DNA of 64,000 nt from Aequorivita sp. (GTDB taxonomy: Bacteria > Bacteroidota > Bacteroidia > Flavobacteriales > Flavobacteriaceae). The stretch lies in assembly GCA_020435825.1 (NCBI GenBank), contig JAGQYY010000001.1, forward strand, positions 80,808 to 144,807, given 5' to 3'. The translations under genes were made by a program, and so were the position numbers. Below are positions 1-64,000 of this stretch, one piece after another (positions within the stretch are counted from its first letter, which is position 1; each line of letters begins with the position of its first letter). The notes below the pieces were generated by a model that saw only the letters and a program-made list of their open reading frames with translations, did not search any database and had not been told where the DNA came from.

Positions 1-70
1 CCCTATGGTCAAGGAACTCGGTAAACATACTGCGGTTCCTCTTTTGGCAATGCACGATTTAAGAAATTGA
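1..70 (+). CDS. Universal stress protein, C-terminal fragment
   Basis: Partial gene cut by the window edge; the reading frame starts at base 2 and stops at 68-70. The 22 visible residues (PMVKELGKHTAVPLLAMHDL, then RN) closely match the end of the next gene (NPLVKSLGIHSKVPVLALHD, then TRN). It is therefore the tail of a second UspA-family protein and a tandem paralog of its neighbour. The ending is the last beta strand of a Usp domain. Nothing can be said about its start or full length. Confidence 0.8.
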   Translation, partial: PMVKELGKHTAVPLLAMHDLRN

Positions 71-113
71 AAGCATGTAAAAAAATAATTTAAATCAAAA
101 TAAAAGGTTAGTT

Positions 114-965
114 ATGCAAAAGCAAGTTTTAATCCCTACAGATTATTCAAAAAATGCCTTCAATGCCATTGTTTATGCGTTCGAACTTTTTGCAGAGGAA
201 GAATGTACATTTCACATTTTCCATTCCTATTTTTTAGTGCGTTCGGCCAAGGGCAACGTGTTGTTTCCTGAACCGGAACCGGCTGATTATGACAAGGCAG
301 CAAGGCTTTCCGGCCAAAAAATGGAGGGATTGAAAAAGAAGGTGGGCTTATTGGCAGACAATCCGAAACATACCGTTTATTTCGACCATCAATTTGGAAC
401 CCTTATCGAATTGTTGGAAGAGAAAGTAATGCGCGATAAAATAGACCTTATAGTTATGGGAACCCGCGGTATAACTAATGATAGAGAAGTAGCTTATGGC
501 CGAAACTCTGTAAACGTGATGGAAAACATTAGAGGCTGTGCCGTGCTTGCCGTACCCGCCAATGTTTCCTATAAAAAAATTGGCAACATCGTTTACCCCA
601 CCAACTTCAAGACTCATTTTAATCTGCGGGAAATGAAGACCTTTGTGAAGATTGCGCAGCTCGAAAATTCAGAAATCCAAATCCTTCACATAGGTAATGA
701 GAAAGACCTTTCGGAACGACAGAAAAACAATAGGAAAGAATTGGAAAACCATTTCAGCGAAGTAAAATATACCTACCACTGGCTTGAACATAAAGGTGTG
801 AAGGAAGGCGTATTGTCCTTTGCAGACCAGAAAAATAGCGGGATGATTGCTTTTGTGAACAGAAAGCACTGGTTCTTTGGCAGTGTTTTTTCCAATCCGT
901 TGGTAAAAAGTCTCGGAATCCATTCCAAGGTACCCGTACTCGCCCTCCATGACACCAGAAACTAA
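114..965 (+). CDS. Universal stress protein, tandem Usp domains (UspA family)
   Basis: This 283-aa cytosolic protein has two Usp domains, roughly residues 3-150 and 155-280. The first opens with the typical VLIPTDYSKNAFNAI strand/helix and carries a GTRG...GRNS stretch near residues 116-137, which resembles the G-x2-G-x9-G-S/T nucleotide-binding signature. The second domain is more diverged and ends in VPVLALHD. Tandem Usp proteins are usual in Bacteroidota. It follows a paralog ending at 70 and is followed 8 nt later by the ATP-cone protein, so these genes are probably co-transcribed. Another Usp gene lies at 11848-12675 beside the nos cluster, which fits a link between Usp proteins and low-oxygen or growth-arrest physiology. 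The exact role is unknown. Confidence 0.9.
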   Translation: MQKQVLIPTDYSKNAFNAIVYAFELFAEEECTFHIFHSYFLVRSAKGNVLFPEPEPADYDKAARLSGQKMEGLKKKVGLLADNPKHTVYFDHQFGTLIELLEEKVMRDKIDLIVMGTRGITNDREVAYGRNSVNVMENIRGCAVLAVPANVSYKKIGNIVYPTNFKTHFNLREMKTFVKIAQLENSEIQILHIGNEKDLSERQKNNRKELENHFSEVKYTYHWLEHKGVKEGVLSFADQKNSGMIAFVNRKHWFFGSVFSNPLVKSLGIHSKVPVLALHDTRN

Positions 966-973
966 CTCCAATT

Positions 974-1816
974 ATGAAGAACAATGGCATTGAAGTAATA
1001 AAGCATTCGGGTGAACGGGCCACATTTTCAATTGAAAAACTAAAAAGTTCCCTTCGGAAAAGCGGTGCAGAAGAAGCCTTGGTCAGTGAAATTGCCAACA
1101 ACGTCCGCGATGAACTTTATCAGGGTATTTCAACCAAGGAAATCTACAATCGTGCCTTTGCGCTTCTTAAGAAAAAGAAAAAAGGCTACGCTTCAAAATA
1201 TAAGTTGAAAAAAGCAATCTATGAGCTCGGCCCCACTGGTTTTCCTTTTGAAAAATTTGTTGGGGCAATCCTTTTCTATAGTGGCTATGAGGTAAAGACG
1301 GGCCAGTTTTTGCAAGGAAAGTGCGTAACACACGAAGTAGATGTGGTAGCACATAAAAATGGCCAGTACATAGTTGCTGAATGTAAATTCCACAGTGATG
1401 AGGGCCGCAATTGCGATGTAAAAGTACCATTGTATATACATTCGCGCTATCGCGACATCCTTAATTACTACGGTGATAGGAACAATGGGGAAAAACCGAA
1501 TGAAGGTTGGGTGGTTACCAATACCCGTTTTACCGAAGATGCCATAAAATATGGGGAATGCGTAGGGCTTTATCTTTTAAGTTGGGATTTCCCTAGAGAT
1601 AACGGAATTAAGGACCACATAGACCGCTTGGGGCTATATCCTGTTACTGTTTCCACCTTGCTAAGCCAACGAGAGAAACAGTTTCTGCTCAGTCGGGACG
1701 TGGTTCTTTGCAAACAATTGATAGAGGACCATTTCTATTTAGATCATTTGGGCATTTCGGAAAAACGGAAAGAACGGATTTTAGGGGAAATTGAACTTTT
1801 ATGTAAAAACAGTTGA
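974..1816 (+). CDS. ATP-cone domain fused to Mrr-like restriction-endonuclease fold
   Basis: This is a 280-aa protein. Residues about 6-90 read as an ATP-cone (IEVIKHSGERATFSIEKLK ... YELGPTGFPFEKF), the nucleotide-sensing module best known from ribonucleotide reductase and NrdR. Residues about 90-200 fit a PD-(D/E)xK nuclease core: E93 in FEKFVGAILFYSGYEV, D123 in HEVDVVA, and E136-x-K138 in VAECKFH. The last 80 residues (about 200-280) are helical and unassigned. The fusion suggests a nuclease gated by (d)ATP level. No methylase or other restriction partner is nearby. It sits between a Usp gene and a beta-CASP hydrolase whose ATG begins 2 nt after its stop, so the three are likely one operon. 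Confidence 0.75.
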   Translation: MKNNGIEVIKHSGERATFSIEKLKSSLRKSGAEEALVSEIANNVRDELYQGISTKEIYNRAFALLKKKKKGYASKYKLKKAIYELGPTGFPFEKFVGAILFYSGYEVKTGQFLQGKCVTHEVDVVAHKNGQYIVAECKFHSDEGRNCDVKVPLYIHSRYRDILNYYGDRNNGEKPNEGWVVTNTRFTEDAIKYGECVGLYLLSWDFPRDNGIKDHIDRLGLYPVTVSTLLSQREKQFLLSRDVVLCKQLIEDHFYLDHLGISEKRKERILGEIELLCKNS

Positions 1817-1818
1817 AT

Positions 1819-3189
1819 ATGCAAAAAGTAAAAATCCATTTTCTTGGCGCGGCTGGAACCGTAACTGGTTCCAAATTCTTGATTGAAACTTCGGAACAGA
1901 ATATTTTAATTGATTGCGGCATGTTCCAAGGTTTAAAGGAACTGCGCGAAAAAAACTGGGAATTCTTGCCCATCGATGTTTCAGGGATTGACGCTGTTTT
2001 GTTGACACATGGACACTTGGACCACACAGGCTATTTGCCGCGCTTGGTAAAACAGGGTTTTCGAGGAAAAATAATAGGTACAGCACCAACGCTTGCAATC
2101 ACTAAGATAATTTTGTTGGATAGCGCTAAAATCCATGAAGAGGAAGCTGAAAAAGCCAATGATGAAGGCTATTCAAAACACAAACCTGCCGAACCGTTTT
2201 ACAGTGTGGAAGAAGCTGAGATTACATTTGGTTTTTTTCAAGCCAATGTAAAAGACAAGTGGATTGGGCTTTCTGAAAATATTCAATATCGTTTTCGGTA
2301 TAACGGGCATATTATTGGAGCCACTTTTATAGAATTGGAAATCTTCGGAAAGACCTTTGTCTTTTCGGGAGATATTGGCAGGGAGCGCGATTTGTTGCTT
2401 TTTCCGCCCGAAAGACCAAAATGGGCAGACTATCTTTTTATTGAAAGTACCTATGGCAATAAGCTTCATCCGCAGGAAAGCGTTTCGGACAAACTGGTAG
2501 AACTCATCAATAAGACCATTCATAACCGTGGAAATTTGATCATTCCCTCTTTTGCGGTGGAGCGTTTGCAGACGTTGATGTTTCTACTTTGGAAATTATA
2601 CAACGAAAACCGAATCCCGAACATCCCAATATTTATAGATAGCCCAATGGGTAATAATGTGCTTTCTGTGTTTCAAAATTTTCCCGATTGGCACAAAATG
2701 CCGATGAAGGATTTCAACGCGATGAACAATCGGATGAACATAATCACATCCTATAAAGAAACGTGGGAAACCATAGACGATCCACAGCCAAAAGTAGTTA
2801 TTGCCGGTAGCGGAATGGTTACTGGCGGAAGAGTTTTAACTTATCTGAAACAGATGATAGATAAGACCAATACCACAGTTTTATTGGTGGGCTACCAAGC
2901 CGAAGGAACTCGTGGAAGACAACTTTTGGAAGGTGCCTATGAGTTGAAATTCTTCGGAAAATACTATTCCGTAAAAGCTGAAATCCATCATATTGAAAGC
3001 CTTTCTGCACATGCAGACCAGCAAGGCTTATTGGATTGGGCCAGCGACATAAAAAATATACCCGAAGAAACATTCCTTATTCATGGGGAACCAACAGCAC
3101 AGGATGCATTGCGTGTAAAATTACAGGATACATATAATTGGAAGGTAACTATTCCTAAGTTGTATGGAATAAAGGAGATTTTGGTTTAA
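1819..3189 (+). CDS. Beta-CASP metallo-beta-lactamase-fold hydrolase (RNA-processing type)
   Basis: I take the ATG at 1819 as start; a TTG at 1813 overlaps the previous stop and is less likely. The 456-aa product has the MBL zinc site HGHLDH at residues 64-69, SGDIGRERD (third motif), and the C-terminal beta-CASP motifs including SLSAHADQQGL and LIHGEP. It resembles the YsiA/CPSF-like exonucleases (COG1236) that cleave RNA. The length is normal for the family. It is preceded by the ATP-cone/nuclease gene and converges with the ABC permease gene, overlapping it by 4 bp at the 3' ends. No terminator is visible between the convergent genes. The substrate is not deducible. Confidence 0.88.
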   Translation: MQKVKIHFLGAAGTVTGSKFLIETSEQNILIDCGMFQGLKELREKNWEFLPIDVSGIDAVLLTHGHLDHTGYLPRLVKQGFRGKIIGTAPTLAITKIILLDSAKIHEEEAEKANDEGYSKHKPAEPFYSVEEAEITFGFFQANVKDKWIGLSENIQYRFRYNGHIIGATFIELEIFGKTFVFSGDIGRERDLLLFPPERPKWADYLFIESTYGNKLHPQESVSDKLVELINKTIHNRGNLIIPSFAVERLQTLMFLLWKLYNENRIPNIPIFIDSPMGNNVLSVFQNFPDWHKMPMKDFNAMNNRMNIITSYKETWETIDDPQPKVVIAGSGMVTGGRVLTYLKQMIDKTNTTVLLVGYQAEGTRGRQLLEGAYELKFFGKYYSVKAEIHHIESLSAHADQQGLLDWASDIKNIPEETFLIHGEPTAQDALRVKLQDTYNWKVTIPKLYGIKEILV

Positions 3190-4307
3190 ATCGTTTTTCT
3201 ATAGCTCCAAACTGCCAAACCGTTCATTATTGCGGCATAAAGCATCGTTTTCCAGAGTTGGGGTAAAATATCCGTAAAGCCCGCACCCTTCAACATTACC
3301 ATACGTACAATTTCAACAAAGTATTTTATGGGGTTGAACTCAGTAATTAGCTGTGCCCATTTCGGCATACTTTCAATAGGGGTAAACAAACCGCTCATCA
3401 AAATAAAAATTACTATAAAAAACCAAGCAATGAACATGGCTTGTTGTTGCGTATCGGTGAAATTCGAAATGAGCAAACCCATTCCAAGGATTACCAAAAT
3501 ATATATTGAAGTGTATGCATAGAGCAATGCAATACTTCCTTCCATTGGAATATTAAAAATTGCCTTTGCGAGAATCAACCCGATGGTCAGCAGCCCCATT
3601 CCAATTACCCAAAAGGGGAAAAGTTTGCCGATAATAAACTGGCTTTTACGAATGGGCGTTACGTTTATTTGTTCCAAAGTGCCTATTTCCTTTTCACGAA
3701 CAATATTCATCCCAGAGAGAAAAAGAGTTATCATAGTTACCAATAACACTAATATTCCCGGCACCATAAAGGTTTTATAATCCAATGTAGTATTATACCA
3801 GAACGATGGAATACTCTCAATTGCCACAGATTGTACAGGTTTTTTTGATGTGTCTATAATGTTCGTTTTCACATCTTTATTGAAGGTTTGTAGAATTTGA
3901 TTTACATAACCATTTTCTACACCAGCGGCAGCGCCATCAATGGCATTGATTGTTATGGATAGATCGGCGGTTTTTTCCTTCAGCAGATTTCGTTCAAAAT
4001 TGTTCGGTATTTCAAGCACAACGTCAACTTCACCACGTAACAATGCTGCACTTGCTATTTCTTGTGAGGGAAAATCGGTTAAAACATTAAAATAGCTAGA
4101 AGCGTTAAACTTTTCAACCAATGCGCGTGAGGTTGAGGTGTGGTCGTAGTCTATATATGCGAACTTTATGTTTTTTACTTCATAAGTAGCGGCATTGGAC
4201 AGAATGACCAATTGCAGAATGGGCAGTATAAAAATGATAGGCAACATCCCTTTATTTCTAAAGATTTGCTTAAACTCCTTTTGTATGATGTAGCCGATGG
4301 TCTTCAT
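3186..4307 (-). CDS. ABC-2 type permease, YbhR-like
   Basis: This 373-aa inner-membrane protein has an N-terminal membrane anchor (about residues 18-40), a large extracytoplasmic domain to about 175, then five hydrophobic helices (VPGILVLLVTMITLFL onwards). This is the ABC2_membrane_3 architecture of E. coli YbhR/YhhJ. The motif NIVREKEIGTLEQINVTP after the second helix is typical. It is the last gene of the leftward efflux operon. Its start is immediately adjacent to the end of the second permease gene (shared base 4307), and its paralog there should be the heterodimer partner. Known relatives export drugs or cations; the substrate here is unknown. Confidence 0.9.
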   Translation of the reverse strand: MKTIGYIIQKEFKQIFRNKGMLPIIFILPILQLVILSNAATYEVKNIKFAYIDYDHTSTSRALVEKFNASSYFNVLTDFPSQEIASAALLRGEVDVVLEIPNNFERNLLKEKTADLSITINAIDGAAAGVENGYVNQILQTFNKDVKTNIIDTSKKPVQSVAIESIPSFWYNTTLDYKTFMVPGILVLLVTMITLFLSGMNIVREKEIGTLEQINVTPIRKSQFIIGKLFPFWVIGMGLLTIGLILAKAIFNIPMEGSIALLYAYTSIYILVILGMGLLISNFTDTQQQAMFIAWFFIVIFILMSGLFTPIESMPKWAQLITEFNPIKYFVEIVRMVMLKGAGFTDILPQLWKTMLYAAIMNGLAVWSYRKTI

Positions 4308-5413
4308 TATTCCAGCCGTATTTTATATTTTTTTATACTTAAGCCAATAAAGAATATGGTCATCCCGATTAATATTAATGTTTCCTTCCAAACGTAAGCC
4401 ATACCAACGCCTTTCAGCATAATGCCTTTTATAATGATGATAAACCATTTTGCGGGAATTATATTGCTGATTATTTGAAGTGGCACAGGCATACTCGCCA
4501 CAGGAAAGATAAACCCGGAAAGCAGTATCACGGGAAGCATCAAGCCCATCAATGAAATCATCATCGCGGCCTGTTGTGTTTCTGCAATGGTTGAGATTAA
4601 AATTCCCAACGCCAAGGAAGTTATTATGAATAAAACACTTTCCAATCCCAATAGAAATAGACTTCCCTGGACAGGCATCTTAAATATAAAAATGCTCAAA
4701 AGCACTATTACCGAAGCATTTATAATAGACAGGAAAATATATGGAACCACTTTCCCAATAATAACCTGAAACGGTTTTAAGGGGGAAACCAAGAGTATTT
4801 CCATAGTGCCCAATTCCTTTTCGCGGGTGATGGAGATTGACGTCATCATAGCCGAAACCAACATCAAAATAATCGTCATCACACCGGGAACGAACATAAA
4901 AACACTTTTAAGCTCGGGGTTATAGACCATTCGCGTTTGGGGAACGATTTGATACTCCACCGCTATCGTCCTATTTTTTTCCTGCTGATAATTTTGAAGA
5001 ATAGCATTGATGTAATTAGTTATTGAATTGGCCGTGTTTGGGTCGGTAGCATCGGTTATTATTTGAATGGTGGCCCTCTTTTCTGCAATTAAATTTCTGC
5101 TGAAATCTTTTTCAAAATTCAGAACCGCCTTTATTTTTCCTTTTTTGAAAGCGGTTTCTATATCGGTTTCTCGGGTTAGAATCTGTTTTACGGTGAAATA
5201 TTTTGAAGCTGAAATTTTATTGATGATCTCTCCGGTTGAGGCATCTTTTGAATGGTCCAAAATGGCGATATTCACGTTGTTTATTTCATTGGTAATGGCA
5301 AACCCGAAAAGCAAAATCTGCGCAATGGGCATCCCGAAAAGTATAAACAACGATCGCCTATCGCGAAAGATGTGGTAGAATTCCTTTTTTATAAAACCTA
5401 TAAATCGTTTCAT
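4307..5413 (-). CDS. ABC-2 type permease, YbhS-like
   Basis: The start chosen is the ATG at 5413 (MKRFIGFIKKEFYHIFRD). The 19 codons upstream translate a palindromic repeat (NEISSPLWELEWK) and are probably not coding. The product is 368 aa with a membrane anchor, an extracytoplasmic domain and five C-terminal helices, and TREKELGTMEILLVSPLKP after the second helix. It is paralogous to the next permease. Together with the two ATPases and the HlyD/TolC proteins it should form a tripartite ABC exporter spanning the envelope, as for YbhGFSR. Confidence 0.9.
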   Translation of the reverse strand: MKRFIGFIKKEFYHIFRDRRSLFILFGMPIAQILLFGFAITNEINNVNIAILDHSKDASTGEIINKISASKYFTVKQILTRETDIETAFKKGKIKAVLNFEKDFSRNLIAEKRATIQIITDATDPNTANSITNYINAILQNYQQEKNRTIAVEYQIVPQTRMVYNPELKSVFMFVPGVMTIILMLVSAMMTSISITREKELGTMEILLVSPLKPFQVIIGKVVPYIFLSIINASVIVLLSIFIFKMPVQGSLFLLGLESVLFIITSLALGILISTIAETQQAAMMISLMGLMLPVILLSGFIFPVASMPVPLQIISNIIPAKWFIIIIKGIMLKGVGMAYVWKETLILIGMTIFFIGLSIKKYKIRLE

Positions 5414-5425
5414 TTTCCACTCTAA

Positions 5426-5501
5426 CTCCCAAAGGGGAGAACTTATTTCGTCGTTAATTTTTAATTGCAATCGGTATTTTCTCCCTTCCCTTTGGGAAGG
5501 G
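5426..5501. repeat. Flavobacterial palindromic repeat pair at ATPase/permease junction
   Basis: Two GC-rich hairpins lie in otherwise AT-rich DNA: CTCCC-AAAG-GGGAG at 5426-5439 and the perfect CCCTTCCC-TTT-GGGAAGGG at 5483-5501. From memory, such motifs are dispersed in Flavobacteriia genomes. The second hairpin lies inside the 3' end of the ATPase gene and encodes its odd tail (TLPKGKGEN). The first lies just upstream of the permease ATG. The element may form an RNA stem-loop that tunes translation between the two genes. Confidence 0.6.
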
Positions 5502-6237
5502 TCGGGGATGGGATTCTAGCCAATTTCAAAAACACATCATTCATCGAATCAACTTTAAACTGCTCCTTCAGTTTCTTCGGTGTGTCCAAGGCTTCAATCT
5601 TTCCTTCCACCATAATGGAAACGCGGTCACAGTATTCGGCCTCGTCCATATAGTGCGTAGTCACAAAAATGGTGGTGCCTTGGTCTGCAGCTTTATAGAT
5701 CATTTCCCAAAAATGTCTTCTCGTAATGGGATCAACACCGCCCGTTGGTTCATCCAAAAAAACAATCTTTGGTCCGTGTAAGAGTGAAACCGAAAATGCC
5801 AGCTTTTGTTTCCAGCCCAAAGGCAGGGAGCCAACCAATTTATTGCTGATGTTTTCCAGACCCAATTCCGAAATCAACTGCTCTCTTTTCTCCCTTATTT
5901 TTTTTCTGGACAAACCATAAATACCACCAAAGAATGTAATATTTTCTTTCACTGTTAAATCGTCATAAAGTGCAAATCTCTGGCTCATATAGCCAATGTT
6001 CTTCTTGATGGATTCCGGTTGGGAATATACATCAAAACCGGCAACGGCAGCTTTACCGGCAGATGGTTTTGAAATTCCTATCAGCATTTTCATAGCCGTG
6101 GTTTTCCCAGCACCATTTGCCCCCAAAAACCCAAAGATTTCACCTTTTTTCACTTCAAAACTGATGGCGTTTACAGCTGTGAATTCACCAAATGTTTTGG
6201 TTAATTGATCGGCTTCTATTACATTTTCTTCTTTCAT
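5461..6237 (-). CDS. ABC transporter ATPase, YbhF N-half-like
   Basis: This 258-aa nucleotide-binding subunit carries Walker A GANGAGKTT, Walker B IVFLDEPTGGVDP and the unusual signature LPLGWKQKL in place of LSGGQ. That signature is characteristic of the YbhF/YhiH family. The last ~18 residues (RIPSPTLPKGKGENTDCN) come from an inserted palindromic repeat and replace the natural end. The start ATG at 6237 abuts the stop of the second ATPase gene. E. coli YbhF is a fusion of two such ATPases; here they are separate genes. It powers the permeases encoded just downstream. Confidence 0.92.
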   Translation of the reverse strand: MKEENVIEADQLTKTFGEFTAVNAISFEVKKGEIFGFLGANGAGKTTAMKMLIGISKPSAGKAAVAGFDVYSQPESIKKNIGYMSQRFALYDDLTVKENITFFGGIYGLSRKKIREKREQLISELGLENISNKLVGSLPLGWKQKLAFSVSLLHGPKIVFLDEPTGGVDPITRRHFWEMIYKAADQGTTIFVTTHYMDEAEYCDRVSIMVEGKIEALDTPKKLKEQFKVDSMNDVFLKLARIPSPTLPKGKGENTDCN

Positions 6238-7139
6238 TATCGTGCTAATTCCATAAAGGCATCCTCGATGTTCGGTTGTGCCACTTCAATGCTGATATTC
6301 ACCAAGCCTTCTTTTTCCAAATAGGATCGCAAATCGGCAACTTCAAAAGAATCTCTTTTATCGGTGTAGTGTACAAATTCGCCAAACGGGAATACGCTAT
6401 ACAGGTACTTGTATTTCTGAAGTGACTGTATCAATTTATACATATTATCGGCACCCACATTGTAAATGGTTTTAGGGAATTTGTTTACAATCGCTTCTGG
6501 GGTGTCAATTTCCAATATCTCTCCATTCTGAATCAGCGCGATTCTATCACACAATGCTGCCTCGTCCATATATGGGGTTGACACCAAAATGGTAATATTT
6601 TTTTTCTGTAACCGTTTGAGCATTTCCCAAAACTCTTTTCGTGAAACCGGGTCAACGCCCGTTGTGGGTTCGTCCAAAAAAAGCACTTTCGGTTTGTGGA
6701 TCAAAGCACAGCAGAGGGCCAGTTTTTGCTTCATTCCGCCCGATAGCTTTCCTGCACGGCGGTTTTTGAAAGGTTCAATTTGTACATAAATATCTTCGAT
6801 TAAATCGTGGTTTTCTTCAATCGTCGTTCCGAAAATAGTGGCGAAAAAAGTTAGGTTTTCCTCCACGGTTAAATCTTGGTACAAAGAAAACCGTCCTGGC
6901 ATATAACCCACGGAATTCCGTATTTCTTTATAATCCTCAACAACATCAAATCCGGCAACGGTGGCAGTACCCTCCCCAGGAATCAACAGCGTGGTCAAAA
7001 TTCTGAAAATAGTCGTTTTCCCGGCGCCATCAGGTCCGATGAGGCCAAAGAGCTCGCCTGGATTCACATCAAACGAAATGTCCTGAACTGCTTTTAACTT
7101 TTTATAGGATTTGCTGATATTGTTAAGGGAAATGCTCAT
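6237..7139 (-). CDS. ABC transporter ATPase, YbhF C-half-like
   Basis: This is a 300-aa ATPase with Walker A GPDGAGKTT, signature LSGGMKQKL, Walker B VLFLDEPTTGVDP and switch region LVSTPYMDEA. The C-terminal ~80 residues form a small accessory domain (YSVFPFGEFVHYTDKRDSF) like those in CcmA-type ATPases. It shares one base with the next ATPase gene and directly follows the OsmC gene (7140). The two ATPases should heterodimerise below the two permeases. Function is by analogy with YbhF; the exported compound is unknown. Confidence 0.92.
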   Translation of the reverse strand: MSISLNNISKSYKKLKAVQDISFDVNPGELFGLIGPDGAGKTTIFRILTTLLIPGEGTATVAGFDVVEDYKEIRNSVGYMPGRFSLYQDLTVEENLTFFATIFGTTIEENHDLIEDIYVQIEPFKNRRAGKLSGGMKQKLALCCALIHKPKVLFLDEPTTGVDPVSRKEFWEMLKRLQKKNITILVSTPYMDEAALCDRIALIQNGEILEIDTPEAIVNKFPKTIYNVGADNMYKLIQSLQKYKYLYSVFPFGEFVHYTDKRDSFEVADLRSYLEKEGLVNISIEVAQPNIEDAFMELAR

Positions 7140-7598
7140 TTACGCTTCAACTTTGATGGTAACTTCCATCGTAACCTTCGATTTTATTGAATTTGAAATC
7201 AAACAGGCCGCTTCTGATTTTTGAAGGATTCGTTCTGCGCGATCACGGTCCTTTTCGTTTTTGATGGTTACGCTGGGTTCTAGGATTACTTCCGTCATTA
7301 AATATTTTCCGTCTATTCTTTCCAGTACGCCTTTTGATTTGCAACTAAAACCTGAAAAATCAAGTTTTGAGTTTTCAGCAATCGCCAAAAAAGTGGTCAT
7401 CAAACAACTACTCACAGAGGCAGTGAAAAGATGTTCGGGAGACCAGATATTGGGCATTCCTTTTGGGAATTCCGGCGGGGTGGCCACCTCTATACAATTG
7501 GCCGAATGTGAATTGCCCTCGGCCAACTCTGGCGAGCACATCATCCCTTTGCGGTCTTGGCGCCAAGTAATATCTACGTTATATTGATGTTTTTCCAT
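7140..7598 (-). CDS. OsmC/Ohr family protein
   Basis: This 152-aa cytosolic protein has the two reactive cysteines expected of OsmC/Ohr peroxidases: one in TASVSSCLMTTF (about residue 68) and one in SEAACLISNS (about residue 131). Family members reduce organic hydroperoxides. The sequence fits the SACOL1771/YhfA-type OsmC branch better than classical Ohr, judging from SPEHLFTASVSSCL. It lies inside the efflux operon, between the small lipoprotein gene and the ATPase genes. That suggests the operon responds to a toxic or oxidising compound. Confidence 0.88.
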   Translation of the reverse strand: MEKHQYNVDITWRQDRKGMMCSPELAEGNSHSANCIEVATPPEFPKGMPNIWSPEHLFTASVSSCLMTTFLAIAENSKLDFSGFSCKSKGVLERIDGKYLMTEVILEPSVTIKNEKDRDRAERILQKSEAACLISNSIKSKVTMEVTIKVEA

Positions 7599-7610
7599 GA
7601 TTGTAATCCT

Positions 7611-8111
7611 TTATTTGAAATAATTGTAATATCCTTCTAGGTTTTCTTTAATGCTTGCCATAGTTTCAGATCCTTCGTCCGTAGTTGTAACTTTTCCTAA
7701 GGCTTCAATTTTATCGATGAGCGGATGTAAAAAAACGTGCAGGTTATCGTGTGAAGGACCTTTCATAGTACATTTTTTAACAACTATATTTTTTTCTTCA
7801 TTAAGTATTGAAGCAAGGGTGTGGTACTCTTCCACAGTTTTTGGCTCACTGGATTTTACCATATTTAACATTTTGTCCACCCCTTCGGTTGTTTCCAGAT
7901 TTGCTTCCCATTTGTTTCCGTTGTTTAGGTTAATTTCGTTAACCCAAGCGTTGCTCATTGAATGGGCATCGGCAGGCATTTCTTCCATTTGGTGTTCGTG
8001 GGTTCCTTCAGTAGATTCAACGATGTCGGCACTTTCGTGCTTGTGTTTTGTTTCCTTACAGCCTATTAATAAAGCTGAAAGGATTGTTAATGATAAGATT
8101 GTTTTTTTCAT
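7611..8111 (-). CDS. His/Met-rich small lipoprotein, unrecognised
   Basis: This 166-aa protein has a lipoprotein signal (LTILSALLIGC, Cys at 18), followed by a His/Met-rich linker (KHKHESAD ... THEHQMEEMPADAHSM). The helical remainder ends LEGYYNYFK. The linker could bind copper or another soft metal, but no named domain is recognised. It lies between the HlyD-like adaptor and OsmC genes of the efflux operon, so a periplasmic metal- or substrate-binding role for the exporter is a reasonable guess only. Confidence 0.7.
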   Translation of the reverse strand: MKKTILSLTILSALLIGCKETKHKHESADIVESTEGTHEHQMEEMPADAHSMSNAWVNEINLNNGNKWEANLETTEGVDKMLNMVKSSEPKTVEEYHTLASILNEEKNIVVKKCTMKGPSHDNLHVFLHPLIDKIEALGKVTTTDEGSETMASIKENLEGYYNYFK

Positions 8112-8178
8112 AATTTTTAATGATTTAATGTTTAAATATTTTTTTGTTTAAAAGTTTAAATGGTTGTTTTGTCATGAA

Positions 8179-9063
8179 TTATTCAGAAATCCACATTTCC
8201 GCTGGCATCCCGATTTTTAGGCTGCCGTCGTTTTTTACCGTTACTTTTACTGCAAATACCAAATTTACCCGCTCTTCCTTGGTCTGGATTATTTTTGGAG
8301 TAAATTCTGCCGATGCCGAAATCCAACTTATGGTTCCTTTGTAGTCCTTCATTTCTTCCCCGGAATCGATTTTTACGGTTACTTGCTGCCCGATCTTAAT
8401 ATTCGGAAGCTGCGTTTCGCTTACGTAAACACGTAGCGTCATTTCGTCCAAATCGGCTATTTTGTATAGTGGTTTTCCAAAGGAAACAATTTCATCGGGC
8501 TCGGCATATTTGGTCAAAACAGTTCCTTTTATTGGGTTTGCTATTTTACATTTTGCAATCTGCTCCTCAATTTGAGCCACTTTTGCATCGATGGATTTTA
8601 CCTCGTTTACAATCGGGGAATTCTGGACTTCCACGTTTTGTATTTGTTTTTTTAAAACGTCCACTTGGCTGTTGGCCTGGTCCAATTGGCGCTTGGTGGC
8701 AGCGTTTTCGGCAAACATATTTTGGATGCGCTCCTGTTCGGTTTTTGCGGTCTGCAATTGTTGGTTCAAAACGCTTACTTGTGACCAAACGCCTCCCGAT
8801 TTTGAAGCAACGGTTTCCTTTGAAGCAAGCAGTTGCTGTTTGTTTAAATAAAGTTGAAGTGTATCTACAAGCGCTACGACTACTCCTTTTTCTAAAATTT
8901 CACCTTCCTCTACACTCAAAAACTCCAGTTTTCCGTTTGCTTCAGAAGAGATTGTTATTTCAGTTGCTTCAAAGTTTCCGTAGCCATCTGCTTTTTCGCC
9001 ATTGGAACAGGAAAATAGGCTTCCTGCCAAGACTGTCAAAAACAATATTTTTATATTTTTCAT
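8179..9063 (-). CDS. HlyD-family periplasmic adaptor, YbhG-like
   Basis: This 294-aa membrane-fusion protein has a lipoprotein signal (FLTVLAGSLFSC), a split biotinyl-lipoyl domain (about 25-65 and 165-200), a coiled-coil hairpin of about residues 70-165 rich in Gln/Glu/Lys, and a beta-barrel domain (LRVYVSETQLPNIKIGQQVTV). It bridges the inner-membrane ABC exporter and the outer-membrane TolC-like channel. It follows the TolC gene by 9 nt in the same operon, which matches the arrangement TetR-TolC-HlyD-ABC. Confidence 0.92.
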   Translation of the reverse strand: MKNIKILFLTVLAGSLFSCSNGEKADGYGNFEATEITISSEANGKLEFLSVEEGEILEKGVVVALVDTLQLYLNKQQLLASKETVASKSGGVWSQVSVLNQQLQTAKTEQERIQNMFAENAATKRQLDQANSQVDVLKKQIQNVEVQNSPIVNEVKSIDAKVAQIEEQIAKCKIANPIKGTVLTKYAEPDEIVSFGKPLYKIADLDEMTLRVYVSETQLPNIKIGQQVTVKIDSGEEMKDYKGTISWISASAEFTPKIIQTKEERVNLVFAVKVTVKNDGSLKIGMPAEMWISE

Positions 9064-9072
9064 CCTAAATAG

Positions 9073-10335
9073 TTATTTAAAATCCCCTTTTATTATGTTG
9101 TAACTCGCTTTTGCGAGTGCAAGTTTAACCTCGTGCAATTGCTGGTCAATTCTGGCCTCGTAAAGGTTGTTCAGTTCTGTGATGTATTCCGAAGGAGTAA
9201 TGGAGCCATTCTGTAATTGGGAAGTAGTCGCTTGTAAAACTTTCTCGCGCAATACGATTATTTCGGTATCTTTTTGAAGCATATTTTTATATTTATTTAT
9301 ATCGCTTTCAGCTTCTGTCAGTTGTATTTCGTTGTTTAGCAAAAAGGTTTCTTTTTCAGTAGAAACCATTTCCTTTGAAATATCAACGGCCCGTTTTTGC
9401 TGCTTCGTTTTGCCCCAATCTAAAATGTTCCAGTTCAATTTCAATCCGACCATATAAAAATCCTGAAAGGAATTGTCAAGCATGTTCAAACCCGGATTGC
9501 CGTAGCCGGCTTGAGCAAAACCGGATAATTTCGGGTAACTGCTTTTGGAAATAACTTCTTTTGAGGTTTCCAATTGGGTTTCTTGCAATTGGAAAAGCTC
9601 AAGTTCGGGTCGTTCTGACTGAGTTTCTGCCGTAACTAAAATCTCTGGATTTGTTAAAGTTGTTTTATTGTCCAAATCTTGGAAAACCAACAATGAGAGA
9701 TTTTTCAGTGCTTTTTCCCTATCAAAATTTATTTGTGAAAGTTGTTGTTCCAGTTTCAGTATTTCTGCTTTTAAAACATATTCGGAAGCGGGGAGGACTG
9801 CACCGTATTTTACTCCTGCGCCTACTTCTTTTATGCGCAAATTGAGTTGCTCCATTTTTGAAACGAGCAGTTTTTCCTGTTCCTGAAAAAGTAAAACCCT
9901 GAAATAGCTTTGGCTGATACGGCTTTTTAAAGTGTAAAGATTTACAGTAATTTGTTGTTGCTGTGCAGCGAGTTCTGCGGTTTTTAATTTTGTGTTTGCT
10001 GCAATATTTCCACCGTTATAAATCAATAGGTTGGCATCCAGCGTGGCACGATATTGATCTTTATTGAGTGGCTCAATGGTTGCATTTGGAATTTGAAAGG
10101 GTAATTCAATAACATCGGATTGATAGGTTGCCTGCGCATTCAGATCCAGTTTGGGAAGTTTCCCTTTTTCCAAAATAGTAATTTCAGACTTAGTTTTTTC
10201 TTCCAATAAAGTTGTCTGTTTTGCCAGCGGATAATTTTTTTCAGCTAGAAAGTAGCATTCTTCCAAGGTGAGCGTTTGCTGCGCAGAAAGGAATAGTGGG
10301 GAGAGGCCGAAAATTATAAAGAATAGCCTTTTCAT
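9073..10335 (-). CDS. TolC-family outer-membrane efflux channel
   Basis: This 420-aa protein has a signal peptide (MKRLFFIIFGLSPLFLSAQ) and the two tandem OEP repeats: LTLEECYFLAEKNYPLAKQ at the start, and the second half beginning near ASEYVLKAEILKLEQQL. The motif VGLKLNWNILDWGKTKQQ is typical of TolC. It forms the trimeric outer-membrane duct for the exporter encoded downstream. The gene begins 3 nt after the TetR gene ends, so regulator and channel are co-transcribed. Confidence 0.93.
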   Translation of the reverse strand: MKRLFFIIFGLSPLFLSAQQTLTLEECYFLAEKNYPLAKQTTLLEEKTKSEITILEKGKLPKLDLNAQATYQSDVIELPFQIPNATIEPLNKDQYRATLDANLLIYNGGNIAANTKLKTAELAAQQQQITVNLYTLKSRISQSYFRVLLFQEQEKLLVSKMEQLNLRIKEVGAGVKYGAVLPASEYVLKAEILKLEQQLSQINFDREKALKNLSLLVFQDLDNKTTLTNPEILVTAETQSERPELELFQLQETQLETSKEVISKSSYPKLSGFAQAGYGNPGLNMLDNSFQDFYMVGLKLNWNILDWGKTKQQKRAVDISKEMVSTEKETFLLNNEIQLTEAESDINKYKNMLQKDTEIIVLREKVLQATTSQLQNGSITPSEYITELNNLYEARIDQQLHEVKLALAKASYNIIKGDFK

Positions 10336-10338
10336 TTT

Positions 10339-10953
10339 TTACTTTTTTATGGAATTGATTATAAACTCAGAAACAGAAACCTTTCGTTCTTCCATCATTT
10401 TTTTGAAAGCTTTATTTTCAATCTTCAAAAATCCTTTTATTAAAGGAGTAGCCACAAATGGGAAGATATTCAACGATATAATATTGATGAAAAGTTGCTC
10501 TCCGTTTATTGGTTTCAAAATGCCTTTTTCCACTTCTTGGTTCACTTGGTTTTTAAATTTTTCCAGTGTTGGAAAAGCTGCGTTACGTTGAATTTTCTCA
10601 AAAAACTTCGGATTCCGGTTTAATTCCTGGATTATAAAATTTGGTAAATATGGATGTTTTGATATAAAGGAAATATAATTGTGCGTAAAGTTTTTCACCT
10701 TGTCCTCAATTGAGGAATCATCGTTCAAGATTTTATTGAGTTGTGGGGCCAAAAGAGAAAAAGCATTCGTGAAAACCGCTTCAAAAAGTAATTGTTTGCT
10801 ACGGTAATAATAGTGGAGCATTGCTTTGTTGATACCAGCTTCGTCTGCGATTTCCTGCATTCGGGCGCCGTCCATCCCTTTTTTTTGGAATATGTTTTCA
10901 GCGGCGCTCAATATTTGTCCCTCCGTATCATGGTTCTTATTTGTCTTTGCCAT
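10339..10953 (-). CDS. TetR-family repressor of the efflux operon (CecR-like position)
   Basis: This 204-aa regulator has a TetR_N helix-turn-helix at about residues 10-60 (ILSAAENIFQKKGMDGARMQEIADEAGINKAMLHYYYRSKQLL) and a helical ligand domain. It is the first gene of the leftward exporter operon, as cecR is beside ybhGFSR. A -7 element and GTTAAC-type repeats upstream suggest autoregulation. The inducer is unknown. Confidence 0.92.
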   Translation of the reverse strand: MAKTNKNHDTEGQILSAAENIFQKKGMDGARMQEIADEAGINKAMLHYYYRSKQLLFEAVFTNAFSLLAPQLNKILNDDSSIEDKVKNFTHNYISFISKHPYLPNFIIQELNRNPKFFEKIQRNAAFPTLEKFKNQVNQEVEKGILKPINGEQLFINIISLNIFPFVATPLIKGFLKIENKAFKKMMEERKVSVSEFIINSIKK

Positions 10954-10960
10954 TTTTTAA

Positions 10961-10993
10961 CTTTATGGTTTAACTATTTGGTTAACAAAGATA
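10961..10993 (-). promoter_or_regulatory. Promoter and probable operator of the TetR efflux operon
   Basis: Read leftward, TATCTTTG (10993-10986) matches the Bacteroidota -7 consensus TAnnTTTG. It is followed at once by GTTAACC, AAATA and GTTAAACC, two near-identical half sites that would overlap the transcription start. That is where a TetR repressor would be expected to bind. The assignment is by pattern only. Confidence 0.5.
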
Positions 10994-11202
10994 CATATTA
11001 TATCTTTACACAAATGATTTTTCAGAAAATTTTAAAAATATTCGTTGGCGGTTGATGAATTCTATCTTAAACTTCTGAAATACATTAAGTTTATAGTTTC
11101 TTTTACGAATTTTTAAAAATGTGAAACAGGAGAAACGTATATTTACGAATATATGGTAAACAGAGGTGTATGATTCTGTTTGTAAACAATCTAAAAAATA
11201 TT

Positions 11203-11835
11203 ATGCAAAAATTAATGACCACAGCAATTTTTATAGTTTCCCTATACAGTTGTTCCAGCAGCCGTTTGGTTGATGAATATAGAAATGTTGAAACCACAGA
11301 TTTTCATGCAAATAAAGTGTTGGTAGTTGGTTTTACGCCCGATGACGGACTGCGGCGCCAATTTGAATATAGTTTGCAACAAGCCCTGGAAGCTGAAGAT
11401 GTGGTTGCTATAAAAAGCGTTGATTTTTTTGAAAGTAGTTTCAGCAACAACAATCAATCTAAAGAGAATTTGGACAATATTGAGAAGGAACTTTTAAACG
11501 CTGGATTTGATGCAGTTTTATTTTCAAAAGTAACGGGGCAGGAGAGTAAAGTAACCATCGGGCAATCCTACCGAAACCTCGCAAAATCTTTTGAGTCATT
11601 CAGTGATTATTATAATGAGAATAAACCTGTTTATGGCAACTCGCAAACTGAGGATTATCCGGTTTATAATACCGAGACTTCATTATATTGTCTTTGTCCC
11701 GGTAAAGAGCAGGATTTGATTTGGCGCGGAAAGATAGATATTGTTGATCCGACAAACAGTGCGTCAACCATTCGAGATTATGTGAAAACACTTGTGCAAA
11801 CGCTCAAAAGGAACAATCTTTTGATCGTAAAATGA
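11203..11835 (+). CDS. Lipoprotein of unknown function
   Basis: The start chosen is the ATG at 11203, which gives a clean lipoprotein signal (MQKLMTTAIFIVSLYSC). An upstream ATG at 11170 would add 11 residues ahead of the signal. The mature protein (~195 aa) has a predicted alpha/beta pattern (KVLVVGFTPDDGLRRQFEYSL ... GFDAVLFSKVTGQE) similar to small Bacteroidota lipoproteins, but I do not recognise a named family. It stands alone, convergent with the Usp gene 12 nt downstream. No role is assigned. Confidence 0.7.
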   Translation: MQKLMTTAIFIVSLYSCSSSRLVDEYRNVETTDFHANKVLVVGFTPDDGLRRQFEYSLQQALEAEDVVAIKSVDFFESSFSNNNQSKENLDNIEKELLNAGFDAVLFSKVTGQESKVTIGQSYRNLAKSFESFSDYYNENKPVYGNSQTEDYPVYNTETSLYCLCPGKEQDLIWRGKIDIVDPTNSASTIRDYVKTLVQTLKRNNLLIVK

Positions 11836-11847
11836 TCTTTTTTAAAT

Positions 11848-12675
11848 TCACTCGTGAAGCACCAAAAGCGGTACGGGCGAGCCATAGCTGATCTTTGAGG
11901 TTTCTGACCCGAAAATGAAGCGGTTTAAAAAACTTTTTCGTTCCACAACCATTACGTGAAGCTGGATTGGAATTAATTGCTCAAAAGCATTAATTGCTAT
12001 TGATGCAGGAATATTTTTTATGGCAAAGCGCTCAAAACCAATTTCTTTGAAAACTTCTTCAGTGTGGTTTTTTTTGGTTGCCAGTTCAATATTTTCTTCT
12101 TCTATTTCAAGAATTTTAAGAGATGCATCGTGTTTTTTTACTATTTCTGAAATTACATTGAGTGATTTGTTCGACACCTCATATTGATAATTGAGTGATA
12201 ACAGAACGGAATTAATTTTTTCAAAAGAATATCCTTCGGGAATCACAAGAACGGGACAATTAACGTTTCGTATGATTTTCAAGGTGTTACTGCCAAAAAT
12301 AACCTCCGCAGCACCTGTTGCGCCGTTGGAACCCATTAGTATTAATTCAATATTGTTTAGGGCAACTGCTTGGTTTACGGCATCTACAATATTATCAAAA
12401 TCAACTGTTGTAACAAAAGTGAAATCCTCAGCCCCGGAAATTGATCTACAAAATTGGGCCATTTTTTCGACCCCCTCCTTATTGTCGTTCAAAATGCCTT
12501 CATAGACCGATGTGCCGGGAGCGCCGTAAAGTACATCGGCAGTTATGTAACCAGAGGGTTTTTGCGAATTGAGAATGTGAAATGTACATTTTTCCCCTTC
12601 AAAAAACTTCAGGGCATACCTAATTGCATTCTTTGAGTTTTCTGAAAAGTCTGTGGGTAAAAGAATGTTTTCCAT
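11848..12675 (-). CDS. Universal stress protein, tandem Usp domains
   Basis: This 275-aa Usp protein has two domains. The first begins MENILLPTDFSENSKNAI and carries MGSNGATGAAEVIFGSNTLK, a complete G-x2-G-x9-G-S/N nucleotide-binding motif near residues 112-133. The second is degenerate and ends VPLLVLHE. It is transcribed away from the nos operon; 227 bp separate the divergent starts. No FNR-like geometry is seen on its side of that gap. Confidence 0.9.
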   Translation of the reverse strand: MENILLPTDFSENSKNAIRYALKFFEGEKCTFHILNSQKPSGYITADVLYGAPGTSVYEGILNDNKEGVEKMAQFCRSISGAEDFTFVTTVDFDNIVDAVNQAVALNNIELILMGSNGATGAAEVIFGSNTLKIIRNVNCPVLVIPEGYSFEKINSVLLSLNYQYEVSNKSLNVISEIVKKHDASLKILEIEEENIELATKKNHTEEVFKEIGFERFAIKNIPASIAINAFEQLIPIQLHVMVVERKSFLNRFIFGSETSKISYGSPVPLLVLHE

Positions 12676-12834
12676 TTTTAATTTATAAAAAAATTTATCA
12701 AAAATAATTCTTCAAAATAACTTCAAAAATGATTTTAATCATACATAGTTAAGAGTGTAGATTATAAAATATAATATTGATAATGAGCTATTTAAATATA
12801 ATGCTTAATTGTGGGATAAAACACTCTTTTTTAT

Positions 12835-12878
12835 ATGATAAAAGTCATATTCTATTTCCAACTTGAAACCTAATTTTG
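12835..12878 (+). promoter_or_regulatory. FNR/CRP-like box plus -7 element of the nos operon
   Basis: The palindrome ATGAT-AAAA-GTCAT (12835-12848) is followed by TAATTTTG (12871-12878), a perfect TAnnTTTG. The final G is 36.5 nt from the dyad centre. A start site near 12884 would place the box at about -41.5 (class II activation). The first ATG of the cytochrome c gene is at 12903, giving a short leader. Confidence 0.7.
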
Positions 12879-12902
12879 TCATGTAAATTAATTTTAACAA
12901 CT

Positions 12903-13406
12903 ATGAAAAACATAATGAGATCACTAACCGCAATTGCAATCCTAACCTTGATAAGCTGTGGCGGAAAAGAAGAAAAAAAGAAAGATGGTATCCAAATAGG
13001 CCAAAAGCCTCCTGCAACCGAAACTCCTAAGGAGGAACCAGCCTCAAATGAAAAACCTTCAGAGATGGTTGACCTAACTAATAAGGGAATTGGGCCGATT
13101 AAAAGTTTAGAGCTTCCTGCGGAAATAGACCAGGCAATGGCTGCCAAAGGGATGGAGGTTTACAAAACAAAATGTATGGCCTGCCATAAACCGGACAAAA
13201 AATTTATTGGTCCTGCGCCAACAGGAATTTTTGAAAGGCGTACACCAGAGTGGATTATGAACATGATTCTAAATCCAGAGGATATGACCCAAAACGATCC
13301 GCTTGCGAAAGCACTTTTGGTAGAGTTCAACGGATCGCCAATGGCTAATCAAAACCTGACTGAAGAAGAGGCCAGACAAGTATTGGAATATTTTAGAACA
13401 CTCTAA
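12903..13406 (+). CDS. Monoheme c-type cytochrome lipoprotein of the nos cluster
   Basis: The start is the ATG at 12903. An in-frame TTG at 12876 overlaps the -7 element and is excluded. The product is ~167 aa with a lipoprotein signal (LTAIAILTLISC), a Lys/Glu/Pro-rich linker and one haem-binding CMACH, with a distal Met candidate in SPMANQNLTEEEA. It is predicted to be periplasmic and membrane-anchored, donating electrons to NosZ. It is the first gene behind the FNR-like box, 69 nt before the fasciclin gene. Cytochromes in this position are common in clade II nos clusters. Confidence 0.88.
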   Translation: MKNIMRSLTAIAILTLISCGGKEEKKKDGIQIGQKPPATETPKEEPASNEKPSEMVDLTNKGIGPIKSLELPAEIDQAMAAKGMEVYKTKCMACHKPDKKFIGPAPTGIFERRTPEWIMNMILNPEDMTQNDPLAKALLVEFNGSPMANQNLTEEEARQVLEYFRTL

Positions 13407-13430
13407 CATATACACTTAAACAACCAAACC

Positions 13431-13456
13431 CCTTGCAGGGTCTAGGCCCTGCAAGG
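13431..13456. repeat. Perfect 10-bp intergenic hairpin between cytochrome and fasciclin genes
   Basis: The arms CCTTGCAGGG (13431-13440) and CCCTGCAAGG (13447-13456) flank the 6-nt loop TCTAGG. AAAC precedes and GTTTAAA follows. It may act as a partial terminator or mRNA-stabilising stem-loop. The sequence also resembles dispersed flavobacterial palindromes, so it may be a repeat rather than an operon-specific signal. Confidence 0.6.
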
Positions 13457-13475
13457 TTTAAAAACCAAAACCAAA

Positions 13476-14054
13476 ATGAAAACAACGCTTAAACTGTTAT
13501 TTTTTACAGCTGCAATCCTTGTGTTTTCAGCGTGTAAAAACGAAACAAAAACTGACGGTCATGGAACTACTCATGAAAGTTCCAAAGCAAATGATGCCAC
13601 TACAGAAAAACAAGGTCAGGCATTTATTGAAAATGACGAATCAAAACCTAATGTGCTTCAAATTGCAATAGGCTCTCCAGACCATAGCACACTTGTTGCC
13701 GCGGTACAGGCTGCAGAATTGGAAAATGCATTGGTAAATGCAGGACCTCTTATGGTTTTTGCTCCAACCAACGCTGCCTTTGATGCTTTGCCGGCTGGTA
13801 CTGTGGAAGAGTTGTTAAAACCTGAAAACAAGGAAAAATTGGCCTACATCCTTAAAAACCATGTAACTCCCGGAAACTATTCCAAAGATTTTTTGAAAAA
13901 GTTTAAAAAATTGGGGCAAGCTAATGGTGAAGATGTAACTGTTGAAGTTAACGGTGAAGATGTTTTTGTGGGCGGTGCCAGAATCATTGCCAGTATTCCT
14001 GCCGGAAATGGAATTGTGCACGTAGTTGACAAAGTAATTTTACCAGCAAATTAA
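13476..14054 (+). CDS. Fasciclin (FAS1) domain lipoprotein
   Basis: This is a 192-aa lipoprotein (signal ending VFSAC) with a His/Thr-rich linker and one FAS1 domain of about 130 residues. Hallmarks are HSTLVAAVQAAELENAL, VFAPTNAAFDALPAGTVEELL, YILKNHVTPGNYS and NGIVHVVDKVILP. FAS1 proteins are often found in Bacteroidota nos and nir clusters and are thought to be periplasmic or surface adhesion-like modules; their role in denitrification is not known. It is 33 nt upstream of nosZ in the same transcription unit. Confidence 0.9.
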   Translation: MKTTLKLLFFTAAILVFSACKNETKTDGHGTTHESSKANDATTEKQGQAFIENDESKPNVLQIAIGSPDHSTLVAAVQAAELENALVNAGPLMVFAPTNAAFDALPAGTVEELLKPENKEKLAYILKNHVTPGNYSKDFLKKFKKLGQANGEDVTVEVNGEDVFVGGARIIASIPAGNGIVHVVDKVILPAN

Positions 14055-14087
14055 GCAATTGAATAATATAAAATAAACAATAGAACA

Positions 14088-16052
14088 ATGAGAAAAACAA
14101 TTAATATTTTAGTTTCCCTGATTATGGTTGCCGGTTTGGTTAGCTGTAATGGCGGAGACAAAAAAGGAAACAAAAGCAAAGGTGGTTTGGCCACTAATGC
14201 TGCTGAAAAAGTGTACGTAGCTCCCGGTGAGCACGATGAATTTTACGCCTTCATATCAGGTGGATTTAGCGGACAGCTTTCTGTGTATGGCCTTCCATCC
14301 GGACGTTTGTTCAAAGTAATTCCGGTATTCTCTCAAGATGCTGAAAAAGCTTGGGGCTATAATGAGGAAACCAAGCCAATGTTGGAAACTTCATTCGGTT
14401 TTGTGCCTTGGGATGATAGTCACCACCCAGACATTTCGCAAACAAATGGTGAATTGGACGGGCGTTGGGTTTTCATCAACGGTAACAATACACCACGTAT
14501 CGCCCGTGTTGACCTCACCACTTTTGAAACTGCTGAAATTATTGAAGTGCCAAACAGTGCCGGTAACCACAGTTCTTCATTCATTACTGAAAATACGGAA
14601 TATGTTGTTGCGGGAACTCGTTTCTCTGTACCAATTCCACAGCGTGACTTGCCAATTAAGGATTATAAAGGAAACTTTAAAGGCGCACTTTCATTTATTA
14701 GTGTAGATCCTGAAACAGGGCGTATGGCAATAAAATTCCAATTGATGATGCCCGGTTTTGATTATGACCTTTCTCACCCTGGTCGCGACAAATCGCACGG
14801 CTGGTTCTTCTTTACAACTTATAATACTGAAGAGGCAAACACTTTGTTGGAAGTTAACGCTTCCCAAAATGATAAGGATTTCATCGCAGCTGTAAACTGG
14901 AAAAAAATTGAAGAATATGTGAACAATGGTGGTGGAACAAAAGTTCCTGCAAAATATGCGCACAATGTTTACAGTGATGAGACCCATACTGCTACATCTA
15001 CAATGATGAATGAGGTACTTACTGTTAATCCATTGGATGTTCCCGGAGCTGTTTACTTTCTTCCTACTCCTAAATCACCCCACGGTTGTGATGTAGATCC
15101 AACAGGTGAATATATTGTAGGTAACGGAAAACTTTCTGCCGATTTAACAGTTCACTCATTCACAAAAATGCTTGATGCAATCGAAAACAAGAAGTTTGAT
15201 GGCGAAGCTTACGGCATTCCAATCCTTAAATTCGAAGATGTACTTGCCGGAACTGTTAAACAACCAGGCTTAGGCCCATTGCATACCGAGTTTGATGGAA
15301 AAGGAAATGCTTATACAACCTTCTTTATCTCTTCTGAAGTTGTAAAATGGAAAGTAGGTACTTGGGAAGTTGTGGACCGTCAACCAGCTTACTATTCTGT
15401 TGGTCACGGTATGATTCCTGGTGGAAACTCTCGCAAACCGTTTGGAAAGTATTTTGTTTCTATGAACAAGATTACCAAAGACCGCTATTTGCCAACGGGA
15501 CCAGAAGTAACCCAGTCTGCACAGTTGTATAACATTAGTGGTGATAAAATGGAACTGTTGTTAGATTTCCCAACTATTGGAGAGCCACACTACGCTGCCG
15601 GTATTCCCGCAGAAATTGTTGCCAAGAATTCAAAACAATTATTCAAATTGTCAGAAAATAAACACCCTTATGCCACAATTTCAGATGGTGATGCTAGGGT
15701 AGAGCGCAAAGGAAACGAAGTCCATATTTATATGACGATGATTCGTAGCCACTTTAATCCAGACAACATTGAAGGTATAAAAGTTGGAGATAAGGTTTAC
15801 TTCCACGTTACAAACCACGAGCAGGATTATGATGTGCCACATGGTATAAGTATGATTGGTGCTAATACTTCAGAATTGCTTATTATGCCAGGCCAAACAG
15901 AAACCTTTGTTTGGGAACCTAAACAGCCCGGCGTATGGCCGTTCTATTGTACTGACTTCTGTTCTGCATTGCACCAAGAAATGCAGGGTTACGTTCGCGT
16001 AAGCCCAGCAAGTTCTGGAACTGAACTTAAATGGTCTTTGGGAGAAGACTAA
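14088..16052 (+). CDS. nosZ: Nitrous oxide reductase, clade II (Sec/lipoprotein type)
   Basis: This 654-aa multicopper enzyme reduces N2O to N2. The N-terminus is a lipoprotein-type Sec signal (LVSLIMVAGLVSC, Cys at 20) rather than a twin-arginine signal, the mark of clade II enzymes. The seven-bladed propeller holding CuZ contains the His-rich stretches DDSHHPDIS, HPGRDKSHGW, YAHNVYSDETH, SPHGCDVDP and LHTEFDGKG. The C-terminal cupredoxin domain ends with the CuA motif CTDFCSALHQEMQGY (two Cys, His, Met). It has about the usual length for clade II. The gene follows the cytochrome c and fasciclin genes and is closed by a strong terminator. Confidence 0.97.
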   Translation: MRKTINILVSLIMVAGLVSCNGGDKKGNKSKGGLATNAAEKVYVAPGEHDEFYAFISGGFSGQLSVYGLPSGRLFKVIPVFSQDAEKAWGYNEETKPMLETSFGFVPWDDSHHPDISQTNGELDGRWVFINGNNTPRIARVDLTTFETAEIIEVPNSAGNHSSSFITENTEYVVAGTRFSVPIPQRDLPIKDYKGNFKGALSFISVDPETGRMAIKFQLMMPGFDYDLSHPGRDKSHGWFFFTTYNTEEANTLLEVNASQNDKDFIAAVNWKKIEEYVNNGGGTKVPAKYAHNVYSDETHTATSTMMNEVLTVNPLDVPGAVYFLPTPKSPHGCDVDPTGEYIVGNGKLSADLTVHSFTKMLDAIENKKFDGEAYGIPILKFEDVLAGTVKQPGLGPLHTEFDGKGNAYTTFFISSEVVKWKVGTWEVVDRQPAYYSVGHGMIPGGNSRKPFGKYFVSMNKITKDRYLPTGPEVTQSAQLYNISGDKMELLLDFPTIGEPHYAAGIPAEIVAKNSKQLFKLSENKHPYATISDGDARVERKGNEVHIYMTMIRSHFNPDNIEGIKVGDKVYFHVTNHEQDYDVPHGISMIGANTSELLIMPGQTETFVWEPKQPGVWPFYCTDFCSALHQEMQGYVRVSPASSGTELKWSLGED

Positions 16053-16108
16053 TAGGATGTTTTTAGTTGTGAAAATACTGGATTAGTGATTGATGGTATT
16101 TTCAAAGG

Positions 16109-16143
16109 AAAGACGGGGGTTCGTTGATTTTCCCCCGTCTTTT
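16109..16143 (+). terminator. Intrinsic terminator after nosZ
   Basis: Arms AAAGACGGGGG (16109-16119) and CCCCCGTCTTT (16132-16142) form an 11-bp stem with a 12-nt loop, followed by T and A-rich DNA. A weaker stem (GAAAATAC at 16071-16078 with GTATTTTC at 16096-16103) lies just before. The pair separates nosZ from the accessory genes and should lower their transcript level relative to nosZ. Confidence 0.8.
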
Positions 16144-16255
16144 AAAAAAAGATCTTAAAACCTGCCTTTTAACTAAATATAAAATCAGCTATCTGCGCAA
16201 ATGCTTAAACAGAAAAACCAACCGCACTGATGTTTAAGGTTTAAAATTCAAAAAA

Positions 16256-16900
16256 ATGAAAAAAGCAGGAATAATAATGATAATTGGCTCCCTACTACTA
16301 TTGGGTCTTTTTAAATTCCCATTGTGGAATATTATGCTGGGCGCACCCCAATATCCCGATCCTTTGGGAATGGATATCTATATTCAGGGAATAAAGGGGG
16401 TACAGGAATTTGATATTCAAAATATTGATGGATTGAACCATTATATTGGTATGAAAACCATTCCCGAACCTGCAGATATGTGGGAATTTCAAGTATTCCC
16501 AATGGTAATTGGAATTATGGTTGCAATTGGTGTTATCATAGGGTTGCTTGGTTTCTTTGGAAAAGTGAGCTATAAATGGTTTCTAGGTTGGTTCGTATTA
16601 ATGTCTGTATTGGGAATTATGGGAATGTACGATTTCAATTCCTGGCTTGCCGAATACGGAAGCGATCTTGATCCAAAAGCCATTATGAAATTGTTAAACC
16701 CAGATGGCACACCGATGACATACAAACCACCGTTAATCGGCTATCAAAAAATGCTTAATTTTGATGTGGATTCTTGGCCTGCAACTGGCGCTTATATGAT
16801 GTTTGTGGGTATGATGCTTACCATTGTTGCATTCTTAGTTGGGAAGAAAGAATATAAAAAATTAGAGAAAAAGACATCCTTTAAAACTGTAACAACATAA
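16256..16900 (+). CDS. Polytopic membrane protein of the nos cluster, unnamed
   Basis: This 214-aa protein has about four membrane helices (residues ~5-27, 80-102, 107-125 and 178-197) and a periplasmic segment rich in aromatic residues and Asp (PQYPDPLGMDIYIQGIKGV). Proteins like this sit beside nosZ in many Bacteroidota. Clade II clusters elsewhere carry an uncharacterised membrane protein called NosB, but equivalence is not shown here. Its stop overlaps the nosL start by one base (16900), so translation is coupled. A role in electron transfer to, or maturation of, NosZ is inferred from position only. Confidence 0.75.
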   Translation: MKKAGIIMIIGSLLLLGLFKFPLWNIMLGAPQYPDPLGMDIYIQGIKGVQEFDIQNIDGLNHYIGMKTIPEPADMWEFQVFPMVIGIMVAIGVIIGLLGFFGKVSYKWFLGWFVLMSVLGIMGMYDFNSWLAEYGSDLDPKAIMKLLNPDGTPMTYKPPLIGYQKMLNFDVDSWPATGAYMMFVGMMLTIVAFLVGKKEYKKLEKKTSFKTVTT

Positions 16901-17334
16901 TGAAACGGATCTTCTTTTTGGGTATAATTACAATATTGCTTGTTTCTTGCAATGTAAGCCCACAGCATATAGAATATGGCACCGATGCCTGTCACTACTG
17001 CAACATGACCATCGTGGATCGTCAACATGCGGCACAGCTTGTAACCACAAAAGGAAAAGCCTTTAAGTATGATGCAATTGAGTGTATGGTTCACTCTTTG
17101 CAAGATGATATGAAAGATACGGAAATTTCACTTTACTTAGCTGCGGATTTTAACCAACCGGGACAATTGATGGATGCTACAATGGCTACCTATCTTGTGA
17201 GTGAACAGATATCCAGCCCCATGGGCGCCAATCTTTCCGCTTTTGAAAATGAAAATTCTGCCCAGAATGCAAAAAATAAGTTTACAGGAGAAATTTTCTC
17301 TTGGGAAGAGGTCCAAAACCACTTAAAGCAATAG
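16900..17334 (+). CDS. nosL: NosL copper-binding lipoprotein
   Basis: This is a 144-aa lipoprotein (signal FLGIITILLVSC) with the NosL motif CHYCNMTIVD near residues 29-38, whose Cys and Met bind Cu(I). Family hallmarks include FKYDAIECMVHSL and the C-terminal AKNKFTGEIFSWEEV. NosL delivers copper to NosDFY/NosZ for CuZ assembly. It is translationally coupled to the upstream membrane-protein gene and precedes nosD. Confidence 0.92.
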   Translation: MKRIFFLGIITILLVSCNVSPQHIEYGTDACHYCNMTIVDRQHAAQLVTTKGKAFKYDAIECMVHSLQDDMKDTEISLYLAADFNQPGQLMDATMATYLVSEQISSPMGANLSAFENENSAQNAKNKFTGEIFSWEEVQNHLKQ

Positions 17335-17338
17335 TGCT

Positions 17339-17628
17339 ATGTACCAAATGAACAATAGCATTAAAAATCAGGGTTTCAACGAGCTTCAAGTTTCAAAACT
17401 GAACAACGGGCATGCTGAAACCCTTCTTATTACATTAGAAAGGGGTGCTCTTTTTCCTGAGCACACCTCGCCACGAGATGCGAATTTGACTGTTTTGAAA
17501 GGTGGGGTAAAATTTTATATCAATTCTGTAGTCTTTCACTTAAAGAGGTATCTGGATTTTAAATTTCCAAAGGAACACCGCATTGGGCGGAGGCATTGGA
17601 AAATTCAAAATTCTTGATTATTCGTTAA
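17339..17628 (+). pseudogene. Frameshifted small cupin
   Basis: The frame opened by ATG 17339 encodes a cupin core (GHAETLLITLERGALFPEH, LTVLKGGVKFYIN, LKRYLDFKFPKEH) but then runs out of frame and stops at 17615-17617. From 17581 the other frame continues the family's normal end (HWAEALENSKFLIIR, stop 17626-17628). The change fits a 1-nt deletion between about 17570 and 17581. It is either a recent pseudogene or a sequencing error. Intact homologs are ~95-aa single-domain cupins. It lies directly after nosL. Confidence 0.7.
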
Positions 17629-17704
17629 ATTCATTATCTTCAACCCTTTTTATGGACCAAGGTCATGGTTGATGATTTTGCAATGTCTAAATTTTGCTTA
17701 AATT

Positions 17705-18958
17705 TTGAAAAAAACACTTCACATATTATTTTTTTTATTCTTCATTTTTGGAAGTTTGCAAGTATGGGCCAAAACCGTAACTGTATGCAATTCTTGTTCT
17801 GTAAAAACAATTCAGGAAGGAATAAATCAAGCTTCAGAAGGAGATACCGTTTTGGTGAAGAAAGGGGTTTATAGGGAATTCAATATAATCATTGACAAAA
17901 GCATTATTCTACTTGGTGAAAATCTGCCAACAATTGATGGCGAAGACAAAGGCGAAATCGTCAAAATTGTATCAGATAACGTTACTGTTGATGGTTTTAA
18001 AATAATTAATGTTGGCACCAGCTATACCTCAGATTATGCCGCTGTTCGCGTAATAAAACGAAACGGGTTTTTGATCCAAAATCTGGAACTTGAAAAACTT
18101 TTTTTTGGAATTTATCTCGAAAAATCCAACGATGGCAAAGTATTGAACAATAATATTAGAGGCGATGCTGTAAAGGAGTACAATTCTGGCAATGGCATCC
18201 AACTTTGGTACTGCAAGGATGTAGAAGTCCGCGGCAACAATGTTCAGAATGTTCGCGACGGAATCTATCTGGAATTTTCAGACAATATTAAAATCAGCCA
18301 CAATATCAGCAGGAATAACCTTCGCTATGGGCTACATTTTATGTTCAGTAACCACAATATTTATGATTACAACACTTTTGAGAACAATGGGGCAGGAGTG
18401 GCCGTGATGTTTTCAAAATTTGTGGAAATGAACCACAATATTTTTAAGGAAAATTGGGGCACAGCGGCATTCGGACTTCTGCTAAAGGAAATAAACGATG
18501 CAAAAATAACCGAAAACGTTTTTAAGGAAAACACGGTTGGAATAAATATTGAAGGCAGCAACCGCATCGATTATAAAAACAACGATTTTATAAGCAATGG
18601 CTGGGCCATAAAGGTGCGCGGGGCCTGCTATACCAACAATTTTGAAAACAACAATTTTCTCTATAATTCCTTTGATATTTCATACAATAGCAATTTGAAC
18701 GACAATAAATTTGACCGTAATTTCTGGAGCAATTACACAGGATATGATTTGGACAAAAACGGTATCGGCGATGTGCCTTACCGTCCCGTAAAACTCTTTT
18801 CATATATCGTAAACCGCACGCCGGAAACCATCATTTTATTGCGAAGCCTTTTTATAGATATAATTGATTTTTCTGAAAAAGTCTCCCCCGTTTTCACACC
18901 TGATAATTTGGTGGACGAAAACCCAAAAATGAAGACCATAAACCATGATAGAAGTTAA
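17705..18958 (+). CDS. nosD: NosD periplasmic copper-chaperone subunit
   Basis: This 417-aa beta-helix (pectate-lyase-like, NosD/CASH repeats) protein has a signal peptide (LHILFFLFFIFGSLQVWA). Repeats such as NNNIRGDAVKEYNSGNGIQLWYC and DGIYLEFSDNIKISHN fill residues ~100-330. The start is an unusual TTG at 17705: an in-frame stop lies only 3 nt upstream (17699-17701), so no ATG can be used before the signal peptide. NosD works with NosF and NosY to deliver copper to NosZ. Its 3' end overlaps nosF by 14 bp. Confidence 0.93.
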   Translation: MKKTLHILFFLFFIFGSLQVWAKTVTVCNSCSVKTIQEGINQASEGDTVLVKKGVYREFNIIIDKSIILLGENLPTIDGEDKGEIVKIVSDNVTVDGFKIINVGTSYTSDYAAVRVIKRNGFLIQNLELEKLFFGIYLEKSNDGKVLNNNIRGDAVKEYNSGNGIQLWYCKDVEVRGNNVQNVRDGIYLEFSDNIKISHNISRNNLRYGLHFMFSNHNIYDYNTFENNGAGVAVMFSKFVEMNHNIFKENWGTAAFGLLLKEINDAKITENVFKENTVGINIEGSNRIDYKNNDFISNGWAIKVRGACYTNNFENNNFLYNSFDISYNSNLNDNKFDRNFWSNYTGYDLDKNGIGDVPYRPVKLFSYIVNRTPETIILLRSLFIDIIDFSEKVSPVFTPDNLVDENPKMKTINHDRS

Positions 18959-19655
18959 GGATTTATATAAAAAATTCGGTAAAAATGAAGTGCTCAAGGG
19001 CATTGATCTTACCATTGATCGCGACGGAATTTTCTCGGTTCTGGGTCCAAACGGTTCTGGAAAAACCACGCTCATCAAATGTATTTTGGGAATGGTACTG
19101 CCAGATTCCGGACAGATTTCAATAGATGGAAAACCGTTGAAAAACAATTTCAAATACCGAAACGAGATTGATTATTTGCCACAGATAGCTAACTTTCCGG
19201 GCAATTTGAAAGTGAGTGAACTTATCGATATGATCAAGGATCTGCGCGATTCAAAAGCCACTAAGGATGAAGAATTGATCGACCTTTTTAAACTGCAGCC
19301 TTTTCTCAATAAAAAATTGGCAAACCTTTCTGGCGGCACAAAACAAAAAGTGAATTTGGTACTGACCTTTATGTTTGACAGTCCGTTGATTATTTTGGAC
19401 GAACCCACAAATGGTTTGGATCCCATTTCGCATTTACGGTTGAAAAACCTTATAAATGCTGAAAAAGAAAAAGGAAAAACCATTTTGATCACTTCGCACA
19501 TTTTGAGTTTTGTGGAGGAAGTTTCAGACGAAATTGTGTTCCTTTTGGAAGGAAAAATCTACTTCAAAGGAACTATTGCGGAACTGAAAACAAAAACCGA
19601 ACAACCTGATTTTGAACACGCCATAGCCTCCATTTTATCTTCAAGTTATGCTTAA
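18945..19655 (+). CDS. nosF: NosF ABC ATPase
   Basis: This 236-aa ATPase has Walker A GPNGSGKTT, signature LSGGTKQKVN, Walker B LIILDEPTNGLDP and the H-loop ITSHILSF. It is the cytoplasmic motor of the NosDFY complex that supports CuZ maturation. It overlaps nosD upstream and nosY downstream (by 8 bp), giving tight translational coupling. Length is normal (about 230-300 aa in the family). Confidence 0.94.
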   Translation: MIEVKDLYKKFGKNEVLKGIDLTIDRDGIFSVLGPNGSGKTTLIKCILGMVLPDSGQISIDGKPLKNNFKYRNEIDYLPQIANFPGNLKVSELIDMIKDLRDSKATKDEELIDLFKLQPFLNKKLANLSGGTKQKVNLVLTFMFDSPLIILDEPTNGLDPISHLRLKNLINAEKEKGKTILITSHILSFVEEVSDEIVFLLEGKIYFKGTIAELKTKTEQPDFEHAIASILSSSYA

Positions 19656-20430
19656 AATATTAAAATACAGTTTCTACGATTTAATGCGAAGCCGCTGGAG
19701 CTACGTGTATTTTCTTTTCTATTTGCTGCTTGGCGTGGTGCTGTTGTTTTTGAACAACGACCTTTCAAAAGCGGTGATAACCCTGATGAACGTTATTATT
19801 ATTTTAGTGCCGCTCATCGGGACCATTTTCGGAGTGATGTACTATTACAATTCCCGCGAATTTACCGAACTGCTATTGGCGCAACCCGTAAAACGAAGTT
19901 CCATCTTTTTGGGACAATATTTTGGAGTGGCAACTTCATTATCGATGAGTTTGGTCATTGGCCTGGGAATGCCCTTCGTTTTCTATGGAATTTTTAATAG
20001 CAGCGCTATCTGGGATTTTTCATTATTGCTTGTCACCGGTGCATTTTTAACCTTTATTTTTACTGCGCTTGCGTTTGTAATTGCGCTTCGCAATGAAAAC
20101 AGAATAAAAGGTTTTGGCTATGCCATTCTGCTTTGGCTGTTTATGGCGGTTATTTATGATGGCATCTTTTTAATGTCGCTGTTATATTTTGAGGATTATC
20201 CTTTGGATAAGTTTTCGCTCGTTGCAACAATGCTGAACCCAGTGGATTTATCCCGTGTATTGATACTTTTAAAATTGGATATTTCTGCACTTTTGGGTTA
20301 TACAGGTGCCGTTTTTCAAAAATTCTTCGGAACCAATTTTGGGCTGATACTTTCTTCCGTATTGCTTATTTTTTGGGTTGTAATTCCAACATTTTTTATA
20401 TGGCGGATTGCTAAACGGAAAGATTTTTAA
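19648..20430 (+). CDS. nosY: NosY membrane permease
   Basis: This 260-aa ABC-2 type membrane protein has about six helices (residues ~18-37, 41-66, 92-115, 121-145, 155-178 and 232-252). A loop EFTELLLAQPVKRSSIFLGQ between helices two and three is typical of NosY. It completes the NosDFY complex. It is the last gene of the nos accessory unit; no strong terminator is seen in the 138 bp to the next, convergent gene. Confidence 0.92.
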   Translation: MLKILKYSFYDLMRSRWSYVYFLFYLLLGVVLLFLNNDLSKAVITLMNVIIILVPLIGTIFGVMYYYNSREFTELLLAQPVKRSSIFLGQYFGVATSLSMSLVIGLGMPFVFYGIFNSSAIWDFSLLLVTGAFLTFIFTALAFVIALRNENRIKGFGYAILLWLFMAVIYDGIFLMSLLYFEDYPLDKFSLVATMLNPVDLSRVLILLKLDISALLGYTGAVFQKFFGTNFGLILSSVLLIFWVVIPTFFIWRIAKRKDF

Positions 20431-20568
20431 TGGTTGGTTATTTGAAAAATAATGCTGTAACAGTGCTGTGCAAGCACAGAGAGTGGATTTCCCAATAACG
20501 AAAAATTTATATCGAAATTGTAGAAAAAAGATTAGGTTTTTAATTTAGGTCTTTGTTGCTACGCGTTT

Positions 20569-21144
20569 TTATTTTAATTCCTTTTTCACTTCACAAGGAT
20601 TTCCAAATGCTAATACATTATCAGGTATGTTTTTTGTGACAATACTACCTGCTCCAATTGTTACATTGTTTCCAATAGTTACGCCGGGGAAAATTACAGA
20701 ATTACCGCCAATCCATACATTATTCCCAATTTTAACAGGTTTAGTTGAAGTCAGATAACGTGATCTGTTTTCTCTGTTAATTAACCGTTCAGACGCTTTT
20801 AAAGGATGGCTTGCCGTATAAATTTGTACATAAGGGGCAATCAATCCATTTTTACCAATACTAATCTTGTTGTTATCCAAAAACATACAATTCGTATTGA
20901 CAAACGTGTTTTCTCCGATTGAGATATTCTCTCCATAATCGCAGAAAAAAGGCGTTTCTATCCAAACACCTGGACCTTTGAATTCAAAAAGTTCATTTAA
21001 AATTTGATCTCGTTCTTGAATTAATTCAGAATCGATATTATTGTATTCTTTTAAAAGCTTTCTTGCTTTATGGTACATTTTTATTAATTCCGGATCTCTG
21101 GAATCATAGTAATCTCCATTTAGCATTTTTTCTTTTTCAGTCAC
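20569..21144 (-). CDS. Maltose/galactoside O-acetyltransferase family (LbH)
   Basis: This 191-aa protein has an N-terminal Mac domain (MTEKEKMLNGDYYDSRDPEL) and a left-handed beta-helix of hexapeptide repeats (IGNNVWIGGNSVIFPGVTIGNNVTIGAGSIVT). The catalytic His is in TASHPL. It transfers acetyl groups from acetyl-CoA to sugars. A TAnnTTTG match (TAAATTTG, minus strand 21225-21218) may be its promoter, leaving a ~70-nt leader. It seems unrelated to the flanking denitrification genes and may have arrived by rearrangement. Confidence 0.92.
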   Translation of the reverse strand: MTEKEKMLNGDYYDSRDPELIKMYHKARKLLKEYNNIDSELIQERDQILNELFEFKGPGVWIETPFFCDYGENISIGENTFVNTNCMFLDNNKISIGKNGLIAPYVQIYTASHPLKASERLINRENRSRYLTSTKPVKIGNNVWIGGNSVIFPGVTIGNNVTIGAGSIVTKNIPDNVLAFGNPCEVKKELK

Positions 21145-21341
21145 AGTATTTTTTTCAAATGTTGCCTAACTAGTGTATATCAATATGCAGTATATTTCAC
21201 TTGTCTTTGCTAATATACAAATTTACCCCTTCCAAATCCTTCAATATACCTCTACTAAACTCATTTAAGAAAAATAGAACTTATGCCCAAACTTTATAAT
21301 GCCTAATGATCTTCAGTTTAAAGACTAATATGTGTTTTTTT

Positions 21342-21385
21342 ATGATTTTTGTCATACTATGAGAATTCTGGATTTCTCAACTTTA
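21342..21385 (+). promoter_or_regulatory. FNR/CRP-like box of the 601-aa protein gene
   Basis: The palindrome ATGAT-TTTT-GTCAT lies at 21342-21355. TTTA ends at 21385, exactly 36.5 nt from the dyad centre; this is one base off TTTG, and the upstream TA is missing, so the core promoter is weak and activation-dependent if real. The gene's ATG at 21414 leaves a leader of ~23 nt. Confidence 0.55.
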
Positions 21386-21413
21386 CCGCATTTTCAATCT
21401 AAATTCACTTTAA

Positions 21414-23219
21414 ATGCAAGTTGCCAGTCCGCACACCTTCCACATTCCCGTGATGGGAATTTCTTATACCATCGATAGCCCCATAAAAGTGGCCTGTTTT
21501 GGTATAAACTCAGCAATCTCGATTATTGAGGACAATATTTTGGAGGTAATGCGGAAATATTACTACCAGCAAAACAACGAAACTTACGTTCCCATAACAA
21601 CGAAAGAAGAAGATTATAGAGCGCGGCGCATTACAGATTACCTAAACCTGATGCAGCGCATTGTTTCTTCCAAAATGGAAAAGCTAAAAGCATCTACTTT
21701 TGAAGCAGGATCAGATTTGGTAAAATATTTTGAGATGCTTCCGGATACAAGTATGCTGAAAGAGAAATACAACGAATGGCTCTTTACCTCAAATTCTGAT
21801 AAGAAGGGGTTATTGGAAAAATTTTTAATAAAACTGGTGGTTCCCGGTTCAGTTGAAGTAAATATCATGACCAAGGTAGACAAAGAAAACCTTGACAAGA
21901 ACAAGGATATAATCGAAAATGGCTCGGATGCGTTGACAGCTTTAAAGGGATACGCCAAAAGTAAGCTTACCAACTCTTCCCTCATTCTTTCCGCCGGTAT
22001 GAACCCCCGACTTTACAACTATATGGAAAACTTTTCAAGCTTTGATGCATATCGATGGGGCTGTTTTCATAAAAAAGTAGTTATTAAGGTAAGCGATTAC
22101 CGTTCGGCACTGATTCAGGGAAAATATTTGGCAAAAAAAGGAATCTGGGTCAGTGAGTTCCGCATAGAGTCTGGACTCAATTGTGGTGGTCACGTTTTTG
22201 CGACTCAAGGACTGCTAATGGGGCCAATACTTCAGGAGTTCAAGGATAAAAAACAGGAATTGCAGAACAGTCTTTTTGAACTTTATAAACCTGCAATTAT
22301 CGCTAAAGGAAAACCTAGCTTTTCACAGCCACATCCTATAAAAATTACAGTGCAAGGCGGTATCGGGACCCATGAAGAGGATAGTTTACTTAGAGAATTT
22401 TATGAAGTTGACGGAACGGGTTGGGGCACTCCATTTTTATTATGCCCAGAAGCTACCACCGTTGATGAAAATACGCTTGAACTGCTATGCCAATCCAAAG
22501 AAAACGATATAGTTCGCAGTAATGCTTCCCCGCTGGGAGTTCAGTTCAACTATTTAAGAGGAACCACTGCTGAAAGGGAACGCTTTAGCCGTATAGCCAA
22601 GGATAAACCCGGAAGTCCCTGTACCGAAAAATTATTGGTTTCAAACACAGAGTTTACAAAAGAACCAATTTGTACGGCATCAAGCAAATATCAAAAGTTG
22701 AAACTGGAACAATTAGAAACTTTAAATCTTTCTAAAGAGGAATTGGAACAACAACGTGAAGATGTTTTGGGCAAGGAATGCCTTTGTGTTGGGTTAAGTA
22801 ATTCGGCTGCCATTAATTATGAGGTGCCTTTTATAAAAAAATTAACCGCTGTTACCATTTGCCCCGGGCCAAACATCGTTAATTTTTCAAAAGTTACAAG
22901 CTTGCGCGAAATGACGGATCATATTTACGGACGAAAAAATATAATTCAACAATCCAACAGACCTTCTATTTTTGTAGCTGAGCTTAGACTTTATATAGAT
23001 TTTTTGAAAAAAGAGATAGCAAAGACAAACTTTCCAACCCTGCGTGAACTTAAGAACTGGCAGAACTTCAGCAATAATCTTTTGGAAGGCATAGACCATT
23101 ATCTTCAGTCCATTCCAAATTATTTTTTGTCGGAAGTTGCTCAATTCAAGAGTGATTTATTGAAGTCTCAAAGTGAGGTTCTCGAGCTTCAGAAAATAGA
23201 TTTGCAAACAGTTCCTTAG
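21414..23219 (+). CDS. Cys-rich protein between nos and nor, possible Fe-S/flavin enzyme
   Basis: This 601-aa cytosolic protein has no signal peptide or membrane helix, and I do not recognise a named family. Ten cysteines are present. Five lie within 81 residues: C403 (PGSPCTEK), C420 (EPICTASSKYQ), C456 and C458 (KECLCVGLSN) and C483 (TICPGPN), a spacing that could hold an Fe-S cluster. Residues ~245-345 contain SGLNCGGH (C257) and VQGGIGTHEED, which recall the phosphate-binding loops of FMN-dependent TIM barrels (nitronate monooxygenase or glutamate synthase type). That link is only a resemblance. It has its own FNR-like box and lies 134 bp before norC, so an anaerobic or NO-related role is inferred from context. 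Confidence 0.8.
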   Translation: MQVASPHTFHIPVMGISYTIDSPIKVACFGINSAISIIEDNILEVMRKYYYQQNNETYVPITTKEEDYRARRITDYLNLMQRIVSSKMEKLKASTFEAGSDLVKYFEMLPDTSMLKEKYNEWLFTSNSDKKGLLEKFLIKLVVPGSVEVNIMTKVDKENLDKNKDIIENGSDALTALKGYAKSKLTNSSLILSAGMNPRLYNYMENFSSFDAYRWGCFHKKVVIKVSDYRSALIQGKYLAKKGIWVSEFRIESGLNCGGHVFATQGLLMGPILQEFKDKKQELQNSLFELYKPAIIAKGKPSFSQPHPIKITVQGGIGTHEEDSLLREFYEVDGTGWGTPFLLCPEATTVDENTLELLCQSKENDIVRSNASPLGVQFNYLRGTTAERERFSRIAKDKPGSPCTEKLLVSNTEFTKEPICTASSKYQKLKLEQLETLNLSKEELEQQREDVLGKECLCVGLSNSAAINYEVPFIKKLTAVTICPGPNIVNFSKVTSLREMTDHIYGRKNIIQQSNRPSIFVAELRLYIDFLKKEIAKTNFPTLRELKNWQNFSNNLLEGIDHYLQSIPNYFLSEVAQFKSDLLKSQSEVLELQKIDLQTVP

Positions 23220-23261
23220 TTTTAAGCGCTTGAAACTTTCTTCATAAAAATTTTAATTAAT

Positions 23262-23305
23262 ATGACAATGGTCATATTCCGCAACTACTTCATTTCCTTA
23301 CTTTG
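23262..23305 (+). promoter_or_regulatory. FNR/CRP-like box of norCB
   Basis: The perfect palindrome ATGAC-AATG-GTCAT lies at 23262-23275. TTTG ends at 23305, 36.5 nt from the dyad centre. This is the most symmetric of the ten boxes. A start site near 23311 gives a 43-nt leader to the norC ATG at 23354. Confidence 0.72.
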
Positions 23306-23353
23306 TATTAAGATTAAAAACTCCTAATATCTTAATTTTTAAAACTGACCAAT

Positions 23354-23800
23354 ATGCTATCCAAACAACAAGCGCGGGCATTTTTCCTTGGGGGAACGCT
23401 CGTAACATTCCTTATTTTTATTGGCCTTACCATCTATTCCTTCAGCGACGGCCAGGATCAAACCAATTATGAAAATATTACCGCACAAGTGGTGCGCGGT
23501 AAAGTTATTTGGGAAGAAAACAACTGTATGGGCTGCCATACCATTCTTGGCGAAGGCGCTTATTATGCGCCAGAACTTACAAAGGTCATTGAGCGCCGTG
23601 GGGAAGGTTATGTAAAAGCGGTACTTATGACTCCCGTGCCCTGGGCGCCCAACGATCGCAAAATGGTTGCCTATGGTTTTTCCGAAGATGAAGCTATGGA
23701 CGTTATCGCCTTTTTTAATTGGATAGGTGAAATAGACCTAAATGGCTTTGACCGTATTGTATCGCCATTGGCCAAAGACAAGCAACTCAATAACAACTAA
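23354..23800 (+). CDS. norC: Nitric oxide reductase cytochrome c subunit
   Basis: This 148-aa protein has one N-terminal membrane anchor (residues ~10-30) and a periplasmic cytochrome c domain with CMGCH at residues 58-62. A candidate axial Met is M104 in DRKMVAYGF. NorC passes electrons from soluble donors to NorB. The length and the motif GEGAYYAPELTKVIERRG are typical of cNOR. It is followed by norB 15 nt later. Confidence 0.96.
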   Translation: MLSKQQARAFFLGGTLVTFLIFIGLTIYSFSDGQDQTNYENITAQVVRGKVIWEENNCMGCHTILGEGAYYAPELTKVIERRGEGYVKAVLMTPVPWAPNDRKMVAYGFSEDEAMDVIAFFNWIGEIDLNGFDRIVSPLAKDKQLNNN

Positions 23801-23815
23801 CCAACAACTATAATC

Positions 23816-25165
23816 ATGAAATATAAATCTCAAAAAGTAGCATACTGGTTTTTTGCACTTTCAATGCTTTTACTGGTACTTCAAATAACCTATGGCTTTA
23901 TTATGGGTTTTGCCCGTATCGGGATGGACGGTCTGCACGATTTTATTCCCTTCAATACTGCTCGTGCCGTTCATACTAATTTACTTGTAGTATGGTTGCT
24001 CTCTGGCTTTATGGGTGCTGCCTACTACATTATCCCGGAAGAAGCTCAGCGTGAACTCGTGAGCGTAAAACTGGCGTATGTTCAGCTTATTTCCCTCGCC
24101 GCCGTGGGCGTTGCCGCTATTGTTGGCTATCATTTTAATTGGTGGGAAGGACGTAAATTTTTGGAAATTCCACGCCAGCTCGATTATTTGGTGGTTTTAA
24201 ACGTACTGCTATTTTTAGCACTCATTCTCTTAACGCTTTTTAAAGGAAAACGAAAAACCACAACAGCACTCGTACTTTCCATGGGGTTGCTGTTTGCCGC
24301 ATTATTATATATTCCCGGCATGTTACCGTTTGATAGTCAGGTAACAGATAGTTTTTTCCGTTGGTGGGTTGTTCACCTTTGGGTTGAAGGCGTTTGGGAA
24401 CTTATCATGGGCGGTATTCTTGCCTTCCTATTGATTAAACTTACAGGTGTTGATCGCGAGGTTATTGAAAAATGGCTCTATGTAATCGTTGGGCTCACCT
24501 TCCTTTCTGGGGTACTTGGCACCGGCCACCACTACTACTATATTGGTGTAAATAAAATATGGCTTATCGTAGGAGGAATCTTCTCAGCCTTGGAGCCTTT
24601 GGCATTCCTCGCAATGGCACTTTTTGCGGTAAATATGTACCGGAAAGGAGAGAAAAAGCATCCAAACAAAATAGCATTGTTTTGGACACTTGGTGCCGCA
24701 ATTGTATCCTTCGTGGGTGCGGGACTGTTAGGATTTGCACATACACTTCCACAAACTAACCTCTATACTCACGGAACTCTTGTAACTGCAATGCACGGCC
24801 ATTTGGCTTTTTGGGGTGCGTATGCGATGATTGTTTTGGCAATTATAAGCTACAGCCTTCCAAACATGACGGGGCGCAAATTCTATGACGGCATTCGCGG
24901 GCGTTTAGCTTTTTGGACTACAAATATTGGAATGATCGGGATGACGATGGCCTTTGGCGTCGCTGGAGTTGCGCAAGTTTATCTGGAACGCAAATTCGGA
25001 ATGGAATTCATGGCGGTACAAGAGGAAATTAGCATCCACTTTGTTGTGTTGATTATCTGTGCCAGTCTTTTTTCTTTCGGTATCATAACTTATATCATCG
25101 ATTTTGCCAAGCATGGCCGCCCCACCGATGAAGCATTGGAAACCTTAGAAAATAATTATCTCTAA
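23816..25165 (+). CDS. norB: Nitric oxide reductase catalytic subunit (cNOR)
   Basis: This 449-aa polytopic haem-copper-superfamily protein has about 12 helices. All canonical ligands are visible: haem b H53 (AVHTNLL) and H329; haem b3 H327 (AMHGHLAFWG); FeB H187 (VVHLWVEG), H238 and H239 (GTGHHYYY); and active-site glutamates E191, E195 and E260. It reduces 2 NO to N2O with electrons from NorC. It is complete and should be functional, in contrast to the second NorB-like protein at 31378. Confidence 0.97.
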   Translation: MKYKSQKVAYWFFALSMLLLVLQITYGFIMGFARIGMDGLHDFIPFNTARAVHTNLLVVWLLSGFMGAAYYIIPEEAQRELVSVKLAYVQLISLAAVGVAAIVGYHFNWWEGRKFLEIPRQLDYLVVLNVLLFLALILLTLFKGKRKTTTALVLSMGLLFAALLYIPGMLPFDSQVTDSFFRWWVVHLWVEGVWELIMGGILAFLLIKLTGVDREVIEKWLYVIVGLTFLSGVLGTGHHYYYIGVNKIWLIVGGIFSALEPLAFLAMALFAVNMYRKGEKKHPNKIALFWTLGAAIVSFVGAGLLGFAHTLPQTNLYTHGTLVTAMHGHLAFWGAYAMIVLAIISYSLPNMTGRKFYDGIRGRLAFWTTNIGMIGMTMAFGVAGVAQVYLERKFGMEFMAVQEEISIHFVVLIICASLFSFGIITYIIDFAKHGRPTDEALETLENNYL

Positions 25166-25321
25166 TAAAATAAAGGCCTGAAGCTGGTTACGCTCTTATA
25201 CCTGAAAATCTGGGAATTTTTTATTTTAAGTCCGTTCCCAAAAAGAACTAAGCTTCGGGTCTTTAAAAAACTTTGACTGTCATATTTCAGCACAGTTGAA
25301 ACGACAATTAAATTTATGATT

Positions 25322-26143
25322 ATGCCAACTTCAGAAACAATCAGCATAAATGAAAACCCGAAAATTATTTCGGAACAGCCTTTTTATAAGCCTATGGCCC
25401 ACGAAGTTGAAATTTTTCAACATGCCTTTAAGAATAAACTCCCCATATTGTTGAAAGGTCCAACGGGCACTGGAAAGACTCGTTTTGTTGATTTCATGGC
25501 GCATAAAATGGGGCAATCGCTCATAACGGTTTCCTGTCACGAGGAAACTTCTTCAACAGACCTTATCGGGCGCTATATAATCAAAGGTGCAGAAACCATT
25601 TGGGTAGACGGTCCTTTGACCAAAGCTGTAAAAGAAGGAGCAATTTTATATTTAGATGAAATTGCCGAAGCACGTCCCGATGTAGTTGTTGCAGTACATT
25701 CACTCACAGACCACAGAAAGGAACTCTACATAGACAAACTCGGTATTACCATAAAAGCGCATCCTGATTTTATGCTTGTGGCCTCTTTTAACCCGGGTTA
25801 CCAAAAAGGGTTTAAAGAATTGAAACCCTCCACTCGTCAACGTTTTGTAGCGATTTCGTTTCAATACCCAATTGTAAAGGACGAGACTGAAATAGTAGCT
25901 ACTGAAACTGGCCTAGACAAAGACACCTCAAAAAAATTGGTAAATATTGCCAACAAGATCCGCAATCTGACCGAATTGGGACTTACAGAAACAGTATCAA
26001 CTCGTTTGTTGGTTGATGCCGCACTACTCATAAACAGCGGTCTTCCGAAGCGACTTTCTGTGAAAGTTGCAGTTGTGGAACCATTGACCGATGATCTTGA
26101 AATTACACAAGCACTAACAGATTTGTGCGATTTGATGATTTAA
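25322..26143 (+). CDS. norQ: NorQ MoxR-type AAA+ ATPase
   Basis: This ~273-aa ATPase has Walker A GPTGTGKTR and Walker B AILYLDEIAEARPDVV, followed by an arginine-finger region (STRQRFV). It remodels NorCB with NorD and is needed for FeB insertion. I prefer the ATG at 25322 (MPTSETIS); the ATG at 25316 is also possible. It lies 156 bp after norB, ahead of norD. It probably continues the norCB transcript, because the gap contains only an isolated GTCAT half site. Confidence 0.93.
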   Translation: MPTSETISINENPKIISEQPFYKPMAHEVEIFQHAFKNKLPILLKGPTGTGKTRFVDFMAHKMGQSLITVSCHEETSSTDLIGRYIIKGAETIWVDGPLTKAVKEGAILYLDEIAEARPDVVVAVHSLTDHRKELYIDKLGITIKAHPDFMLVASFNPGYQKGFKELKPSTRQRFVAISFQYPIVKDETEIVATETGLDKDTSKKLVNIANKIRNLTELGLTETVSTRLLVDAALLINSGLPKRLSVKVAVVEPLTDDLEITQALTDLCDLMI

Positions 26144-26152
26144 GCCAAAGCC

Positions 26153-27922
26153 ATGTTTGAACCCGATGAGTTTATTTTCGCGAAAGTTGCAAAATTCCTC
26201 AAACACCGAAAAAAAAGTGCGAGGGAAGCAATTGCGCACACAGTGAAACTTAGCGAAATAAAGCCCAGACTCACTTTGGTAGCCCGTGCTGTAACCGGTC
26301 ATCCCATCGAGATTTTTGAGGCAGAGCAGGAAGGGGGTTATAAAAACAACGCTTTCTTTTTTCCCGAGCGTTTTTCAGGCTTTGACACTTCGGAAAAAAA
26401 CTTGGCTTTTTACATTTTCCGAGTGCTTTACCTTTCCATCCAAAAAAACTTTCATCTTAACTATGAATTGGGCGAGGAGCCCACTTTGGAAGAGGCGCGA
26501 CTAGTTTCCGAACAACATTCAGAAAAAGTATTGAAAGAACTTTTCAGCCAATTCCCGGGAACGGAAGCTATTTATTTCGAGCTGAAACTTCTTTTTGAAA
26601 AAAATACTTCGGAAAAAAAACCGCCCGACTATTCATTTATTTATGGGAAGTGGATGGAAAATTCCCCAGAAGCCCCGAAGAAAAAGGTACTTGAGAATAT
26701 TTCTGAAAAAGTAAAAACAGCCATTGAGGAAGAAATAAACACCATTTTGAAGGCCAATGCGGTGGAGGAAATCAAATCTATTGAGGTTGACAAAAAAGCA
26801 CAGGAGGATTATGTACTTACCCACAATTTTGAAAAGGCCGAAACCGCCGAGGAGTGGGAGGGTGGCTGGCGTGATTTTGATGGCGAAGACGAACTGGACG
26901 ACCACGCCAATGCGCTGGAGGATTTAAATATGAAGCAAACCGTGAGGGTGGACGACCCCACACATTCCATTTATCAAGCTGAATTTATTGAGAATACCAC
27001 AATTTCAGAAAGTGCCGAATTGGTAGCCACGGCTCATCACATTTTGTATGACGAATGGGACTATTCCAAGCGCACTTACAAGCCGAATTTTTGCAAGGTT
27101 TATCCCCAAACCCAGATTGAAACAGATTTTGATTACTACAATGATACGCTTCGGGAACATGCCTCAACTTTGATGGGTTTGCGGAAAATGCTTGCTTCAG
27201 TAAACAATAAATTTCAACAACAGCGCAGGCAATTACAAGGCGAGGAGTTTGACTTGGACGCGCTCACCGATTTATATGTGGACGTCCACACTGGCCACAC
27301 GCCTTCGGAAAATATCTATCTCTCAAAGCGCAAAAAGGAAAAAGACCTTTCCATTTTGATGCTTTTGGACAGCAGTCTTTCCAGCGATGGTTATGCCGCC
27401 GACAATAGAGTTATTGATGTGGAAAAACAGGTATCCATCATTTTTGGTGAAATTTTGGAAGAATTCAATGTAGATTTTTCAATCGCCGGTTTCTATTCCA
27501 AAACCCGAAACCACAGCACTTATTTAACCTTAAAGGATTTTGACGAACCATGGCAAAAGGCAAAAAACAAGGTTGGAGCACTGCAGCCCAGCGGTTATAC
27601 ACGAATTGGCACTGCGCTGCGGCATTCGGGAGCTTTGCTTGATAAACGCGATACAAAAAACAAATGGGTCATCTTAATTTCTGACGGAAAACCCAACGAT
27701 TATGATAAGTACGAGGGAAAATACGGTATCAACGATGTAAAGCAGGCGCTTCGGGAATTGAACCAACGGAACATAAATTCGTATGCGTTGGCGATTGAAG
27801 CGCAGGCAAAATACTATTTACCGCAGATGTTTGGGCAAAATCATTTCCAAATTTTGACCACACCTGTGGAATTGCTACAATCGCTTGTAAAACTGTATGA
27901 CAAAATAAAGCATCAAAGCTGA
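26153..27922 (+). CDS. norD: NorD von Willebrand factor A protein
   Basis: This 589-aa protein has a C-terminal vWA domain (residues ~395-585) whose MIDAS is intact: DSSLSSDG, a Thr in SGYTRIGTALRH, and ISDGKPNDYDKYEG. The N-terminal ~390 residues are helical and acidic (WEGGWRDFDGEDELDD). NorD works with the NorQ ATPase as a co-chelatase-like pair in NOR activation. It begins 9 nt after norQ and ends one base before norE. Confidence 0.94.
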   Translation: MFEPDEFIFAKVAKFLKHRKKSAREAIAHTVKLSEIKPRLTLVARAVTGHPIEIFEAEQEGGYKNNAFFFPERFSGFDTSEKNLAFYIFRVLYLSIQKNFHLNYELGEEPTLEEARLVSEQHSEKVLKELFSQFPGTEAIYFELKLLFEKNTSEKKPPDYSFIYGKWMENSPEAPKKKVLENISEKVKTAIEEEINTILKANAVEEIKSIEVDKKAQEDYVLTHNFEKAETAEEWEGGWRDFDGEDELDDHANALEDLNMKQTVRVDDPTHSIYQAEFIENTTISESAELVATAHHILYDEWDYSKRTYKPNFCKVYPQTQIETDFDYYNDTLREHASTLMGLRKMLASVNNKFQQQRRQLQGEEFDLDALTDLYVDVHTGHTPSENIYLSKRKKEKDLSILMLLDSSLSSDGYAADNRVIDVEKQVSIIFGEILEEFNVDFSIAGFYSKTRNHSTYLTLKDFDEPWQKAKNKVGALQPSGYTRIGTALRHSGALLDKRDTKNKWVILISDGKPNDYDKYEGKYGINDVKQALRELNQRNINSYALAIEAQAKYYLPQMFGQNHFQILTTPVELLQSLVKLYDKIKHQS

Positions 27923-27923
27923 T

Positions 27924-28508
27924 ATGGCCGATACTGCAAAAATTGATTACAAAAACATTTTTTACCCACCGGGCGGAATCCTGCTATGGATCATCATTTA
28001 CTTGGAACTGCTAACCTTTGGAATTGCCTTGGTTTTTATGGCATTAAACGCAAGAACGGAACCCGAGGTCTTCCACGAATCGCGTATGTTGCTCAATACG
28101 GCGTATGGCGCTATCAACACGGTTTTCTTGCTCAGTAGTGGTTGGTGCATGGCACAGTCGGTACATTTTTTGAAAACTGAAAATTTTGGCAAAAGCAAAT
28201 TATTTTTAAAGCTAACCTTGCTGGGCGGTATCCTTTTTTTGGCGCTGAAAAGCGTAGAGTATTACGATAAAGTGGAAGCTGGGCTTACCGTGGGCTACAA
28301 TGTTTTTTTCGGGTATTATTGGACGCTCACGCTTTTCCACGTAATCCACGTAATTGTTGGAATTGTAATTTTATTGGTTTTGGGAAGAACTCTCAGCAAA
28401 AAACCCGAAACCTTAAAAGTGGAAGATTACGAATCGGGCGCTGCGTTTTGGCATATGTGCGATTTGATCTGGCTGCTGCTTTTCCCGATAATCTATTTAC
28501 TTTTTTAA
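27924..28508 (+). CDS. norE: NorE, cytochrome c oxidase subunit III-like
   Basis: This 194-aa protein has five predicted helices and matches the CtaE/COX3 family (ILLWIIIYLELLTFGIALVFMALNAR, YYWTLTLFHVIHVIVGIVILLVL and FWHMCDLIWLLLFPIIYLLF). NorE is an accessory of NO reductase that raises activity; its exact role is unclear. It follows norD with one base between and precedes norF by 3 nt. Confidence 0.92.
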   Translation: MADTAKIDYKNIFYPPGGILLWIIIYLELLTFGIALVFMALNARTEPEVFHESRMLLNTAYGAINTVFLLSSGWCMAQSVHFLKTENFGKSKLFLKLTLLGGILFLALKSVEYYDKVEAGLTVGYNVFFGYYWTLTLFHVIHVIVGIVILLVLGRTLSKKPETLKVEDYESGAAFWHMCDLIWLLLFPIIYLLF

Positions 28509-28511
28509 AAA

Positions 28512-28745
28512 ATGGAACGCACTTTCAATGCCACTTGGCTCGTTTTAATAGTACTCACAATCATTTCCGCAGTTTTTGCGAACTTGGATTTTGCCTACGC
28601 AGCACTAATTATTTTGGGATTGTCCTTTCTGAAATTTATAGGCGTAGCGTTTTTCTTTATGGAACTGAAAAGGGCGAATGTGTTTTGGAGGGTGCTATTG
28701 GTGGCTTTTGTGGTGCTGTTGCTTACTGTGGTTTGGGCGGTTTAA
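28512..28745 (+). CDS. norF: NorF-like small membrane protein (COX4-like)
   Basis: This 77-aa protein has three hydrophobic helices (residues ~9-28, 31-52 and 57-76) and the motif FLKFIGVAFFFMELKRANVFW, as in cytochrome oxidase subunit IV/NorF proteins. It closes the norCBQDEF run and overlaps the 3' end of the convergent acyl-CoA synthetase gene by 4 bp. Small size makes the family call less firm than the context. Confidence 0.82.
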   Translation: MERTFNATWLVLIVLTIISAVFANLDFAYAALIILGLSFLKFIGVAFFFMELKRANVFWRVLLVAFVVLLLTVVWAV

Positions 28746-30802
28746 AGTTTTTTCAATCGCACCCGTGCATCCACCGCAACAATATTTTTTTGCGTGCCAA
28801 TCAACGGATTGATGTCCATCTCCGTGATTTCCGGGGCGGCCTCCACCAAAGCGGAAAGCCGTTGGATTATTTCAACAAACTGGTTTTCGTCAACGCCCTT
28901 TTGGCCCCGCGCACCCTGAATGAGTTTATACCCGCGAAGCGATTGGACCATTTGCTGGGCTTCGTTTTTTGAGATAGGGCTTAAACCTGCCGAAACATCG
29001 TTTAGCACTTCGATAAAAATCCCGCCCAAACCGCACAGAATGGTATGGTTGAAACCGGGCTCCTTCATTACGCCCACAAACAGTTCCAGTCCTGCCAGTT
29101 GGGGCTGCACCATCACCGCTGTTGCGGAATCTATTTGCATTAGCCTATCAAAGGTTTCCGAAACTTCTTCCTTTGAAGTGATATTTAGCACCACGCCCTT
29201 TGCGTCGCTTTTGTGGAGTGGCCCCACGACCTTCATCACCACCGGAAATTTAAGAGAATCTATTGCTGTGAGCAGTTTTTCCTTTGAATTTTCCACCAGT
29301 TCCGTAACTCGCGGAATTCTCGCCGCATCCAACAGCTTCTCCGTTTGTTCCGCATCCAAATAACCCTCGGTGACCATATCGATAACGCTTCGTATTTTTT
29401 TTACGTCAATTTTAGGAAGTGAAATTTCTTCTGAAATAGGCTCTGGGGTTTTAAAAACCTGCGAAAGTGCTTTTCCCAAAACCACTTCATCCGGGAAGTT
29501 GATATGGCCTTTCTTCAAAAATGATTGAATCTCACGTTGTGCGTTTACCACGGAAGGCAGCACAGGAAAAATGGGCTTGTTGCAGATTTCGAGTTTCACG
29601 CTCAAAACATTGTAGACATTTTCTACATCAAAAAGTCCAGGACTGCCGAAAACAACGGCCATTGCATCTATGTTGTCAAATTTGTGTTCGCAGTAATCGA
29701 TGATGATGCCCAATTGTTCAGCAGTGCCAGTAGCCAAAAAATCGATGGGGTTGGCTACGGACGACCCGGGGTACAGGAATGTTTTCAATTTTTCGGCATC
29801 GAGCCCGGATATTTCGGGAACTTTTAGGCCGCCTTTTGAAAGCTCATCGGCCAGCATCACTGCCGAACCTCCGGCGTGCGTAATAATGGCAATATTCTTC
29901 CCTTCCAGTTTTCTGTAGTTAAAAATGGAGGCCACGCTCAGCAGTTCCTCGCGGCTGCTGCAATACACAATCCCCGCTTTGTTGAACAGTGCGCGCACCG
30001 TCATATCGCTACTAGCTATTGCACCCGTATGTGAAGTTGCGGCACGACTGCCTTCAGCGGTACTTCCAGCCTTGATGGCCGCTATTTTTGCGCCTTTTTT
30101 TATGAGTGAAGAAGCGTGCTTCAGCAATTTTTGCGGATTGGAAATGGTTTCGAGGTAAAGCAATTTTACCAACGGATCTTTTTCGGCGTTGAAGTTTTCG
30201 TCCATATATTCCAAAATATCCTCAACGCCTGTTTGGGCTGCGTTCCCCACGGAAAATACGTTTGCAAAGGAAACGCCCAAAGCCATACCAGCTTCCATAA
30301 TAAAGACTGCCGTGGCACCCGAGCCCGAGATGAGGTCGCATCCCTTTGGGTTGAACTGCGGCACGGGCGCGGTAAAAACGCCTTTGTAACTCTCCGTAAT
30401 TGCGCCAATACAGTTTGGACCAATCAAGCAACCGTTCACTGAATTTATGCTGGTGATTATTTCCTGTTCCCATTGTTTTCCCTGTTCGCCAGCTTCGCCA
30501 AAACCTGCGGAAATTATTATAAAGGCTTTGGTGTTTTTTTCTTCGGCTAAATTTTTTATGGTTTCGGGACAATATTTTGCGGGAATGGCAATAATGGCAA
30601 GATCAGTTTGAGGTATATCCTTTACTTCAGCAAAGCTAGTTATGCCCTGCACTTTTTTTTCTTTCGGATTCACCGCGTAAATGATTCCTGAAAATCCTCC
30701 GGCAAGAATATTTTTCAGCATATTGCCACCGGGTTTCCCAGTGTCGTTGGAAGCCCCGATGATCGTAATAGTTTTGGGGTTGAGAAGTTCTTGGTTCACC
30801 AT
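28742..30802 (-). CDS. ADP-forming acyl-/acetyl-CoA synthetase (fused alpha-beta)
   Basis: I choose the ATG at 30802 (MVNQELLNPKTITIIGASND); an upstream in-frame TTG at 30814 is less likely. The ~686-aa fusion has a CoA-binding Rossmann domain (IIGASNDTGKPGGNML), succinyl-CoA-ligase-like domains with a catalytic-His candidate in AATSHTGAIAS, and a C-terminal ATP-grasp domain (FPVVMKVVGPLHKSD ... DINPLIG). It interconverts acyl-CoA + ADP + Pi and acid + ATP, giving substrate-level ATP. On the minus strand, TAATTTCG (30868-30861) is 36.5 nt from the centre of the box at 30891-30904, so this gene may share that box with the divergent cytochrome gene. Confidence 0.93.
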   Translation of the reverse strand: MVNQELLNPKTITIIGASNDTGKPGGNMLKNILAGGFSGIIYAVNPKEKKVQGITSFAEVKDIPQTDLAIIAIPAKYCPETIKNLAEEKNTKAFIIISAGFGEAGEQGKQWEQEIITSINSVNGCLIGPNCIGAITESYKGVFTAPVPQFNPKGCDLISGSGATAVFIMEAGMALGVSFANVFSVGNAAQTGVEDILEYMDENFNAEKDPLVKLLYLETISNPQKLLKHASSLIKKGAKIAAIKAGSTAEGSRAATSHTGAIASSDMTVRALFNKAGIVYCSSREELLSVASIFNYRKLEGKNIAIITHAGGSAVMLADELSKGGLKVPEISGLDAEKLKTFLYPGSSVANPIDFLATGTAEQLGIIIDYCEHKFDNIDAMAVVFGSPGLFDVENVYNVLSVKLEICNKPIFPVLPSVVNAQREIQSFLKKGHINFPDEVVLGKALSQVFKTPEPISEEISLPKIDVKKIRSVIDMVTEGYLDAEQTEKLLDAARIPRVTELVENSKEKLLTAIDSLKFPVVMKVVGPLHKSDAKGVVLNITSKEEVSETFDRLMQIDSATAVMVQPQLAGLELFVGVMKEPGFNHTILCGLGGIFIEVLNDVSAGLSPISKNEAQQMVQSLRGYKLIQGARGQKGVDENQFVEIIQRLSALVEAAPEITEMDINPLIGTQKNIVAVDARVRLKKL

Positions 30803-30890
30803 GGTTTGTTGCAATCGTATCCTATTGAAAGGAATAAAAATTTTATAAAAAATGCCTTGGCGAAATTAAAAGATGTTCATATCCTAAAAA

Positions 30891-30934
30891 CTGACAATTG
30901 TCATATTTCGCACTGAAGTGAAAAGGTATTTTTA
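30891..30934 (+). promoter_or_regulatory. FNR/CRP-like box, possibly bidirectional
   Basis: The palindrome CTGAC-AATT-GTCAT (30891-30904) has TATTTTTA at 30927-30934 on the plus side, with the last base 36.5 nt from the dyad centre. On the minus side TAATTTCG ends at 30861, the same distance away. Each is one base off TAnnTTTG. The plus-side start site near 30940 lies downstream of the GTG at 30918, so the cytochrome gene should start at ATG 30957. Confidence 0.62.
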
Positions 30935-30956
30935 TGGCCAATTAATTCAAACGGAA

Positions 30957-31388
30957 ATGGTCGCCAATCCAAGGCCTTATATTTTTATTATGGTGATTTT
31001 GCTCGCCCTTTTCGGCTTTTACAATTATGTGATCTATAATACCGATGGCTATGTGGCCGTGGAAAAGTTATCCCCGGTGGCGGTAAATGGCCAGCAATTG
31101 TTTCAAAAGAACCGTTGCTGGTCCTGTCATCAATTATATGGTTTGGGCGGATATTTGGGACCGGATTTGACCAACGTATATTCTACCGAGGGCAAGGGCC
31201 CGAACTATATAAAAGCATTTTTGAACAGCGGGGTTAAGAGTATGCCGCAATTCCACTTTACAGAGGAAGAAAAGGATGCGCTCGTGGAATATTTGAAACA
31301 GGTGGATGAAACGGGCATTTACCCAAATTATGACGCTGAGATCGAGGCCACGGGCTGGGTAAAAATAAAGTATCGAAATGAAGAATAA
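30957..31388 (+). CDS. NorC-like membrane-anchored cytochrome c (second copy)
   Basis: The start ATG at 30957 is chosen because the promoter would begin transcription near 30940; an in-frame GTG at 30918 would then be untranscribed. The ~143-aa protein has one membrane helix (YIFIMVILLALFGFYNYVIY) and one haem motif CWSCH within NRCWSCHQLYGLGGYLGPDL, with a Met candidate in SMPQFHFTEEE. It resembles NorC in layout but differs in sequence. The 3' end overlaps the NorB-like gene by 11 bp, so the two are an obligate pair. It lies 6 kb downstream of the canonical norC. Confidence 0.88.
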   Translation: MVANPRPYIFIMVILLALFGFYNYVIYNTDGYVAVEKLSPVAVNGQQLFQKNRCWSCHQLYGLGGYLGPDLTNVYSTEGKGPNYIKAFLNSGVKSMPQFHFTEEEKDALVEYLKQVDETGIYPNYDAEIEATGWVKIKYRNEE

Positions 31389-32703
31389 AGTGCCGCTCTA
31401 TTTCTTGTTGTTTGCGCTCATCGCCCTTTTTATGGGGATGTTTTTTGGGCTTGCCGCATCGTTTCAATACCTCTTGCCCGATTTTTTAAAGGAAGCGTTT
31501 CCCTTCTCCAAGCTGAGGCCCTTTCACGTTACCTCGGAAACCTCGTGGATCGTACTTGCAGCCACGGGGAGTATCTACTTTTTTGTAGCTTCGGTTGAGA
31601 AATTCGAGCTTTTTTCATCCAAAATGCAGTGGCTTCATTTCCTGCTTTTCCTGTTTACGGGCGTCGCTATTTATTTCTCTTTTGCTTTCGATTATACCGA
31701 AGGGCGGGAATATTTCGCCTTCAAACCCATTTTGATGATCCCGATTTTACTTGGCTGGGTACTTTTCGGCATTAATTATTTCAAGACGCTTTACACCAAT
31801 ATGAAGGGGTGGCCCGTCTATTTTTGGATGTGGGGCACCGGCATCGCCTTTATGTGCTACCATTTGATGGAGGCGCATTTTTGGCTGTTCGATTTTTTTC
31901 GATTGCATTTTATAAAGGATTTTGCCGTGCAATGGAAATCCACCGGCTCGTTCACGGGCTCGTGGAATATGCTGGTTTATGGAATTTCTATTTATCTGAT
32001 GTCCAAAATTAAGAAGGATAGTAATGTGGCTACCAATAAAATGGCGTTTTTCTTCTATTTTTTGGGGCTTATAAATTTGATGTTTGGCTGGGCGCACCAC
32101 ACCTATTTACTGCCCACACAGCCGTGGATCCGGTATGTAGCCTATGGAATCAGTATGACCGAGTGGATTGTTTTGGCTTCCATTATTTACAACTGGAAAC
32201 GCTCGGTTTTAAAAGTTGAAAAGGAAAACCACCCCATGGCCTATCGGTTTTTATTGGCAACTGATTTGTGGATTTTTCTGAATATAATTCTCGCGCTCCT
32301 TTTTTCAATTCCGGCCATCAATTTCTTTACGCATGGTACACATATTACTGTGGCGCATTCTATGGGAACCACTATTGGAATTAACACAACAATACTTTTT
32401 TCGGCTCTGTTTTTTATTGCCCACCGGCTGCAGCCCAGACGCCAGATGGATACTCCTTGGGTGATGCGCGGCTTTATGGTATTCAATATTTCGTTGTTTA
32501 TCTTTTTCGTTTCGTTGATAATTGCAGGAGCTAAGCGCAGCTACTGGATGTACGTTTCAAAAGAAGGATCGTTTGCTGAAATGCAGGATTCGATCGTGCC
32601 GTATTACATTTCGTTCTTCATCTTTGGAATAGGGATTTTTGTTTCGCTGTTGATTGTTGCAAATCCTATTTTCAAAGTATTTCTTCAAAAAATTAAAACT
32701 TGA
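31378..32703 (+). CDS. NorB-like haem-copper superfamily protein with altered metal ligands
   Basis: This 441-aa protein has about 12 helices. By eye it aligns without gaps to the canonical NorB of this window across helices VI-VII. Kept: H50 (haem b), H240-H241 (two FeB ligands), E262 and H327 (haem b3). Changed: the first FeB histidine is Thr189, the two helix-VI glutamates are Thr193 and Asn197, and the second haem-b histidine (HGH in NorB) is Met329 (VAHSMGTT). Flanking residues W186, G194, W196 and G202 are conserved, so the loss is not an alignment slip. C160/H162/E165/H167 in helix V are extra candidate ligands. It could be a divergent NO reductase or a different haem-Fe catalyst. It overlaps its cytochrome partner and precedes nadA. 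Confidence 0.85.
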   Translation: MKNKVPLYFLLFALIALFMGMFFGLAASFQYLLPDFLKEAFPFSKLRPFHVTSETSWIVLAATGSIYFFVASVEKFELFSSKMQWLHFLLFLFTGVAIYFSFAFDYTEGREYFAFKPILMIPILLGWVLFGINYFKTLYTNMKGWPVYFWMWGTGIAFMCYHLMEAHFWLFDFFRLHFIKDFAVQWKSTGSFTGSWNMLVYGISIYLMSKIKKDSNVATNKMAFFFYFLGLINLMFGWAHHTYLLPTQPWIRYVAYGISMTEWIVLASIIYNWKRSVLKVEKENHPMAYRFLLATDLWIFLNIILALLFSIPAINFFTHGTHITVAHSMGTTIGINTTILFSALFFIAHRLQPRRQMDTPWVMRGFMVFNISLFIFFVSLIIAGAKRSYWMYVSKEGSFAEMQDSIVPYYISFFIFGIGIFVSLLIVANPIFKVFLQKIKT

Positions 32704-32709
32704 TTCCCG

Positions 32710-33636
32710 ATGGGTTTACATCAAAAAATAACCGAGCTAAAAAAGCAAAAAAATGCCGTAATCCTTGCGCACTACTACCAAGTGCCCGAAATTCAGGAAG
32801 TGGCCGATTATGTGGGCGATAGTTTGGGCCTTTCGCAAAAAGCTGCGGAAACAGATGCCGAAATGATCGTTTTTGCGGGCGTGCATTTTATGGCCGAGAC
32901 CGCAAAAATATTGAACCCCGATAAAAAAGTTTTGTTGCCCGATTTGATGGCGGGCTGTTCACTGGCAGATTCGTGTCCGCCGGATGCTTTCAGGAAATTG
33001 GTTGAAGCCCATCCGAAGCACGTTGTGATAACGTATGTGAATTGTTCTGCGGAAGTGAAAGCCTTGAGCGATATTATTTGTACTTCTTCCAATGCCGAAA
33101 AAATAGTGAATTCCGTGCCGAAGGATGTTCCCATTATTTTTGCACCCGATAAAAATCTGGGGAAATATATTCTGAAAAAGACCGGAAGGGAAATGCTACT
33201 TTGGGATGGTTCCTGCATCGTGCACGAGGCTTTTTCAATGGATAAATTGTTAAAACTCTACAAGGAACATCCCGGTTCAAAAATAATTGCACATCCTGAA
33301 AGTGAAGGCCATATTTTGGAAACCGCAAACTATATCGGTTCTACGGCGGGAATGATTGATTATGTGAAAAAACATCCTTCTGAAAAATTTATTGTTGCAA
33401 CGGAAGCTGGAATTCTCCATAAAATGCAGCAGGAAGTGCCGCAAGCTGTATTGATTCCAGCGCCAGCGGAAGAGGACAATACCTGTGCCTGCAGTGAATG
33501 TGCGTTTATGAAAATGAACACTTTGCAAAAGCTGTACGACTGTCTGCTGAACGAAACACCGCAAATAGAGGTTTCCGAAGAAATACGGAAAAAAGCCATT
33601 CTGCCCATTGAGCGAATGCTGGAATTATCAAAGTAA
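32710..33636 (+). CDS. nadA: Quinolinate synthase
   Basis: This 308-aa [4Fe-4S] enzyme condenses iminoaspartate and dihydroxyacetone phosphate to quinolinate. Candidate cluster cysteines are C83 (MAGCSLAD), C124 or C112 (IICTSS, VNCSAE), and one in [13 protein letters not shown]. The motif [23 protein letters not shown] is diagnostic. It begins 6 nt after the NorB-like gene and ends at the first base of nadB, so NAD synthesis here is tied to an anaerobically controlled transcript. The Fe-S cluster is oxygen- and NO-sensitive. Confidence 0.96.
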
Positions 33637-35192
33637 TGATAGAAACCAATTATTTGATTATCGGTTCGGGCGCTGCGGGCTTGACACTTGCGGTGAAACT
33701 TGCTGCGGAATTTCCGAAGAGAAAAATAACGGTTGTAACCAAAGCCAACGAATCTGAATCGAACACAAAATATGCGCAGGGAGGAGTGGCGGCGGTTTTT
33801 GATCTAAAAGAAGATTCCTTCCAAAAACACATTGAGGATACTTTGATTGCTGGGGACGGACTTTGTAACAGAGCCGTGGTGGAAATGGTCATAAAAGAAG
33901 GTCCCAAAAGATTACGCGAATTAATGACGTGGGGCGCCAATTTTGATACTGATTCCGATGGCGAACTTACTTTGGGCAGGGAAGGAGGCCACTCCCAGTT
34001 TAGGGTAATCCACCATAAGGACACCACAGGCAACGAAATAGAACGCGCACTTTTAGCGCGCACCAATCAACTTGCAAATATTACATTGCTTCCGCATCAT
34101 TTTGCGATAGATTTGATAACGGAACATCATTTTTCAGAAGACAAAACTGAAAACCTTTCGTGTTATGGTGCCTATGTTTTGGATCAGATTTCGGGGAATA
34201 TTTTTACCATAAAAGCAGACTGCACTACGTTGGCTTCGGGAGGAATGGGGCAAGTTTACGGGCACACCACCAATCCCGTCGTTGCAACAGGCGATGGTAT
34301 TGCGATGGCATATCGTGCAAAGGTGCAAATCCAAAATATGGAGTTCATCCAGTTTCATCCCACTGCACTTTACGATGGAAACAACGGCGCTTCCTTTTTG
34401 ATTTCGGAGGCGGTGCGTGGTTTTGGAGCATTTCTTCGGAACAAAAATGGTGAGCGGTTTATGTTGAAATATGACGAACGTGGCGAATTGGCTTCCCGCG
34501 ATATTGTTTCGCGCGCCATTGATTCCGAGATTAAAATGTCTGGCGCAGATTGTGTTTATTTGGATTGTACACATTTGGATATCGAAGATTTTAAACAGGA
34601 CTTCCCGAATATTTATGAAACCTGTTTGCAGCAAAGCATCAACGTTGCGAAGGATTGGATTCCAGTGGTTCCCGCAGCGCATTATCTCTGCGGTGGCGTT
34701 GTTGTGGATTTGGACGGAAAAACTTCACTGAAAAATCTTTTTGCCTGTGGTGAATGTTCTTGTACTGGCTTGCACGGCGCCAACCGGTTGGCATCCAATT
34801 CGTTGCTGGAAGCGTTGGTATATGCGGACCGTATTTTTCAGTATCTCCGTAAACATAAGCCTTCCCGCACGACCAAAGCCATTCCTGAATGGAATGACGA
34901 AGGCACGGTTTTATTGATAGGTTCTGAAATTCTTCCGCAAAAAACGGGGCAACTTCAGTGGTTGATGCGAAGATATGCTGGCGTGGTTCGAAACAACAGC
35001 GATTTAAAAGAAGCATCCCTTCAACTTGAAAAATTGTATTTTCAAATGGAGGCGCTGTATCAAAAACACAAGCTCAATACAGCACTCTCAGAACTTCGGA
35101 ATATGGTAAATGTAGCGCATTTGATTATTCAGCAATCCTTAAACCGAACAGAAAATCGCGGTGGATTTTTTAATGAAGATTATAAAAAATAA
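33636..35192 (+). CDS. nadB: L-aspartate oxidase
   Basis: This 518-aa FAD enzyme of the succinate dehydrogenase/fumarate reductase flavoprotein family has the dinucleotide motif YLIIGSGAAGLTLAVKLA, the RSA-type loop TKYAQGGVAAVFD, MEFIQFHPTALY and GECSCTGLHGANRLASNSLLEALVY. It oxidises aspartate to iminoaspartate for NadA, using O2 or fumarate as acceptor, the latter suiting anaerobic growth. It shares one base with nadA and precedes the thioredoxin-like gene by 10 nt. Confidence 0.96.
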   Translation: MIETNYLIIGSGAAGLTLAVKLAAEFPKRKITVVTKANESESNTKYAQGGVAAVFDLKEDSFQKHIEDTLIAGDGLCNRAVVEMVIKEGPKRLRELMTWGANFDTDSDGELTLGREGGHSQFRVIHHKDTTGNEIERALLARTNQLANITLLPHHFAIDLITEHHFSEDKTENLSCYGAYVLDQISGNIFTIKADCTTLASGGMGQVYGHTTNPVVATGDGIAMAYRAKVQIQNMEFIQFHPTALYDGNNGASFLISEAVRGFGAFLRNKNGERFMLKYDERGELASRDIVSRAIDSEIKMSGADCVYLDCTHLDIEDFKQDFPNIYETCLQQSINVAKDWIPVVPAAHYLCGGVVVDLDGKTSLKNLFACGECSCTGLHGANRLASNSLLEALVYADRIFQYLRKHKPSRTTKAIPEWNDEGTVLLIGSEILPQKTGQLQWLMRRYAGVVRNNSDLKEASLQLEKLYFQMEALYQKHKLNTALSELRNMVNVAHLIIQQSLNRTENRGGFFNEDYKK

Positions 35193-35202
35193 AAGAAACA
35201 AT

Positions 35203-35808
35203 ATGAAAACCTTATTAGAAAACTCGGTGAAAAAAGCCATGGATTATTCCGAATACAACTTGCTTTTCAAACAATTAGTAGAAGTGGGCAGGACCACTGG
35301 CGAACAAACCCAGGAGAAGATTGATTATACCAAGCTAAACTTCAGCCGTACCAAGCGATTGGACAAAACCGCTAATATTTCTGAAGAGAGTATTGAAGTT
35401 TTCAAGAACATTTCTGAAAAACAAACTTGGCTTGTAATCAGCGAACCTTGGTGTGGCGATGCTGCACAAACGCTTCCATTCCTAAACAAGATTGCGCAGC
35501 TTTCGGAAAATATCGATTTGAAGATTGTGCTTCGCGATGAAACCCCGGAATTAATGGATCGATTTTTGACAAAAGGTTCGCGCTCCATTCCTTTGGTTGT
35601 TATACTTGATGCTTCATTCAAGGTTATTAATACTTTTGGTCCCCGCTCCAAAGCTGCCACGAAATTGGTGAGTGATTACAAAGCCCATCACGGAAAAATT
35701 GATGAAGCTTTTAGGGAAATGCTGCAAGTATGGTATAATAATGACAAGGGGGTTTCAATTGTCAATGATATTTCTACTTTGGTTGTCCCTTTTAAGGAAG
35801 CTTTGTGA
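35203..35808 (+). CDS. Thioredoxin-family protein with single active-site Cys
   Basis: The start ATG at 35203 is preferred (MKTLLENSVKKAMDYSEYN); an upstream ATG at 35161 lies inside nadB. The 201-aa protein fits the Thioredoxin_9 group: WLVISEPWCGDAAQTLPFL holds the first active-site Cys but has Ala in place of the second (CGDA), and the cis-Pro loop is SRSIPLVVIL. Monothiol chemistry or simple binding is expected. Its stop codon overlaps the next FNR-like box. Confidence 0.85.
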   Translation: MKTLLENSVKKAMDYSEYNLLFKQLVEVGRTTGEQTQEKIDYTKLNFSRTKRLDKTANISEESIEVFKNISEKQTWLVISEPWCGDAAQTLPFLNKIAQLSENIDLKIVLRDETPELMDRFLTKGSRSIPLVVILDASFKVINTFGPRSKAATKLVSDYKAHHGKIDEAFREMLQVWYNNDKGVSIVNDISTLVVPFKEAL

Positions 35809-35848
35809 CAATTATCATTTACGGTAAAGTATATTTTTTACAACTTTG
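35805..35848 (+). promoter_or_regulatory. FNR/CRP-like box of the acetyl-CoA hydrolase gene
   Basis: GTGAC-AATT-ATCAT (35805-35818) is followed by CAACTTTG ending at 35848, 36.5 nt from the dyad centre. The box overlaps the stop codon of the upstream gene. A start site near 35854 leaves a ~10-nt leader to ATG 35864 and rules out the in-frame TTG at 35846, which lies within the -7 element. Confidence 0.62.
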
Positions 35849-35863
35849 CACAAAAATAAAATT

Positions 35864-37129
35864 ATGCAAATCGTATCAGCCCAAGAGGCCGTATCCATAG
35901 TAAAATCCAATAATCGCATATTTTTTCAGGGCGCCGCAATGACGCCCAATTTATTGATAGACACTTTGTGTGAACGCTATCGCGAACTGAAGAATGTTGA
36001 AATTATCCAAATCCACACCCATGGTGAGGCCAAATACACCCAAGCGCCATACACAGAAGCATTTAAACTTTCAAGTTGTTTTGTAGGCGATAATGTTAGG
36101 AAAGGCGTAAATACGATTCACGGGGATTATATTCCGGTTTTTTTAAGTGAAATCCATTGGCTTTTCAGAAGAAATATTCTGCCTTTGGATGTGGCTTTCA
36201 TTCAAGTTTCGCCTCCTGATAAGCATGGTTATTGCTCGCTGGGTGTTTCTGTTGATGTTACCTTGCCCGCAATTCAAACAGCCAAAAAAGTTGTCGCTCA
36301 AATAAACCCCCAGGTTCCCAGAACGCACGGCGATGGAATTATTCACATAAAAAATATAGATTTTGCAGTTGAAATAGAAGAACCTATCCATGCTTCTAAA
36401 TTAGGAACGCCAACTGAAGTTGAAGCTACCATTGGCAAGCACGTTGCTGGTTTGGTTGAGGATGGTGCTACGTTGCAAATGGGCATCGGCAATATTCCAA
36501 ATGCCGTGCTTCATAATTTGGGCAACCATAAACGATTGGGAATACACACAGAAATGTTCAGTGATGGAATACTTCCTTTGGTAGAAAAGGGAATTATAAC
36601 AGGCGAAGACAAAGAAATTAAAACAGGAAAAATAGTTACCTGTTTCGCGATGGGCACTAAGAAATTATACGATTTTATTGATGATAACCCAACTGTGCAT
36701 TTTAAAGAAGCCGGTTATACAAATGACACAGCCATCATTAGAAAAAACCCCAGGGTTACCGCAATTAACAGCGCGATTGAGATTGATTTAACAGGACAGG
36801 TTTGTGCGGACAGTATTGGGATGTACCAATATTCCGGAGTGGGCGGGCAGATGGATTTTATCCGTGGCGCCTCACTTTCAGAAGGAGGGAAGCCCATTAT
36901 TGCGATGCCTTCGGTAACCAATAAAGGTGTTTCCAAAATCACACCGTTTTTGAAAGAAGGGGCCAGTGTTACCACAACCAGGGCGCACGTTCATTATGTG
37001 GTTACGGAATATGGCGTGGTGAATCTCTTTGGAAAAGGATTGGAGCAACGTGCCAAAGCGCTAATATCCATTGCGCATCCCGATCATCGGGAGGCATTGG
37101 AGAAGGCAGCAAAAAAACGGTTTCACTAA
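35864..37129 (+). CDS. Acetyl-CoA hydrolase/CoA-transferase (class I)
   Basis: This ~421-aa enzyme has the two NagB-like CoA-transferase domains. Hallmarks are LQMGIGNIPNAVLHNL, the active-site Glu in LGIHTEMFSDGILP, and VGGQMDFIRGASLSEGGKPI. It transfers CoA from acyl-CoA to acetate or another acid, or hydrolyses acetyl-CoA. It may work with the ADP-forming synthetase at 28742 in acetate/acyl-CoA handling under low oxygen. The start at ATG 35864 follows from the promoter. Confidence 0.92.
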   Translation: MQIVSAQEAVSIVKSNNRIFFQGAAMTPNLLIDTLCERYRELKNVEIIQIHTHGEAKYTQAPYTEAFKLSSCFVGDNVRKGVNTIHGDYIPVFLSEIHWLFRRNILPLDVAFIQVSPPDKHGYCSLGVSVDVTLPAIQTAKKVVAQINPQVPRTHGDGIIHIKNIDFAVEIEEPIHASKLGTPTEVEATIGKHVAGLVEDGATLQMGIGNIPNAVLHNLGNHKRLGIHTEMFSDGILPLVEKGIITGEDKEIKTGKIVTCFAMGTKKLYDFIDDNPTVHFKEAGYTNDTAIIRKNPRVTAINSAIEIDLTGQVCADSIGMYQYSGVGGQMDFIRGASLSEGGKPIIAMPSVTNKGVSKITPFLKEGASVTTTRAHVHYVVTEYGVVNLFGKGLEQRAKALISIAHPDHREALEKAAKKRFH

Positions 37130-37220
37130 ATTTTTAAATATTCTTTTGGTTTTAAAAGCCTAAGGTTCTCCATACATGGACTTTAAGGTGTTTTTATACT
37201 TTTTAATTGTTGGAATTTTT

Positions 37221-37228
37221 TAAATTTG
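37221..37228 (+). promoter_or_regulatory. -7 promoter element of first Rrf2 gene
   Basis: TAAATTTG is a perfect TAnnTTTG match, 16 bp before the ATG at 37244. A start site near 37234 excludes the in-frame TTG at 37226. No FNR-like palindrome lies 36.5 nt upstream, so this regulator gene is probably controlled differently from the respiratory genes. Confidence 0.5.
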
Positions 37229-37243
37229 GGAAAAACAAACATT

Positions 37244-37672
37244 ATGTTCTCAAAAGCTTGTGAATACGGAATAAGATCGGTCCTCTTTATTGCGGAACAA
37301 TCTCAACTGGATAAGCGCCCCAATATTGTCGAAATTGCCAAAGCTGTTGATTCTCCAGAACCATTTACTGCGAAAATCTGTCAACAACTTGCACGAGCAG
37401 GAATAATCCTTTCAAAAAAAGGGCCTAATGGCGGTTTTTATTTAGAAAAAAAATCTAAACTCACGCTCGCAGAAATAGTTGCTTGTATTGATGGAGACTC
37501 TATTTTTAATGGCTGTAGTCTAGGATTACCTGAATGTTCTGCTGAGCATCCTTGTCCAGTTCACGATCAGTTTAATGAAGTTAGGAAGGGATTGAAAAAG
37601 ATGTGTGAAAATACTACCGTAATGCAACTTTCTGAAAAACTTCGGAATGGAGAGACATTTTTGAAACTATAA
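37244..37672 (+). CDS. Rrf2-family regulator (NsrR/IscR-like), copy 1
   Basis: The ATG at 37244 gives MFSKACEYGIRSVLFIAEQS, 142 aa. It has the Rrf2 winged helix (FTAKICQQLARAGIILSKKGPNGGFYL) and three cysteines in CSLGLPECSAEHPCPVH, the expected place for an [2Fe-2S] or [4Fe-4S] cluster. NsrR-type members lose DNA binding when NO attacks the cluster. It is followed 97 bp later by a close paralog, then hemerythrin and RIC genes, so NO or Fe-S stress sensing is likely. Confidence 0.92.
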   Translation: MFSKACEYGIRSVLFIAEQSQLDKRPNIVEIAKAVDSPEPFTAKICQQLARAGIILSKKGPNGGFYLEKKSKLTLAEIVACIDGDSIFNGCSLGLPECSAEHPCPVHDQFNEVRKGLKKMCENTTVMQLSEKLRNGETFLKL

Positions 37673-37708
37673 CATTAATAAAACCAATATGATAACAAGA
37701 ATAATTTA

Positions 37709-37751
37709 TTTCTGATAACTTTATCAGAAATAGGATATTTATGTATCTTTG
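37709..37751 (+). promoter_or_regulatory. Perfect palindrome and -7 element before second Rrf2 gene
   Basis: Arms TTTCTGATAA (37709-37718) and TTATCAGAAA (37721-37730), separated by CT, form a perfect 22-bp palindrome. It is followed by TATCTTTG (37744-37751), a perfect TAnnTTTG. The palindrome sits where the -33 region would be, a good operator position for repression by an Rrf2 dimer. It differs from the FNR-like boxes. Confidence 0.65.
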
Positions 37752-37769
37752 CTTCGTGTAAAATTGGTT

Positions 37770-38204
37770 ATGTTTTCAAAAGCTTGTCAATATGGAATAA
37801 AAGCAACGGTGTATATAGCCTCACAATCCTCTTTGGGCAATCGCGTTAGTTTGAAGGATATTGCCTTTAACATCAATTCTCCAGAAGCATTTACCGCAAA
37901 GATCTTGCATCAATTAGCCAAGAGTGATATACTCGATTCGTTAAAAGGCCCTACAGGTGGTTTTGTAATACCTAAGGGTAGGGCAGAGACCATTAAGTTG
38001 AGCGATATTGTTTCAGCAATAGATGGGGATTCTATCTATATGGGCTGTGCTCTCGGATTTGAATCTTGTGATGTGCTACAACCTTGCCCAATGCACAATA
38101 AGTTTGCAGGAATCAGGGACGACTTGAAAAAAATGCTTCAAAACACCAGTCTTTATGAATTGGCCCACGGGTTGGACGACGGAATGTCCTTTTTAAAAAG
38201 ATAA
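37770..38204 (+). CDS. Rrf2-family regulator (NsrR/IscR-like), copy 2
   Basis: The ATG at 37770 gives MFSKACQYGIKATVYIASQS, 144 aa. It is a paralog of copy 1, with the winged helix (FTAKILHQLAKSDILDSLKGPTGGFVI) and cysteines in CALGFESCDVLQPCPMH. The two differ in the recognition region, so they may bind different operators. A 22-bp palindrome directly upstream suggests autorepression. The hemerythrin gene begins 3 nt after its stop and is co-transcribed. Confidence 0.92.
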   Translation: MFSKACQYGIKATVYIASQSSLGNRVSLKDIAFNINSPEAFTAKILHQLAKSDILDSLKGPTGGFVIPKGRAETIKLSDIVSAIDGDSIYMGCALGFESCDVLQPCPMHNKFAGIRDDLKKMLQNTSLYELAHGLDDGMSFLKR

Positions 38205-38207
38205 TCT

Positions 38208-38672
38208 ATGGAAAAGAAAAAACCTATAAAACGCCATAAAGCTTTGCAACCGTTTAGTAGGCAACATCATTTTGGATTGCTGTTCAGTTGGAAATTACGG
38301 AAAGGTTTCAGTAAAAATGTTGAAATAGGACGTATGCAGGAATTTGCAAAGTGGTTTTATGAATACGAAATTAAACCTCATTTCAACGATGAGGAAAAAT
38401 ATCTTTTCCCAATACTTGGTGCAAATAATGAGTTAATTGAACGAGCCCTGAAGGAACATAGACGAATAAAGAGATTGTTTGCCAATAGCAATAGTCCAGA
38501 AAAATCACTTCATCAATTGGAGGAGGAACTCGATTCCCATATCCGGTTTGAAGAACGCGTACTTTTTAATGAAATCCAAAATGTAGCAACAGAGGCGCAA
38601 CTTGAAAAAATAGAGGAAATCCACAACGGTATAGAAAAATCCCCAGATTATCACGATCCCTTTTGGGAATAG
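38208..38672 (+). CDS. Hemerythrin-like (HHE) domain protein
   Basis: This 154-aa four-helix-bundle protein has the di-iron ligands of the HHE family: RQHHFGLLFSWK, FYEYEIKPHFNDEEKYLFPIL, KEHRRIKRLF and LDSHIRFEERVLFNEIQ. Such proteins bind O2 or NO, or take part in repair of nitrosated iron centres. It is in an operon with Rrf2 copy 2, matching the known association of NsrR-type regulators with RIC/hemerythrin genes. Confidence 0.9.
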   Translation: MEKKKPIKRHKALQPFSRQHHFGLLFSWKLRKGFSKNVEIGRMQEFAKWFYEYEIKPHFNDEEKYLFPILGANNELIERALKEHRRIKRLFANSNSPEKSLHQLEEELDSHIRFEERVLFNEIQNVATEAQLEKIEEIHNGIEKSPDYHDPFWE

Positions 38673-38717
38673 ATTTTTTTAACAAAATTTATTTATTGTT
38701 AATTGGTTATACACTTA

Positions 38718-38878
38718 GAAGTCATCTTGACTTTTTTCAATTGGCTAAAAAATGGCTCTTTTGAGCCTGCTTTTCGTCTTTTTATCCTTTCGTAACGCTG
38801 CTATGAAACTCAAAGAAGCCTTCAATCAAACTCAAAACTGCTCATTTTCGCTTCAATCAAAAAAGTCAAGATGACTTC
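38718..38878. mobile_element. 161-bp MITE-like element with 20-bp terminal inverted repeats
   Basis: The left end GAAGTCATCTTGACTTTTTT (38718-38737) and right end AAAAAAGTCAAGATGACTTC (38859-38878) are perfect 20-bp inverted repeats. TTA flanks both sides (38715-38717 and 38879-38881), fitting a target duplication. The interior has no ORF and includes ATCCTTTCGTAACGCTGC, a sequence I associate with dispersed flavobacterial repeats. The same 20-bp end occurs alone at 62363-62382. It separates the hemerythrin gene from the box before RIC. Confidence 0.65.
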
Positions 38879-38909
38879 TTAAATTAATTTCTGACAAAAG
38901 TGTCATTTT

Positions 38910-38953
38910 ATGATTTAAGTCATATTTTGCCCCTTTTTTTATACTGAAATTTG
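38910..38953 (+). promoter_or_regulatory. FNR/CRP-like box of the RIC gene
   Basis: ATGAT-TTAA-GTCAT (38910-38923) has GAAATTTG ending at 38953, 36.5 nt from the dyad centre. A second, wider inverted repeat (TGACA-AAAG-TGTCA, 38892-38905) lies just upstream and may be an extra site. The RIC ATG at 38985 leaves a ~26-nt leader. Confidence 0.65.
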
Positions 38954-38984
38954 CAGCATCATTATTCATTAAAAGTTTAAAATT

Positions 38985-39710
38985 ATGACAACACTTCAAG
39001 AACGTACCGTAGCTGATGTGGTTACGGAAAATATAAAAGCAGCCCATATTTTCAAAAAGCACGGAATAGACTTTTGCTGTGGTGGAGGCATTAGCATTGC
39101 CCGTGCCTGCGAAAAAGCTAACATAGATCCTTCAATTATAGAGGCAGAGCTTTTGAACCTGGATAGCATTCAGGACCGTGCTCACGACTACAACAGTTGG
39201 AAGCTAGACTTTTTGACAGATCATATTATAAATGTTCACCATCATTATGTAGAGGAGAGCAGCCCTCTTTTACTACAATATTCCAAACGTGTGAACCATG
39301 TTCATGGCCACCACTATACTGAACTTGCCGAAATTGAAGCTTTGGTAACACAAGTTGTTCAAGCTATGGCGGCACACCAAAAAAAGGAAGAACTGATACT
39401 ATTCCCTTTCATTAAAAAACTTGTAATTGCCGAACGCGAAAACAGCGAAGTACCTCCAATCCATTTTGGCACTGTGGAAAACCCAATAAAAATGATGGAA
39501 GAGGAGCATGAGGAAGCCGGTGAGATTTTGCGTAAGATTTCAAAATTAAGCAACAACTATACACCACCACAAGGCGCTTGCAACACTTATCGCGCATTTT
39601 ACGCAAAGCTTGATGAGTTTGAGCAGGATTTGCACCAGCACATACACTTGGAAAACAATATTCTTTTTCCAAAAGCTTTGAACTTGGAAAAGAAACTTAA
39701 AAAAGCTTAA
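38985..39710 (+). CDS. ric: Di-iron iron-sulfur-cluster repair protein RIC (ScdA/YtfE)
   Basis: This 241-aa protein has an N-terminal ScdA_N domain (TVADVVTENIKAAHIFKKHGIDFCCGGG, with the paired Cys) and a C-terminal hemerythrin-like bundle whose His/Glu ligands are seen in HHHYVEESSP, HHYTELAEIE, EEEHEEAGEI and HQHIHLENNILFPK. RIC repairs Fe-S clusters damaged by NO or oxidants. It has its own FNR-like box and is closed by a strong terminator, so it is a single-gene unit. Confidence 0.95.
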   Translation: MTTLQERTVADVVTENIKAAHIFKKHGIDFCCGGGISIARACEKANIDPSIIEAELLNLDSIQDRAHDYNSWKLDFLTDHIINVHHHYVEESSPLLLQYSKRVNHVHGHHYTELAEIEALVTQVVQAMAAHQKKEELILFPFIKKLVIAERENSEVPPIHFGTVENPIKMMEEEHEEAGEILRKISKLSNNYTPPQGACNTYRAFYAKLDEFEQDLHQHIHLENNILFPKALNLEKKLKKA

Positions 39711-39768
39711 TTCTATAAAAGAGTATCCCCAGCCCCAAATCTGGATTTTTATTTGATTGGTTTTTAGG

Positions 39769-39826
39769 ACAGCCCGGAAGATTGGCAACTTTGAATGTTT
39801 GCTGCCAAATTCCGGACTGTTTTTTA
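39769..39826 (+). terminator. Intrinsic terminator after the RIC gene
   Basis: The left arm (39769-39787, containing CCGGAA and TTGGCA) pairs with the right arm (39802-39820, containing TGCCAA, TCCGG and CTGT), with a few bulged bases. A run of seven T follows (39820-39826). It ends the RIC transcript 10 bp before the next gene's TTG. Confidence 0.7.
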
Positions 39827-39836
39827 ATTTTACGTC

Positions 39837-41054
39837 TTGATAGATTTAAAGAAACATATCGGCATAGCCTTGGCCTATTTTTTGGTCGTTGCATTAATGG
39901 GCGTTTTGTTAAGGCTCTATGTTGTTATATCACTTCCTTTTAATTATAAGTTTTTACTTCACGCTCATTCCCACACCGCCTTATTGGGCTGGGTTTATTT
40001 GGGATTGACTACCTTGATTTACAAAATCTTTCTTTCTGAGGCAGAGAAACCGAAGCTTTACAAACACATTTTTATATTTACGAATGTTTGTATTTTAGGA
40101 ATGTTGGTAACCTTTCCAATTCAGGGATACGCACTGTTTTCCATTATTTTCTCCACACTTTTCTTATTCGCTTCCTACTGGTTTTCGTGGTTTGCAATGA
40201 AGCATATTCCGCAGAAATTTAAAAATCGCTTTTCGTGGAAACTTATAAAAACAGCACTTTTATACCTAGTCCTTTCCAGCATTGGTCCGTGGACAATTGG
40301 CGGAGTGATGGCAACCTTGGGACCCGAATCAATTTGGTACAAGACCTCCATTTACTTCTACCTTCATTTTCAGTACAACGGTTGGTTTATTTTGGCACTT
40401 TTGGGCGTGCTGTTTTATATTTTTGAAGAAAAAGGAATTCAGTTCAACCCTGAAAAACTGAAATCATTTTTTCTACTTTTAAATTTTGGTGTGCTTTTCA
40501 CTGTGTTCCTTTCGGCACTATGGTTTGTTCCTCCTATTGTTTTTTACATACTTGGATTGACTGGGGCAGTGGCTCAAATATTGGCTTTTTTTGAACTTTA
40601 TTTATTGCTTAAAGATTATTTCATTCTAATAAAAAAATCATTTGCTCCAATTTGTTTTTTTCTTCTGAAAATAGCTGGAAGTTTACTCATTTTAAAGCTG
40701 TTGATGCAACTCTTTTCAGCATTTCCTTATATCGCGAATTTAGCTTATCAACTTAAAGATTTTGTAATTGGATATCTGCATTTGGTTTTTCTGGGAATCG
40801 TAATCACAACATTACTTGCTTTTCTGAGCAATTTTAAACTGATAAGGCTTCCCAAAAGTTTTGTATGGATCTTCGTTTTTGCCTTTATGACAACTGAATT
40901 TTTAATTTTTTATAACGCCTTTGCCCTTTGGCTGAACCTTCCGTTCATTCCAAATCATTATTTGCTTTTAGCAATTTTGAGTTTGACTTTTCCTATATCG
41001 GTTGCAATTCTTTTTTTAAAAAATATTTCAAAAGCGTATCCTAAGAACGGTTAA
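39837..41054 (+). CDS. Polytopic membrane protein with HCO-like histidines, unnamed
   Basis: This 405-aa protein is almost entirely hydrophobic, with ~12 helices. The only likely start is TTG 39837 (no ATG before residue 21). Three helices carry histidines in haem-copper-oxidase-like surroundings: H42/H44/H46 in LLHAHSHTALLGWVYLGL (compare helix II of HCO subunit I), H177 in YLHFQYNGWFILALLG (compare HLWVEGVWELIMGG of NorB, Glu replaced by Asn181), and H315 in GYLHLVFLGI. The double-His FeB/CuB motif is absent. It may be a haem-b membrane protein derived from the HCO fold, or related to NnrS-like proteins. It lies between RIC and the cbb3 cluster. Confidence 0.75.
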   Translation: MIDLKKHIGIALAYFLVVALMGVLLRLYVVISLPFNYKFLLHAHSHTALLGWVYLGLTTLIYKIFLSEAEKPKLYKHIFIFTNVCILGMLVTFPIQGYALFSIIFSTLFLFASYWFSWFAMKHIPQKFKNRFSWKLIKTALLYLVLSSIGPWTIGGVMATLGPESIWYKTSIYFYLHFQYNGWFILALLGVLFYIFEEKGIQFNPEKLKSFFLLLNFGVLFTVFLSALWFVPPIVFYILGLTGAVAQILAFFELYLLLKDYFILIKKSFAPICFFLLKIAGSLLILKLLMQLFSAFPYIANLAYQLKDFVIGYLHLVFLGIVITTLLAFLSNFKLIRLPKSFVWIFVFAFMTTEFLIFYNAFALWLNLPFIPNHYLLLAILSLTFPISVAILFLKNISKAYPKNG

Positions 41055-41123
41055 AATTGCTTACATTGAATCACTTTATTTAGCACATTTACAGATGTTT
41101 ATTAATCAATTAAATTTTGAGAT

Positions 41124-41333
41124 ATGAAAAAAAACATGGGCGGCACAGACCGCACAATTAGACTGCTTATAGCTGCAATAGTAGTGGCTTTGTATTATTT
41201 TGGTGTTATTAGCGGAACATTGGCTATTGTGTTGCTTGTATTTGCTGCTATTTTTGTTTTAACAAGTTTCATTAGTTTTTGTCCACTTTACACACTTTTT
41301 GGAATAAATACCTGTAAGGTCAAGAAAAGTTAA
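41124..41333 (+). CDS. DUF2892 (YgaP membrane-domain-like) protein
   Basis: This 69-aa protein has two membrane helices (residues ~10-28 and 31-50). The motif MGGTDRTIRLLIAAIVVALYY and ending SFCPLYTLFGINTCK are diagnostic of DUF2892. The two Cys near the end are conserved in the family. Members are often fused or adjacent to rhodanese domains; none is nearby here. Function is unknown. Confidence 0.88.
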   Translation: MKKNMGGTDRTIRLLIAAIVVALYYFGVISGTLAIVLLVFAAIFVLTSFISFCPLYTLFGINTCKVKKS

Positions 41334-41355
41334 AATATCGTGGTAAATAGCTTTA

Positions 41356-41399
41356 GTGATATTTGTCATTTTTTGAACAGCTTATATTACTAAACTTTG
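41356..41399 (+). promoter_or_regulatory. FNR/CRP-like box of ccoI
   Basis: GTGAT-ATTT-GTCAT (41356-41369) is followed by AAACTTTG ending at 41399, 36.5 nt from the dyad centre. The ccoI ATG is at 41429, leaving a ~24-nt leader. Confidence 0.65.
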
Positions 41400-41428
41400 T
41401 GTCAGTATAACGAGCAAATTTAAGATTG

Positions 41429-43834
41429 ATGGTAAACTGTTTCCATTGCGGTGATCCGTGTTTGGACATTGAAATTAAGCATGGGGAAAAATCCTTTTGT
41501 TGCCATGGCTGCAAAACGGTTTTTGATATTCTGAATGACAACGACTTAAATTATTATTACGATCTTGAGAAAACACCGGGCATTTCACCAAAGGAAATTG
41601 CTGGTAAATATGACTTTCTCGACAATGAAGCCATTGTTGAAAAATTGCTTGAATTTAACGATGGAAGCACACAAATTGTCTCTTTTTTAATTCCTTCAAT
41701 ACATTGCAGTAGTTGTATTTGGATTCTCGAAAACCTCAATAAACTTAATCCTTCTGTAAAATCTTCACAAGTAAATTTTCCAGAGAAAACAGTTCGAATC
41801 ACTTTTTCAGCGGAAGAAAATTCACTTAAAAATCTTGTTGTTCTTTTAAGCCGAATAGGTTACGAACCCTATATTTCACTAGATGATTCTGCGAAAAAAG
41901 AAAAAAACATAAACCGAAGCCTAATATATAAATTGGGTATTGCAGGTTTTGCTTTTGGAAATGTGATGTTCCTTTCGTTTCCTGAATATTTTGAGCATTC
42001 CGAATTTTGGTTGGACCAATTCAAACCTTTTTTCCGGTGGTTGATGTTTGCATATTCACTTCCGGTTGTTTTTTATTCAGGAAGTGGGTATTTTATTTCA
42101 GCATACAAAGGACTTCGTTCAAAAATATTAAATATTGATGTTCCCATTGCTTTGGGAATTGCGGTACTTTTTATTAGAAGCACAATGGATATTGTGATGA
42201 ATTGGGGCACGGGCTTTTTCGACAGTCTTACTGGGCTGGTTTTCTTTTTATTGCTTGGGAAATTTTTTCAGCAAAAAACCTACAGCTATCTATCCTTTGA
42301 ACGTGATTACAAATCATACTTTCCTATTGCTGTAACGCGCCTTTTCAAAAATTCCGAAGGAAAAACCATTGAAGAACAAGCTGAAGTTTACAACGTAAAA
42401 AAAGGGGATCGTTTGCTAATTCGCAATAACGAAATAATTCCAGTGGATGCCATTTTAATAAAAGGAAATGCGCTGATAGATTACAGTTTTGTTACTGGTG
42501 AAGCAGAGCCAATTTCCAAGCAAAGTGGTGATAAACTCTTTGCTGGCGGCAAACAACAAGCTGGAATTTTGGAAGTGGAAGTACTGAAACCCGTTGCACA
42601 GAGCTACTTAACGCAGCTTTGGAGCAACGATGTTTTCAGTAAGGACAAAACAGGAATTTTTGAATCCCTGACAGACAGTATAAGCAAGCGATTTACGGTT
42701 GCTATTCTTTCCGTGGCTTTTATTTCTACCATATTTTGGTTGCTGGTTGATCCCTCAAAAGCGTTTAATGTATTTACTTCGGTCTTGATTGTTGCCTGTC
42801 CGTGTGCCATTGCACTAGCTGCACCGTTCACTTTGGGCAATTTGCTCAGAATCTTTGGAAGGGAGAAACTGTATTTGAAGGAAGCTTCGGTGATTGAACA
42901 AATGGCAAAGTTGGATACCGTGGTTTTTGACAAAACCGGAACGCTTACCACAAATCAAAAAAGCCTGATTGCATACGAAGGCGTTGCGCTTTCAGAGGTT
43001 GAAAAACAGTTGCTTACAAGCACCCTTCGGGCATCGAGCCATCCTCTTAGCCGCTCGCTTTACAATATTCTCGAAAAAAATAATATCCAAACCCTGGATG
43101 AGTTTGAAGAAGAAGTAGGGAAGGGGATTTCCGCTACTTCCAAAAACAATTCCATAAAAGTAGGTTCCTATGATTTTGTGGGCTATGGTGGTGAATTGAT
43201 TTCAGAAATAAAAAACAAAACCACCATCCACATCAGCGCCAATCAAGTTTACAAGGGTTGTTACATTTTTAATAGCGAATACCGAAAAGGTGTTGCTGAA
43301 ATTTTTGGACAGCTTAGTGACGGGAAAGAGATAATCGTACTTTCCGGCGACAACGAAGGCGAACGCAAACGTTTAGAAGCAATACTGCCAAAAGGCACTA
43401 AACTTTATTTTAACCAAAAACCGGACGATAAGCTTAACTTCATAAAAACACTCCAGCAAAGTGGAAAGCAAGTATTGATGGTAGGCGATGGCCTTAATGA
43501 CGCCGGAGCTTTAAAGCAAAGTAATGTTGGTTTTGTAATTTCAGAAAATACAAATGTGTTTTCACCGGCATGTGATGGTATTTTGGATGCTTCCCGGTTT
43601 AACAAAATCGGCGATTTTTTAAACCTTTCAATAAAAGGAGTGAAGATTATTAAATGGGCGTTTTTGTTTTCTTTAATTTATAATTTAATAGGCTTGTCGT
43701 TTGCCGTCACAGGGCATTTGCAGCCTGTAGTTGCGGCAATATTAATGCCTTTGAGCTCAATAAGCATTGTTGTTTTCACAACAGTCATGAGCCAATTTGC
43801 GGGAAAGAAATTAAGAACGGATATAAATAAGTAA
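41429..43834 (+). CDS. ccoI: Heavy-metal P1B-type ATPase, CcoI/FixI (copper export for cbb3)
   Basis: I start at ATG 41429 rather than the adjoining TTG 41426; the product is ~801 aa. It has an N-terminal Cys-rich metal-binding domain (CFHCGDPC ... CCHGC), an HMA domain with CSSC (residues ~95-98), eight helices, CPC in VACPCAIALAAP, the phosphorylation site DKTGTLT, and MVGDGLNDAGAL. CcoI-type ATPases pump Cu(I) to the periplasm for CuB assembly. It has its own FNR-like box and precedes ccoS by 63 bp, where another box lies. Confidence 0.95.
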   Translation: MVNCFHCGDPCLDIEIKHGEKSFCCHGCKTVFDILNDNDLNYYYDLEKTPGISPKEIAGKYDFLDNEAIVEKLLEFNDGSTQIVSFLIPSIHCSSCIWILENLNKLNPSVKSSQVNFPEKTVRITFSAEENSLKNLVVLLSRIGYEPYISLDDSAKKEKNINRSLIYKLGIAGFAFGNVMFLSFPEYFEHSEFWLDQFKPFFRWLMFAYSLPVVFYSGSGYFISAYKGLRSKILNIDVPIALGIAVLFIRSTMDIVMNWGTGFFDSLTGLVFFLLLGKFFQQKTYSYLSFERDYKSYFPIAVTRLFKNSEGKTIEEQAEVYNVKKGDRLLIRNNEIIPVDAILIKGNALIDYSFVTGEAEPISKQSGDKLFAGGKQQAGILEVEVLKPVAQSYLTQLWSNDVFSKDKTGIFESLTDSISKRFTVAILSVAFISTIFWLLVDPSKAFNVFTSVLIVACPCAIALAAPFTLGNLLRIFGREKLYLKEASVIEQMAKLDTVVFDKTGTLTTNQKSLIAYEGVALSEVEKQLLTSTLRASSHPLSRSLYNILEKNNIQTLDEFEEEVGKGISATSKNNSIKVGSYDFVGYGGELISEIKNKTTIHISANQVYKGCYIFNSEYRKGVAEIFGQLSDGKEIIVLSGDNEGERKRLEAILPKGTKLYFNQKPDDKLNFIKTLQQSGKQVLMVGDGLNDAGALKQSNVGFVISENTNVFSPACDGILDASRFNKIGDFLNLSIKGVKIIKWAFLFSLIYNLIGLSFAVTGHLQPVVAAILMPLSSISIVVFTTVMSQFAGKKLRTDINK

Positions 43835-43836
43835 AA

Positions 43837-43880
43837 TTGACAAATGTCATATTTTAATGATATTTGCAATAATAATTTTG
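43837..43880 (+). promoter_or_regulatory. FNR/CRP-like box of the ccoS-NO-Q-P-G-H operon
   Basis: TTGAC-AAAT-GTCAT (43837-43850) is followed by TAATTTTG (43873-43880), a perfect TAnnTTTG ending 36.5 nt from the dyad centre. With 12835 it is the best complete promoter of the set. The ccoS ATG at 43898 leaves a ~12-nt leader. Confidence 0.72.
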
Positions 43881-43897
43881 AATAATAAATTTCAGGT

Positions 43898-44104
43898 ATG
43901 ACCATAATATATATGCTCTTGGCGATTAGCGTTTTTGTGGCGCTCATATTTTTTGCGTTGTTTATCTTTTCAGTAAAAAAAGGGCAATATGATGATACCT
44001 ATACTCCTTCAGTACGTATGCTCTTTGATGATGAACTGGTAAAGGAAGGTCTTTCAAATAAAAAAAACACTCCAAAAGAAAATAAAACCAATCCAGAAAA
44101 ATAA
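43898..44104 (+). CDS. ccoS: cbb3 oxidase assembly protein CcoS
   Basis: This 68-aa protein has one membrane helix (residues ~2-26) and the CcoS signature FSVKKGQYDDTYTPSVRMLFDDE, followed by a Lys/Asn-rich tail. CcoS is needed for cofactor insertion into CcoN. It is the first gene behind its FNR-like box, 13 nt before ccoNO. Confidence 0.92.
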   Translation: MTIIYMLLAISVFVALIFFALFIFSVKKGQYDDTYTPSVRMLFDDELVKEGLSNKKNTPKENKTNPEK

Positions 44105-44117
44105 TTCTATTGACACT

Positions 44118-46319
44118 ATGCAAACAGAACAGTTTTACTACGACAACCAAATTGTCAAAAAATTCATCAATGCTACCATTTTTTGGGGAATCATTGGTAT
44201 GAGTATAGGCTTACTGCTGGCCTATATGTTTTTGTTCCCGAACATGACAGATGGCATTTCGTGGCTCAGTTTTGGGCGGTTAAGACCCTTGCACACCAAT
44301 GCGGTAATTTTTGCTTTTGTGGGCAATGCCATTTTTGCGGGAGTATATTATTCTACACAACGCTTGCTTAAAGCACGTATGTGGAGTGATTTTTTAAGCA
44401 ACCTGAACTTTTGGGGCTGGCAGGCCATTATTGTTGGCGCTGCTATTACACTTCCGCTAGGCTATACAACTTCAAAAGAATATGCCGAGCTGGAATGGCC
44501 TTTTGATATTGCCATTGCGGTAATATGGGTAGCGTTTGGGCTCAATTTGATTATGACGATGGTCAAAAGACGCCAGCGCCACCTATATGTAGCAATCTGG
44601 TTCTATTTGGCAACCTTTGTAACAGTTGCCGTTTTGCATATCGTAAACAGCATGGAGCTTCCTATATCTGCACTTAAAAGCTATTCAGCCTATTCTGGAG
44701 TCCAGGATGCGCTGGTGCAGTGGTGGTATGGCCACAATGCGGTAGCGTTCTTCCTAACCACACCCTTTTTGGGATTGATGTATTATTTTGTTCCAAAAGC
44801 GGCTAACAGGCCTGTATATTCATACCGGTTGTCCATCGTTCACTTTTGGTCATTGATCTTTATCTATATATGGGCGGGACCTCACCACTTATTGTATTCC
44901 GCACTACCGGAATGGGCCCAGAACTTAGGTGTGGCGTTTTCTGTAATGCTCATCGCCCCTTCTTGGGGAGGTATGATAAACGGTCTTTTAACGTTGCGTG
45001 GGGCTTGGGATAAAGTACGTGTAGACCCTGTGTTAAAATTTATGGTAGTAGCCATTACAGGTTATGGTATGGCAACTTTTGAAGGACCAATGCTTTCACT
45101 TAAAAACGTAAATGCAATAGCACACTTTAGCGATTGGATTATTGCCCACGTTCACGTTGGCGCCCTTGCTTGGAACGGATTTTTGACCTTTGGGATGATC
45201 TATTGGTTGGTGCCGCGACTTTTCAAAACAAAATTGTATTCCACGCAACTGGCCAATGCACATTTCTGGATTGGTACGTTGGGGATCATCATGTACGCAT
45301 TGCCCATGTATGTCGCCGGGTTTATGCAGGCATCTATGTGGAATCAATTTAATCCCGACGGAACGTTAACATACGGTAACTTCCTTGAAACGGTTACACA
45401 AATCATCCCAATGTATTGGATGCGCGCCATTGGAGGTAGTTTGTATATTACCGGAGCGTTTATAGCACTTTATAACGTTGTAATGACCGCGCGCAGGGGC
45501 AGTAAGGTTACGGATGAGCTTGCTGAAGCCGCACCATTATCACCAGTGACCAAAAGACAAACCGCTGGCGAAGGCTACCATACTTGGTTGGAACGCCGCC
45601 CAGTAAAACTTACCATTTATGCCACCATAGCCATATTAATTGGGGGAGCGGTGCAGATTATTCCCTCTTTGCTGGTTGATGATTACGTTCCCGTGATATC
45701 CAGTGTAAAACCTTATACGCCACTTGAGCTGGAAGGTCGCGACATATACATTCGTGAAGGTTGCGTGGGCTGCCACTCCCAGATGATCCGTCCTTTTAGA
45801 AGTGAAGTGGAACGCTATGGCGAGTATTCAAAATCTGGTGAATATGTGTATGACCACCCATTCCTTTGGGGAAGTAAACGTACGGGGCCGGATTTGCACC
45901 GTGTGGGCAAAAAATACTCCGATAACTGGCACCTCAACCATATGTATGACCCGCAGAGTACTTCATCAGGTTCTATTATGCCTTCGTATAAATGGTTGAT
46001 AAATTCAGAATTGGATAAATCAAAAACAGAAGATAAAATGAAGGCCATGGTTTCTCTTGGTGTTCCCTATACAGAGGAAGAAATAGCCAATGCCCAAAAA
46101 TGGATGGACGAGCAAGGTACCCAAATAGAGAAAAACCTTTACAGCGACCCCGACTTTGTAAGTACCTACGAAGCAAGCAAAAAATATGCTGAGGAAAATG
46201 GCGAGGATTTTATTGAAATGAAGGACCGTGAGATTGTGGCGATTATCGCTTATTTGCAACGATTGGGAACAGATATTAAAGTAGATAACGCTGAGAATGC
46301 ATCAGCAAAAAGCGAATAG
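44118..46319 (+). CDS. ccoNO: Fused cbb3 oxidase subunits I and II (CcoNO)
   Basis: This 733-aa fusion is typical of Bacteroidota. The CcoN part (residues ~1-470) has 12 helices, the haem-b His in PLHTNAVIFAF, CuB ligands in WYGHNAVAFF and AGPHHLLY, and the haem ligands HVHVGALAWN. The CcoO part (residues ~495-733) has a membrane anchor and one haem c site, CVGCHSQMIRPF, with a Met candidate in SGSIMPSYKWL. It reduces O2 to water at low oxygen and pumps protons. It is followed by ccoQ (2 nt) and ccoP. Confidence 0.96.
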   Translation: MQTEQFYYDNQIVKKFINATIFWGIIGMSIGLLLAYMFLFPNMTDGISWLSFGRLRPLHTNAVIFAFVGNAIFAGVYYSTQRLLKARMWSDFLSNLNFWGWQAIIVGAAITLPLGYTTSKEYAELEWPFDIAIAVIWVAFGLNLIMTMVKRRQRHLYVAIWFYLATFVTVAVLHIVNSMELPISALKSYSAYSGVQDALVQWWYGHNAVAFFLTTPFLGLMYYFVPKAANRPVYSYRLSIVHFWSLIFIYIWAGPHHLLYSALPEWAQNLGVAFSVMLIAPSWGGMINGLLTLRGAWDKVRVDPVLKFMVVAITGYGMATFEGPMLSLKNVNAIAHFSDWIIAHVHVGALAWNGFLTFGMIYWLVPRLFKTKLYSTQLANAHFWIGTLGIIMYALPMYVAGFMQASMWNQFNPDGTLTYGNFLETVTQIIPMYWMRAIGGSLYITGAFIALYNVVMTARRGSKVTDELAEAAPLSPVTKRQTAGEGYHTWLERRPVKLTIYATIAILIGGAVQIIPSLLVDDYVPVISSVKPYTPLELEGRDIYIREGCVGCHSQMIRPFRSEVERYGEYSKSGEYVYDHPFLWGSKRTGPDLHRVGKKYSDNWHLNHMYDPQSTSSGSIMPSYKWLINSELDKSKTEDKMKAMVSLGVPYTEEEIANAQKWMDEQGTQIEKNLYSDPDFVSTYEASKKYAEENGEDFIEMKDREIVAIIAYLQRLGTDIKVDNAENASAKSE

Positions 46320-46321
46320 TT

Positions 46322-46519
46322 ATGTTGAAATTTGTAAAAGGAAACCTCGAGAACATAGACAATGTTCAAATATACCCAATGATTTCATTATTAATATTCT
46401 TCATCTTTTTTGTGGTACTTTTTTATTGGGTAATTACCGCTAAAAAAGAGCATATAAAAGAAGTGAGCAACATTCCATTGGAAGAAGATACTAACTACCA
46501 AAACGAAAATTTACTATGA
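46322..46519 (+). CDS. ccoQ: CcoQ-like small membrane subunit
   Basis: This 65-aa protein has one helix (MISLLIFFIFFVVLFYWVITAKKEH), typical of CcoQ. It starts 2 nt after ccoNO and overlaps the ccoP start by 4 bp (ATGA). CcoQ stabilises the cbb3 complex. Low complexity makes the call rest partly on position. Confidence 0.85.
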   Translation: MLKFVKGNLENIDNVQIYPMISLLIFFIFFVVLFYWVITAKKEHIKEVSNIPLEEDTNYQNENLL

Positions 46520-47493
46520 AAACCACAGCATCATTTTTAAGAGTCATCGGTTTTGCGATACTCGCCTTTTTTCTCTTGGAACTTACCATTGATTCCGGTG
46601 ACCAGTGGGCGATTGTAAAATACCCAATCATCTGGGCTGTTCTGGCAATGTTGGTCTTTTTCGCCATAGCACTGGAAATTGTTGCCGCAGCGCTGCAGCG
46701 TATCCTTTTTGGAGGATTAAACCCAGAAGCGAAGGAACGCTATTTGGCCGCCGAAAAACTAAGAGAACAAAATCAATTTGGCTGGTTTAAAAGAAAATAC
46801 AAAGAAATGCTCGATGCCAAACCTATGGCAAAAGAGCAGGAAATTGTTTTGGACCATAATTATGACGGAATCCGCGAGTTGGATAACACGCTTCCGCCCT
46901 GGTGGGTCTATATGTTTTATGCCACAATAATTTTTGCTGTTGTGTATTTGGTTCGTTTTGAAATTTTTAATGGCGAAAACCAAATAGAGGAATACGAAAC
47001 CGAAGTCGCCCAGGCAAAACTGGACGTGGCAGAATATAAAAAGAACAACAAAGACCTAATAGATGCAAATACAGTAGAATTGCTTACCGATGCCAGCGAT
47101 ATTGCGGCCGGGAAAACAATTTTTACCGATAATTGCGTTGCTTGCCATAAAGATAGCGGCGGCGGCGGTATTGGTCCAAACCTAACCGATGATTATTGGA
47201 TATTGGGCGGGGGAATCAAAAACATTTTCCACACCATAAGCGAAGGAGGACGTGCCGGAAAAGGGATGATTTCCTGGAAAACAGATCTAAAACCTAGCGA
47301 GATGGCCCAAGTAGCAAGTTATGTTATGACACTTCACGGTACGAATCCTGCGGATGGGAAGGAACCCGAAGGAGATGTGTGGGTAGATGAAAACGCACCA
47401 GTTGATAATGTGGAAGCAAAGGTAATAGACTCAACCACAATTGAAATGACCGATGTACCTGTCGTAGATAATCTTCAGGCAAACGGAAAATAA
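46516..47493 (+). CDS. ccoP: cbb3 oxidase subunit III, monoheme (CcoP)
   Basis: This 325-aa protein has two N-terminal helices (residues ~8-30 and 35-60), a third in WWVYMFYATIIFAVVYLV (~130-150), and a single cytochrome c domain with CVACHKDSGGGGIGPNL. Proteobacterial CcoP carries two haems; only one CxxCH is present here, which is usual for Flavobacteriia. An acidic, Val-rich tail follows. It overlaps ccoQ by 4 bp. It feeds electrons to CcoO/CcoN. Confidence 0.94.
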   Translation: MKTTASFLRVIGFAILAFFLLELTIDSGDQWAIVKYPIIWAVLAMLVFFAIALEIVAAALQRILFGGLNPEAKERYLAAEKLREQNQFGWFKRKYKEMLDAKPMAKEQEIVLDHNYDGIRELDNTLPPWWVYMFYATIIFAVVYLVRFEIFNGENQIEEYETEVAQAKLDVAEYKKNNKDLIDANTVELLTDASDIAAGKTIFTDNCVACHKDSGGGGIGPNLTDDYWILGGGIKNIFHTISEGGRAGKGMISWKTDLKPSEMAQVASYVMTLHGTNPADGKEPEGDVWVDENAPVDNVEAKVIDSTTIEMTDVPVVDNLQANGK

Positions 47494-47531
47494 AAACCTT
47501 TAATTCAATAATATACCAAAATAAATATACT

Positions 47532-48953
47532 TTGGATACTCCCGAAAACGAAAAGTTTAGAGACAGCATTGGTACGATTAGCGAAGAAGGCAAAAGAGCA
47601 TGGGTTTATCCTAAGAAACCTTCGGGAAAACTGTATCAATACAGAAAATATGTAAGTTATTTTCTGCTTGCTTTTCTGTTCGCCGCTCCGTTCGTGAAGA
47701 TTAACGGAAACCAATTTCTGCTCTTTAATGTTCTGGAGCGCCGTTTCAACATTTTTGGATTCCCTTTTTGGCCCCAAGATTTTTATATTTTTGTTATAAT
47801 GATGGTAATTGGGGTAGTTTTCATTATATTTTTTACAGCTGCCTTTGGAAGAATCTTTTGTGGGTGGATTTGTCCTCAGACCATTTTTATGGAAATGGTC
47901 TTCAGAAGAATTGAGTATTGGATTGATGGCGATAGAGGGGCGCAGATGCGTTTGGACAAACAAGCTTGGAATGCTGAAAAGATTCGGAAACGAGCACTAA
48001 AGTGGTTTATCTTTTTTACCATTTCATTCTTAATCGCAAATATATTCCTTGCATATCTAATAGGAAGCGACCGTTTGATACAATATGTAGTTGAAGGGCC
48101 CTTAGCGCACATCAGCACCTTACTATCATTACTGATATTCACAGGTGTCTTCTATTTTATATTTGCATGGTTCCGTGAGCAGGTATGTATTATCGCTTGC
48201 CCTTATGGAAGGTTACAGGGTGTGCTGTTGGACAATAAATCCATAATTGTGGCATACGACCACAAACGTGGTGAAAAGGAAGCGGGCCGGGCAAAATTCA
48301 AAAAAAATGAAGATCGAGAAGCTACGGGCAAAGGGGACTGTATAGATTGCTTCCAATGCGTACAGGTTTGCCCAACAGGTATTGATATCCGCAACGGAAC
48401 GCAACTGGAGTGCGTAAACTGCACGGCTTGTATAGACGCTTGTGATCACATGATGGAAGCGGTAAATCTGCCAAAAGGCTTAATTCGTTATGCCAGTGAA
48501 GAAAATATCGAAAAGAAGGCAAAATTCAAATTTACGCCACGTTTAAAGGGCTACACAGCGGTTTTGGTTATCCTGATTGGGGTGCTTACCGGAATGTTGT
48601 TCCTAAGGAGTGATGTGGAGGCAAACATCTTACGGCTTCCCGGGCAGCTTTATGAACACAAGGAAAACAACATTATAAGTAATGTTTTTACATATAAATT
48701 GCTCAACAAAACCACGAAAAATATTGAAAATATCCACTTTAAACTAAAATCCCCAAAAGGAACGATCCATAGTGTAAAACAGGGTGAAATAATTGTTCCT
48801 GCACAAGGGTTGGCGGAAGGGACTCTTTTTATCGAAATCAATAATGCAGCCTTGAGTGGCGACAAAAGCCGTGCTGTGATTGAAGTATATAGCAATGAGG
48901 ATTTAATAGAAACTACCAGCGTTACCTTCCTTGGGCCGAGAAATTATAATTAA
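47532..48953 (+). CDS. ccoG: CcoG polyferredoxin
   Basis: This 473-aa membrane protein has CGWICPQTIFME and CIIACPYGRLQG in the membrane part and a ferredoxin domain (CIDCFQCVQVCPTGIDI and CVNCTACIDACDHMM). A C-terminal Ig-like domain follows (residues ~370-470). CcoG reduces Cu(II) to Cu(I) for cbb3 assembly. The apparent start is TTG 47532 (MDTPENEKF); no ATG lies nearby in frame. It follows ccoP by 38 bp. Confidence 0.93.
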   Translation: MDTPENEKFRDSIGTISEEGKRAWVYPKKPSGKLYQYRKYVSYFLLAFLFAAPFVKINGNQFLLFNVLERRFNIFGFPFWPQDFYIFVIMMVIGVVFIIFFTAAFGRIFCGWICPQTIFMEMVFRRIEYWIDGDRGAQMRLDKQAWNAEKIRKRALKWFIFFTISFLIANIFLAYLIGSDRLIQYVVEGPLAHISTLLSLLIFTGVFYFIFAWFREQVCIIACPYGRLQGVLLDNKSIIVAYDHKRGEKEAGRAKFKKNEDREATGKGDCIDCFQCVQVCPTGIDIRNGTQLECVNCTACIDACDHMMEAVNLPKGLIRYASEENIEKKAKFKFTPRLKGYTAVLVILIGVLTGMLFLRSDVEANILRLPGQLYEHKENNIISNVFTYKLLNKTTKNIENIHFKLKSPKGTIHSVKQGEIIVPAQGLAEGTLFIEINNAALSGDKSRAVIEVYSNEDLIETTSVTFLGPRNYN

Positions 48954-48973
48954 AAACGATTAAAAGGTAAGTT

Positions 48974-49420
48974 ATGAAAATAAATTGGGGAACAGGATTG
49001 GTGATTGGAATGATACTTTTTATAGGCTTCATTTTGTTTTTTGTTATAAAAATAAGTACCGATAAAAAGTACGATTACGATTTGGTTACCGAAGAATATT
49101 ATAAAAAGGAAATGGTCTTTCAAAAAGAAATTGATGACAGAACAAATTCAAATTCCTTGGAGGCTAACATTACAGGTGTAAAAACCGAAAAAGGCTGGAT
49201 GCTAACTTTTCCCGAAAACCTGGATTATTCCAAGATTACGGGCACTGTTTTTCTTTACAGGCCTTCCAATAAAAAACTTGATTTTCAAGAACCCTTAAAT
49301 CTTTCGTCCAACAGTATGGTGATCCCCGATGAACGTTTGGTCGCAGGCCGGTGGAACACTATTGTTCAATGGAGCTATGAAGGAAAAGATTATTTATACA
49401 AAAACGAAATAGTTTATTAA
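48974..49420 (+). CDS. ccoH: CcoH (FixH family) cbb3 assembly protein
   Basis: This 148-aa protein has one N-terminal helix (residues ~5-27) and a periplasmic FixH-like domain (DLVTEEYYKKEMVFQKEID ... GRWNTIVQWSYEGKDYLY). It follows ccoG by 20 nt, the standard order ccoG-ccoH, and precedes the SafE-like gene by 11 nt. FixH proteins bind the oxidase during assembly. Confidence 0.9.
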   Translation: MKINWGTGLVIGMILFIGFILFFVIKISTDKKYDYDLVTEEYYKKEMVFQKEIDDRTNSNSLEANITGVKTEKGWMLTFPENLDYSKITGTVFLYRPSNKKLDFQEPLNLSSNSMVIPDERLVAGRWNTIVQWSYEGKDYLYKNEIVY

Positions 49421-49431
49421 TCAAGCCTTGA

Positions 49432-50169
49432 ATGTTATACACCGCCCTCATATTTGGATTATTGGGAAGTTTCCACTGCGTGGGAATGTGCGGGCCTATT
49501 GCGTTTTTGCTGCCCGTAGGCAGAAGCAATAATCTAAAGAAGGTTGTACAGATTTCACTATATCATTTTGGAAGAATATTGGCCTACGGTATTATAGGTT
49601 TCATTTTTGGACTGGTAGGCAAAAGTTTGAACCTGTTTGGCTTTCAGCAGCAACTCTCCATTTTAATAGGTGTTTTGATGCTCGCGGTTATCTTTATTCC
49701 CCAAAAGACATTTAATAAGTATAACTTTTCAAAATCTATCTATAGAATCATTTCCAAAGTGAAGACCGCCTTGGGAAAAGAACTTAAAAAGAAAAGTCCC
49801 GACACTTTTTTAACTATTGGTTTCCTAAACGGTTTTTTGCCCTGTGGTTTGGTCTATATGGCGGTTTTTGGTGCCATAGCTTCAGGAAATGCGTTGCAGG
49901 GAAGTTTATATATGGCACTTTTCGGCATCGGAACTATTCCCCTAATGACTTCGGCAATCTACCTCGGAAATTTTTTAAACGGGCAGGTTCGGCAGCGCAT
50001 ACGTCGTGCGATTCCGGTATTTGTAGTAATAATAGGTTGCCTTTTCATAGCTCGTGGTTTGGGGCTTGGCATTCCATACATATCACCAAAACCAATAACA
50101 GAAAATGTAGATGCCAATTACAACTGTCACGCCATGACTTCAGAAAACAAAACAATACATAACCATTAA
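49432..50169 (+). CDS. SafE/TauE-like six-helix membrane protein with Cys-rich motif
   Basis: This 245-aa protein has six helices, beginning LIFGLLGSFHCVGMCGPIAFLLP. The CxGMCGP motif and the second GFLNGFLPCGLVYMAVFGA motif match the DsbD_2/UreH-like sulfite-exporter family often found after ccoH in Bacteroidota. A role in copper or thiol transport for cbb3 maturation is plausible because of the cysteines and the operon. The His-containing tail (NCHAMTSENKTIHNH) may bind metal. Confidence 0.87.
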   Translation: MLYTALIFGLLGSFHCVGMCGPIAFLLPVGRSNNLKKVVQISLYHFGRILAYGIIGFIFGLVGKSLNLFGFQQQLSILIGVLMLAVIFIPQKTFNKYNFSKSIYRIISKVKTALGKELKKKSPDTFLTIGFLNGFLPCGLVYMAVFGAIASGNALQGSLYMALFGIGTIPLMTSAIYLGNFLNGQVRQRIRRAIPVFVVIIGCLFIARGLGLGIPYISPKPITENVDANYNCHAMTSENKTIHNH

Positions 50170-50180
50170 AAATATTCAAA

Positions 50181-50321
50181 ATGATGATAAATTCAATAAT
50201 ACCCTTGGCAAATTGGGGCGTAGGTACCGCAATGATAATCGTTTTCGCAGTTGTATGTGTTGTACTAAGTGTCTTGGTAATAAACTTTGTGATGAAAGGA
50301 AAAAAGAAAGAAGAAGAGTAA
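50181..50321 (+). CDS. 46-aa single-helix membrane peptide
   Basis: The short ORF starts at ATG 50181, 11 nt after the SafE-like stop, and ends at TAA 50319-50321. The sequence MMINSIIPLANWGVGTAMI begins an amphipathic segment; a ~22-residue helix follows and the tail KGKKKEEE is highly charged, so the C-terminus is likely cytosolic. I do not recognise it, but its position at the end of the cbb3 operon suggests a small oxidase or assembly subunit. Confidence 0.65.
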   Translation: MMINSIIPLANWGVGTAMIIVFAVVCVVLSVLVINFVMKGKKKEEE

Positions 50322-50359
50322 CCAAACCCTTCCCTTTCCCTTTTTTAATAAAGATCTGA

Positions 50360-50980
50360 TTATTTCGCCAAATCGATAATAGTCTGTACCGTTTCTTTAT
50401 TGTCAACGCCCAAGCCCTCTTGTTGGTGTACCATTTCGCCCTTGTGGTTAAAAACGCTTATAATGTTTGAATGTGAAAAATCCATTGGGGAAATTTCTTT
50501 ATAGCTAACTGCCAATACAGCAGCAAATTCGCGGGTGTCTGCTTCGGTTCCGCGAAGAAAAAGCCATTTTTCATCTTCCATTTCATTCTCTTTGCTGAAA
50601 GCTTTTAGCCTTTCGGGGGTATCGGTTTCTGGATCAATACTCACAAAAACATATTGTACATCGTCCTTTTTTTCTTCGGGCACCTGTTTTTCGATATTGC
50701 GCATATCTGCAACCAAACGCGGGCAGGCAGCTTTACAGGTTGTGTAGATCATAACCATGACAACTACCTTTCCTTGCAGATCTTTCAGCTCAATTTCTTC
50801 CCCATTTTGATTGGTCCAATGGGAGGGAAGGTTGTAGATAGACATTTCCGGAATGGCTTCACTTTCTGTTTTTTTTACTTTTGCAGTATCAGCGGTATCT
50901 ACATTTTTTTCTGAATTATTGTTGCAGGAAAAAAAAGCAGTTAAAGCGATCACTATTGCTAAATATTTGAAATTTTTCAT
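50360..50980 (-). CDS. SCO1/SenC/PrrC copper chaperone lipoprotein
   Basis: This 206-aa lipoprotein (signal AIVIALTAFFSC) has a thioredoxin-fold SCO domain. The copper ligands are CKAAC in YTTCKAACPRLVADMR and the distal His in PMDFSHSNIISVF. SCO proteins deliver copper to CuA sites or act as thiol reductants. It is the last gene of the leftward porin-nirK-SUMF-sco run, 13 nt after the SUMF gene, so delivery of copper to NirK or NosZ is likely. Confidence 0.93.
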   Translation of the reverse strand: MKNFKYLAIVIALTAFFSCNNNSEKNVDTADTAKVKKTESEAIPEMSIYNLPSHWTNQNGEEIELKDLQGKVVVMVMIYTTCKAACPRLVADMRNIEKQVPEEKKDDVQYVFVSIDPETDTPERLKAFSKENEMEDEKWLFLRGTEADTREFAAVLAVSYKEISPMDFSHSNIISVFNHKGEMVHQQEGLGVDNKETVQTIIDLAK

Positions 50981-50993
50981 TTTGGGTTATTTT

Positions 50994-51770
50994 TTAATTT
51001 TCAACATCCTTCGCACAACGGAAACCTAAATTTTGCGAAGAATAGCGCGCTTTCATGCTCCCTCTGAAGGCATAGCGCATAAAAGCCGCATAATTCATTA
51101 AATCTGAAGCACCTATTGCCGCACTTCCGCAGAATAGGTTTGAATCTTTATCAACGTCTTTTCGGGACTCTCCCGAGATTAATACCGAATTGAAATCCAA
51201 TGTCCATTCCCACACCAACCCGTGAAGATCGTAGATTCCCCAATAATTTTTAAAAGTTTCCCCAATGGGATTGTTAAAGGTTTTTGGGGTTTCATACCAA
51301 TTTAGGATATACTGGTTGTAGGTTTCTATTCTTCGGGCATCCTGCATTTTTTCGTTAGCCATGGCAGCAAACTCCCATTCGTCCATTGTGGGTAGCCGTT
51401 TGCCTTGGCACTCGCAATATTTTTTTGCCGCAAACCAGGAAACATTTGTTACGGGAGCATTTGGAAGGCCTTGAAAGGTTTCGTCATCCTTCCAATTTGT
51501 TAAATAACTTTTATCGGCAAATAAAGGTTTGACATTACTTTTTTTCCATTGTGGATATTCTTCTACAAACTTTAAATAATCTGTATTGGTTACAGGATAT
51601 ATATCCATTAAAAATGGTTCAACCTTAACAGTTTTATTTTCTGCACCGTAAAGGGGTAAATAAACCCCGCCCTTTACTAAAGCCATTTTATCATTTTGGG
51701 CTGCGACCTCGCAAAATAATAATGAAAAGACTAAGAAAAGGACGGGACTATATAATTTCAATTTAAACAA
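50994..51770 (-). CDS. SUMF1/FGE-sulfatase-domain protein downstream of nirK (NirV-like)
   Basis: I place the start at TTG 51770, 5 nt after the nirK stop, because it gives a proper signal peptide (FKLKLYSPVLFLVFSLLFCEVAAQ). A longer reading from 51836 would lie inside nirK and prefix charged residues. The ~258-aa product has the formylglycine-generating-enzyme-like fold: MALVKGGVYLPLYG, PVTNTDYLKFVEEYP, APVTNVSWFAAKKYCECQGKRLPTMDEWEFAA, GLVWEWTLDFN and FRGSMKARYSSQNLGFRC. NirV, a protein of this family, often follows nirK; its function is unknown. Confidence 0.87.
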   Translation of the reverse strand: MFKLKLYSPVLFLVFSLLFCEVAAQNDKMALVKGGVYLPLYGAENKTVKVEPFLMDIYPVTNTDYLKFVEEYPQWKKSNVKPLFADKSYLTNWKDDETFQGLPNAPVTNVSWFAAKKYCECQGKRLPTMDEWEFAAMANEKMQDARRIETYNQYILNWYETPKTFNNPIGETFKNYWGIYDLHGLVWEWTLDFNSVLISGESRKDVDKDSNLFCGSAAIGASDLMNYAAFMRYAFRGSMKARYSSQNLGFRCAKDVEN

Positions 51771-51775
51771 TTTTA

Positions 51776-53242
51776 TTATTTGTTTCTGACGGCCTTTACC
51801 ATTTCTGGGGTAACTTCTTTTTTGGAGTTGCCCCAACTGTTATAAACGTAAGTAAGTACGTTTGCCACTTCTTCATCGCTAAGTGCCTGGGCGGTCATCA
51901 CACTGTTGTATTTTTTACCGTTAACGGTTATTTCACCAGTTTTTCCGTGTAATACAATATCGATAGCTCTGTCCACATCAGCATTTAAGTAATCAGATTT
52001 TGCCAAAGGGGGAAAAGCGCCTTCAATCCCTTGGCCATTAGCTTGGTGACAGGCAACGCAAGTAGCCATATATTTGTCCTTGCCAAAAGCCATCCTTTCT
52101 TCAATACCTAATGCTTTCACTTCTTCTTTTTCAATTTTGGCCCCACCTGTAGGCATAGATTGGATTGCGCCACCTTCTGGAAGATAGATGCCATCACGAA
52201 TTTCCCCAGAATAAATTGCTTTGTTTTCTTCACCTTCTACTTTTAGCATTGCCAAAGCGCCTTTATTGAAGGCTCTAAAAATTGAGTGGTCAACAAGTAT
52301 AAAAGTTCCCGGAACATCCACACGGAATTCAACGATTGCGGCTCCTCCTGCGGGAATTAAGGTTGTTTGCACATTTTCGTTAACGAGATCGCCCCCTTCC
52401 ACATGTACTTTGTCAAATATTTCTCCAATAACATGAAATGATGAAACCAAGTTTGGCCCGCCATTTCCAACAAAAAGCCGAATTTTTTCACCAACTTTTG
52501 CGGTAATGGCATTATCGCCTGTCATGGCACCCACGTGGCCGTTGAAAACAACATAGTCTGCCTTTTCATCGATTGCTTTCTGCATATCAAAAGCTTGCAG
52601 GCCACGATCGCCATATTTTCCCTCAGTATAGAAATCACCTTGCATGATATAATATTCTTTGTCAACTGGAGACAAACCACCTTCTGGTTCTACCAAAATA
52701 AGGCCATACATTCCGTTGGCAATGTGCATCCCTACCGGTGCGGTAGCACAATGATAAACATAGAGGCCGGGGTTAAGTACCTTGAAGGAAAACACTTTTT
52801 CGTGGCCGGGGGCTACAAAAGATGATTCCGCTCCGCCACCTGGACCATTTACTGCGTGCAGGTCTATGTTATGTGGAAGTTTGTTGTCCGGGTGGTTTTT
52901 TAGGTGAAATTCTACCTCGTCGCCCACGCGGGTACGTATAAAACTTCCGGGAACTGTTCCGCCAAATGTCCAGTACACGTATTTTACGCCATTGGTCATT
53001 TCGCCTTCACGTTCTTGAATTTCAAGATCAACAATCAGCTTCTTTGCCATTCGTTTGCCAACCGGAGTAGGTACATTTGGTGGCGAAGTAAGTTCCGCAA
53101 TCATTTCCTGATTTACGGGAATATCTACCGTATCATTGTATTTTTTGTCTGATTGGTCATTAACGCAGCCAGAAAGAAATGCTACAGCACCTATACCGAA
53201 CAGCATTTTAGTAACTAAGTTTTTTTTGAAAAGTAATTTCAT
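51776..53242 (-). CDS. nirK: Copper nitrite reductase with C-terminal cytochrome c domain
   Basis: This 488-aa lipoprotein (signal [11 protein letters not shown]) reduces nitrite to NO. Two cupredoxin domains span residues ~60-370. Type 1 and type 2 copper ligands are in [34 protein letters not shown] and [13 protein letters not shown]. Residues ~380-488 form a cytochrome c domain with [19 protein letters not shown] and a Met candidate in [12 protein letters not shown]. Such NirK-cytochrome fusions can take electrons directly from a periplasmic donor. It is the second gene of an operon started by a porin gene. Confidence 0.96.
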
Positions 53243-53276
53243 GTGGTTGGTTTTTAATGTTTGTTTTATTTATTGT

Positions 53277-54554
53277 TTATTTATTTTCGGGATTTGATTT
53301 TTGCCAAGTGAACAAAACTGGATCAATTGTCAACATAGCCCAAGCCCAGTTATTGGTATTGCCGTCATAATTGTTTTTTACGATTTCAGTTCCAGGCTGC
53401 TCGAAAAAGTGCGAATACCCGGCTTGAACGCCCACAAATTCGCTCAATTCATACGAAGCTACTAAATCTACTTCAAATCCCAAATCTTTTGATGCTTCGT
53501 CATTAATTTCTGCGGTAGCGAAAAATTGGTGGAGTGCCAAATGTACGTTTGATTTTTTGTTGAATGCATATTTTACATTTCCATAGAAATCTACCAACCC
53601 CACATTGTTGGTATGATTGCCTACATAGAAATAATCCATCAGTCCATTGAATTTATGGTTGGTACCATACAGTGGGGTAAAAGCTTTGTTTTTTCCATTG
53701 GCAGGTGCGCCATAATCATTTCCACTTTGCAGTTCGCCGCCAAGGCCAATCATAAGGTTTTCCAATGCAGAATAATTGGCTTCCAGTGAAAGCAGGTAGG
53801 CGTTTAAATCATTATTTGCCACGTCATTCCCTAATTGATAGTATAGGTTTGAAGCAAAATTGAATTTATCCACTTTTGCTTTTAAATGAATTCCTGCAGT
53901 TTGGCTATAGCGCGTGCCGTTTTTTGTTTCGTCTATCTCGTCTATGTATTGCAAGCCGTTGTTCAAAAACAAAAAACTTGCAGATAGTTTTTCCCAATTC
54001 TTGTGAAGCCAAATATATTGAAGGCTCTTGTAGGTATTGGTGGTTAGTATGTTTCCCGTTAAGGCTTCTCCATCTTGATTATATGCAGCTCCAAAATGCA
54101 GTTTCATAAAACTGGGTTCATATTTTACAATTGCCGCATCGTGGCTTCTTCCTTGTTGTGCCCAGCCTACATTTCCGAAGAAACGCTGATCGTCGTAAAT
54201 AATTTCCTGACGGCCAATTTTTAAGGAAAGATCTGAAATCAATAATACATCGGCCCAAGCTTGGTGTAACGAAAATCCGTTTTCATCGGCGCTGTTTAAT
54301 TGTGGCACATCTCCCCAAACCCTAATATCCTGAGGGCTTAAATAGAATTGTATTTGTTTGGTTTTATAACCAAAGTTCAACCTTGTGCGTTGCGAAACAA
54401 ATGCCGCAGGATCTGCACCATCGGGGAAAAGGGTTTTATAGCCGTGGCGGTATTCAAAACGCGGACGAAGTTCCGCGTCTATGGTAAGTTGAGGGTATGC
54501 GTTGGCCCACGCAAAAAGGATGGTAAAGAAAAAGATGCTTTTTTGAAGAAACAT
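53277..54554 (-). CDS. Alginate-export-family outer-membrane beta-barrel
   Basis: This 425-aa protein has a signal peptide (SIFFFTILFAWANAYPQ) and alternating beta-strand pattern typical of 16-18-stranded porins. Hallmarks of the AlgE/alginate_exp family are AELRPRFEYRHGYK, FVSQRTRLNFGYKTKQIQFY, LSLKIGRQEIIYDDQRFFG and GFEVDLVASYELSEFVGVQAGYSHFF. It lies 34 nt upstream of nirK in the same operon, behind the FNR-like box. It probably lets nitrite or other small anions through the outer membrane; that is inferred from context. Confidence 0.88.
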   Translation of the reverse strand: MFLQKSIFFFTILFAWANAYPQLTIDAELRPRFEYRHGYKTLFPDGADPAAFVSQRTRLNFGYKTKQIQFYLSPQDIRVWGDVPQLNSADENGFSLHQAWADVLLISDLSLKIGRQEIIYDDQRFFGNVGWAQQGRSHDAAIVKYEPSFMKLHFGAAYNQDGEALTGNILTTNTYKSLQYIWLHKNWEKLSASFLFLNNGLQYIDEIDETKNGTRYSQTAGIHLKAKVDKFNFASNLYYQLGNDVANNDLNAYLLSLEANYSALENLMIGLGGELQSGNDYGAPANGKNKAFTPLYGTNHKFNGLMDYFYVGNHTNNVGLVDFYGNVKYAFNKKSNVHLALHQFFATAEINDEASKDLGFEVDLVASYELSEFVGVQAGYSHFFEQPGTEIVKNNYDGNTNNWAWAMLTIDPVLFTWQKSNPENK

Positions 54555-54579
54555 ATTATGTCCGGATTTATTTAGGATG

Positions 54580-54623
54580 CAAATGTCTTATTTTGTTGTA
54601 ATAACGAATATGACGTATGTCAG
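54580..54623 (-). promoter_or_regulatory. FNR/CRP-like box of the porin-nirK operon
   Basis: On the minus strand CTGAC-ATAC-GTCAT (54623-54610) is followed by GACATTTG ending at 54580, 36.5 nt from the dyad centre. The porin ATG is at 54554, a ~20-nt leader. It also lies just downstream of hemN but faces away from it. Confidence 0.65.
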
Positions 54624-54646
54624 TTTTTAACTGATTTCGTATTTTT

Positions 54647-56011
54647 TTAAATAGTCATTGAAAACAATTGCGTTTCGGGTTTGCTTTGTTGTAGCAATAG
54701 ATCGAAAGCCATGCAGACGTTACGAACGTAGTGACGCCCTTTTTCGGTGATTTGAAGTTTTTTGTCGCTTATCTTTACCAACCCATCATTTTCCATTTCT
54801 TTTAGTTTTTCAAGAGTTTCGGGCAGTTCGTCAAATTGAAGCGATCGTTCATCCCAGGAAGTTTCCATACGGCACATTAGGTTTAAAATGTGCCTTCTTA
54901 TGATTAAATCTTCCGCAGTAAGGATATGCCCGCGATAAACGGGAAGGATGTTTTGGGAAACCAGTTCTTGATATTCCTCTACGTTTTTCACATTTTGCCC
55001 AAAACTATACCAACTGTCGCCAATGGCAGAAACACCGAGGCCGAGCATCAACTGGGTTTTGCTATCTGTATAACCCATAAAATTGCGGTGCAGTTTTTTT
55101 TCTTCCACAGCTTTGTAGAGGCTATCGGTCTTGAGTGCAAAGTGGTCCATTCCAATTTCTACATAACCGGAATCTTCGAGCATTTGTTTGCCGGTTTCGT
55201 ACATATCTCGCTTTTCAATGGCAGTGGGAAGGTCTTCTTCCTTAAAACCGCGCTGGCCATTGCCTTTTATCCACGGTACGTGTGCATAGCTGTAAAAAGC
55301 AATGCGGTCTGGCATTAATTCTTTTGTTTTCTCAATAGTGTGGATAACGTGTTCCTTTTTTTGGAAGGGCAATCCAAAAATAATGTCGTGCCCAACGGAG
55401 GTATATCCTAAGTTCCGTGCGGCTTCGGTAGCTTTTTTTACGTTTTCAAAGGGCTGAATCCTGTGTATTGCTTTTTGAACGGTTGGGTTGTAATCCTGAA
55501 CCCCATAGCTAACCCTTGTAAAACCACAGTCAAAAAGTGTTTGCAAATGCGCTTGGGAAGTATTGTTTGGGTGCCCCTCAAAGCTGAAGGATGGATTTTT
55601 TGCCATCGTTGCGCCATGAAAAATCCCTTTTAAAAGCAATCGTAAATTTTCCGCAGAAAAAAAGGTTGGTGTGCCTCCGCCCAGGTGCAATTCTTTTATA
55701 ATGGGGCGCTCAGGCAATATTTCTATATAAAGGCGCCATTCTTTTAAAACAGATTCCAAATAGGGAGTTTCAACACCGTGATTTTTGGTTATACGTTTAT
55801 TGCAGCCGCAAAAAGTACAAAGGCTTTCACAAAAAGGAAGGTGGATGTACAGGCTGATGCCTTCATTGGCATTGCTTTCGGAAAAACTTTTAATAACGCC
55901 GTTTTTCCATTCTGCAAGGGAAAAAGTGGCGTTGTTCCAGTACGGAACGGTAGGGTAGCTTGTATATCGTGGCCCTGCAACGTTGTATTTTGAAATTAAA
56001 CTGCCGCGCAT
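54647..56011 (-). CDS. hemN: Oxygen-independent coproporphyrinogen III dehydrogenase
   Basis: I choose ATG 56011 (MRGSLISKYNVAGPRYTSYP). An upstream ATG at 56032 overlaps the -7 element and would not be transcribed. The ~454-aa radical-SAM enzyme has the cluster motif CESLCTFCGC, SAM motif LGGGTPTFF and the C-terminal HemN domain. It oxidatively decarboxylates coproporphyrinogen III without O2, supplying haem for anaerobic growth. It carries its own FNR-like box. Confidence 0.96.
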   Translation of the reverse strand: MRGSLISKYNVAGPRYTSYPTVPYWNNATFSLAEWKNGVIKSFSESNANEGISLYIHLPFCESLCTFCGCNKRITKNHGVETPYLESVLKEWRLYIEILPERPIIKELHLGGGTPTFFSAENLRLLLKGIFHGATMAKNPSFSFEGHPNNTSQAHLQTLFDCGFTRVSYGVQDYNPTVQKAIHRIQPFENVKKATEAARNLGYTSVGHDIIFGLPFQKKEHVIHTIEKTKELMPDRIAFYSYAHVPWIKGNGQRGFKEEDLPTAIEKRDMYETGKQMLEDSGYVEIGMDHFALKTDSLYKAVEEKKLHRNFMGYTDSKTQLMLGLGVSAIGDSWYSFGQNVKNVEEYQELVSQNILPVYRGHILTAEDLIIRRHILNLMCRMETSWDERSLQFDELPETLEKLKEMENDGLVKISDKKLQITEKGRHYVRNVCMAFDLLLQQSKPETQLFSMTI

Positions 56012-56029
56012 ATTTTTTCTGTTGTTCGG

Positions 56030-56073
56030 CAAAAGTACTTTTGATTTGTTGTAGATAAAATGATAAATATCAG
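56030..56073 (-). promoter_or_regulatory. FNR/CRP-like box of hemN
   Basis: On the minus strand CTGAT-ATTT-ATCAT (56073-56060) is followed by TACTTTTG (56037-56030), a perfect TAnnTTTG, ending 36.5 nt from the dyad centre. The start site near 56024 lies downstream of ATG 56032 and upstream of ATG 56011, which fixes the hemN start. Confidence 0.7.
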
Positions 56074-56102
56074 GTAGTGGATTTTACATTTTATTGTCCG
56101 TT

Positions 56103-56130
56103 CGTAAAAAAAAATCCGACAAACGGATTT
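56103..56130 (-). terminator. Intrinsic terminator of the leftward 56-60 kb group
   Basis: On the minus strand AAATCCG-TTTGT-CGGATTT is followed by a run of T (plus-strand A's at 56106-56114). It lies just after the stop of the MBL hydrolase gene (56133) and prevents read-through into hemN. Confidence 0.72.
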
Positions 56131-56132
56131 GG

Positions 56133-56942
56133 TTATTTAATTTCAAGTTTCCATAGCTGTTTTGTCAAAAGAGTCACATTTCCATACCCTAAACTTTCCT
56201 TGTATTCTTTAATTTTAGATTGACTATTTAGTGGAATATGGCCTGCAAGAATTATTTTTGGGCTTATTCTGTCAATAATTTCTTTTTCGCCCAATAGTGT
56301 AAAATGTACGATCAGCACATCAATATTTTTATCGGGTATATTGTATTCTTTGAGGCGGTCTAAATCTATCTTGGAATCGCCGAGATGCAGGATTTTTTTG
56401 CCTTCTACGGTAATTAGATAAGCGACGTTTTCGGCTTCGTTCCAGGGAGAGCCTCCCAAATGCTCAAATCGCAAGGCTTCGATTTCAATGTCTTTTAGAT
56501 TGTGCGTTTCGCTTTGAAGAAAACCGGGCATTATGGATACTACCCTTCCCGAAATATCATTGAATGCTGTAAAATTTTCCTTGAAATTTGCAACGGTTTC
56601 TTTAGGGCCTACAAATAACGCGTTTGGGTTATGCAACAAATGGTTTCCTGTTATTTCTGCATTAAAATGGTCGCCATGTAGATGTGTGGCAAGCAGGATA
56701 TTAATAGAATTATATGGATCTTCAGCATTTTTAATTTTATCCAATTCAGTATCTGGTAACACATCCAAATAATCAAATTCTTTATTAAATGTGGCATCAA
56801 TCAATAGTTGAACTTTCGAAGATTTTATAAGAACACCTTCATTTGCCATATATTGGATTTCTAATTTTTGAGCATTTATGTAGCTTGATAACAGTAGTAA
56901 CAAGCTTGTTACTATTTGTAATTTAGTTTTCATAATTTTCAT
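56133..56942 (-). CDS. MBL-fold metallo-hydrolase, secreted
   Basis: This ~269-aa protein has an N-terminal signal peptide (KLQIVTSLLLLLSSYINA) and a UlaG-like MBL fold. The metal motif ATHLHGDHFNAE is intact (HxHxDH), with LRFEHLGGSPWNEAENVAYLI, LHLGDSKID and ILAGHIPLNS following. Substrate is unknown. The ATG at 56942 overlaps the upstream gene's stop (56939) by 4 bp, and a terminator follows. Another ATG at 56933 (MKTKLQIV) is possible. Confidence 0.85.
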   Translation of the reverse strand: MKIMKTKLQIVTSLLLLLSSYINAQKLEIQYMANEGVLIKSSKVQLLIDATFNKEFDYLDVLPDTELDKIKNAEDPYNSINILLATHLHGDHFNAEITGNHLLHNPNALFVGPKETVANFKENFTAFNDISGRVVSIMPGFLQSETHNLKDIEIEALRFEHLGGSPWNEAENVAYLITVEGKKILHLGDSKIDLDRLKEYNIPDKNIDVLIVHFTLLGEKEIIDRISPKIILAGHIPLNSQSKIKEYKESLGYGNVTLLTKQLWKLEIK

Positions 56943-57772
56943 TTTACTAATTCTATGGTTAATGGTTGCCCAATCACTTCTACCTTAATAATTCTATAAG
57001 GTTTGGTTTGACTGGTGTAAATCATGTTGGACAGTTGCTTTTCTCCACTAAACCTATACTTATATGTATTAAATTTTCCAGCAGGAACTTCTATTTCGCT
57101 TTCTTCTACATATTCCAACTGCATCATGGCACTGCTCCCTGAACTTAAAAAGAAAGTTTCTATGGTACGGTTAGTATTTTTTGGGCTTATAATAGCAGGC
57201 AACAGACCAAAAACAACAGGTCGTAGAACAACATTTTTAGTATAAGTGGTATCAATAGTATGATTTAATGGATTGTTCCCTTTTCTAACATAATGAGCTT
57301 TTAGGTTTCTAGGCGACTGTCTGGAAATATCAACATTTAGTGAATTTGATTGGTGCTGCATAGTCATATCAACCTGTTCTGCTAGCATTTTTTTAAGATT
57401 GAAGTGTAATGTGAATTTTTCCTGTACCACATCTGTTAGTACCGAAACATCCTTAATTGTTAAACTATCTCCAACTTTGTTGATTTCCCAAATCCAATAG
57501 CCGACTTCTTTTCCATTTTGCTTTATAAGGAAAGAGTCTTTTCGTGTTTCAATCTGGTTTAGGTTTATGGTTAACCCAGACCATTCATTTTGTTGCGCCA
57601 TTGCCAATTTTGGAAAGAACAAAAAAAGCAATGCCAAAATTCCCGGTAAAGTTACCGTATATCTATAAAAACTTCTATCGAGCTGTAGTTTATGGGTAAA
57701 GAGTACTGATAAGGCAGTAACAATTAATGTTGTGATGAGGTAAATACTGCCTTTTGATGTTATATACTTCAT
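56939..57772 (-). CDS. Membrane-anchored protein of unknown function
   Basis: This 277-aa protein has one or two N-terminal helices (residues ~10-25 and 40-60, the latter ending PKLAMAQQ like a signal peptide) and a beta-rich domain recalling DUF3108 (NGKEVGYWIWEINKVGDSLTI, EIEVPAGKFNTYKYRF, RIIKVEVIGQPLTIEL). It is translationally coupled to the MBL gene. Its role cannot be assigned; in this group of genes it may belong to envelope or lipid physiology. Confidence 0.7.
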   Translation of the reverse strand: MKYITSKGSIYLITTLIVTALSVLFTHKLQLDRSFYRYTVTLPGILALLFLFFPKLAMAQQNEWSGLTINLNQIETRKDSFLIKQNGKEVGYWIWEINKVGDSLTIKDVSVLTDVVQEKFTLHFNLKKMLAEQVDMTMQHQSNSLNVDISRQSPRNLKAHYVRKGNNPLNHTIDTTYTKNVVLRPVVFGLLPAIISPKNTNRTIETFFLSSGSSAMMQLEYVEESEIEVPAGKFNTYKYRFSGEKQLSNMIYTSQTKPYRIIKVEVIGQPLTIELVK

Positions 57773-57802
57773 TTTTGATTTGATTTTGATTGATGAATTT
57801 TA

Positions 57803-58303
57803 TTATTTGTTTATTTTCCAAATACTCCATATCCAAAAGAAATCGTATACCAACCAAGCTAGGTAAGGAATTAAAATCCACGCCGATTTTCTTTGGAACT
57901 TCCAAAGTGACACAAAAAGACCAAATACTATGGGCAAAAAAATAATAAAGGCTGTAAAACTGTATCCCGAACTCTGTTCACCAAAAAAGAAATAATTCCA
58001 AATGGTATTGGCTACCATCATAGCTATAGTTAAAGCTAATGCTATACTTCTTTTTGTACTTGGTTGTGCCAATAGCACATTGTATAAAATGGCAGTACAT
58101 AGTACATAGTAAAAACCTCCAATTAGTAACCACGACCAAACAGGCAAAGACCAAGTGGGTTGTTTTAAATTCTCAAAAAATGCATAGACATCTATATCAC
58201 CCGCCAAAAGACTTTCTACAATAGCAAACACCAAACAAATTGTTAGCGCTATTAAAAGTGTTTTGATGTTTAGTTTTCCTATATTTTCTATGAACCCTTT
58301 CAT
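57803..58303 (-). CDS. TspO/MBR family membrane protein
   Basis: I use ATG 58303 (MKGFIENIGKLNIKTLLIAL), which overlaps the preceding stop by 4 bp; a longer reading would lie inside that gene. The ~166-aa protein has five helices, the motif LKQPTWSLPVWSWLLIGGFYY and the aromatic-rich end AWLVYDFFWIWSIWKINK, both of TspO type. TspO proteins bind tetrapyrroles and affect oxygen-dependent gene control in some bacteria. Confidence 0.85.
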   Translation of the reverse strand: MKGFIENIGKLNIKTLLIALTICLVFAIVESLLAGDIDVYAFFENLKQPTWSLPVWSWLLIGGFYYVLCTAILYNVLLAQPSTKRSIALALTIAMMVANTIWNYFFFGEQSSGYSFTAFIIFLPIVFGLFVSLWKFQRKSAWILIPYLAWLVYDFFWIWSIWKINK

Positions 58304-59238
58304 TTCTTTTGAAACTCCCAAAACACATTGATGATTTTCCAATCGCCATTTTGCTTTACTAAATGGATGTACTCTGTCCATCGTGTTTTTGGATAGCCCG
58401 TTTTTAAGCTTGCGCTTGCCATATTGCCATAAAACATAACATCTTTTACTACATTGTATTGGTGCTTTTTTGCGAACTTTGGCTTGGTTGTCATTAATTC
58501 TTTTAGCTTTTCTGGTGGAAAATCGTCACTCATGGTAACACCATCTGGATTAAGGCCTCTTTTTGCCAATCTCGGATGCAAGGATTTGTTCATTTCCTCA
58601 AAATTGTTTTCAAAGAAGTTTTCTATGTAATTTAAAATAGCTCTTTTTATGGCAAGCTCTTCCGGCGGCTCATTTTGGGACCCCATACTTTTTTCCATTT
58701 CAGATAAAAGTACCGTACAGGCTTCATCTGTGCATCGGGAAATTTGAAGGCTGCCTCCAACAATAGGTTCTCTTACTCGATGTTTTGTAATGGCTTTACC
58801 ACCTATGACTATGGTAATTTTTTGATTGACATGTTTTGTAGTGAAGTCTTCCAGTAATTTAGCATACTTTGGCAAAAGTGTAATTCTTAATTGGCTTAAC
58901 CGTGTGGTATCTCCTGCTATTTTTGGAGTAGGATTTGCCGAAATAGTTGGCTTTTTTGTGATTTTCATGGGAACAAATTCCTTGGTGTCAATCACGTAAT
59001 ACTTATTCGGGTCCAAAGCGTTGTGTTCAAAAAGCAAATTGGTTGGGATAATGGCTTCAGAAGCATTAGGCAACAGGTTGGATTTTTTGACTCCCATTCC
59101 TTTTAGCAAATAAATACCGTCTTCAATCTTGTTCTGTATTCTTGCTGTATTGGCTGTTTTGTTTGCGATACCATTTTGCGCTTTTATGCTCAAAAAGGGT
59201 AGCAAAAAGAACAGTGCTGCAAATGTTGTTCTTTTCAT
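58300..59238 (-). CDS. SecD P1-head-like domain fused to NTF2/lumazine-binding-like domain
   Basis: The ATG at 59238 gives a signal peptide (TTFAALFFLLPFLSIKAQ). Residues ~95-175 (LRITLLPKYAKLLEDFTTKHVNQKI, then a short segment and TKHRVREPIVGGSLQIS) resemble the P1 head subdomain of SecD. Residues ~200-312 fit the NTF2-like Lumazine_bd_2 family (AIKRAILNYIENFFENNFEEM ... RWTEYIHLVKQNGDWKIINVFWEFQ). The fusion is unusual and its function unknown. It is the second gene of a leftward run and overlaps tspO by 4 bp. Confidence 0.72.
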   Translation of the reverse strand: MKRTTFAALFFLLPFLSIKAQNGIANKTANTARIQNKIEDGIYLLKGMGVKKSNLLPNASEAIIPTNLLFEHNALDPNKYYVIDTKEFVPMKITKKPTISANPTPKIAGDTTRLSQLRITLLPKYAKLLEDFTTKHVNQKITIVIGGKAITKHRVREPIVGGSLQISRCTDEACTVLLSEMEKSMGSQNEPPEELAIKRAILNYIENFFENNFEEMNKSLHPRLAKRGLNPDGVTMSDDFPPEKLKELMTTKPKFAKKHQYNVVKDVMFYGNMASASLKTGYPKTRWTEYIHLVKQNGDWKIINVFWEFQKK

Positions 59239-59281
59239 GGGTAGCAAGTTGTACGAATATTTTTTACGCAGAGCGCAGGGG

Positions 59282-60403
59282 CTATTTGTTTTTTATTAAG
59301 ATTTTTTTAGTGACAGAAGAGCCTCCTAATTTCAATTTCGCAACGTAAACTCCATGGGCCCAGGTTGAAGTATTTATTTTTTCCACAAAGTTTTGCTGGT
59401 CCGTTGTTAAATCTTTTTCATACACGGTTTGCCCAAATACATTATATATCGTTATTGGAACGGAGCCTTTTTCTGGAAATCGAGCGTGTATTACAATTTC
59501 GTTAGTGTTTAACGGTGTTATGATCGTTACGTTACTTTTTTTAAATGTTTCTGTCCCAAGCTGGATGTTGGATATTATCCTAATGTTTTGCGTGTTGTAC
59601 TCCGTAATGTACATGGTATCGCCTGTTTCATTGAATGTAATTCCGTTTGGCCCCGAAAATGTTGCCACGCTTATATCGCCGTCCATGGTTCCGTTACTGC
59701 TCCCGGCAAAAAGGGTTACGTCGTCGGTATTATTGGGGTCTATCATATAAATTTTGTGTTCTTGCAGTACCGTTCCCCAAAGCATGCCCTGTGCGTAGGC
59801 AATGTAGCCCAGATTCCCCATGCTGCCAACAGTGGCGATATACTCCAAAGTGCCATCATTGTTTACCTTGTATATTTTGCGGTTGTTGTAGTTGCCCACA
59901 TAAAGACCGCCAACTTCATCTTGGGCAATGCCTACGGGGCCATCCAGTAGCGGATCGTTGGAGATTGTCGTTATCGTGCCATCTGGCTCTAGGCGATTAA
60001 TGGTATTGCCCGAATAGGTGGAGAATATCATGTCCTCACTACCAGGAACGTTTACAATATCTGCGGGAAACCCAACTGCGGGAAAGGTAGCGAACAGTGT
60101 TCCGTCCGGTTGAAACATTCGTATCGTATTTCCATTTCCGTCACAGTTGTAAACTTGTTCCATAGCATTTGTAGCTAACCCAAGGCAACTGTTGGGAGAT
60201 TCAAAAAAAGTAGAAACGTTCCAGGAAGCGTCATATTTAAATACCTTGCCTTCGGTTGCGTGATAATAAGCGGCATAAATGTTTCCTCCACCATCAATAC
60301 TAATGGCGTCGTTTGGCGAGCCTTGTGTAATGGTGGTTACGGTTTGTCCATATATACAAACGCTTAAAAAAAGGGACAACGAGATAAAAATAGATGTTTT
60401 CAT
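59282..60403 (-). CDS. NHL-repeat secreted protein with T9SS C-terminal domain
   Basis: This 373-aa protein has a signal peptide (SIFISLSLFLSVCIYGQ), an NHL/SMP-30-like six-bladed propeller (repeats such as GNIYAAYYHATEGKVFKYD, GPVGIAQDEVGGLYVGNYNNRKIYKV and GPNGITFNETGDTMYITEYN), and a C-terminal type IX secretion sorting domain (ITIYNVFGQTVYEKDL ... GVYVAKLKLGGSSVTKKILI). It is exported across the outer membrane. Function beyond a propeller scaffold is unknown. It starts the leftward gene group that ends at 56133. Confidence 0.88.
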   Translation of the reverse strand: MKTSIFISLSLFLSVCIYGQTVTTITQGSPNDAISIDGGGNIYAAYYHATEGKVFKYDASWNVSTFFESPNSCLGLATNAMEQVYNCDGNGNTIRMFQPDGTLFATFPAVGFPADIVNVPGSEDMIFSTYSGNTINRLEPDGTITTISNDPLLDGPVGIAQDEVGGLYVGNYNNRKIYKVNNDGTLEYIATVGSMGNLGYIAYAQGMLWGTVLQEHKIYMIDPNNTDDVTLFAGSSNGTMDGDISVATFSGPNGITFNETGDTMYITEYNTQNIRIISNIQLGTETFKKSNVTIITPLNTNEIVIHARFPEKGSVPITIYNVFGQTVYEKDLTTDQQNFVEKINTSTWAHGVYVAKLKLGGSSVTKKILIKNK

Positions 60404-60561
60404 AATGAGTTGTTTTTATGGTTTATAAAAAATTCATTACGAAATAAGGCAGTAGCTGCCAAATAATATAAAAAAGGAGCTTTATATGTAAGGCATTCTA
60501 TCGAATGGTATTATTTTATGGAGAATTGTAAGCCGCGATACGCAAAATATACGTTTTGGAA

Positions 60562-61698
60562 TTATCGGGACTTACTTTCCTTAATCCATTGGCTGGGTGT
60601 TACCCCATTGCTTTTTTTAAAATTTCTATGAAAGGTGGTAAGGCTTTTAAATCCAGATTTTGCAGCGATTCCCTCCATGGTGTAGATAGTCCCTTCATTA
60701 TCCAGCAACAATTTCTTTGCATGCTCAAGCCTAAAGTGGTTGACACAATCGTTAAAAGTGATTTCCTTCCCACGATTTAGGTACTCCGAAAGTTGATGCG
60801 TGGTAACGCCCATTTTTTTTGCAAGTTTAGAAAGTGTAAGGGAATGGTCCAGATAACTTTTGTTTTCGCCCAGTTGTTCCTGTAGCCTTTCTTCAATAGC
60901 TTGCCTATCGATATTGGCCAGGTTTGTGCTTTGGCGTTTCAGCAATTTTATGGGTTTTGTTATAACGTCTTGGTTGGTGTACCCGATATAACTTATAGCG
61001 AAAATATGGAACACCAACAGGATATTGGCCATATCGTAGGTGGTTATAAATAGATCTTTAACAAACGGGTTAACCAAAAAGAGGAATAAAGTGATCAATG
61101 GAAAGCTTAAATATCCCACCAACAACAATTTAACAAATCGTACCCGTTCTTTTTTTGACGCATCATCATGTACGTACAGAACCTTTTCCTGTTTGTTCAG
61201 AAACCGAACCGTAACAATCAAATAGAGTGTTATATGCAAATACCACAACGCAAAACCAAAAACAATCGCCTGTACGCTATATGTTGAAAACAGGAAATAA
61301 TCATTTAAATTAAGCCCTACAAGGAATGCAATTGCCTGTTCTCTAAAAAATAGGCTCGACATCAATATAAAAACCAACAATGCGGGCAAAAAATGAAAGG
61401 CTGAAAAAGGATTTTTAAAAAAAACATCTTCCTTTTCAAAATATGATCTAACATAAAAATAGATTGTTGGGCCATACAGGTAGAGTACCATATATTCAAG
61501 GCCATAAAGAAACCAAAGACTTTTTAAAGCCCCCTGTTGGTAGAGAAAATACCAAGTTAGATCGACAATAAAAACCACAAATAGTAAAATCGCCCATTTT
61601 GTTGTTGGAGTTTTATGCTTTTTGAAAACCAATAACGACAGGATAAATACTCCTTGGATAATTCCAATTGCCGATATTAAACTGATTGGGCTAAACAT
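60562..61698 (-). CDS. AraC-family regulator with seven-helix membrane domain
   Basis: The ATG at 61698 (MFSPISLISAIGIIQGVFIL) is typical for this group; a GTG at 61734 would add 12 residues. The ~378-aa protein has about seven N-terminal helices (residues 1-240) and a C-terminal AraC DNA-binding domain (LSKLAKKMGVTTHQLSEYLN ... GIAAKSGFKSLTTFHRNFKKSNGVTPSQWI). Such membrane-bound regulators are abundant in Flavobacteriia. The target is unknown; the T9SS gene downstream is a candidate. Confidence 0.9.
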   Translation of the reverse strand: MFSPISLISAIGIIQGVFILSLLVFKKHKTPTTKWAILLFVVFIVDLTWYFLYQQGALKSLWFLYGLEYMVLYLYGPTIYFYVRSYFEKEDVFFKNPFSAFHFLPALLVFILMSSLFFREQAIAFLVGLNLNDYFLFSTYSVQAIVFGFALWYLHITLYLIVTVRFLNKQEKVLYVHDDASKKERVRFVKLLLVGYLSFPLITLFLFLVNPFVKDLFITTYDMANILLVFHIFAISYIGYTNQDVITKPIKLLKRQSTNLANIDRQAIEERLQEQLGENKSYLDHSLTLSKLAKKMGVTTHQLSEYLNRGKEITFNDCVNHFRLEHAKKLLLDNEGTIYTMEGIAAKSGFKSLTTFHRNFKKSNGVTPSQWIKESKSR

Positions 61699-61879
61699 AG
61701 CGAGTAAAAGTAAAGAAAAGGATTTGAAGCGCACAATCCATTTTTTCCAATTAATCGGGATAACAGGATATAGAGAATCCCAACAAACCCTTGTTGTAAA
61801 TGGAAAGCACGCATATACGAAGCTACTTTTATATTTTAACCGAACACTTTGAGTAAGCTCAAAACTCTTCTAAAATATA

Positions 61880-61903
61880 AAAGCAACGCTTGCACGTTGC
61901 TTT
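61880..61903 (-). terminator. Intrinsic terminator of tRNA-Pro
   Basis: On the minus strand AAAGCAACG (61903-61895) and CGTTGCTTT (61888-61880) pair as a 9-bp stem with a 6-nt loop, followed by TTATATTTTA. It lies 10 bp beyond the tRNA 3' end. Confidence 0.75.
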
Positions 61904-61912
61904 CTCATTTAG

Positions 61913-61986
61913 TCGGGATGACAGGATTTGAACCTGCGACCCTACGCCCCCCAGACGTATACGCTACCAGACTGCGCCACATCCCG
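61913..61986 (-). tRNA. tRNA-Pro (anticodon GGG)
   Basis: The 74-nt minus-strand gene folds as a cloverleaf: acceptor CGGGATG/CATCCCG with discriminator A; D-arm GCGC/GCGT; anticodon arm TACGT/GCGTA with loop CTGGGGG (anticodon GGG at positions 34-36); T-arm GCAGG-TTCAAAT-CCTGT. CCA is not encoded. It reads CCC/CCT proline codons. The first 11 nt of the gene are repeated upstream in the tandem array. Confidence 0.92.
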
Positions 61987-62307
61987 AATGATGTTGCATG
62001 TACGTACTATTAATTAAGCACGATTGTTAATTTTTTCGAGAACTTCGCGTGGTGCAGTTTACACTGAGCACGGTCGAAGTGCCACATCCCGAATGATGTT
62101 GTATATACGTACTATTAATTAAGCACGATTGTTATTTTTTTCGAGAACTTCGCGTGGTGCAGTTTACACTGAGCTCGGTCGAAGTGCCACATCCCGAATG
62201 ATGTTGTATATACGTACTATTAATTAAGCACGACTGGTTATTTTTTTTTCGAGAACTTCGCGTGGTGCAGTTTACACTGAGCACGGTCGAAGTGCCACAT
62301 CCCGAAT
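61976..62307. repeat. Tandem repeat, three units of 105/105/108 bp plus partial fourth
   Basis: Units begin at 61976, 62081 and 62186, with a partial fourth at 62294-62307. Each opens with GCCACATCCCGAAT, which contains the first 11 nt of the tRNA-Pro gene (minus strand). It continues with a TATTAATTAAGCACGA segment and ends in a palindromic stretch (ACTTCGCGTGG ... CACGGTCGAAGT). Only a few bases differ among units. Any open frame here is a translation of the repeat, not a gene. Confidence 0.9.
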
Positions 62308-62483
62308 TTTGAAATGCAAAAATAACCAAATTATAAAATTTGGCAAGTTGCTTTTTTAATAAAAAAAAGTCAAGATGACTTCAATACAAAAAATATTTTG
62401 AGAGGTCACAAATCCAAAAGTATTAATACTTTTTTAAGTGAGCATACTAATTCGATTGTTTAATTTTGAGTAAAATTCAAAAA
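62308..62483. other. Intergenic region with solo MITE-type end and mqo promoter
   Basis: The region holds AAAAAAGTCAAGATGACTTC at 62363-62382, identical to the right terminal repeat of the element at 38718-38878 but without a partner nearby. A symmetric AAAAGTATTAATACTTTT lies near 62415-62433. TAATTTTG at 62461-62468 is a perfect -7 element for mqo (ATG 62484). No gene is seen. Confidence 0.55.
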
Positions 62484-64000
62484 ATGAATGTAAATAAATC
62501 CATCGAAAGTGAATATGATTTAATATGTATTGGTGGCGGAATTATGAGTGCCACCCTTGCGCTGATGCTGAAACTGATAGACAAAAATCAAAAAATACTT
62601 ATACTCGAAAGATTGGACAGGGTGGCTTTGGAAAGCTCCGCGGCTTGGAACAATGCGGGCACGGGACATTCGGCTTTTTGCGAACTTAACTATACGCCCG
62701 AGGACCAAAACGGCAATATCGATATTTCAAAAGCAATAAAAGTTTGCTCACAATTTGAAAAATCGAAACAATTTTGGAGCTTTTTGCGCAACAATCAATT
62801 CATTAAAAACCCAAAAGAGTTTATTCGCCCCGTTCCGCACCATAGTTGGGTTGAGGGCGAAAAGAACATTTTGTTCCTCAAAAAGCGCGTAGCCAAGATG
62901 CAAAAGCATGTTGCGTTTGAAGGAATGCAATTTTCACAAGACTTCGACCAACTTTTAAAATGGATTCCCCTAATGATGGACGACCGCTCTTTTTCAGAAA
63001 ATATCGCCGCAACAAGAATGGAATTGGGAACCGAAGTCAACTATGGGGAATTAACCCGAATATATTTCAATATCCTTGAAGAACAGTTTAATACACCTGT
63101 TTTTACGCTACATGAAGTTGAGGATATCGACACTGCCGATGAAACAGACTGGTTGGTAAAAATAACCAACCTCAAGACCCATAAAAAAATACACTGCGAT
63201 GCAGCGCACGTTTTTATAGGCGCCGGAGGCGGGGCGCTACCACTCCTTCAAAAGGTTGAGATCGAGGAAAAAGAAGGGTATGGCGGTTTTCCGGTAAGCG
63301 GGGAGTGGTTAATCTGCAACAATCGCGAAGTGATTGAAAAACATCATGCCAAAGTGTATGGTAAGGCCGAGGTTGGCGCGCCCCCAATGTCCATGCCACA
63401 TTTGGATACACGCTATATTGATGGAAAACAGGAACTTTTGTTCGGTCCTTTTGCTGGATTCAGCACTAAATTTTTAAAGGAGGGTTCGTTTTTTGATTTA
63501 TTCAGAAGCATTAAATGGGACAATATTCCTTCTATGTGGGGCGTTTTTTGGCATAATATTCCGCTCACCAAATATTTGATAGAGCAGGTTAGAATGGGCC
63601 ATGGGGATAGAATGGAGGAACTTCGAAAATTTGTGAAAAATGCTAAAAGCGAGGATTGGGATTTAAAAGTTGCCGGACAGCGAGTTCAGATAATAAAACG
63701 AGACGAAGAGGAGGGAGGCACGCTTGAATTTGGTACCGAGGTAGTGCATAGTAAAGACGGAAAAATTACCGCACTCTTGGGTGCTTCTCCAGGAGCTTCT
63801 GTGGCAGTAGACATAATGATTGATTTGCTGCATTTTGCTTATCCCGAAAAAGCAAAATCTGAGGTTTGGCAGCAAAAACTTTCAGAAATGGTACCGTTTT
63901 GGAACAAGGAAATTGAGAAAAACGTTGAAGAATTTAAAAATATACGCATCAAGTGTTCTGAAACGCTTCAAATAAACCTTCCGAAGAAAAACGATAAGCT
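62484..64000 (+). CDS. mqo: Malate:quinone oxidoreductase, 3'-truncated by window
   Basis: The frame stays open from ATG 62484 to the window edge (505 codons). The FAD motif LICIGGGIMSATLALMLK is at residues ~13-30. Mqo hallmarks follow: AAWNNAGTGHSAFCELNYTP, HHSWVEG, FVSG-type GYGGFPVSGEWL, LFGPFAGFSTKFLKEGS, and GASPGASVAVDIMIDLL. The family is ~490-540 aa, so little is missing. It oxidises malate to oxaloacetate, passing electrons to the quinone pool on the inner face of the membrane. It has its own TAnnTTTG promoter and is not visibly under the FNR-like box. Confidence 0.95.
   Translation, partial: MNVNKSIESEYDLICIGGGIMSATLALMLKLIDKNQKILILERLDRVALESSAAWNNAGTGHSAFCELNYTPEDQNGNIDISKAIKVCSQFEKSKQFWSFLRNNQFIKNPKEFIRPVPHHSWVEGEKNILFLKKRVAKMQKHVAFEGMQFSQDFDQLLKWIPLMMDDRSFSENIAATRMELGTEVNYGELTRIYFNILEEQFNTPVFTLHEVEDIDTADETDWLVKITNLKTHKKIHCDAAHVFIGAGGGALPLLQKVEIEEKEGYGGFPVSGEWLICNNREVIEKHHAKVYGKAEVGAPPMSMPHLDTRYIDGKQELLFGPFAGFSTKFLKEGSFFDLFRSIKWDNIPSMWGVFWHNIPLTKYLIEQVRMGHGDRMEELRKFVKNAKSEDWDLKVAGQRVQIIKRDEEEGGTLEFGTEVVHSKDGKITALLGASPGASVAVDIMIDLLHFAYPEKAKSEVWQQKLSEMVPFWNKEIEKNVEEFKNIRIKCSETLQINLPKKNDK

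Follow-up and report, generated by a model that had tools for sequence, protein, structure and literature searches.

NorB2, a 441-residue NorB-like protein encoded together with a c-type cytochrome (NorC2) in Aequorivita sp., represents a large and constrained family that is missing two of the six signature histidines of the haem-copper superfamily. Our preferred reading, held tentatively and at somewhat less than an even chance, is that NorB2 and NorC2 constitute a separate, functional haem-copper-fold family of Bacteroidota that would react with nitric oxide (NO). The DNA analysed here, referred to as the window, is a stretch of 64,000 nucleotides in which norC2-norB2 sits between a nor block and nadA and which also holds cbb3 genes. 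The features on which the argument draws are as follows, with coordinates of the window.

nosZ: 14088..16052, + strand, the gene that was also found in the NorB2-positive genomes tested (20 of them)
Canonical norC-norB: 23354..25165, + strand, used for comparison and preceded by a palindrome of the norC2 type at 23263-23274
norQ, norD and norE: 25316..28508, + strand, by homology, missing at the colinear place in loci L150 and L159
Fnr/Crp-type palindrome TGACAATTGTCA: 30892..30903, + strand, 5' of norC2
norC2: 30957..31388, + strand, membrane-anchored monohaem c-type cytochrome with CxxCH and Met96
norB2: 31378..32703, + strand, 441-residue NorB-like subunit, ligand positions checked against the canonical NorB
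nadA-like and nadB-like genes: 32710-35192, + strand, near norC2-norB2
nirK and an upstream porin-like gene: 51776..54554, - strand, same type of palindrome at 54611-54622

The labels norQ, norD and norE, like most gene labels in the window, are provisional and assigned mostly by homology, and the porin-like gene and nirK probably form one operon. Part of the window (20569-28508), comprising an acyltransferase-like gene, the gene of a 601-residue protein and norCBQDE, is missing in the otherwise colinear loci L150 and L159 of two close relatives, and this is natural presence and absence of cNOR within one genus. The 601-residue protein (21414-23219, + strand), encoded beside norC, matches nothing in Pfam or NCBIfam up to E 1, and its relatives occur in 16 of 80 NorB2 loci. 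At 37226-38204 (+ strand), two tandem regulators, which we take to be Rrf2-like, stand ahead of hemerythrin-like and RIC-like genes; genomes G254 and G027 have one regulator only at this place.

The first-pass annotation had described norB2 as a NorB-like gene whose product has lost one FeB histidine, two glutamates and one haem-b histidine, and its coordinates and residue numbering proved correct. At the positions of H187, E191 and E195 in the window's canonical NorB, NorB2 has T189, T193 and N197, and Met329 replaces the second histidine of the HGH motif, a haem-b ligand; H50, H240, H241, E262, H319 and H327 are retained. An excerpt of PMC3413370 gives the superfamily signature as six histidines, of which three bind the metal, two bind haem b and one binds haem b3. 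NorB2 keeps four of these six (H50, H327, H240 and H241), the helix VI histidine and the second haem-b histidine being missing in the readable rows of a 134-row family alignment. Because residues 182-212, which make up helix VI of the model, contain no histidine at all, the helix VI loss is independent of the alignment register. The predicted structure has the twelve-helix subunit I fold of cNOR and cbb3 oxidase, and the Foldseek and VIA matches listed are superfamily members by title. The model is poor, with mean pLDDT below 65, for blocks 171-190 and 241-250, immediately next to the tandem histidines, and a helical-face analysis gave helix VI a moment of 0.05 versus 0.16 for helix V, with no clear face. 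A haem b with His/Met ligation and a distal site with two histidines, as the first-pass annotation had proposed, would be the straightforward reading of these sequences. Among the canonical proteins, the NorB of genome G088 (L147) has leucine at the second helix VI glutamate (HLWVEGVWLL).

The losses are specific and conserved across the family, as had been claimed. From 143 rows gathered, 134 scored at least 198.7 bits against a NorB2 profile and were taken as NorB2; the nine set aside by score (89.5-95.9 bits) were canonical NorBs of the same stretches. Fixed among the NorB2 rows are Asn197 (133/133 readable rows), Met329 and His327 (132/132 readable rows each), Glu262 (134/134), and H50, E165, W186, K187, H240 and H241 (133/133 readable rows each), so that H50, the tandem histidines, E262 and H327, which had been said to remain, are invariant wherever they can be read. 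H319 is present in 131 rows, with one further row reading X; cNOR rows also carry histidine at this position. In contrast, position 189 varies (Y in 75 rows, G in 19, N in 19, T in 15, A in 3, M and L in one each; never histidine), and position 193 is V in 103 rows, T in 25, A in 3 and I in 2. The survey of invariance thus singled out Asn197 and Met329 as signatures of the family, while Thr189 and Thr193, which had been put forward alongside them, are not. A first count over 81 rows had shown a single exception to Met at 329 and a single exception to His at 327; we ascribe both to L059, where the match falls in two pieces.

Rescue by shifted ligands was also looked for. In a 65-row alignment (A2) from which the frameshifted L059 was excluded, the invariant histidines were those at 50, 240, 241, 319 and 327; His162 (60/65) and His167 (48/65) are not invariant and thus cannot be a conserved third ligand, and helix VI, as stated above, offers no histidine. 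Tyrosine at position 189 was likewise rejected as a general replacement ligand, since it occurs in 75 of 133 readable rows.

Lost ligands are what would be expected of a decaying norB copy, an explanation to which we give practically no credence. Against two close relatives (L003 and L004), norB2 has dN 0.036 with dS 0.70 and dN 0.045 with dS 0.58, that is, dN/dS of about 0.05 and 0.08, so the gene is under purifying selection, in line with the earlier statement that the losses do not reflect general decay; moreover, the same residues are fixed in 134 rows, and NorB2 is present in many families of the class. Within the same taxonomic family, at least 15 of 299 genomes carry NorB2 (41-100% identity, versus 20-28% for the other matches listed); in the class it was found in no fewer than 77 of 395 (best matches at E 1.7e-113 or better; threshold 1e-25) and in the phylum in no fewer than 8 of 395 (threshold 1e-30), all three counts being lower bounds because the first four or five candidates per genome were scored. 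A relative of NorB2 is encoded on 348 stretches of the genome_contigs collection, of which the best 80 were used, and among these the nearest named relatives are Aequorivita, Bacteroidota, at 93% identity. The title of one locus (L056) names Chlorobiota; its protein is 62% identical to the NorB2 of the window, and it was not counted as lying beyond the phylum. A tblastn search of plasmids returned 228 records, all below 60% identity to NorB2; the 60 listed share 21-24%, and the annotated ones among them are named NorB or cbb3-type subunit I.

In a tree from which row L149, taken from an incorrect reading frame, was excluded, the NorB2 rows form one clade (99.8/100) that lies outside cNOR plus qNOR (100/100) and groups with NOR rather than with CcoN (92.5/94). 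NorB2 therefore branches beside cNOR and qNOR and outside cNOR, qNOR and cbb3. In comparison with the cNORs of P. aeruginosa (3o0r) and R. denitrificans (4xyd), NorB2 lacks the helix VI histidine and glutamate pair and has methionine for a haem-b histidine; identity to cNOR is about 18-26%, the branches are separate, and NorB2 occurs without NorD, the member of the NorQ/NorD accessory pair of cNOR that was searched for and that is missing from 8 of 20 NorB2 genomes. We do not file NorB2 as cNOR because it has neither the superfamily sextet nor the three histidines and helix VI glutamate of the cNOR FeB site, although it may still work like cNOR. Subunit I of cbb3 oxidase (CcoN) differs in having a helix VI CuB histidine and a helix X HxH motif, both missing from NorB2, and qNOR and NO dismutase (NOD) are single fused chains with an N-terminal cytochrome-like domain, unlike the 441-residue NorB2 with its separate NorC2. 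Among the literature matches listed, no description of the NorB2 family appears in the titles or the beginnings of the abstracts.

The first-pass annotation had suggested that the protein may belong to one of the divergent NOR families or be an NO dismutase. The eNOR, sNOR, gNOR, bNOR and nNOR families resemble NorB2 in being variants with a changed active-site residue. Excerpts of two papers describe eNOR, sNOR, gNOR, bNOR and nNOR as related to the B family, and attribute a cupredoxin subunit II to eNOR, sNOR and gNOR (PMC8756737, PMC11388526). NorB2 has a c-type cytochrome partner instead and groups with cNOR and qNOR, which argues against membership in these families, a comparison made by description only; of the tree check that had been proposed, the position outside cNOR, qNOR and cbb3 thus comes from the tree and the separation from eNOR, sNOR, gNOR and nNOR from those descriptions.

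We regard it as very improbable that NorB2 dismutates NO or transforms it in some other way that requires no external electrons. NOD and NorB2 are alike in being relatives with lost FeB ligands, the FeB site of NorB2 is altered, and NOD-like genes lie near norB2 in three loci of two genera. However, the NOD signature, as given in an excerpt of PMC3413370, is one coordinating histidine changed to asparagine and one glutamate to glutamine. In the NOD-like rows collected here the changes affect the tandem histidine pair and the residue corresponding to Glu262, whereas H240, H241 and E262 of NorB2 are intact; NorB2 also lies outside the qNOR branch, which included one NOD-like row, and its NorC2 partner, present in 75 of 80 loci, implies a supply of electrons.

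This partner bears out the proposed coupling to a c-type cytochrome. The norC2 gene lies directly 5' of norB2 in those 75 loci, an arrangement like that of the upstream monohaem partner of cNOR, and in the window its last 11 bases are shared with the start of norB2; its reading frame may begin at a GTG at 30918, but homologues favour the ATG at 30957. CxxCH and the methionine are kept in all 76 NorC2 sequences aligned, the window included. At five of the 80 loci (L070, L080, L082, L091 and L097) NorC2 is absent from the cluster used, and among 59 further stretches a NorC2 match is missing in two (L196 and L222) although room exists.

The FNR-like promoter that had been proposed corresponds to the palindrome at 30892-30903. 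The sequence TGACNNNNGTCA occurs five times in the window versus 0.43 expected: by the ORF tables, four of the sites precede norC, norC2, a ccoNO gene and the porin-nirK genes, and the fifth lies inside ccoNO. Across other loci, TGAYNNNNRTCA is found upstream of norC2 in 34 of 74, compared with 4.8% of 1480 random stretches, and no Fnr-type site was seen there in the remaining 40 of 74; the strict palindrome form occurs in 2 of 74, versus 0.7% of random stretches.

Twenty NorB2-positive genomes, out of 94 found, were tested for other genes; they comprise the 15 of the family sample and five more of the phylum sample, the two samples sharing three genomes. NosZ is present in all 20. In the family sample it occurs in 15/15 NorB2-positive versus 127/284 NorB2-negative genomes (Fisher 9e-6, taking both searches as drawing the same 299 genomes), and in the phylum sample in 8/8 versus 121/387 others; these counts share ancestry, related genomes not being independent. 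Such an association would suit a non-catalytic electron conduit, or an NO-tolerant cytochrome, that serves NosZ or other periplasmic reductases and has lost its catalysis: NorC2 could pass electrons on, haem b ligated by His and Met would belong to the high-potential type, and the third FeB histidine and both glutamates are gone. We regard this as possible but on the whole unlikely. A pure conduit should not need H240, H241, H327 and E262, which are invariant in the readable rows of the 134, the nirK and NOD-like neighbours described below point to NO, and NosZ in 127 of 284 NorB2-negative family genomes means that NorB2 is not a general NosZ donor.

The cNorB gene is present in 12 of the 20 genomes (G481, where it is split over two frames, counted as present); in the family sample, by a manual count based on frame length and identity, it occurs in 11/15 NorB2-positive versus 27/284 negative genomes (Fisher 3e-8). 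NirK exceeds the cut-off in 10 of the 20 (that of G293 is in two pieces and falls below it), and no clear cd1 NirS was found in any of them, with weak over-cut-off matches in G042 and G082. Proteins like qNOR or NOD occur in G667 and G232, G667 combining NirK, NosZ, NorB2 and a NOD-like gene. According to an excerpt of PMC9976466, NorQ and NorD are essential for insertion of FeB into cNOR. NorD was found in exactly the 12 genomes with cNorB and in none of the other eight, so NorB2 occurs without it. That NorD tracks cNorB and not NorB2 does not prove that the metal is absent, because qNOR also manages without NorQD.

Three of the eight genomes without cNOR and NorD, namely G254 (a single contig), G027 and G263, have NirK, NosZ and NorB2, and a search with the NorB of the window found neither cNOR nor qNOR in them. 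G254 and G027 are colinear with the window except that the norCBQDE block is missing, and both have the order nosY, acsAB-like gene, norC2, norB2, nadA; in G263, norC2, norB2 and nirK run in one direction and nosZ is also present. A search of two of the eight, G254 and G042, with PF00115 (the COX1 family) gave three matches each, taken as an A-type oxidase, CcoNO and NorB2. In G042, G345, G436 and G577, NosZ and NorB2 were found, and NirK over the cut-off and cNorB were not.

Neighbourhoods were surveyed by cluster in 80 NorB2 loci with flanks of up to 6 kb. Genes like norD (26 loci), norE (25) and norQ (21) recur, and no nirK was found near norB2 in any of these 80. Among the 59 further stretches, a nirK match lies directly downstream of norB2 on the same strand in four (L152, L182, L192 and L193), the last three being partial matches of 102-136 residues cut at the locus end; nosZ lies downstream in L203 and L197, and a NOD-like gene adjoins norC2 in L156 only and stands within 3 kb in L207 and L208, which come from one genus. 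These counts are not rates, because most of the stretches are short (27 measure about 4.3 kb) and in some cases more than one belongs to a single genome. Genes like nadA occur in 46 of the 80 loci and like nadB (merged with a thioredoxin-like neighbour) in 44 of 80, with no obvious reason. The qNOR-like genes with NOD-type motifs (SHN for SHH, STLQ for STLE) are at L156:10375-12678, L207:459-2720, L208:9432-11669 and L171:569-2977; the one in L156 and norC2 point away from each other, their reading frames lying 68 bases apart.

The genomes with NirK, NosZ and NorB2 in which canonical NOR was not found, the nirK matches downstream of norB2 in four loci and the invariance of E165, N197 and E262 would all fit a full NO reductase, its iron site made up of two histidines and one carboxylate or amide from Asn197, Glu165 or Glu262, which would be the missing NOR of Bacteroidota that have nir and nosZ and lack nor. 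We consider this improbable, since 12 of the 20 NorB2 genomes keep cNOR as well and four have neither NirK over the cut-off nor cNOR. It is similarly doubtful, though conceivable, that NorB2 is a third lineage beside cNOR and qNOR, with a four-histidine sextet and a His/Met haem b, that carries out NO reduction in nir-positive, NosZ-positive Bacteroidota without a recognised NOR.

The preferred reading of NorB2-NorC2 as a haem complex of the membrane that reacts with NO, either scavenging it or acting like an NO reductase, is the best one for the evidence as a whole, and we infer its activity, with NO the most likely substrate judging from context. For it we count the invariance of H327, H240, H241 and E262 in the readable rows of the 134, the kept CxxCH and methionine of NorC2, NosZ in 20/20 genomes, the cases of G254, G027 and G263, the nirK, NOD-like and nosZ neighbours, the Fnr-type site that norC2 shares with norC and porin-nirK, and the presence of NorB2 without NorD in 8/20 genomes. 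Against it stand the missing helix VI glutamate and third FeB histidine, which are held necessary for NO reduction, the absence of nirK near all 80 loci of the first set, the frequency of NosZ without NorB2 (127/284), the shared ancestry behind the counts, and the poor model beside the tandem histidines. In addition, 12/20 NorB2 genomes have cNOR as well and 4/20 have NosZ and NorB2 with neither NirK over the cut-off nor cNOR, so NorB2 need not be the NO reductase.

In such a complex, electrons would enter via NorC2 and pass to a low-spin haem b on His50 and Met329, as homology suggests, whose potential should exceed that of a bis-His haem; from there they would go to haem b3, five-coordinate with His327 as its ligand. 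Above b3, His240 and His241 with the nearby Glu262 and Asn197, and perhaps Glu165 and Lys187, may form a site. Retention of the b3 ligand, the tandem histidines and Glu262 suggests that this site has kept its importance, while the missing third histidine and glutamate set it apart from the cNOR FeB site; a metal there may be loosely held or of another kind, or the site may be empty. Most probably NO would bind b3 and be reduced or scavenged, slowly, to N2O, and the outcome would be protection of NosZ and other haem and copper enzymes, or a supply of N2O to NosZ.

Surveys that discard sequences without the conserved ligands would miss NorB2. The family is a concrete, testable candidate that might explain NO handling in bacteria without a standard reductase. 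A NorB2 that works without a full FeB site would reveal the roles of FeB and its glutamate, whereas one that does not may represent a novel type of electron carrier in N2O-respiring bacteria.
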